Shown here: piece after piece, positions 1 through 26,073 of the stretch
How the letters are laid out: every line of letters starts with the position of its first letter
How positions within the stretch are numbered: the first letter of the stretch is position 1
DNA from: a virus
Virus record (IMG/VR): IMGVR_UViG_3300042870_000255
Location: 1 to 26,073 of that record
Reading direction: 5' to 3' (one strand)
Length of the DNA stretch: 26,073 bases
Position numbers and translations under genes: made by a program
The notes under the pieces: generated by a model
What the model saw: the letters and a program-made list of their open reading frames with translations, nothing else
Databases searched by the model: none
What the model was told of the DNA's origin: nothing

Positions 1-2
1 AA

Positions 3-857
3 CTTGCCACAATCCTTGGAACATTCCAGTCTTCATTTACTCGCTTTAAGTATCTAAGAAAAATCTGGCAGAAGAACTCAGAGGAAGAAAGATTACTTGG
101 TGTATCTCTTACTGGTCAGTTGTCACATCCAGTTCTAAATGGCTCACAGGGCGTAGAAAAGCTATCTCAGTGGCTAGACGAGCTAAGAGAACATTCTGTA
201 TCTGTTAATGCTGAATGGGCTAAGAAAATTGGAATAAATCCAGCAGCAGCAATTACATGTGTAAAACCATCTGGAACAGTATCTCAATTGGTTAATGCAT
301 CTTCTGGTATGCATCCTTGGCACTCGCAATACTATGCTCGCACCATTCGTGGAGACATGAAAGACCCTATTACAGCTTTCCTTGTTGACATGGGAATTAA
401 GCATGAGCCAGATGTAATGAAGCCAAATGACACTATGGTATTTACCTTTCCTATTGCTGCCCCAGAAGGTGCAAAACTTCGTCAAGATTTGACAGCAGTA
501 CAGCATTTAGATATCTGGCTTGCATACCAACGTAATTGGGCAGAACACAAGCCTTCTATTACAGTATCTGTAAAAGAAAATGAATGGATGGCGGTAGGTG
601 CTTGGGTATTTGAGCACATTGATGAAATGTCAGGCGTATCATTTTTACCTTACTCAGAACATACATATCAGCAAGCTCCATATCAAGAAATTTCAAAGCA
701 AGAGTACGAGGTTCTTCTAGCAGAAACCCCTAAAGATCTTGACTGGAAATGGCTAGAGATTTATGAAACTTTTGATGGAACAACTTCTGTACAAGATCTT
801 GCTTGTGTAGCAGGGGCTTGTGAAATAAGTGATTTTGGTACCGCTAAAGCGGTATAA
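3..857 (+). CDS. nrdJ: Adenosylcobalamin-dependent (class II) ribonucleoside-triphosphate reductase, C-terminal part (5' truncated by the window)
   Basis: The frame is open from base 3, so the start and the N-terminal and catalytic-core residues lie upstream of the window; about 284 C-terminal residues are visible. The text ERLLGVSLTG, then CVKPSGTVSQLV followed by SSGMHP, and near the end FLPYSEHTYQQAPYQE, is characteristic of the monomeric class II (B12-dependent) triphosphate reductase. The enzyme reduces ribonucleotides to deoxynucleotides for phage DNA synthesis using a cobalamin radical. Near the C terminus a Cys-x4-Cys pair (codons at 804 and 819) matches the family's swinging-arm dithiol that re-reduces the active site through thioredoxin. 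A 16-base inverted repeat covers the last codons. The next gene begins 15 bases downstream on the same strand. The assignment as RNR is firm; the tri- versus diphosphate subclass is from motif memory. A TTG at 120 is internal, not a start. Confidence 0.9.
   Translation, partial: LATILGTFQSSFTRFKYLRKIWQKNSEEERLLGVSLTGQLSHPVLNGSQGVEKLSQWLDELREHSVSVNAEWAKKIGINPAAAITCVKPSGTVSQLVNASSGMHPWHSQYYARTIRGDMKDPITAFLVDMGIKHEPDVMKPNDTMVFTFPIAAPEGAKLRQDLTAVQHLDIWLAYQRNWAEHKPSITVSVKENEWMAVGAWVFEHIDEMSGVSFLPYSEHTYQQAPYQEISKQEYEVLLAETPKDLDWKWLEIYETFDGTTSVQDLACVAGACEISDFGTAKAV
839..854 (+). repeat. Inverted repeat TACCGCT-AA-AGCGGTA abutting the reductase stop codon
   Basis: Perfect 7-base arms separated by AA, ending directly before the TAA at 855-857. 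As RNA this would fold as a 6-bp stem closed by C-G around a UAAA tetraloop. It overlaps a TATAAT box at 853-858. Similar AA-spaced inverted repeats sit on the stop codons at 12109 and 13312. Confidence 0.5.
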
Positions 858-872
858 TGTATAAGAGGTAAC
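853..872 (+). promoter_or_regulatory. Possible -10 box and ribosome binding site for the LamG gene
   Basis: TATAAT at 853-858 lies across the reductase stop codon, 14 bases before the next ATG at 873. No convincing -35 is seen at 16-18 bases upstream. AAGAGG at 863-868 is a modest Shine-Dalgarno four bases before the ATG, so this gene can also be translated from read-through mRNA. Confidence 0.35.
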
Positions 873-3800
873 ATGTCCTATTCTTCTCTTATATTTAAAG
901 ACGCACCATTATGTGTTTGGTCTCTAGAAGATCCAAACGGATCAACTGCTGTGTCTTGTGACACATTTACCAATGACGCTAGTAAAAATGGAGTATATAA
1001 TACATCTAAAATCTTTATGTCTTCAGTTCCAATTACTTATGCTGGATCTTTTTGTGTTCAAAACTTAGGTTCTTGGGGAGATTCTGGAATAAACTATGCA
1101 GCAAGTAATATTCTTTTTACCGTACCATCTCAAGACATATTTTCCTCAAGAACAAGAGCTAGACAATTTTCCTTAGAATTTTGGATGAACTTAGAAATTG
1201 ACGCAACTGCCCTAGCATCGTCAGTTACTTCAAAAATTGGTGAATCTGAAATTGTTGGCTTTTCTGGAAATACTAATACTGGTTTGTATATTAGAGACCT
1301 GGATTATTTAGTATTTAAATTGGGGGACACTGGAAAACAGGTATATGAATCATGTATTCATGTTTCAAATTTTAATTCCCCACTTCATATAGCTCTTGTC
1401 TATAATCAAAACTCCATTCAAATATTTGTTAATGGAGAAGCAGGATCAGAAGCATTTATTGATACTGATCCATTTGTAGCTTATGAATCAAGAAACATTG
1501 AGTTTAAATTCCCAGCAAAAATATCATCCTCTTCAGAATATTTTTTAAACATTAGCTATGATACAGTTGCCATTTATAATCAGGTTCTTTCACCATCAAC
1601 ATTAAAAAGACATTATGTCTATGGAGTTGGAAAAGATGTTCCAAGAGAAATTTTTAGTTCTTTAGGTGGAGTTGTTTATGGTTCAAACATGCAAAGAACC
1701 TTACCACAAAAACAAATAAATTATTTAAACAACACAAGTTGGACTAGTGATGTTATATTAAATAATTTAGTTCCAACCAGAGACAATTTATCAACAGTGA
1801 AGTTTCCTAGACCAAAACTTGTTATTAAAGATCCGATTAACAATGAAAAAACATTTAAAGATATGATAGTTAACGATTCTATAGTTTTTCCAGAAGAATG
1901 TTTTTCCTATTTAGAAATAAGCAACTACGAATCAATAACTGAAGGAAATACAAAAAAGGTAGAAGCAAAGTTTGAAATTGATAGTACCCATCAAACCAAT
2001 GTTCAATCTTTACTTCATGTAAGTTCCTTATCAAATCCAAACGTCTATCTTTCGTTTAAAATAGAAGATAGGGAGGTTTCTTTAACGGTTTCAGGCGAAG
2101 AAGAACTAACCTACACCATAAACTCTTCATCAACTAAGTTCTTTATTTCATACTATTTGTTATCTGGAGTAGTATATGCATCAATAAGGGATGATTTAAA
2201 TGGATCTGCAGAGATATCTTTTCCAGCCTTTAATATATTTCCAATGCAAAACGCTTACTTAAGATTTGGTTCCTCACCTGACTTTTTCCTTGAAACTATT
2301 GACCAGACTATTTCTGTTGCCAATGTAAAAAGATTTGATGGAAAACTTTTGCAAGTAGACATATATAACACCTTGTCAAAAACAACCTCTTGGTCAAATT
2401 ATCCAGCCTTAAAGTCTGGGGTATCTTTGTATCAAATGTATGCAAATTCCTCAATTAAGAAAATTTCAGTTGCTACAAAGGGATCGTTTGAGCTTACAAT
2501 TTCTTTAGCTAATCTTTTAAAATCATTAGATTTTTCTAAAAATATTGATCAAGTAAAATTAGCAACAAAAGTTGCAGTTGGATCTCAAGCAGCAAAAATA
2601 AAATACAATTTTATAAAAGTTACTGGGGGGACAGAAACTGCTATAGATTCCGATCAAGATATAAGAACATTGAATCTTCCAGTTGTTTCATCTAGTATTC
2701 CTCCAGTTGCCGATACTCAATATAAAATTGTAGGAGAGTTATTTTCAACAGACTCTGATGTTACTCCAGGAATATTAGACTATTTATCAATAACATCTTA
2801 CCCAGTTTTGACAGATTCTTCAAAATCATACATAGATGTTAATTCTGATAATAGTGGAAGTAATTTAAGGTATTATTCTAACGTAGACTCAAGCTCTATA
2901 AACTATCCATTTAAATCTTTACCAGACATTGATCAAACTACAGATTTATACAGATCTTTTAATACTGGATTTAACCTGGGAGCATTTGCGAGCACCAAGC
3001 CCTACATTCAAGTACCAGTTAACACATCTTCAATAGGATCTGACCAAAAAATATACTGTGTAATGTTTACTGGAATACTTAAGTCTGGAGTGGCATCTGG
3101 AATGGCTTTAGCTAATCTTGGAGGAATAGATGTTTCTTGGTCTACACCAGAACCATCTGGAACAGAGCTTTATATAAATGGAGTAAGGTATAATTCATCA
3201 CAAACATATAACAAAAACGCCTGGAACCTTTATGCAATTAAGTTTACCTCTGGAGTGTCAATACCAGCTGATTTAAAGATAGGTCTTAACTCTGCCTCCA
3301 ATTGGGTGGCAGATAATATTTCTGTATTTACAAATAATATAACTGTATCAGATATTGGAAATATTTATAAAGAATATTTTGGAACGGTACCAACCAAAGT
3401 AGTAGACGGTCATCCAGAATCATTTGTTGGAACAGTTTCAGAAGATTCAGGAAATCCTTTTAAGTCTTCAATTCTTCTTTTAGACTCTGAGCTTTCAGAT
3501 GGGCAAACCAAATTCCAGCCACTTGTTGGTCAATCTGGATTTCACGCATTTACTTTGTGCCCAAGATTAGCATCAACATCAGATAGTGGAAACTGGGTTC
3601 TTACTGGAACCTCTCCAAATTTTGTATACACCTTTGGATCAAATAGAGACAATCAGAAGGTTGACAATATTGAACCAGATCTAAATGACTTAATCTTGTT
3701 AAAGAACCAAACAACCTCATCACAAAATGGAATATATTTGGTATCTGCTAAAACTAGCACTTCTCTATCTTTAACTAAACAAACAAACCCAACAAACAAT

Positions 3801-3953
3801 CATTTAGTTTTTGTTAAAGATGGGTTTGTTAATAAAAATTATTATTTTATTAAAAGCAGTTCTAACACTTATATTAATTCTGTAATCCAGAGAAAAATTG
3901 GAAGCTACGATAAAACTGGACCTCAGATAACGAGAACATTTACTGTAACTTAG
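873..3953 (+). CDS. LamG/concanavalin-like domain protein, probable tail-fibre or adhesin-type structural protein
   Basis: 1026 aa starting at an ATG with AAGAGG just upstream. Residues about 95-251 read as a LamG/concanavalin-A-like jelly roll: RQFSLEFWMNL opens it, HIALVYNQNSIQIFVNGE is the typical central strand pair, and LSPSTLKRHYVYG is the usual closing helix. Residues about 930-956 (DLNDLILLKN then SSQNGIYLV) match a short module common in phage tail-fibre proteins. Between them are long Ser/Thr/Asn-rich beta-type stretches, including a second lectin-like segment near 360-490. No signal peptide, membrane segment or catalytic motif is evident. The likely role is a virion surface or receptor-binding protein that contacts glycans. 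Its place is odd: tail adhesins normally follow the tape measure, but this one lies between the reductase and the portal. It could instead be a head decoration fibre. The LamG call is fairly sure, the role uncertain. Confidence 0.65.
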   Translation: MSYSSLIFKDAPLCVWSLEDPNGSTAVSCDTFTNDASKNGVYNTSKIFMSSVPITYAGSFCVQNLGSWGDSGINYAASNILFTVPSQDIFSSRTRARQFSLEFWMNLEIDATALASSVTSKIGESEIVGFSGNTNTGLYIRDLDYLVFKLGDTGKQVYESCIHVSNFNSPLHIALVYNQNSIQIFVNGEAGSEAFIDTDPFVAYESRNIEFKFPAKISSSSEYFLNISYDTVAIYNQVLSPSTLKRHYVYGVGKDVPREIFSSLGGVVYGSNMQRTLPQKQINYLNNTSWTSDVILNNLVPTRDNLSTVKFPRPKLVIKDPINNEKTFKDMIVNDSIVFPEECFSYLEISNYESITEGNTKKVEAKFEIDSTHQTNVQSLLHVSSLSNPNVYLSFKIEDREVSLTVSGEEELTYTINSSSTKFFISYYLLSGVVYASIRDDLNGSAEISFPAFNIFPMQNAYLRFGSSPDFFLETIDQTISVANVKRFDGKLLQVDIYNTLSKTTSWSNYPALKSGVSLYQMYANSSIKKISVATKGSFELTISLANLLKSLDFSKNIDQVKLATKVAVGSQAAKIKYNFIKVTGGTETAIDSDQDIRTLNLPVVSSSIPPVADTQYKIVGELFSTDSDVTPGILDYLSITSYPVLTDSSKSYIDVNSDNSGSNLRYYSNVDSSSINYPFKSLPDIDQTTDLYRSFNTGFNLGAFASTKPYIQVPVNTSSIGSDQKIYCVMFTGILKSGVASGMALANLGGIDVSWSTPEPSGTELYINGVRYNSSQTYNKNAWNLYAIKFTSGVSIPADLKIGLNSASNWVADNISVFTNNITVSDIGNIYKEYFGTVPTKVVDGHPESFVGTVSEDSGNPFKSSILLLDSELSDGQTKFQPLVGQSGFHAFTLCPRLASTSDSGNWVLTGTSPNFVYTFGSNRDNQKVDNIEPDLNDLILLKNQTTSSQNGIYLVSAKTSTSLSLTKQTNPTNNHLVFVKDGFVNKNYYFIKSSSNTYINSVIQRKIGSYDKTGPQITRTFTVT

Positions 3954-3982
3954 TTTACAAATAACGCAAAAAATGGTATCAT
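3954..3982 (+). promoter_or_regulatory. Sigma70-type promoter, leaderless for the gene at 3989
   Basis: TTTACA (3954-3959) is one base from the -35 consensus. Exactly 17 bases later comes TATCAT (3977-3982), preceded by TGG as in an extended -10. The box ends six bases before the ATG at 3989, so transcription would begin at or next to the start codon. There is no Shine-Dalgarno in the gap. Confidence 0.6.
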
Positions 3983-3988
3983 AGTGGT

Positions 3989-4324
3989 ATGTCACAAAGA
4001 AAACAAAAGGTTGTTCCTGTAGAGAGCAACGCAGAATATGGTATTTATGTCTGGAAGTTGCCCAATGGAAACCTATTTCAGGACGATGATGGTAACACCC
4101 TGAACGTACCATCCGTAAAGTTTGATATTTTAAAAATGAAGTCCTTAGCCGAAGCAGCAGCATATTATGGTCAACCAGATGGAACACCAGAATTTATGGC
4201 AGGTGTGGGTAGGTCAACAGATAATCAGGCAAGAGAAGATATTCAAAGAATGGCTGAAGGTCTAACTCCTTATGGAGATACAGACAACTGGAGAGAGGTA
4301 CTACAAAAAAATGGAAGAAGTTAG
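3989..4324 (+). CDS. Small protein of unknown function, head-operon associated
   Basis: 111 aa; I do not recognise a named family. The N-terminal half contains YGIYVWKLPNGNLF, DDDGNTLNVPS and a helix with AEAAAYYGQPDGTPEFMAG, followed by a charged helix (QAREDIQRMAEGLTPYG). It looks like a compact soluble alpha/beta protein with no membrane segment or Cys/His cluster. The gene has its own promoter-like sequence immediately upstream and no ribosome binding site, so it is probably translated from a leaderless mRNA. Its 3' end overlaps the probable portal start by 14 bases, implying co-translation and a head-assembly or packaging role. This is inference from position only. A small terminase subunit or portal accessory factor are alternatives with no direct support. 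Confidence 0.7.
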   Translation: MSQRKQKVVPVESNAEYGIYVWKLPNGNLFQDDDGNTLNVPSVKFDILKMKSLAEAAAYYGQPDGTPEFMAGVGRSTDNQAREDIQRMAEGLTPYGDTDNWREVLQKNGRS

Positions 4325-5870
4325 TATTAATGGTGTGTCTATGGACACAACAAAATCGGAATCTATATCTGGAACATCCTCAGACGAGTTTAATTTTGAA
4401 TCAGAAGACCTATTAAAAAATCTTAGTGGTTTACACACAAATTTTAAAAGAAGTGCAAAAAGAAAAATAGAAAAAGCAGATCAAAATTCACTTTCTGGGG
4501 ACAAGTCAGACTCTAAACAGATTATTCCAGATAAATACGGATACGGTCTATTTGATGTAGTAGAGCCAAACTATAATCTTTCTTCACTAGCAAAGTTATA
4601 TGAAGTTTCTGCAGCTAATTTTGCTGCTATTAATGCAAAAGTTGCAAACATTGTTGGTCTTGGATACAGCCTTGACCCAACATTAAAAGTTTTACAAATG
4701 ATTGAAGATGTTGAAGATCCAACTCTTTTGTCAAAAAGACGCAGAAGAATTGATTTAGTAAAGCAAGAGATTCAGGAATGGTTGGAGTCAAGAAATGATG
4801 AAGACACATTTACCTCAACTTTAATTAAAGCCTACATTGATAAAGAAGCAACTGGAAACGGATACATTGAAATTGGTCGCAAGGTAACTGGAGAAATTGG
4901 TTACATTGGTCATATCCCAGCAGCAACAGTTCGTATTCGCCGTCTTCGTGATGGTTTTGTACAAATTGTTCAGGGCAAGGCGGTATTTTTTAGAAACTTC
5001 CAAGATACTTCACAGCCAAATCCATTTGGCGTAGATGCAAGACCGAATGAAATTATTCACTTAAAAAGCTACACCCCAATGAATACATATTATGGTATTC
5101 CTGCAATTGTTGCAGCAAAAAACGCAATGGCTGGTACAGAATTTGCCTCCAGATTTAATCTTGAATATTTTGAAAACAAAGCAACCCCAAGATACATTTT
5201 TTGGGTAAAGGGTGCAAAACTTTCTAAAGACGCAGAAACAAAACTGTTTGAATTTTTCCAAAATAACCTAAGAGGACAATCACATAGAACTCTTGTTATT
5301 CCTATTCCTGGAGACGAAAATGGTCAAAAGATTGATGTAAAAATGGAAGCAGTAGAGGCAGGTGTGCAGGAGGGATCATTTGATAAATATCGCAGATCAA
5401 ACCTTAGCGAAGTTCTTATGGCACATCGTGTTCCAATTTCAAAGGTTGGTGCTGCTGAAAACATCTCGCTTGCTAATGCTCGTGAAGCAGACAGAACCTT
5501 TAAGGACCAGGTTTGTCGTCCAGAACAAGATGCCCTTGAGAAAAGCATGAATAGAATTATTGCTGAAAAAACAGATATGTTTAAGCTTAAATTCAATGAA
5601 CTTACTCTTACAGACGAAGATACCCAGTCAAAGATTGACGAAAGATATCTTAGAATGCAAGTAATTCTTCCTAACGAAGTTAGGTCTAGAAAGGGCATGA
5701 CAGCCCTTCCAAATGGAGATGTTCCCGTTCAATTAACGGCTCAAGGTCGTGCAGAACAAGCAACTCAAGCATCTGGAAATAGAAATAGAGATCAGCAAAG
5801 AGAAGCAAATACTGCAGACACTGGAACTGGTGCTAGAGTGGCACAAGGCGAAGGAAGACAACAATCATAA
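4311..5870 (+). CDS. Portal protein
   Basis: About 519 aa from the ATG at 4311, which I prefer over the in-frame ATG at 4272: GAGAGAGG at 4291-4298 precedes it, and the extra 13 residues of the longer form lie inside the previous gene. Portal hallmarks are FDVVEPNYNLSSLAKLYEVS near the N terminus, the ANFAAINAKVANIVGLGY region, TGNGYIEIGR with GYIGHIPAATVRIRR, IIHLKSYTPMNTYYGIP, and the tail region with MAHRVPISKVG. This order matches phage portals of the PBSX/SPP1-like superfamily. The portal is the dodecameric ring through which DNA is packaged and ejected, at the unique capsid vertex. The C terminus is Gln/Arg/Ala-rich and likely disordered. It is followed by the protease and capsid genes as expected. 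No terminase gene is visible, so the packaging ATPase must be outside the window. Confidence 0.9.
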   Translation: MEEVSINGVSMDTTKSESISGTSSDEFNFESEDLLKNLSGLHTNFKRSAKRKIEKADQNSLSGDKSDSKQIIPDKYGYGLFDVVEPNYNLSSLAKLYEVSAANFAAINAKVANIVGLGYSLDPTLKVLQMIEDVEDPTLLSKRRRRIDLVKQEIQEWLESRNDEDTFTSTLIKAYIDKEATGNGYIEIGRKVTGEIGYIGHIPAATVRIRRLRDGFVQIVQGKAVFFRNFQDTSQPNPFGVDARPNEIIHLKSYTPMNTYYGIPAIVAAKNAMAGTEFASRFNLEYFENKATPRYIFWVKGAKLSKDAETKLFEFFQNNLRGQSHRTLVIPIPGDENGQKIDVKMEAVEAGVQEGSFDKYRRSNLSEVLMAHRVPISKVGAAENISLANAREADRTFKDQVCRPEQDALEKSMNRIIAEKTDMFKLKFNELTLTDEDTQSKIDERYLRMQVILPNEVRSRKGMTALPNGDVPVQLTAQGRAEQATQASGNRNRDQQREANTADTGTGARVAQGEGRQQS

Positions 5871-5893
5871 CACTATAGTAACAAAAGTGTTAT
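5867..5893 (+). repeat. Inverted repeat ATAACACT-N11-AGTGTTAT before the protease gene
   Basis: Perfect 8-base arms (5867-5874 and 5886-5893) start at the portal stop codon and end on the first base of the TATAAT box. Half-sites about two helical turns apart would suit a dimeric DNA-binding protein; a weak RNA hairpin is also possible. The spacer holds a small ACTATAGT palindrome (5872-5879). Confidence 0.4.
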
Positions 5894-5898
5894 ATAAT
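5893..5898 (+). promoter_or_regulatory. -10 box, leaderless-type start for the protease gene
   Basis: A perfect TATAAT lies nine bases before the ATG at 5908. No Shine-Dalgarno exists in the intervening bases and no -35 match is seen at 16-18 bases upstream. The placement suits a leaderless or near-leaderless transcript. Confidence 0.5.
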
Positions 5899-5907
5899 TA
5901 AAATGTT

Positions 5908-7677
5908 ATGGTAGATTTACAAAAAGCATCTCTTACTACCAACGGTCAACAGGTAACTTTGACCATGCCCATCTCTAAGGTGGACGTAGAAAAGAGAATA
6001 GTTTCTGGTTTCGCAACCCTTGACAATATTGACCGTCAGGGTGATAGAGTAACCGCTGAGGCATCCCAAAAAGCATTTGAAAACTTTAGAGGCAATGTAC
6101 GTTTAATGCACCAGCCAATTCCTGCAGGTAAAGTTGTTAACTTTAGGACAGAATCGTTCTTTGACCCAGGAACAAATAAGCAATACAATGGCGTTTACGT
6201 TGATGCTTATATTTCAAAAGGTGCTACTGATATCTGGGAAATGGTTTTAGACGGTACACTTACTGGATTTTCAATTGGCGGTAACGTAAAAGACTCAGAG
6301 CCAGTGCTAGATGCAGAATCAAAATCTACCGTTAGAATTATTAAAGACTATGACCTAGTAGAGCTTTCCCTTGTTGATTCTCCTGCAAATCAACTTGCAA
6401 ACATTTTTTCTATTCAAAAAGATCTACAGGGTGGATCTATTGCAGATGGTATTTTTAACAAGTCAAACATTCAAAATGTTTTTTGGTGTGAAAATGACGA
6501 ACTTGCATACACAGATGAAAATGAAGCACATTCATGTGCAAACTGTGGAGATGACCTAAAATCAATCGGTTGGATTGATGAAGTTACACAAGAAAATGTA
6601 GCCAAGGCAGTATTTGCCATGATTGAAAAGGCACAAAATGTTGTAACAAATGAAGAAACTGCAAACAAATATCCAGATCAAAAGAAAAAGTTTAAGTCCG
6701 ATCTTGAGACCAAGAAAAAGAAAGACAAAGAAATGTCTAAGGGCTCATTCTCTGTTGGAGATTTTGTACAATGGGGATCATCAGGCGGAACCGCTCGTGG
6801 AAAAGTAACAAGAGTAGTAAACAATGGTAAAATTAATGTACCTAACTCTTCTGTAACAATTTCTGGCACTCCAGAGGATCCTGCAGTAGTTATTACAGTT
6901 TACAGAAAAGAAGGAAATTCATGGAAGCCAACAAACACAAAAGTGGGGCATAAAATGAAAACACTAAGGTCATGGACAGCAAAAGTTGTTAAAACCCTTG
7001 GAACCAATATAGGCTTACTACCAAATGAGGTAGTAAAAAAGGCAATTGAAACACAGTCAGTTGCCAACCAAATTATCAAAGGAGGTGTTGAAGTGGCTGA
7101 AAACACAGAAGACACAACAGTAGAAACTGTAGAAGAAGAAGTAACCGTTGATGAAGTAGTTGAAGATGTAGAAGTTTCCGAAGGTACAGAAGTATCTGAA
7201 GAAGCTCCAGCAGAAGAACTAGCTAAGTCTGACGAAGTTTCCGAAGATGCAGAGGTTGCAGATGCAGCCGAAGAAGTCACAGAAGAAGTGACTGAAGAAC
7301 CTTCCACCGAAGATGGTGAGGCAACTGATATTGAAAAGGCTTTAAATGAAATTAAAGATTTTGTTGCAAGTACATTAGAAGGATCCGTAGCAAAGAACAA
7401 TGAAACAATGACTGCTGTAACAACTACAGTGGCAGAAGTTACAAAGGCTTTGACTGACAAGATCTCAACAATTGAATCTAACAACGAAAACTTAAATAAA
7501 GCACTTGCTGATATCACAAATGCAATCGCTTCTATCAATGGAAGAATGGAAGCTGTAGAAGAGGATACAGCAGTAAAGAAGTCTGGGGAATTGGAAAATT
7601 CTCCAGTAAAGGCTACCACAATGACAAAATCGGCGTGGGGTGGACGCTTCCTCGGCTCCGCAGAATACCTAAATTAA
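5908..7677 (+). CDS. Capsid maturation protease fused to zinc-ribbon-like, Tudor-like and scaffold regions
   Basis: 589 aa. Residues 1 to about 175 form an HK97/XkdF-type prohead protease: RIVSGFATLDNIDRQGD, His68 in LMHQPIP, Ser122 in GFSIGG and Glu152 in ELSLVDSPAN are the likely catalytic triad. Residues 192-214 hold a Cys194...His208-x-Cys210-x2-Cys213 cluster resembling a zinc ribbon. Residues about 281-356 (VGDFVQWGSSGGTARGKV, then EDPAVVITVYR) resemble the DUF2945/hypervirulence-associated Tudor-like domain. From about 375 the chain becomes Glu/Val-rich and acidic, then predicted coiled coil, ending in a SAWGGRFLGS motif typical of scaffold C termini that contact the capsid protein. 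No separate scaffold gene is seen, so this protein probably both scaffolds and cleaves the procapsid. It starts without a ribosome binding site behind a TATAAT box. Protease call strong; middle domains moderate. Confidence 0.85.
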   Translation: MVDLQKASLTTNGQQVTLTMPISKVDVEKRIVSGFATLDNIDRQGDRVTAEASQKAFENFRGNVRLMHQPIPAGKVVNFRTESFFDPGTNKQYNGVYVDAYISKGATDIWEMVLDGTLTGFSIGGNVKDSEPVLDAESKSTVRIIKDYDLVELSLVDSPANQLANIFSIQKDLQGGSIADGIFNKSNIQNVFWCENDELAYTDENEAHSCANCGDDLKSIGWIDEVTQENVAKAVFAMIEKAQNVVTNEETANKYPDQKKKFKSDLETKKKKDKEMSKGSFSVGDFVQWGSSGGTARGKVTRVVNNGKINVPNSSVTISGTPEDPAVVITVYRKEGNSWKPTNTKVGHKMKTLRSWTAKVVKTLGTNIGLLPNEVVKKAIETQSVANQIIKGGVEVAENTEDTTVETVEEEVTVDEVVEDVEVSEGTEVSEEAPAEELAKSDEVSEDAEVADAAEEVTEEVTEEPSTEDGEATDIEKALNEIKDFVASTLEGSVAKNNETMTAVTTTVAEVTKALTDKISTIESNNENLNKALADITNAIASINGRMEAVEEDTAVKKSGELENSPVKATTMTKSAWGGRFLGSAEYLN

Positions 7678-7706
7678 AAAATGAAAAGGCAGGTGAAATA
7701 AAAAAA

Positions 7707-8741
7707 ATGAGTGATAATATTATTGAAAAGGCTGCAGCAAGTGGTACAGTACTATCCCCACTAGATTCCCCAGGTGCTATGACAGCACAGGGTAACTCTA
7801 ATGACAATGGTGGTGTATTAAACCCAGAGCAGTCACGACAGTTTATTGACTATATCTTTGATGAAATGGTTCTCGCTAATGATGGTCGTAAGGTCGTTAT
7901 GAGAGCCAACACAATGGAATTGGATAAGGTTCGTGTTGGTTCACGTCTTGTTGCTAAGGCAACACAGGCTGAAGATACAGGTTCTAATGCAGCTCCTGCG
8001 TTCACAAAGATTGAACTTACAACAACAAAGTTCCGTCTAGACTACGAACTTTCAACAGAATCCCTAGAGGATAACATTGAAGGAGAGCAGCTAGAAGATC
8101 ACATTGTACGCTTGATGGCAACTCAGTTCGGAAACGACCTAGAAGACATCGCAATTAATGGTGCATCAGGTGCAACATCTGGTTACTACCAGAACACACT
8201 TAATGGATTCATTAAGCAGATTCGTGACACATCCTACTTGGGTGCCCACGAAGCAGCAGCAGCAAAAGCAACAATGACATCTCTATGGGATAATGGTGCA
8301 ACAGGAACAACTCCTCTATCGCTAGAAGCGATTGAAGCAGTTTACAATGCTCTACCTCGTAAGTTCAAGGCTCGCCGTCAGGATCTTAAGTTCTACATGA
8401 ACTCTAAGCACCTACAAGAGCTTATCTCAGCACTTCGTAATATCGGTACAGTACCAGAAGCAGTAGCAGCTCGTGTTATTGATGGAACGCTTCCACAAAT
8501 TGGTGGACCAGCGGGAGCTCAGTACATGATCTTCGGACTTCCAGTACTTGAGGTACCTTTGTACCCAGATAATTACCTAGATCTAACACTCCCAAGCAAC
8601 AGAATCTGGGGCTTCCAGCGTGATGTAACCGTACATCGTGAATTTAAGCCAAAGAAGGACACAATGGAGTACACAGTATACGTCCGTATGGGTGTAGCTG
8701 TAGAAGAGAAGTCTGCAATTGCATACGCAGAACAGGCATAA
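7707..8741 (+). CDS. Major capsid protein (HK97 fold)
   Basis: 344 aa from the ATG at 7707, chosen because AGGTGA at 7691-7696 lies about ten bases upstream and the peptide MSDNIIEKAA looks like a capsid N terminus; a GTG at 7635 in the same frame would overlap the protease gene. NPEQSRQFIDYIFDEMV, then RANTMELDKVRVG, then FRLDYELSTESLEDNIEGE and GNDLEDIAINGASG follow the N-arm, spine-helix and P-domain order of HK97-fold capsid proteins. It forms the icosahedral shell; its direct neighbour upstream is the protease-scaffold. Codon use differs from the flanking genes: of 17 arginines, 15 use CGN and only two AGA, while nearby connector genes use almost only AGA/AGG. This suggests selection for high expression. 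A strong hairpin follows 16 bases after the stop. Confidence 0.92.
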   Translation: MSDNIIEKAAASGTVLSPLDSPGAMTAQGNSNDNGGVLNPEQSRQFIDYIFDEMVLANDGRKVVMRANTMELDKVRVGSRLVAKATQAEDTGSNAAPAFTKIELTTTKFRLDYELSTESLEDNIEGEQLEDHIVRLMATQFGNDLEDIAINGASGATSGYYQNTLNGFIKQIRDTSYLGAHEAAAAKATMTSLWDNGATGTTPLSLEAIEAVYNALPRKFKARRQDLKFYMNSKHLQELISALRNIGTVPEAVAARVIDGTLPQIGGPAGAQYMIFGLPVLEVPLYPDNYLDLTLPSNRIWGFQRDVTVHREFKPKKDTMEYTVYVRMGVAVEEKSAIAYAEQA

Positions 8742-8757
8742 ATAATTCTCTACCTAA

Positions 8758-8786
8758 AACAGGGGCTGCTTTTTGCAGCCCCTGTT
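8758..8786 (+). terminator. Strong hairpin (terminator) after the capsid gene
   Basis: Perfect 12-bp stem AACAGGGGCTGC / GCAGCCCCTGTT with a five-T loop, 16 bases downstream of the capsid stop. It is preceded by a short A run and followed by a pyrimidine-rich but not pure T tail (CTATTCTT). A stem of this length cannot be chance. It may terminate transcription partially or stabilise the capsid mRNA 3' end. Confidence 0.85.
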
Positions 8787-8798
8787 CTATTCTTAGTG

Positions 8799-8817
8799 TA
8801 TAATTTATGATAGGAGG
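8799..8817 (+). promoter_or_regulatory. -10 box and strong ribosome binding site restarting the operon
   Basis: TATAAT at 8799-8804 lies 12 bases after the hairpin, and AGGAGG at 8812-8817 is five bases before the ATG at 8823. No good -35 is found: TTGCAG at 8773 is 20 bases away and inside the hairpin. Promoter call tentative, ribosome site firm. Confidence 0.5.
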
Positions 8818-8822
8818 ATTTT

Positions 8823-9245
8823 ATGTTTAAAGATAAAACAGTTTATGAATTAAAAACAATATGCATGATGTATAATATTGAGTACCCAAGTGGTGCCAAA
8901 AAAGCAGGAATTTTAAAAGCAATTGAAGAATCTGGAATTACTATTGAAAAGTATGAAGAAGACCTAGAAACCCAAGTATCATCTACTGACGCTATTGAAG
9001 AAATAAAAGAAGTTGTTGTTGTAGAAAAAGAAAAAGTAAAAACAACCAAGCAAGATTTTATGCTATTAAAAATGATCCATCCAAGAGGGGCACTTAATGT
9101 TGGAAATGGAGTAGTGTTTACTATTGACCAGCCATTTAAATCCATTTCTAAGGAAAAGGCAAACGATATTTTAGCAAGAGCAAAAGACGAAGTAAGGGAG
9201 GCTACCCCAGAAGAAGTCGCTGGATTTTATGGGGTAAAACTATAG
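8823..9245 (+). CDS. SAP/HeH-like domain protein in the head-completion cluster
   Basis: 140 aa, with a full AGGAGG five bases before its ATG. Residues about 3-37 (TVYELKTICMMYNIEYPSG, then KKAGILKAIEESG) have the helix-extended loop-helix pattern of SAP/HeH/LEM domains, which often bind nucleic acid. A Glu/Val/Lys-rich linker follows (about 45-78), then a small C-terminal module with FMLLKMIHPRGALNVGNGVVF and a final helix. It lies between the capsid gene and the first connector, where many phages carry a small head-completion or decoration gene. A role such as contacting DNA near the portal, or acting as a capsid accessory protein, is inference. The gene is the first after the capsid hairpin and restart signal. 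It ends three bases before the next ATG. Confidence 0.75.
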   Translation: MFKDKTVYELKTICMMYNIEYPSGAKKAGILKAIEESGITIEKYEEDLETQVSSTDAIEEIKEVVVVEKEKVKTTKQDFMLLKMIHPRGALNVGNGVVFTIDQPFKSISKEKANDILARAKDEVREATPEEVAGFYGVKL

Positions 9246-9248
9246 TAA

Positions 9249-10397
9249 ATGAACGAATATTTAAGATCTGATGGAGATACTCTAACAATTCCATATACCG
9301 CACCATCTGGAACAGACTCTATTGTTTTTAATGTGTACGACTTAGATTTAGAAGAGTATATCCAGGCAGATGAGTCTTTGGCAAAAAGAGCAACGGTAAC
9401 GGCAGCAACTGGAAATGGAACAACAATTACCTATACGGCATCTAATACTTTTGCAGTTGGTGACATAGTTACTATTACTGGATTAACTACAACAACTGGA
9501 TCAACTCTTAATAAATCAAATGTTGTAGTAGCAACAAGGTCAAGTTCACAATTTACAGTTACAAACTCAACAGTTGGAACCGCAACATCAACACAATCTG
9601 GTAAAGCGTTACATATAACAACTGCATTTAATTTAATTTTAAATCAAGACGTTACTGCGTATGATAGAAGAATAAAAATTGAAATTCAAAGTATTACTTC
9701 AAACACATACACAGAGGACGAGCTTTATGGAAGCTTAATTAGACCATATGCAACCGCACAAGAAATTGCAACTTATGGAGACATAACAATTGTTTCGTCA
9801 AATCCTGGTCCAGGAGAAGCAACTGAAGCTCAACTAGTAAAGCAAGAAAAAAGAGCAAGATTAGTAATAAATTCTATTCTTAGTGATGCATTTGTATTTA
9901 AATACAAATCTGTTGGAACTCTTGCTCAAGGAACTGACTTTCTTTACTTGGGTCAAAGAATTGAGTCATTTGACAAGATTATAAAAGATGATCAAGTAGT
10001 TTATGATTTATCTGAAGATCCAGAAATAAATCTTTTAGAATACCCCTTGGCAATTTCTTCAAGTAAGTATAACCTAAAGGTTACTTTGTCTGAAGAAAAC
10101 ATTAGCGAGTGGACAGACGTAAGTGTTTTAAAAAATCATGGCTTTTTTGAGAAAAATAGCTCCTATATTGTTCGTGGAGAATATGGGTGGAAGTATATTC
10201 CAGTAGATATTAATCAAGCAGTTTGCGAACTAGCCTCAGATATGATTTGTTCAGATTATGGATATAGAAAGAAAGGCATCAAGTCAATTAAAAACGATGC
10301 GTACTCAATTGAGTTTACTCCAGGATCTGCAACTGGAAACCTAATTGTTGATAATTTAATTGCTCCTTATAAGAGATTTGACATCTGGGCGGTGTAG
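9249..10397 (+). CDS. Head-tail connector (adaptor-like) protein with an inserted beta module
   Basis: 382 aa; the start follows the previous stop by three bases, with only a weak, distant GGGG as ribosome site, so coupled translation is likely. Residues about 165-380 have the helical then beta layout of head-tail adaptors (RPYATAQEIATYGD, then KRARLVINSILSDAFVFKYKS, and a C-terminal AVCELASDMICSDYGYRKKGI helix). The adaptor ring sits beneath the portal. The N-terminal 46 residues are a small beta region, and residues 47-120 form a Thr/Ser/Val-rich module (TYTASNTFAVGDIVTITGL...) that recurs in the distal tail protein at 21247. The protein is clearly longer than typical adaptors because of this N-terminal extension. 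Connector call rests on gene order plus helix pattern. Confidence 0.7.
   Translation: MNEYLRSDGDTLTIPYTAPSGTDSIVFNVYDLDLEEYIQADESLAKRATVTAATGNGTTITYTASNTFAVGDIVTITGLTTTTGSTLNKSNVVVATRSSSQFTVTNSTVGTATSTQSGKALHITTAFNLILNQDVTAYDRRIKIEIQSITSNTYTEDELYGSLIRPYATAQEIATYGDITIVSSNPGPGEATEAQLVKQEKRARLVINSILSDAFVFKYKSVGTLAQGTDFLYLGQRIESFDKIIKDDQVVYDLSEDPEINLLEYPLAISSSKYNLKVTLSEENISEWTDVSVLKNHGFFEKNSSYIVRGEYGWKYIPVDINQAVCELASDMICSDYGYRKKGIKSIKNDAYSIEFTPGSATGNLIVDNLIAPYKRFDIWAV
9387..9608 (+). repeat. Beta module (type 1), copy in the connector protein
   Basis: Encodes residues 47-120 of the connector: the pattern is TITYTASNTFAVGDIVTITG, an Asn-rich turn, then SSQFTVTNSTVGTATST. The same order (YTTTLTHDFLVGDEVQVSG ... 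SNTFKVESTATGSTSTAT) occurs at 21331-21549. Protein-level similarity only, no long nucleotide identity. Confidence 0.55.
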
Positions 10398-10400
10398 AGT

Positions 10401-10844
10401 ATGGTTTGTTTAACTGGATCATCTTACACAATGAAGGCAGATATTTACGTTCCAACAAAAACTCAGGATCAAAATACTGGTGCTGTTATAAAGACTTGGG
10501 TAAATAATAGAACAATATTATGTTCTGCAAAAGGTATTGTTAGAGATACAATATCAGACAATTCCAGTGCCGTTGACATTAAAAACTATTTAACGGCTGT
10601 TAGCAATATTGTAAAAATTAGATCTCTTGCTGCAATAAACTCAGAAGATAGGGTAGTTGCCATTAGAAACTCTTTTGGTGTTGTGTGGAACGAAGATGAT
10701 ACTATATCTAGTCAGGGCGGTATAGATGGTGCAACCATATTTGAGCCTAGAGGAAGCACCCCAATAGTTGACTTTGATGGAAGGGTTCTTGAGTACGAAA
10801 CAGTATTACAAAGACAGGAAATTCAAACCCTGGAGTCATTGTAA
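10401..10844 (+). CDS. Head closure / head-tail joining-like protein
   Basis: 147 aa, start three bases after the upstream stop and no clear Shine-Dalgarno. Position and length match the small beta-barrel head-closure (stopper) proteins that follow the adaptor in siphophages. YTMKADIYVPTKTQDQNTGA reads like the N-terminal strand region of this class, where a typical feature is a statement of both a quantity type and its conversion loop, and GRVLEYETVLQRQE closes the chain. No catalytic or metal motif is seen. In the virion it would plug the portal channel and attach the tail. Identification rests mainly on synteny. The ATG at 10844 of the next gene overlaps its TAA by one base. Confidence 0.6.
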   Translation: MVCLTGSSYTMKADIYVPTKTQDQNTGAVIKTWVNNRTILCSAKGIVRDTISDNSSAVDIKNYLTAVSNIVKIRSLAAINSEDRVVAIRNSFGVVWNEDDTISSQGGIDGATIFEPRGSTPIVDFDGRVLEYETVLQRQEIQTLESL

Positions 10845-11569
10845 TGGCTAGAAGAATAAACACTTCATCCCTAGACTCCGTAACTAAAGCCAAAAAAAAG
10901 AATCATATTAGAACTGGAAATATGGTTGAAAAAATTGTTGCAACCGTAAAGTTTAATTCAGAGCTTATTAATCAAATAAATAATGAGCAAAAGCCAAGAA
11001 TACAAGAGCAGGGTTTAAAGCTAATAGCTACCTACTTTGAAGCATATGTTGATAACTTGGCAAGAATGAATCAAAGTAAATTTCACCACTTATACGAGCC
11101 AGGAAAATCTGGAAGTAAAGATTCAAGACTTTTTGAAGCATCAGTTTCTGGTAAAACAAGACCAACCTTAACTTATAATTTTACCCAATCAGTAATTCCT
11201 AGTGAAAGCGGATACGTTTTTCAAAATAGGGCTTTTGTTATGGAAAATGGAATACCACTAAACATATCCGCAAAAAATTCAGAATATCTTAGGTTTGAAT
11301 ACGAAGGTGAGTTCTATTCAAAAAAACAAGTATATGTGGCAAATCCTGGAGGGGCTGAGGTTGAAAACTCATTCTCAGAAACCTTTAATGCCTTTATGAC
11401 CTCAATGGCAGATGATGTTTTAAGAGAATTAGGTTTCTTCCAAAAAATTGAGCGTGGTATAGCAAATGAATCTAGGATTGCACTTGCTAGGGTTTCTACT
11501 GGTAAAATAGAGGGTATGGCTGCAGAAGCAGCTAAATCTGCAAATAGCATTGTGAGGGGGCTAAAGTAA
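10844..11569 (+). CDS. Neck / tail-completion protein (HK97 gp10-like by position)
   Basis: 241 aa, start overlaps the preceding TAA by one base and GGAG at 10832 serves as ribosome site. The N terminus is basic (ARR...KAKKKNH), followed by a long helix region (QEQGLKLIATYFEAYVDNLA) and a beta region, then a C-terminal helix rich in Ala. This layout and the slot between head-closure and tail-terminator genes fit the neck/tail-completion family of siphophages. Its codon use is ordinary for this genome: 13 of 14 arginines are AGA/AGG, a useful contrast with the capsid gene. No enzymatic signature. Role by synteny only. Confidence 0.6.
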   Translation: MARRINTSSLDSVTKAKKKNHIRTGNMVEKIVATVKFNSELINQINNEQKPRIQEQGLKLIATYFEAYVDNLARMNQSKFHHLYEPGKSGSKDSRLFEASVSGKTRPTLTYNFTQSVIPSESGYVFQNRAFVMENGIPLNISAKNSEYLRFEYEGEFYSKKQVYVANPGGAEVENSFSETFNAFMTSMADDVLRELGFFQKIERGIANESRIALARVSTGKIEGMAAEAAKSANSIVRGLK

Positions 11570-12111
11570 TGAACTACAAAAAATTGCCTATTAAAATTAT
11601 TACAGACTATTTATGGGATCAGTTTAATAAAGACTATCTTGCAGCTAAGGTAGCAAATCCAAAAAATACTGGAGAAACAGACGCTGCCTATGAAACTAGA
11701 ATAGCTGGAATTTGTGTTTGGTCTCCATATAGATACCCAGACTTTGTTCCATTTTTTCCAGTATCAGAAAGCCTTGGTGCTAGTACCGAAACGACCCCAT
11801 TTGTTATATATGACTTTCTATACACCCCATCATCAAATACCCAGTGGTTTATTGACTGTGAAAAGGCAGTACTAACTATAGTTGGAGAGATGTCTCAAAT
11901 TTACTATGTAAGAAGCTTTATATATGAGGCATTAAAGAAATTTGATATATCTGCCCAAGAAATTAATGACTTTGCTCAAGATTCAGATGTCAAGTTTAAG
12001 TATGTTAAGTGTGATCAAGCTAACTACATTCTTGACGAAAAAAGAATTGACAGCTTTAAGCCTAAATTCGTAACATCCTTGGTATTAACCTATGACTATA
12101 CTAAAGTATAG
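11569..12111 (+). CDS. Tail terminator-like protein
   Basis: 180 aa. The ATG overlaps the preceding TAA by one base; GAGGGG at 11554-11559 is a good ribosome site. Just before the major tail gene, siphophages encode the tail terminator, a hexameric ring capping the tube at the neck end. The sequence has the expected alpha/beta mix: N-terminal helix (IKIITDYLWDQFN), central strands (TPFVIYDFLYTPSS), a helix-strand pair (AVLTIVGEMSQIYYVRSFIYEAL), and a closing strand (FVTSLVLTYDYTK). Residues about 25-45 (NPKNTGETDAAYETRIAG) look like an inserted loop. Its last codons carry an AA-spaced inverted repeat that ends on the stop codon. Confidence 0.65.
   Translation: MNYKKLPIKIITDYLWDQFNKDYLAAKVANPKNTGETDAAYETRIAGICVWSPYRYPDFVPFFPVSESLGASTETTPFVIYDFLYTPSSNTQWFIDCEKAVLTIVGEMSQIYYVRSFIYEALKKFDISAQEINDFAQDSDVKFKYVKCDQANYILDEKRIDSFKPKFVTSLVLTYDYTKV
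12096..12111 (+). repeat. Inverted repeat CTATACT-AA-AGTATAG ending on the tail-terminator stop codon
   Basis: Perfect 7-base arms with an AA spacer; the final TAG is the stop codon itself. As RNA it gives a 6-bp C-G-closed stem with a UAAA loop, the same loop as the repeat at 839-854. TATAGT (12107-12112) overlaps the right arm and lies four bases before the ATG at 12117. Confidence 0.5.
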
Positions 12112-12116
12112 TAGTT

Positions 12117-12170
12117 ATGGTATTATTATCTAGAGGAAGCAAGCCACGAAAGTCAAATCGTTTAAAATGA
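12117..12170 (+). CDS. Possible 17-residue basic leader peptide before the major tail gene
   Basis: ATG at 12117, 17 codons and TGA at 12168-12170, giving MVLLSRGSKPRKSNRLK. Six of 17 residues are Arg or Lys. A TATAGT box four bases before the ATG, with no ribosome site, would make it leaderless. Its stop sits one base before the major tail gene's AGGAGGTG, so a ribosome ending here would be placed to reinitiate at 12192. An ORF this short can occur by chance; the placement is what makes it worth listing. Confidence 0.35.
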   Translation: MVLLSRGSKPRKSNRLK

Positions 12171-12171
12171 C

Positions 12172-12190
12172 AGGAGGTGTAAATTTACAC
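12172..12190 (+). promoter_or_regulatory. Strong ribosome binding site overlapped by a perfect palindrome before the major tail gene
   Basis: AGGAGGTG at 12172-12179 is an excellent Shine-Dalgarno but 12 bases from the ATG at 12192, longer than usual. GTGTAAATTTACAC at 12177-12190 is a perfect 14-base palindrome that begins inside it and ends one base before the start codon. Folding as RNA would shorten the effective spacing or partly mask the site; as DNA it could bind a dimeric protein. Confidence 0.5.
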
Positions 12191-12191
12191 T

Positions 12192-12875
12192 ATGGCAATT
12201 GGTAATGCAAATAATATTATCGTTGGTGCAGGTGCTCTTTATGTAGCAAATGCAGCATCGGTAGACACAGAACTTACAGAAGAGCACTTGGTACACGCCA
12301 CAGGCGTTGCTGGAACTCTAGCTGCATCATCCGCAGGAACTCTACAAGATCCAAACAATCTTGTAGCAAGCTCCAAGTGGGAGTCCGTTGGTTATACATC
12401 AGAAGGTGCTGAACTTTCTTTTGAACCAGATTACGGCGAAGTACAAGTTGATCAACTTCTTGACGTAGCTAAGATCTTCAAGCAAGGTCAAAGAGTTATG
12501 CTTAACACAACTCTTACAGAAGCTACCCTTGAGAATCTTCTTGTAGTCGTTGGTGGAGCTGCAGGTGACTTGACAGCATCAGGTGCAGACCTAGATGTTT
12601 TCAACATCAACGCAGGATCGCTAGGTGTTTCCCCAATTGAAAGAAGTCTTTGCTTGGTAGGTCCTGGACCTGAAGAAAAGGCTGGTGCAGGTGAAAAGGT
12701 AGAAAGAATCTACGTTGCTTATCGTGCACTTTCAATGGATACGGTAACAGTTGGTATTCGTAGAAATGAAGCAACGGTTTTCCCTGCTTCATTCCGTCTA
12801 CTTGGCTCAACAGACAATTCCGTTGGCGGAAACGCATCATATGGAAAGATTATTGACAGAGTATTTACTCCGTAA
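12192..12875 (+). CDS. Major tail (tube) protein
   Basis: 227 aa, beginning AIGNANNIIVGAGALYVANAAS, the typical opening strand of siphophage tube proteins (a statement of position value and unit). KWESVGYTSEGAELSFEPDYGEV matches the conserved central strand region in which the tube protein switches to beta-sheet, and VERIYVAYRAL with ATVFPASFRLLG gives the C-terminal strands. It polymerises as stacked hexameric rings around the tape measure. Location between tail terminator and chaperones is canonical. Its Arg codons are mixed (3 CGT, 5 AGA), so the bias seen in the capsid gene is weaker here. It is followed within 20 bases by a strong hairpin, as the capsid gene is. Confidence 0.85.
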   Translation: MAIGNANNIIVGAGALYVANAASVDTELTEEHLVHATGVAGTLAASSAGTLQDPNNLVASSKWESVGYTSEGAELSFEPDYGEVQVDQLLDVAKIFKQGQRVMLNTTLTEATLENLLVVVGGAAGDLTASGADLDVFNINAGSLGVSPIERSLCLVGPGPEEKAGAGEKVERIYVAYRALSMDTVTVGIRRNEATVFPASFRLLGSTDNSVGGNASYGKIIDRVFTP

Positions 12876-12895
12876 ATATAAATAACTAAATATTG

Positions 12896-12925
12896 ATAAT
12901 GGGCAGGAGAAATCCTGCCCATTAT
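12896..12925 (+). terminator. Strong hairpin (terminator) after the major tail gene
   Basis: Perfect 13-bp stem ATAATGGGCAGGA / TCCTGCCCATTAT around a GAAA (GNRA) tetraloop, 20 bases after the stop codon. There is no T run after it, so it may be a weak terminator, a processing/stability element or a transcription pause. Confidence 0.8.
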
Positions 12926-12949
12926 TGCTATCATAAATAAAATATAGGA

Positions 12950-12973
12950 TATAATTAAAGGGAACAAAGGAGA
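12950..12973 (+). promoter_or_regulatory. -10 box and ribosome binding site before the tail chaperones
   Basis: TATAAT at 12950-12955, and AAAGGAGA at 12966-12973, five bases before the ATG at 12979. A TTGCTA at 12925 is 19 bases upstream, a poor -35. The same hairpin-then-TATAAT-then-RBS order follows the capsid gene. Confidence 0.5.
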
Positions 12974-12978
12974 ATTTA

Positions 12979-13314
12979 ATGGCAACCAAAGTATATGAAA
13001 GTGTTGAGCTAGAGCTTCTAGACGGCAAAGTAGTAAACATCAAGCCCCTAAATCTAAAAAACTTAAGAGAAGTAATGAAAGAATGGGCAAAAGCCCAAGA
13101 AGCTAAGACAGAAGATGAGTTTTTAGACACTCTCATTAGCTGCACCCAGATTGCTTTTAAGCAATATGACACTAGTCTTGCTGAAGATCGTGACGCATTA
13201 GAAAATGCTCTTGATATTCAAACAATGTACAAAATCTTGGAGGTGGCTGCTGAAATCAAGCTGAACGACCCAAACCTCGTAGCGATGGCTCAGGAACTGG
13301 TTGGAACCAACTAG
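12979..13314 (+). CDS. Tail assembly chaperone, short (G-type) form
   Basis: 111 aa starting after AAAGGAGA. The chain begins ATKVYESVELELLDGKVVNI, a small N-terminal strand region, followed by helices (LREVMKEWAKAQEAKTEDEF..., IQTMYKILEVAAEIK). This is the usual build of the short tail chaperone that, with the frameshifted form, holds the tape measure during tail assembly. It lies between the major tail and tape measure genes. Terminates at TAG 13312-13314, on which an inverted repeat ends. It carries the frameshift heptamer CCCAAAC at 13269-13275. Confidence 0.85.
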   Translation: MATKVYESVELELLDGKVVNIKPLNLKNLREVMKEWAKAQEAKTEDEFLDTLISCTQIAFKQYDTSLAEDRDALENALDIQTMYKILEVAAEIKLNDPNLVAMAQELVGTN

Positions 13315-13655
13315 ATCTTGCGGAGCTAGAGGCAGAAGTGTTTTTGCTTGGGCATTGGAAAGACTACGATGAACTTGAAACTAGTTTATCAATGCCAGAA
13401 CTAACAGCAACATTAAAAGCTATGTACAGTGCAGAATCAAGAAAAAATAAATTTATGGCATCCCTACAGGGTGTCAGTCTAGATTCTTCTGATAGCGGTG
13501 ACACTTCTGAAAAGCAGCCATCAACATTAAAAGACATACAGGCGAGAGCCATGGAAAGACTTTCTGGTGGTAATGAAAAATCATCATCAGCAGTAAAATA
13601 CGGATTCACCCCAGACATGGGTGTTGCATACGATATTATAAGGAGTGGTGAGTAA
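12979..13655 (+). CDS. Tail assembly chaperone, frameshifted (GT-type) form
   Basis: Inferred product of a -1 slip at CCCAAAC: bases 12979-13275 then re-read from 13275 in the other frame to 13655, giving 225 aa (99 shared, 126 new). The new part contains LDLAELEAEVFLLGHWKDY, then a linker and a C-terminal AYDIIRSGE that ends at the tape measure start. The downstream frame has no ATG and only a GTG at 13338 without a ribosome site; it is closed upstream at 13251, so the slip must lie between 13254 and 13314, and the heptamer is the only canonical slippery site there. Length and order match the GT chaperone class, which recruits the tape measure through its T part. Confidence 0.8.
13269..13275 (+). 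other. -1 ribosomal frameshift site CCCAAAC
   Basis: The heptamer has the X XXY YYZ form, with zero-frame codons CCA and AAC re-pairing as CCC and AAA. It is in the right frame and window for the chaperone fusion. Confidence 0.85.
13297..13314 (+). repeat. Inverted repeat CTGGTTGG-AA-CCAACTAG ending on the short chaperone stop
   Basis: Eight-base arms with one G-T pair, centred 30 bases after the slippery site, and ending with the TAG stop of the short form. It may act as the downstream frameshift stimulator, although 21 bases from heptamer to stem is longer than the usual 5-9. Confidence 0.45.
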
Positions 13656-16600
13656 TGGCTGATGTGAATGCCACATTTGTATATGATGCAGATTTTACAT
13701 CAGCTATTTCTCAAACTCGTTTACTTTCAAGAGAACTTAGTACTCTAAATAACTCATTTAACTCACTAGATAAAGATGCAAGAAAAGTAAGAGATAGACT
13801 TGGCGAAATCTTCAAGGCAGACGTTGGAGATCTAGGTGCCTTTAGTGCACGAACCGTAGACATTACTTCCAATATGGACAATTTTGGAAAAGCCCTAGAT
13901 AGAAACAAATTAAAGCTTCGTGACTATGCTCGTGAAGCAAGAAAAGCCTTTCAAGCAGATAGCAATTCTAGAAAGCTCGCAGAAGATCAGGTAAGAAGAA
14001 GCAGGGCAAACCTAGTAGAAATGGGCATGGATGCTTCTGGAAGACGTAAAGGAATTCTAGTAACTCCACTTAAACTTGACATGTCTGATGTGCAGACACA
14101 ATTAGAAGTTTCAAGAAAACAGTTTTCTATATTTAATAAACTTGTTAATGACGGTGCCACACAACTTATTAACTGGGGTAAGAATACCCAATGGGCTGGT
14201 AGACAGCTTACAGTAGGTCTGACGGTACCTATGACCATATTTGCAACTACAACCATTAAGGCATTTAATGAAGTAGATAAAGAACTTACAAGATTTCAAA
14301 AGGTTTATGGATCAGATTTAGTTGGTGCAACAACTCAGGCAACAAATGCCATTAGACAACAGGTTCAGGCTCTTGCGGTAGATATTGCTGGTGCTTATGG
14401 TATAGCAGCAAAAGAAACAGCAGGTCTAGCAGCAGATCTAGCAGCTACTGGTCTTGAGGGACAAAAACTTCTTGACTCAATTAAACAAACAACAAGACTT
14501 TCTGTACTTGGTGAAATTGACAGACAAGATGCAATGAAGACTACTTTGTCTTTGCAAAATGCATTTAATATGAGCACCCAAGAATTAGCAGAATCAATTA
14601 ACTTCCTCAACGCAGTTGAAAACCAAACTTCACTATCTTTGCAAGACTTAACGGAAGCTATTCCAAAGGTTGGACCAGTTGTTCGTGCTCTTGGTGGAGA
14701 TGTAAAAGATCTTTCTGTACTTATGGTTGCAATGAAAGAAGGAGGTATTAATGCAGCAGAAGGTGCAAACGCATTAAAGTCTGGTTTAGCTTCTCTCATT
14801 AATCCAACAAAAGCAGGTTCTGAAGTTGCCAAACAATATGGAATTGACCTTGAAGATATTGTAAAGAGAAATAAGGGACAGCTCCTACCTACCGTTCTTG
14901 AATTCCAAAAAAGTATGCAGACCCTTGATGATCTTGGTAAAGCAAAAATTATTGAACAGTTGTTTGGTAAGTACCAGTTTGCTCGTATTTCCGCACTCTT
15001 TGACAACTTAAATACTCAGGGTTCACAGACAAAACAAGTTATTGAACTTATGTCTGCATCAAATACAGACCTTGCAAGAATTGCAAATGCTGAAATCAAG
15101 ACCCTTACAGAATCTGCATCAATGAGATTCCAAAGATCTATGGAGGCAATTAAAGCAGCCCTACTACCAGTTGGCGAAGCTATTGTTAATTCTGTTCTTC
15201 CATTTATGGAAAGATTTGCAGGGGTTCTTGATAGAATAGTTTCATTTGCAAAAAACCTTCCAGGTCCAATAAAAAGTTTTCTAAAAATAGCAGGTGGCTT
15301 AACAGCAATTGCTGGTCCACTTATTATGATGACTGGTGTTCTTGGTAACTTCCTTGGATACATTGTTAAAGGTGCAATGGCATTTGTTAATCTTGGTAGA
15401 ACAATTCGTGGACTACCAGTTGAAAAGTTTTCACTTATGGATGATGCTCAAATTGCAGCATCAAAAGCAACAGACACAGTAACTATATCTATTGAAAAAC
15501 AGAAGTCTGCAATGATTGGCTTAAACAAGTTAATGATGGACTACTATACATTAATTAATAAGCAAGCAGCAAGAACCCCAAATTTATTTAATTCAACACC
15601 ACAAAGTAGTACCATTGGTGGGTCTCCTGTTGTTCCAAAGGGAGTAAAAACTCTTCCAATTATTAGAAGACAATCTGGTGGAGCTGCATGGGTTCCAGGA
15701 AATGGTAGTGGAGATAAGATTCCAGCACTACTAGAGCCTGGTGAGTTTGTAATTAATCGTAATGCTGCAAAGCAATATGGTGGAGTTTTAGAAGACATAA
15801 ATAATGGAACCCCAAGATTCCAATCTGGCGGTAAAATTCCTGGATTTATTGAGGGTACTCCTAAAAAGAGCAAAATGTCACAAACAGAGCCAGTAGACGT
15901 GCCTGAAAGATCAACTTTAAAAACTGCAGATGCTGTAGATACAAGTAATCAGTCTAGTTCAAATAGTTCAGGTGCAAAAGTAAAATTCCCAAAAACAAAA
16001 AGCGAAGACAAAAGATGGGATCCTAATTTTATTTTTGGTTTATCTAAGGGAGAGAATGAATTTATAAATGATTTTCATTTTGGAAAGGGCACCCCTGAAA
16101 ATCCTAAGCCTAAGATGAAAGCCCATCTTGCTTTTAGAGATAGGGTTTTATCAGAGATTGCCTCAATGGATGGAGATCCAAGACAAAGAGCCTTTTTATT
16201 AAAATCTCTTAATAGAGGAATTAACCCATCTGATCTCAGTTCTCAATTAATACTTTCAAGAGTCCTTGAATCCCTTATTGATTCTCCAGAGTATGAAGCA
16301 ATAAAATCCTCATCTATGAAAGCTAGAATAGCAGCAGCAATAGTTATGCCAAGGCTTAGATCTAGAGATGTTCAGTCTTTTAAAGAAATTGATCCAACTC
16401 TTGATACTAGATATGGCGGTAGATCACAGCCGTGGAATGATAAGGGAGTAACGGCTAGATCTGAAAGCTATAGACAAGCTTTTGATGAATTTGATAAAAA
16501 AACTGGTCTTCCAAAGGGTGCTCAGTCGGAAGCAAAGTCTCTTGGACTATCAGAAAAATTAATGAAAATATATTTTGGCTCAGATGATTCTAATGTTAAG

Positions 16601-19600
16601 AGTAGAGGAACTAGACATTCGGCACATGGGGCTAGGTTTAGATTTGTTGGTAGACGTATAGTTAAGGCAATTCGTGGTATTAAAATGCCAGAATCTTATG
16701 CAACAAAACTTGCAACAATTAGACAATCAATGGCTAATGCAAATAAAGAAGCCATGTCGTCTAATGTTCCATTAACAGAACTTGGAACAAGACAATCAAG
16801 AATTGGTGGATACAGTTCTGCAATTCCTGGTGTAAATGGAGTTTATGAAATTAACGGTCAGCGTTATGTTGTCAAAGGTCATGACACATATGACTCTGCA
16901 AAAGCAGAAGCAGACATGGCAAGAATTACAAGAGATGTCTTTGGACTACAAACTCCAAATCAAGAAGCGGTTAGAATCAGGCATCCAGAAACTGGAGAGC
17001 TTATGTTTGCCGTCCGATCTCCATACAATGAAGCCTTTGCAAAAACAACAGGCAGGTTTACAGAAGACTCCGCTTTTGATCAATTAATTGCATCCATTGC
17101 AAGAAGAGACAAGGATCTTCAAGCAGACAACTTATTTGATAATATCGTAACTGATGTTGGTCAAGCAGGAATTATGAGTAAGGCTTCTCAGCCAAGAGTT
17201 AAGACTGGTCCTACAAACAGTGCACTTGAACAACTAGCAATTAATCTTGGAATGACCAAGGGTGGTGCTAGAAGTCATGGTGCAGAAGCTTGGAATGCAG
17301 CAACCGCAAATATGACAGATGATCAAATTATTTCTAGAATAAAAGAAGCAGCAGCAAAAGCAAAGTCCAAACTTTCTACTGCAGATATTCCAGAAGATTT
17401 TAAATATATTGCTAGAGACTTAGATGATATTGCATCTGCAGATCTTGGTCCCTTTGTTGCTCATCTTAGAACAGTTTTTCCAAAAGAAAAGAAGCCAGCA
17501 ACAGCAGCAGCAATAGCAAAGAAAGAACAACAAAAATTATTAGATCGTGAAGAAAGACAATCCGCACTTGATGCAGGTTATCCAGCATGGGCAATGCAAA
17601 CTGGTGCTTGGGTTCCTGGAAAGGGGGAGGGAGACAGAGTACCTGCCCTACTTGAGCCAGGAGAGTTTGTTGTAAATAAAAAAGCAGCTAAACAATATGG
17701 CGGAATGCTTGAAGACATGAATTGGAATGTCGCTCCTAGATTTATGAGAGGAACTCCTCCAATGGGGCAAATGCCAGGAATGACAACAGGTGCAGTTTCT
17801 GGTGGTCTTATGGCAGCAAGTATGGCTAGCTCAATGATGCTACCTGTTAATCAATTTACTGACGCATTAAATAAATCAATTATGGCACTATCTGCTTTTA
17901 CTGGAATTCTTTCTGCCCTTCAAATGCTTGGTGGACGTATGGGCGGTGGTATTGGAGAAAAACTTTCTGGCGTAATGACAGCTAAAGATGGATCAAAGGC
18001 TGCTAGATTCAAAAGATCTGGTGACTTATATTCAGCATTTGGAAAAGATTCAATTAAAACTGGTGGGTCAAATCTAAAGTCAGTAGTTGGAAAAGGCATG
18101 TCTATGGGCTCTAGAGGCACAGCATTAAAAACAGGAATTGGTGCAGTTGCAAGAGGTGGTGCAATGCTTGGAATGGGATCTGCATTTGGTGGCTTAGGGG
18201 CAGGTGCAGCATTAGCAACTAATCCAGTTGGATGGGCAATATTAGCAATAGGTGCTGCAACCCTAGCAATTACTAAATATAAAAAATCTTTAGATTCTGC
18301 TAAAAAATCAGCAGAGCAAGCATTTGGTGCAAGTAAAGCGGAAGCAGAAGCATTTGGGGTAGAGCTTAAAAATATTGGCGAAACAATAAAGGCTAATCAA
18401 GAATATACAAAGATGATTGGTGCACAAGCACAACAATCACAATCCACTTCACAAAGGCTAGACCCAGAAAAAGAGTCAGCCCTACTTGGTGCAAACGAAG
18501 ATCTTACAAAGAGATTAAGAAACCTATCTGAAACTAGATTAGCAACAACAGTAGGTTTGGGAGGGGATAGATCTGCTCAAGCAGCATCACTATTAACTTC
18601 AAAATATGCCTCATTAATACAGCAAGGATTCTCAGAAGAAGATGCAAATGTAATGGTTAGAACTTTAGCTAAAGCATCTGGTGCAATGGATGCTTATGCA
18701 CAGTCGGTTAATAAGTTTGGAATGATAAAGGCAGACGACCCTGCTTCAATTATCAAGGCTCAAATGGAAGGTGTTAAAACTTTTTCAAACATAGGCGGGC
18801 TTCTTGACCAAGGGGAAAGGGGTGGATTTGCAGCAGGAATTAAATCTGTTGTAGAGCAAATTAATTTACTTCCACCAGAAGACCAATACACTGGACTAAA
18901 GGCTCTTTTGACTCAAATGGAAAATCTAGATACAAGACAGTTAAAAATTGCACAACAGGCAATTGTTGATATGACAAAAGAAACATATGGAGAAGGATCT
19001 CAGTTATTTAACACCCAAAGAGCTATTCAAGAAAGAACCAATAATTCATTTAGCTTTAAAAATCTTTCTACATACGATGATGTATTTACAAAAGTATCTT
19101 CTGGTCAGGGTATATTCGGTGGTATTGAAAATGAACTAGCAACTAGAGTCTCAGCAGCCCTAACGTCAGCATTTGAAACTGGTGCCATTACTGATCAGCA
19201 ACTTAAGGACTATGAGTTAAGAATTGAAGCAGATCCTTCCAGCATAAGTCAAATTGAAGCAGAACTTGACGTTGTTACAAGAGATCGTCAAATAAAAATT
19301 GAGGCAACAATAAAACTTGAAGAACAGCTTGCAGAACAATATGAAAAAATTAATAAAGAAATTATTATTAAACAAAACGCCTTACAGTCTGCAATAGAAG
19401 CTAAGAATGCAGCAATTGAAAAAGAAGAAGAAGCTTTTAAGGCATCTCAAAAAGCGGGTCAAAAGTTCATCAAGGGTAAGCAAGAAGAAATTAAAGTTAT
19501 TGATGAAAAAGCAACTAAAGAAATAGAGGCTATTGAAAAACAAACAAATGCTTACTTAAAATCTCTTACAAAAGAAGATGACGCAAACAAGTTTAGATCA

Positions 19601-21247
19601 GAGCAAAGAGGAACAATGCTCGGTGGCTTGGGTGCTCTTGCAGAGGGAGATGTATTTGGATTCCTAGATGCTAGACAAGCAGCAGAAGAAAATGCAAGGC
19701 AGTTCTCAGCATCTGAAGAAATAAAGGTAATTGAAGAAAAAAGAAAAGCAGCTACTGAGGCAATTGATCTTGAAAGAGATGCCCGTATTGAGGCAATTCA
19801 GGCAGAAATTGATAAAAAGCAAGAAGCCCTTGAAAGACAAGCAGATGGTCATGAAGCACATATGACTAGGCTTCAAAAAGAACGTGACACAATGGCTACA
19901 AATGCCTCAAAGACAATTGCTGAAATGCAAGCAACCGCAGATTCAATTGCAGGAATTAAAGCCAACCCAGTAATACTTGACTGGCTTACTAGCATGAAGG
20001 ATAAAGGAAAGGCAGCAGCAGCACAAGCAGCACTTATTAATTATCTTGTAAAACATCCAGAAGCAACTGTTACAGAGGCATTAAATAAAGTTCGTTCAGA
20101 TCTACATCAATCAGACCAGTCCTTTCAATCAGGTATGAATTCTAATGACGGAGAACGTGCAGGTGGGGCAGGATCTGGTGGACAGTATACTCAAACATAC
20201 ACACCAGCACCAACAACATCTGCTGGATCTTCTGGTATGACGGGTGGAAGGTCTGGAAGAGCTCCAGGTTACACAGTAACTCAAGCAAGTGGTGGATATA
20301 TTTCTGGTCCAGGTACATCTACATCAGATTCAATTCCTGCTCGTTTATCAGATGGAGAGTATGTAATTAAAGCATCAGCAGTAGATCAATATGGTGTTGG
20401 AATGATGAACTCAATTAATGAACAAAAATTTGCTGATGGTGGTCAGGCAGTCCTAGATGATTACTCAAGAGTAACTTATGGTGGAAAAACCTTTAATGCT
20501 AGAACAGTTAGAATGCTTAAAAGAGCAGAAGAATCTTATGGTTCTGGATTTGGATTCTACCAAGGATCTTATAGCACTGGAGTTTCAGCTTCAAAGGGAA
20601 CACACGATGGTGGTGGTGCTGTAGATATTAAGCCACCTGCAAATATTGATAAGGCACTAAAGGCTTTGGCATCAGCTGGATTCTGGGCAAAATGGAGAGG
20701 CACAATGAGTCCTCCACATATTCATGCCTTGGCAACAGGAGATGCTCAACTTTCATCAGCAGCAAGAAGACAGCTTGGTTTGCCAGCAGACGGTGGATAT
20801 GAAGGAGATCAGGTAGAAGTTGGCACAAGAAGTATAGAGGATGCAATTAAAGAAGCAGCAGCAGCTGGACAGGGAACAATAGAAGAGCTCACAAGCCTTA
20901 TGACTCAGGGTGCAGCAGCAGTATACACACCATTGACTGGAAGACAATTTGGCGGATCCATGACAATGAACAAGCCTTATCTTGTTGGTGAAAATGGACC
21001 AGAGGTCGTAATGCCTTATGGATCAGGAAGCAGAGTTGATCCAAGGTTTAATGTTCCATCAGGTTCTTCAATTGCTACAGTTTCTCAGGACTATGGTGAT
21101 ATAATTAATAGTAATTCTTATAGCAATATGGTAGTTAATCTTTCCGTTAGCGGTGTCAATGATCCAAATAAAGCTGCAGATAGGGTTATAGAGATACTTA
21201 ATAAAGAAACAGGCAGAAGAAACCATAGCAGGAAGATGAGTAGATAA
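13655..21247 (+). CDS. Tail tape measure protein with a candidate kinase-like insert and a C-terminal peptidase-like domain
   Basis: 2530 aa. AGGAG at 13641 and ATG overlapping the previous TAA by one base. In order: N-terminal coiled region; about 245-395, the phage-tail-measure core (LAADLAATGLEGQKLLDSI... MVAMKEGGINAAEGANALKSG); hydrophobic helix 545-572; first PGEF...KQYGG motif 676-722; a non-tape-measure block about 723-1316 that includes a kinase-like stretch at about 1050-1290; second PGEF motif 1317-1363; hydrophobic segment 1509-1540; coiled coil about 1885-2080; Ser/Gly-rich linker; third related motif 2213-2260; GTHDGGGAVDI/PHIH peptidase-like domain about 2290-2375; and a final LVGENGPEVVMPYG. 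It sets tail length and passes ahead of DNA into the host. At about 0.15 nm per residue the full length would give about 380 nm, but the inserts probably do not contribute. Identity is firm; insert functions are inference. Confidence 0.92.
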   Translation: MADVNATFVYDADFTSAISQTRLLSRELSTLNNSFNSLDKDARKVRDRLGEIFKADVGDLGAFSARTVDITSNMDNFGKALDRNKLKLRDYAREARKAFQADSNSRKLAEDQVRRSRANLVEMGMDASGRRKGILVTPLKLDMSDVQTQLEVSRKQFSIFNKLVNDGATQLINWGKNTQWAGRQLTVGLTVPMTIFATTTIKAFNEVDKELTRFQKVYGSDLVGATTQATNAIRQQVQALAVDIAGAYGIAAKETAGLAADLAATGLEGQKLLDSIKQTTRLSVLGEIDRQDAMKTTLSLQNAFNMSTQELAESINFLNAVENQTSLSLQDLTEAIPKVGPVVRALGGDVKDLSVLMVAMKEGGINAAEGANALKSGLASLINPTKAGSEVAKQYGIDLEDIVKRNKGQLLPTVLEFQKSMQTLDDLGKAKIIEQLFGKYQFARISALFDNLNTQGSQTKQVIELMSASNTDLARIANAEIKTLTESASMRFQRSMEAIKAALLPVGEAIVNSVLPFMERFAGVLDRIVSFAKNLPGPIKSFLKIAGGLTAIAGPLIMMTGVLGNFLGYIVKGAMAFVNLGRTIRGLPVEKFSLMDDAQIAASKATDTVTISIEKQKSAMIGLNKLMMDYYTLINKQAARTPNLFNSTPQSSTIGGSPVVPKGVKTLPIIRRQSGGAAWVPGNGSGDKIPALLEPGEFVINRNAAKQYGGVLEDINNGTPRFQSGGKIPGFIEGTPKKSKMSQTEPVDVPERSTLKTADAVDTSNQSSSNSSGAKVKFPKTKSEDKRWDPNFIFGLSKGENEFINDFHFGKGTPENPKPKMKAHLAFRDRVLSEIASMDGDPRQRAFLLKSLNRGINPSDLSSQLILSRVLESLIDSPEYEAIKSSSMKARIAAAIVMPRLRSRDVQSFKEIDPTLDTRYGGRSQPWNDKGVTARSESYRQAFDEFDKKTGLPKGAQSEAKSLGLSEKLMKIYFGSDDSNVKSRGTRHSAHGARFRFVGRRIVKAIRGIKMPESYATKLATIRQSMANANKEAMSSNVPLTELGTRQSRIGGYSSAIPGVNGVYEINGQRYVVKGHDTYDSAKAEADMARITRDVFGLQTPNQEAVRIRHPETGELMFAVRSPYNEAFAKTTGRFTEDSAFDQLIASIARRDKDLQADNLFDNIVTDVGQAGIMSKASQPRVKTGPTNSALEQLAINLGMTKGGARSHGAEAWNAATANMTDDQIISRIKEAAAKAKSKLSTADIPEDFKYIARDLDDIASADLGPFVAHLRTVFPKEKKPATAAAIAKKEQQKLLDREERQSALDAGYPAWAMQTGAWVPGKGEGDRVPALLEPGEFVVNKKAAKQYGGMLEDMNWNVAPRFMRGTPPMGQMPGMTTGAVSGGLMAASMASSMMLPVNQFTDALNKSIMALSAFTGILSALQMLGGRMGGGIGEKLSGVMTAKDGSKAARFKRSGDLYSAFGKDSIKTGGSNLKSVVGKGMSMGSRGTALKTGIGAVARGGAMLGMGSAFGGLGAGAALATNPVGWAILAIGAATLAITKYKKSLDSAKKSAEQAFGASKAEAEAFGVELKNIGETIKANQEYTKMIGAQAQQSQSTSQRLDPEKESALLGANEDLTKRLRNLSETRLATTVGLGGDRSAQAASLLTSKYASLIQQGFSEEDANVMVRTLAKASGAMDAYAQSVNKFGMIKADDPASIIKAQMEGVKTFSNIGGLLDQGERGGFAAGIKSVVEQINLLPPEDQYTGLKALLTQMENLDTRQLKIAQQAIVDMTKETYGEGSQLFNTQRAIQERTNNSFSFKNLSTYDDVFTKVSSGQGIFGGIENELATRVSAALTSAFETGAITDQQLKDYELRIEADPSSISQIEAELDVVTRDRQIKIEATIKLEEQLAEQYEKINKEIIIKQNALQSAIEAKNAAIEKEEEAFKASQKAGQKFIKGKQEEIKVIDEKATKEIEAIEKQTNAYLKSLTKEDDANKFRSEQRGTMLGGLGALAEGDVFGFLDARQAAEENARQFSASEEIKVIEEKRKAATEAIDLERDARIEAIQAEIDKKQEALERQADGHEAHMTRLQKERDTMATNASKTIAEMQATADSIAGIKANPVILDWLTSMKDKGKAAAAQAALINYLVKHPEATVTEALNKVRSDLHQSDQSFQSGMNSNDGERAGGAGSGGQYTQTYTPAPTTSAGSSGMTGGRSGRAPGYTVTQASGGYISGPGTSTSDSIPARLSDGEYVIKASAVDQYGVGMMNSINEQKFADGGQAVLDDYSRVTYGGKTFNARTVRMLKRAEESYGSGFGFYQGSYSTGVSASKGTHDGGGAVDIKPPANIDKALKALASAGFWAKWRGTMSPPHIHALATGDAQLSSAARRQLGLPADGGYEGDQVEVGTRSIEDAIKEAAAAGQGTIEELTSLMTQGAAAVYTPLTGRQFGGSMTMNKPYLVGENGPEVVMPYGSGSRVDPRFNVPSGSSIATVSQDYGDIINSNSYSNMVVNLSVSGVNDPNKAADRVIEILNKETGRRNHSRKMSR
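15680..15820 (+). repeat. PGEF...KQYGG motif, copy 1 in the tape measure
   Basis: Residues 676-722: GAAWVPGNG then GDKIPALLEPGEFVIN then AAKQYGGVLEDIN. It closely resembles copy 2 at 17603, and opens the intervening block. Confidence 0.8.
16802..17524 (+). other. Candidate protein-kinase-like fold inside the tape measure
   Basis: Residues about 1050-1290. GVYEINGQRYVVKGHD could be the beta-2/beta-3 hairpin with Lys1074; AEADMARITRDVFGL the alpha-C helix with Glu1085; GELMFAVRSPYNEAF the beta-5/hinge. DNLFDNIVTDVGQAGI has Asp1158-x4-Asn1163, as in the catalytic loop of kinase-like and aminoglycoside-phosphotransferase-like folds (D-x4-N). The usual DFG-type Asp is not clear after it (GIMSKAS). 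A helical C-terminal part follows. Pattern only, not proof. Confidence 0.4.
17603..17743 (+). repeat. PGEF...KQYGG motif, copy 2 in the tape measure
   Basis: Residues 1317-1363: GAWVPGKGEGDRVPALLEPG then EFVVNKKAAKQYGGMLEDMN. It aligns with copy 1 over about 47 residues, with diverged nucleotides, so the duplication is old. It closes the intervening block. Confidence 0.8.
20291..20434 (+). repeat. Related PGEF/DGEY-type motif, copy 3 in the tape measure
   Basis: Residues 2213-2260: GGYISGPGTSTSDSIPARLS then DGEYVIKASAVDQYGVGMMN. Keeps the core of copies 1 and 2 (IPA-L--GE-VI---A--QYG), and precedes the peptidase-like domain. Confidence 0.7.
20522..20779 (+). other. Peptidase M15/LAS-like domain at the tape measure C terminus
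   Basis: Residues about 2290-2375. SASKGTHDGGGAVDI supplies His2317-x6-Asp2324 and PHIHAL supplies His2355 or His2357, the zinc-ligand order of M15/LAS peptidases that cut peptidoglycan peptides. The Glu that normally sits three residues before the last ligand is Ser or Pro here, so activity is uncertain. Confidence 0.6.
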
Positions 21248-21975
21248 TGGCTAATGCATCCCTTTCCAGAAAATTTAAAAGACCATCCTTAATGGTTTTT
21301 TCTGAGCTAGAACCTATTCAGCAATCATGGGTAGTTGCTTCTATTGCTAGTACAGACAGCGGAGCAAAGGTTCAATATACTACAACGCTAACGCACGACT
21401 TTTTAGTTGGTGATGAAGTTCAGGTATCTGGAGCAACAGCTTCTGGATTTAATATTACAACACCAAAAATAATTACAAACGTAACTTCAAACACTTTTAA
21501 GGTAGAAAGCACTGCAACTGGTTCAACATCAACAGCAACCGCTTATGGAACAAAATGGGATTTTGGTGCTGGAGAAGTACTGTACCTTACTGACGATAAT
21601 AGAGAACCGCTACAAATTACTCCTCAAAGAATTGAATTTAAAAGAAGAATGATTGATGGAACAATGAGATCGCATTATGTTGCAGATAAAGATGAATACT
21701 CTACATCATGGAGTGAAATTCCTTCAAGAAAAATTAATGGTTCCGTTCAAATCACATCAGATAATTTTGGTGCTGGTAATGATATCAAAGAATGGTATGA
21801 AGAATATACTGGTGATTTTTGGGCACTCTTAATATATGACACTAACTCTTCAGATAATGTTAGCCTTTCTGCAGAAAAGGTAAATGTATTTTTTAACTCT
21901 TTTAATTTTACTGTTTCTACAAGAGGAGAGCTAAACGATCTTTGGGACGTATCAATTTCCTTGGTGGAGGTATAA
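21247..21975 (+). CDS. Distal tail protein (minor tail protein)
   Basis: 242 aa; the ATG overlaps the tape measure TAA by one base. The gene directly after the tape measure in siphophages is the distal tail protein, which forms the ring joining tube to tip. Residues 1-28 and 102-242 carry the conventional part (GAGEVLYLTDDN, INGSVQITSDNFGAGNDIKEWYEEYTGDFW, NVFFNSFNFTVSTRGELNDLWDVSISLVE). Between them, residues 29-101 hold the Thr/Ser-rich beta module also seen in the connector at 9387. The insert probably adds a surface-exposed domain. The next ATG follows the stop without a gap, with GGAGGT as ribosome site inside this gene's end. Confidence 0.75.
   Translation: MANASLSRKFKRPSLMVFSELEPIQQSWVVASIASTDSGAKVQYTTTLTHDFLVGDEVQVSGATASGFNITTPKIITNVTSNTFKVESTATGSTSTATAYGTKWDFGAGEVLYLTDDNREPLQITPQRIEFKRRMIDGTMRSHYVADKDEYSTSWSEIPSRKINGSVQITSDNFGAGNDIKEWYEEYTGDFWALLIYDTNSSDNVSLSAEKVNVFFNSFNFTVSTRGELNDLWDVSISLVEV
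21331..21549 (+). repeat. Beta module (type 1), copy in the distal tail protein
   Basis: Residues 29-101: YTTTLTHDFLVGDEVQVSG, then TNVTSNTFKVESTATGSTST. The same strand order and GD-V-V-G core as at 9387-9608. Confidence 0.55.
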
Positions 21976-24900
21976 ATGCTTACAACAGGAATAAATGAAG
22001 TTGATAATTTATTTAAAAAATCTGCATCCGTTCAATCTTCTCATAAAGTTATAGCAGAATGGAATCAAAATTCCTACACTGGAGTTTCTTATATTGGATC
22101 TTATCCAATTAAACTTACTGGAACATCATCTGACCCAGACTATTCGGAAACTTTTAACGCTAGTCAAGCTACTGGTGGCTGGGATAACGGTGGGTATTTT
22201 TATGAGTATGATTCAGACGCAGGAACTGGTGTAAGAGAAAACAAAGAAAGAGAATCGCTTTCTCCACTTAGAGATATTGTTAAAACCGAAAGACCAGATC
22301 CAGGAATTATTCATCAAATTCAATATAGAAATTTAAACAGCAGCACACTTAGCACAGTAAGACTTACTGACGATGCAACTGATTTGAGAGCATATCAACT
22401 TTTTAATACAAAAAATAGAATTTATCCTTGTCATAAAGATTCTGCTACAAAATACTGGTCTTCACCTAGACAAAGAAAACCAAATGCAACATCTGGCATA
22501 GCTTTGGATTCAGCATACGTTGGGGTATCTGACGAAGACGGTGAGATGCTTGGAAACAATGCATTTGTTGTATATGATACAGATATTATTACAAATAAGA
22601 TTGTGATTAAAACTCAAACCATAAATGGTTATCCAGAAGATTTTAAGGTTCAGGTTTTAAAATCTAGCTCTCCAACAACATGGGCAACAGTTTTTACAGA
22701 AGACTCTTCTGCAAGATCAGCTAGGGCAATTACCTCAATTACCGCAACAGGTCTGCTTGGAAGCAATACAGTAACTCTTAGTAGCCTAGATAACATTTAT
22801 GTTGGAATGTTTATATCTGGAACTGGAATTCCTGCAGGTTCTAAAATTGAAAGCATCCTACCAGCAAGTGCGGTAGAGATCAGTTCAAACCTGACAGCTA
22901 ATATTACAGCTTCTGCAACCTCAATTGTAGACAAGCCCCTTGAAGATGGAATTCTTAGACTAACAGGAAAAGCCGTAAGTGGTGTAATCACCTGGTCAAT
23001 ATCTGGTGGGGTAGAATCTGAAAACTCAATTGAAACTCTATTAATTAGTGAAGTCACTGAAGCAGAACAAATTAAAGGAATAAGATTTATATCAACAAAA
23101 CTATCAAGAGAAAATGGCTCACTTGACATCATTGAAATATCTCCAAGAATTGTAATTGATTTAAGTTCTTATGTAACGGATCTATCAGTTAATTCAACTA
23201 TGGGAGATTTTCAGTTTGGTATTCCATCTGGATCAATGGTAACTTCAGAAGGAACAATAACTTTATTCAATCAAGACAACCTTATTAGTAATAGAAATTT
23301 TGATTCTGTTTTAAACGGCAGGATTAAGCCAAATGTAAAGTTTACTATTTTAAATAAAATTATTTCAGAAAACTATCAAAAGTATGTTCCAGTAAAAGTT
23401 TTATATGCAGATAATTGGGAGCAGGGAAATGACTGGACTGTAGCAGTTACAGTATCAGATTACACAAAATTTTGGAAAGATCAAGCTGCACCAGATATAT
23501 TACTTGGTGCAAGTGAAGGATTAAAATCTTCTTCAATAATTAAAATTTTATTAGATAATGCTGGATTTACAAGGTTTAACTTTGTAAAAACATCAGACCT
23601 GCAAGAGTACGACTACGAAGATAGAAAGATGGATTTCTTTTATTGCGATAAAAGTATTTCAGTTGCAACAGTTTTAGAAAAAATTGCTCAATCAATGCAA
23701 CTATCAATGTTTTTTGACCAGTTTGGTATCTTTACCGTTATGACCAAAGAAGCTGCCGTTCAAAAACAAGACTATTTTAATTACTGGCTAGTTGGAGACT
23801 ATGAAAACTTATTGGCAGGAGATCAAGAGTTTTCACAACTCAACAATAACTATAAATCAAATATTGAATCCTTTGACGATTCTATTATTCAGCCAATTAC
23901 GGCAGGTGAAGTACAATATCAAAATTTAGGAATTCCAAAAGTATCCACATACCTATTAAATAAAGCCTTAGATCAAGATTTTTCAACAGACCTGTCAGCA
24001 ATTGGTAAAAACGATGTAGGAACCATCCTTGACTCTGGATATTCTCAACTTACGCTTAATAGAAATATGTCTTTTGTTCCACAAAAAATGTGGTCTCCAG
24101 ACGAAGCAGGTGCAGAAGAGGGCATACTTGCTGCAGGTATTCTTGTTGAGGATATTTCAGATTCTTCATATCGTCCAAAAACTGTACTTGGATCACAGGA
24201 GTTTACTGCAAAAAATAAAAATGATGCAATAAGAAAAGCCTACCAGCACATTGAGACTCAGGGAAGCTCACATGCTCGTGGAGCAAGCATATTTATAACT
24301 GAAGATAGTTTAACGGTTGCGTTTTCACAAAAGTTTTCTGGTCATGTATTTATTGATAGTGAGCTCATTAAGTATAATGGAATACTCTTTATTGTATCAA
24401 GACCTGGACAAGCCTCTGGTAAAAAAATATACTTTTCCCTTGAAGAACTAAAATCTGACAAGGACAATTCTCCATCAGGATCTAGCTTTATACCTAATGC
24501 TCTTATTGTAGATATAGATATGAAAATAAAATCTTCTCCAACTCTATCTTCAAATGTTTTTAAATACACTTGCTTTGGAGATGGAAGAGGTCAAGACGGA
24601 TCAGAGGTTGCTGGTCATTTTTCTGCCCTAACCTCTTCTCAAAATAACTGGACCTATTTTAAAACTAAGATGTATGATACTTCAGCAAATCAACCAACTG
24701 GATCACAAGATGCTACTTTAAATTTTATAGTTGATACAGGAATTCCTATATCAGATAGAATTGGTGAGCAAGAAACTATTAGGATCCCCTCAGGATTTGC
24801 AAAGCTAGTTGGTCCTGCTTCAGCAACCAATCCACCTTCTGTTACAAAAACTGCAACTGGAACCATATCTACTAATACAATAACACTTTCTTCAACAACA

Positions 24901-26073
24901 GGCGTAGCCGTGGGTATGCCTGTATCTGGAACTGGAATTGGCAGCAACGCTGTAGTAACAGCAGTCAGTGGTTCGGTTGCTACACTATCTGTTGTAAACT
25001 CTGGTACAGTGTCTGGAACCGTAACCTTTAGAGAAATAATTTATCCAACTGATCAAATAAATATTCATAAAATTGGTCAGCTTCAAATATCTGGTGCTAT
25101 AAAAGATTGTGGATTCCATCCTAAAAGAGTTGGAACAAGAATGACAATTAAAAGAAAAGGTAATAACAATAAAGAAACCTTATCAACAATTGGTGGAATT
25201 TGCTTTAACGTTTCACAAAGTGCAGGTGGCGGTTATACTGGATATTTTCTAGAAGCATCAACAGTAAGCAATACACAAGAATTTCAAATTGAGAATCCAA
25301 GTAATCATGCTTTAAAATTATATAAAATTACGCTTGTGGATGGAAAATTAGTTCCAACAAGACTAGGAACAAGTGTAGTTGGTATTATTTTTAATGAAAG
25401 CTTAACAGACTCAATCCCAGCAAATTATACTGGAAATACAGACGACACATATATTTCATGCTATAGCCTAGAGGTTTACATGTCTGGAAATAACATATCC
25501 GTATTTTTTGAAGGAAAGCAGGTAATGACTGTCATAGATACTTCTCCAATTCCTGGAACAAATAATGTTGGAATGTTTGTAAGAGATGATTCTAATGCAG
25601 TATATGACTTTATCTATGCAAATACTGTGCCAGATGATAGGGAAATATCTATAACTTCACCAGACTTTCTTCCTTCTCCAAGACTTAGCTTAGGAGACAC
25701 TGATGTTTATGATGGACAGCTTGCTAGAAGATTCTTTTCTACATACTTAAGACAAAGACTTGTTAGTGGATACAACGTGTTTTATGAAGATTTTGGAAAC
25801 CTTGTAAGAGAGGCTAAAAAATATGAAGTTAGATTTAATCAGCCGTCTTTTGATTCAATTTTGATTGAGCTTAGTAAAGTAAATCCAAGCTTTTATGTTA
25901 AAGATTTTAAAGCTAGTTCTTTTGGAGCAACATTTTGGATATTTAATACCTCCTCAGATATGATAAGAATAGACGGCGGATCTGATTTTCCTGTTTACAT
26001 AACTGGAATAGGTTTGTCAAAACTATCAGAATCAAAAATTGACATTTCAAACATACTTGAAAATCAAACAGAG
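21976..26073 (+). CDS. Large tail-tip hub / minor tail protein, 3' end beyond the window
   Basis: The frame starts at ATG 21976, four bases after GGAGGT, and stays open for 1366 codons to the window edge. The N-terminal ~240 residues are beta-rich with possible galactose-binding-like patterns (NKIVIKTQTINGYPEDFKVQ, TWATVF). Residues 253-319 are a VGMFISGTGIPAGSKI-type module, repeated at 956-1021. About 380-620 read as a tail hub (IVIDLSSYVTDLSVNSTMGD, VAVTVSDYTKFWKDQAAPDI, ATVLEKIAQSMQLSMFFDQFG). Residues about 1050-1218 look like a second LamG-like fold (YSLEVYMSGNNISVFFEGKQ, VGMFVRDDSNAVYDFIYA). The likely role is to form the tail tip and bind surface glycans. Its length (over 1360 aa) exceeds ordinary hub proteins because of the added modules. 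Function is inferred from position and pattern. Confidence 0.75.
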   Translation, partial: MLTTGINEVDNLFKKSASVQSSHKVIAEWNQNSYTGVSYIGSYPIKLTGTSSDPDYSETFNASQATGGWDNGGYFYEYDSDAGTGVRENKERESLSPLRDIVKTERPDPGIIHQIQYRNLNSSTLSTVRLTDDATDLRAYQLFNTKNRIYPCHKDSATKYWSSPRQRKPNATSGIALDSAYVGVSDEDGEMLGNNAFVVYDTDIITNKIVIKTQTINGYPEDFKVQVLKSSSPTTWATVFTEDSSARSARAITSITATGLLGSNTVTLSSLDNIYVGMFISGTGIPAGSKIESILPASAVEISSNLTANITASATSIVDKPLEDGILRLTGKAVSGVITWSISGGVESENSIETLLISEVTEAEQIKGIRFISTKLSRENGSLDIIEISPRIVIDLSSYVTDLSVNSTMGDFQFGIPSGSMVTSEGTITLFNQDNLISNRNFDSVLNGRIKPNVKFTILNKIISENYQKYVPVKVLYADNWEQGNDWTVAVTVSDYTKFWKDQAAPDILLGASEGLKSSSIIKILLDNAGFTRFNFVKTSDLQEYDYEDRKMDFFYCDKSISVATVLEKIAQSMQLSMFFDQFGIFTVMTKEAAVQKQDYFNYWLVGDYENLLAGDQEFSQLNNNYKSNIESFDDSIIQPITAGEVQYQNLGIPKVSTYLLNKALDQDFSTDLSAIGKNDVGTILDSGYSQLTLNRNMSFVPQKMWSPDEAGAEEGILAAGILVEDISDSSYRPKTVLGSQEFTAKNKNDAIRKAYQHIETQGSSHARGASIFITEDSLTVAFSQKFSGHVFIDSELIKYNGILFIVSRPGQASGKKIYFSLEELKSDKDNSPSGSSFIPNALIVDIDMKIKSSPTLSSNVFKYTCFGDGRGQDGSEVAGHFSALTSSQNNWTYFKTKMYDTSANQPTGSQDATLNFIVDTGIPISDRIGEQETIRIPSGFAKLVGPASATNPPSVTKTATGTISTNTITLSSTTGVAVGMPVSGTGIGSNAVVTAVSGSVATLSVVNSGTVSGTVTFREIIYPTDQINIHKIGQLQISGAIKDCGFHPKRVGTRMTIKRKGNNNKETLSTIGGICFNVSQSAGGGYTGYFLEASTVSNTQEFQIENPSNHALKLYKITLVDGKLVPTRLGTSVVGIIFNESLTDSIPANYTGNTDDTYISCYSLEVYMSGNNISVFFEGKQVMTVIDTSPIPGTNNVGMFVRDDSNAVYDFIYANTVPDDREISITSPDFLPSPRLSLGDTDVYDGQLARRFFSTYLRQRLVSGYNVFYEDFGNLVREAKKYEVRFNQPSFDSILIELSKVNPSFYVKDFKASSFGATFWIFNTSSDMIRIDGGSDFPVYITGIGLSKLSESKIDISNILENQTE
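22732..22932 (+). repeat. Beta module (type 2), copy 1 in the hub protein
   Basis: Residues 253-319: ITATGLLGSNTVTLSS, then YVGMFISGTGIPAGSKIESI, then Ser/Thr/Ala-rich strands. Confidence 0.6.
24841..25038 (+). repeat. Beta module (type 2), copy 2 in the hub protein
   Basis: Residues 956-1021: KTATGTISTNTITLSS, then AVGMPVSGTGIGSNAVVTAV, then VSGTVTF. It shares the VGM-SGTGI core with copy 1. Confidence 0.6.

Follow-up and report, generated by a model that had tools for sequence, protein, structure and literature searches.

Organisation of the locus

The window, by which is meant the whole stretch of DNA analysed here, is a linear IMG/VR virus record of 26,073 bases. It includes an open reading frame (ORF) for a tail length tape measure protein (TMP), an assignment that is backed by many PHROGs families of that name, and within this ORF a conserved N-terminal core, two boundary linkers and a cargo cassette with a kinase-like domain can be delineated (Table 1). 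A hydrophobic stretch lies on either side of the kinase-like domain, at TMP residues 541-571 and 1408-1427. Additionally, two features were noted by eye: an M15-type peptidase pattern (GTHDGGGAVDI ... PPHIHA) in the C-terminal part of the TMP (window about 20480-20850), for which no Pfam match was reported, and the apparent C-terminal part of a ribonucleotide reductase (PSGTVSQ motif) at window 3-857, directly upstream of the virion gene block.

Table 1. Features of the TMP gene in the window, with positions in the window and residue numbers of the TMP.
Feature	Position	Strand	Basis
TMP ORF, 2530 aa	13655..21247	+	PHROGs tail length tape measure protein, best E 7e-115; Pfam PhageMin_Tail, E 4e-28
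Conserved TMP N-terminal core (PhageMin_Tail, residues 241-438)	14375..14968	+	Pfam PF10145
First boundary linker, residues 674-726, starts WVPGNGSGDKIPALLEPGEFVINRNAAKQYGGVLEDINNG	15674..15832	+	Protein-level likeness to residues 1315-1366, none at DNA level; L213 homology stops at 726
Cargo cassette, residues 727-1313	15833..17593	+	Unrelated 261-aa stretch instead in close relative L213 (blastp)
Kinase-like domain (predicted), residues 1008-1292	16676..17530	+	Family alignments; AlphaFold2 pLDDT 90.4, pTM 0.87; Foldseek PDB matches listed all kinases
Glycine-rich loop, residues 1052-1064 (GYSSAIPGVNGVY)	16808..16846	+	G1052, S1054, G1062 invariant
K1074, putative catalytic (beta-3) lysine	16874..16876	+	57/57 clusters; strand in model; hhalign onto HipA K181
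E1085, putative alpha-C glutamate	16907..16909	+	57/57 clusters; in helix after Lys strand; hhalign onto HipA E203
Putative hinge, S1122-P-Y1124	17018..17026	+	S1122 invariant; model
Putative catalytic loop, R1150-RDKDLQAD-N1159 (D1154 putative base, N1159 metal)	17102..17131	+	D1154, L1155, N1159 in 57/57 clusters
DFG-like motif, D1167-V1168-G1169 (putative metal Asp)	17153..17161	+	D1167 57/57, G1169 56/57; after tight beta-hairpin in both models
Second boundary linker, residues 1314-1366 (AWVPGKGEGDRVPALLEPGEFVVNKKAAKQYGGMLEDMN)	17594..17752	+	blastp vs L213; linker comparison

Conservation of a predicted kinase active site

A preliminary description of this DNA had proposed a kinase-like fold hidden in the TMP at residues 1050-1290 (window 16802-17524), and both the TMP ORF and the described order of motifs were confirmed. 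Conservation was assessed over 57 clusters of the family at 85% identity, in which contigs that had been fetched more than once are not counted twice. K1074, E1085, D1154, L1155, N1159, D1167, G1052, S1054, G1062 and S1122 are 100% conserved, followed by G1169 (98%), R1150 (96%) and D1152 (96%), such that the conserved loop reads R1150-x-D1152-x-D1154-L-x3-N1159. Because the catalytic residues stay fixed while identity to the window domain falls to 23% among relatives, this conservation is beyond chance. Judged from the alignment, the invariant residues are the putative protein-kinase set: beta-3 Lys, alpha-C Glu, catalytic-loop D-x4-N and DFG-like D(V)G.

The earlier choice of K1074 (in YVVK) and E1085 as catalytic Lys and Glu thus holds in all 57 clusters, and the hinge-like SPYNEAF was also placed correctly, with S1122 invariant. 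In contrast, the catalytic loop had been read four residues out of register as D1158-x4-N1163: position 1158 is Gly in 32 of the 57 clusters and N1163 is variable, whereas the real pair, D1154/N1159, is found in every cluster. Similarly, the second metal Asp had been called not obvious, and yet it corresponds to D1167 within IVTDVG (57/57), which lies in the IVTD that had itself been quoted. With this metal Asp present and the catalytic set invariant, nothing marks the enzyme as degenerate, and an AMPylating relative, which had also been suggested, is not needed to account for a missing residue. A degenerate or pseudokinase reading was set aside, as the catalytic positions are invariant across the 57 clusters.

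Predicted fold

The AlphaFold2 model of the window domain, built from the family alignment, is confident (Table 1), as is an independent AlphaFold2 model (pLDDT 91.0, pTM 0.89) of the corresponding domain of L164, which is 28% identical to that of the window. In the window model, K1074 lies in a strand and E1085 in the next helix (18 residues), S1122 ends the fifth strand at the hinge, and the hinge is followed by a helix, the catalytic loop, a tight two-strand hairpin and then D1167. The strand-then-helix arrangement of Lys and Glu and the short hairpin between N1159 and D1167 are present in both models. The layout predicted by the window model is that of a kinase N-lobe and catalytic segment.

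The structure prediction and PDB fold search that had been proposed as a check returned kinases throughout the listed matches, HipA and PI3K included. For the window model, all 50 of the 50 PDB matches listed are kinases, with CtkA first (E 5e-4) and with PKA, HipT, BMPR2, IRAK4, PI3K and HipA among the others; for the L164 model, the 50 of 50 listed are again all kinases, mostly p38, and also AAK1, MAP4K4 and RIOK1. The best E values of PDB fold matches across the two models were 5e-4 to 6.5e-4. Viral fold matches included phage proteins annotated as PI3/PI4-kinases. TM-scores to solved kinases are low (0.20-0.38) and rmsd values are mostly 6-20 A among the matches listed for both models, so that the domain departs from known kinases in the overall arrangement of its lobes or in its C-lobe. 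On these models, the domain is predicted to be a divergent, compact relative of kinases. Two confident models with kinases throughout their listed matches, together with the invariant catalytic set, thus bear out the proposal of a kinase-like fold inside the TMP.

Sequence searches with residues 1008-1292 against Pfam, PHROGs, PADLOC and the PDB gave no usable match. The best match to a kinase family was HipA_2 (E 0.023), found in 3 of 52 members and not significant; scores against the HipA families PF07804 and PF20613 stayed below the curated thresholds, and the window record had no match to either model. Matches to Pfam Acyl-CoA_dh_M (7e-5, 3 members), NanE and NIL were rejected, as no more than 5 of the 52 members share any one of them and they do not fit the conserved motifs. 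Additionally, the family was compared by hhalign with a HipA profile in which E. coli K-12 HipA was combined with nine homologues from plasmids. The match was short and weak (P 0.02-0.05, 41 columns), and it placed K1074 on K181 and E1085 on E203; among control profiles, comprising the reversed and 200 column-shuffled HipA profiles, that score was reached once (1/200 shuffles). A position of the family near HipA-like kinases is therefore a lead suggested by the profiles, not proof of membership.

Distribution of the family

Scans of viral contigs, for which sub-alignments of the family were used, found relatives of the kinase-like domain on about 154 distinct IMG/VR contigs, a number counted by hand from a locus list in which some contigs were fetched more than once. 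In counts that include these re-fetched contigs, 180 of the 181 ORFs closed at the 5' end have a TMP N-terminus, the sole exception being a 389-aa fragment (L104), and the 136 ORFs with both ends closed have lengths of 1790-4462 aa (median 2965); every usable ORF is long. The kinase-like domain is thus essentially always found within TMPs. No relative was found in bacterial and archaeal genomes by a pattern-based scan that could miss distant members, and three tblastn queries of a sequenced-phage collection either hit the GEFV linker alone or had no match. A kinase in a TMP was likewise not found in the open literature, within a limited library in which absence is not proof.

The domain as optional, exchangeable cargo

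TMPs were sampled by their N-terminal core alone, and 54 were long enough to judge. The kinase-like domain is present in 25 of these and absent from 29, and the median TMP length is 2742 aa with the domain versus 2318 aa without. In a blastp comparison, the TMPs of the window and of L213 match over residues 1-726 (72% identity) and 1314-2528 (32%), with no in-register match between; residues 722-982 of the L213 protein are unrelated cargo where the window has the kinase, so that 261 residues replace window residues 727-1313. The edges of the cassette coincide with the two copies of the linker, WVPGxGxGDxxPALLEPGEFVxNxxAAKQYGGxLEDxN. The possibility that the linkers are recent DNA-level recombination repeats was rejected, since no blastn match exists between the two copies. 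Only 44 of 136 complete TMPs have the linker motif on each side, and the pair is a boundary feature of the window and some relatives, no general rule.

Where the domain is present, its sequence and that of the core can be strikingly out of step: TMPs with 92-93% identical cores may have kinases that are only about 35% identical. For instance, L150, L160, L175, L178 and L179 share cores of about 89-93% identity with L183 and L163, and yet their kinase domains are only 34-39% identical to those of the latter, indicating repeated replacement of kinase alleles. In 272 pairs, core identity exceeds kinase identity by more than 30 points, whereas only one pair differs by more than 20 points in the reverse direction. 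Overall, core and kinase similarity are correlated (Spearman 0.57; 0 of 999 permutations as high). Identity of the kinase core to that of the window is 32-87% in 11 of the 12 TMPs compared; in L048 pairwise kinase identity to the window is 18%, and yet profile alignment puts it in the family. The stretch before the kinase domain has 12-26% identity to the window in distant pairs. In two close pairs, dN/dS is 0.19-0.20 in the domain versus 0.37-0.40 in the stretch before it. Presence and absence, allele exchange and low dN/dS together characterise the domain as one that is optional, is exchanged between TMPs and evolves under purifying selection.

Several other segments were noticed in further TMPs. 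L100 (ORF 4683-16367, 3895 residues) has, beside the family kinase, a second and different kinase-like segment at about residues 3000-3160 (GHGDMHPGNLLLKGKKTLGAFDWG; Pfam ABC1 E 0.003, APH E 0.014), with an OmpA domain (E 1e-18) N-terminal of it; this second segment had no match in sequenced phages. In L024 (ORF 4930-18735), residues 1655-1788, shortly after the kinase, resemble an HAD/PNKP-like phosphatase (E 6e-5, below the curated cut-off). The kinase-bearing TMP of L037 (ORF 3090-16151) has a cytidylyltransferase-like (HIGH) nucleotidyltransferase segment at residues 731-860 (E 1.9e-4, above the cut-off), and one kinase-less TMP also has a cytidylyltransferase-like match (E 6.7e-4). Residues 2876-2910 of the TMP of L016 (ORF 6796-18369) match DUF2786 (E 2.7e-6).

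Interpretation and alternatives

It is probable that TMP residues 1008-1292 or thereabouts form a divergent kinase-like domain, catalytically complete by prediction, that is an optional and exchangeable cargo, delivered with the DNA and acting on a host target. It is established that the TMP occupies the lumen of the tail, from which it is ejected during infection, and that it interacts with the membrane (summarised in PMC13277306), and injection of the domain with the DNA would follow by analogy with this biology. We infer the catalysis, substrate, delivery, timing and refolding of the domain as follows. The TMP would be packed in the tail tube in a largely unfolded or helical state and would exit at infection, ahead of or with the DNA, after which the kinase-like domain would fold at or inside the host membrane; refolding must be assumed, because a folded domain of about 28 kDa is not expected to fit the tail lumen. 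The flanking hydrophobic stretches would allow the domain to be tethered near the membrane. ATP-Mg would then be bound via K1074, E1085, N1159 and D1167, and the gamma-phosphate transferred, with D1154 as the base, to a host protein or a small molecule, ahead of all phage gene expression. By analogy with HipA-type kinases, a component of defence, stress or translation would be a likely target.

Alternatively, a kinase-type enzyme could be active in the producing cell during assembly, modifying tail proteins, chaperones or itself, and not be delivered at all. The producer cell makes the TMP late, and action of the domain prior to packaging would be possible; however, 29 of the 54 comparable TMPs do without the domain, which is therefore not needed for assembly, and the exchange of alleles while the TMP core remains constant fits an outward-facing effector better. 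We consider an assembly role unlikely. There is also a small chance that the fold is kinase-like and the chemistry different, either AMPylating (SelO-like) or that of a small-molecule or lipid phosphotransferase (PI3K- or APH-like). The occurrence of PI3K among the PDB fold matches and of PI3/PI4-kinase-annotated phage proteins among the viral ones would be in keeping with this, as would the lack of any close relative in sequence from which the chemistry of the family could be fixed, but the complete K/E/D-x4-N/D(V)G set requires nothing unusual, and protein Ser/Thr kinases head the PDB matches of each model.

In pseudokinases, at least one catalytic position has usually been lost. A pseudokinase or purely structural spacer, in which the fold is kept without catalysis, is quite improbable here, since all five catalytic positions are 100% invariant in a domain that otherwise diverges, and since the domain is optional; the length of a TMP does matter, and TMPs with the domain have the greater median length, as a spacer would suggest. 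Finally, the domain could be specific to TMPs and have no kinase fold, its motif order arising by chance. Nothing was above threshold in the Pfam, PHROGs and PDB sequence searches, and TM-scores are low, which would suit this explanation; nevertheless, it is very improbable, given two confident models with nothing but kinases among their listed PDB matches, and an invariant catalytic set that sits in the right secondary-structure elements.

If the domain is a delivered kinase-like effector, an ATP-dependent kinase in a TMP would imply an enzyme at work within the host as soon as infection begins and ahead of phage transcription, and this from a module present in close to half of the TMPs sampled around that of the window. 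Exchange between otherwise near-identical TMPs, with unchanging catalytic residues, is as expected for an effector or counter-defence weapon. A broader reading is plausible, if somewhat short of probable: that a widespread, unnamed kinase family is virion-borne cargo of siphophage TMPs, forming with nucleotidyltransferase, HAD phosphatase and second-kinase segments a polymorphic, recombining effector repertoire that phosphorylates host targets at DNA entry, and that the TMP may be a general scaffold for effector delivery. Whether TMPs deliver working enzymes to the cytoplasm becomes directly testable, and the kinase-like fold would gain a sequence-divergent branch that current family libraries miss.

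Comparison with known systems

Among kinases, the domain is most readily compared with HipA, HipT and CtkA, which rank among the top PDB fold matches of the window domain and which it resembles in compact size and in the order of its motifs (VxK, NE or AE, D-x4-N, D-x-x). There is, however, no significant sequence similarity, and the spacing in E. coli HipA differs, with 22 residues from K to E and 23 from D to D versus 11 and 13 in the TMP domain. Unlike HipA, the TMP domain has no HipB partner or N-subdomain and is embedded in a structural phage protein; in place of a hipBA-type toxin-antitoxin gene pair, the domain lies inside the TMP ORF in essentially all cases. A divergent kinase-type loop is also apparent in HHTV-1 gp13 (L210, 9436-12738, 1100 aa), in which D-x4-N is followed by D-x-G (GNRDIHGGNFIVDDDGVPQPVDNG). 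The second-best viral fold match, BFVD R4T6E8, agrees with gp13 in length. The gp13 gene lies two genes before the gpF-like (MuF-like) head gene of Halovirus HHTV-1, and is thus head-proximal and not a TMP, and gp13 has no significant sequence similarity to the TMP domain.

Wall-degrading domains in tape measure proteins are known already, and relatives sampled here also have M23, NlpC/P60, SLT and CHAP domains in their TMPs. The TMP of mycobacteriophage TM4, as cited in PMC13277306, has a peptidoglycan hydrolase motif, and enzyme-bearing TMPs of this type likewise hold the enzyme module inside the TMP. Peptidoglycan-degrading domains work on the cell wall during entry, whereas the kinase would presumably act in the cytoplasm, because ATP is required. 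The Sle1/Tme effectors of contractile injection systems are TMP-derived carriers with exchangeable functional domains that are ejected from a phage-tail-like tube (PMC13277306, in which the word 'kinase' is absent); their modules sit at the C-terminus and are part of injection systems of bacteria, whereas the kinase-like domain described here is in the middle of a TMP and in a phage. Enzyme-bearing TMPs and phage kinases are thus both already known, and what appears new is their combination, in a large, sequence-divergent family.
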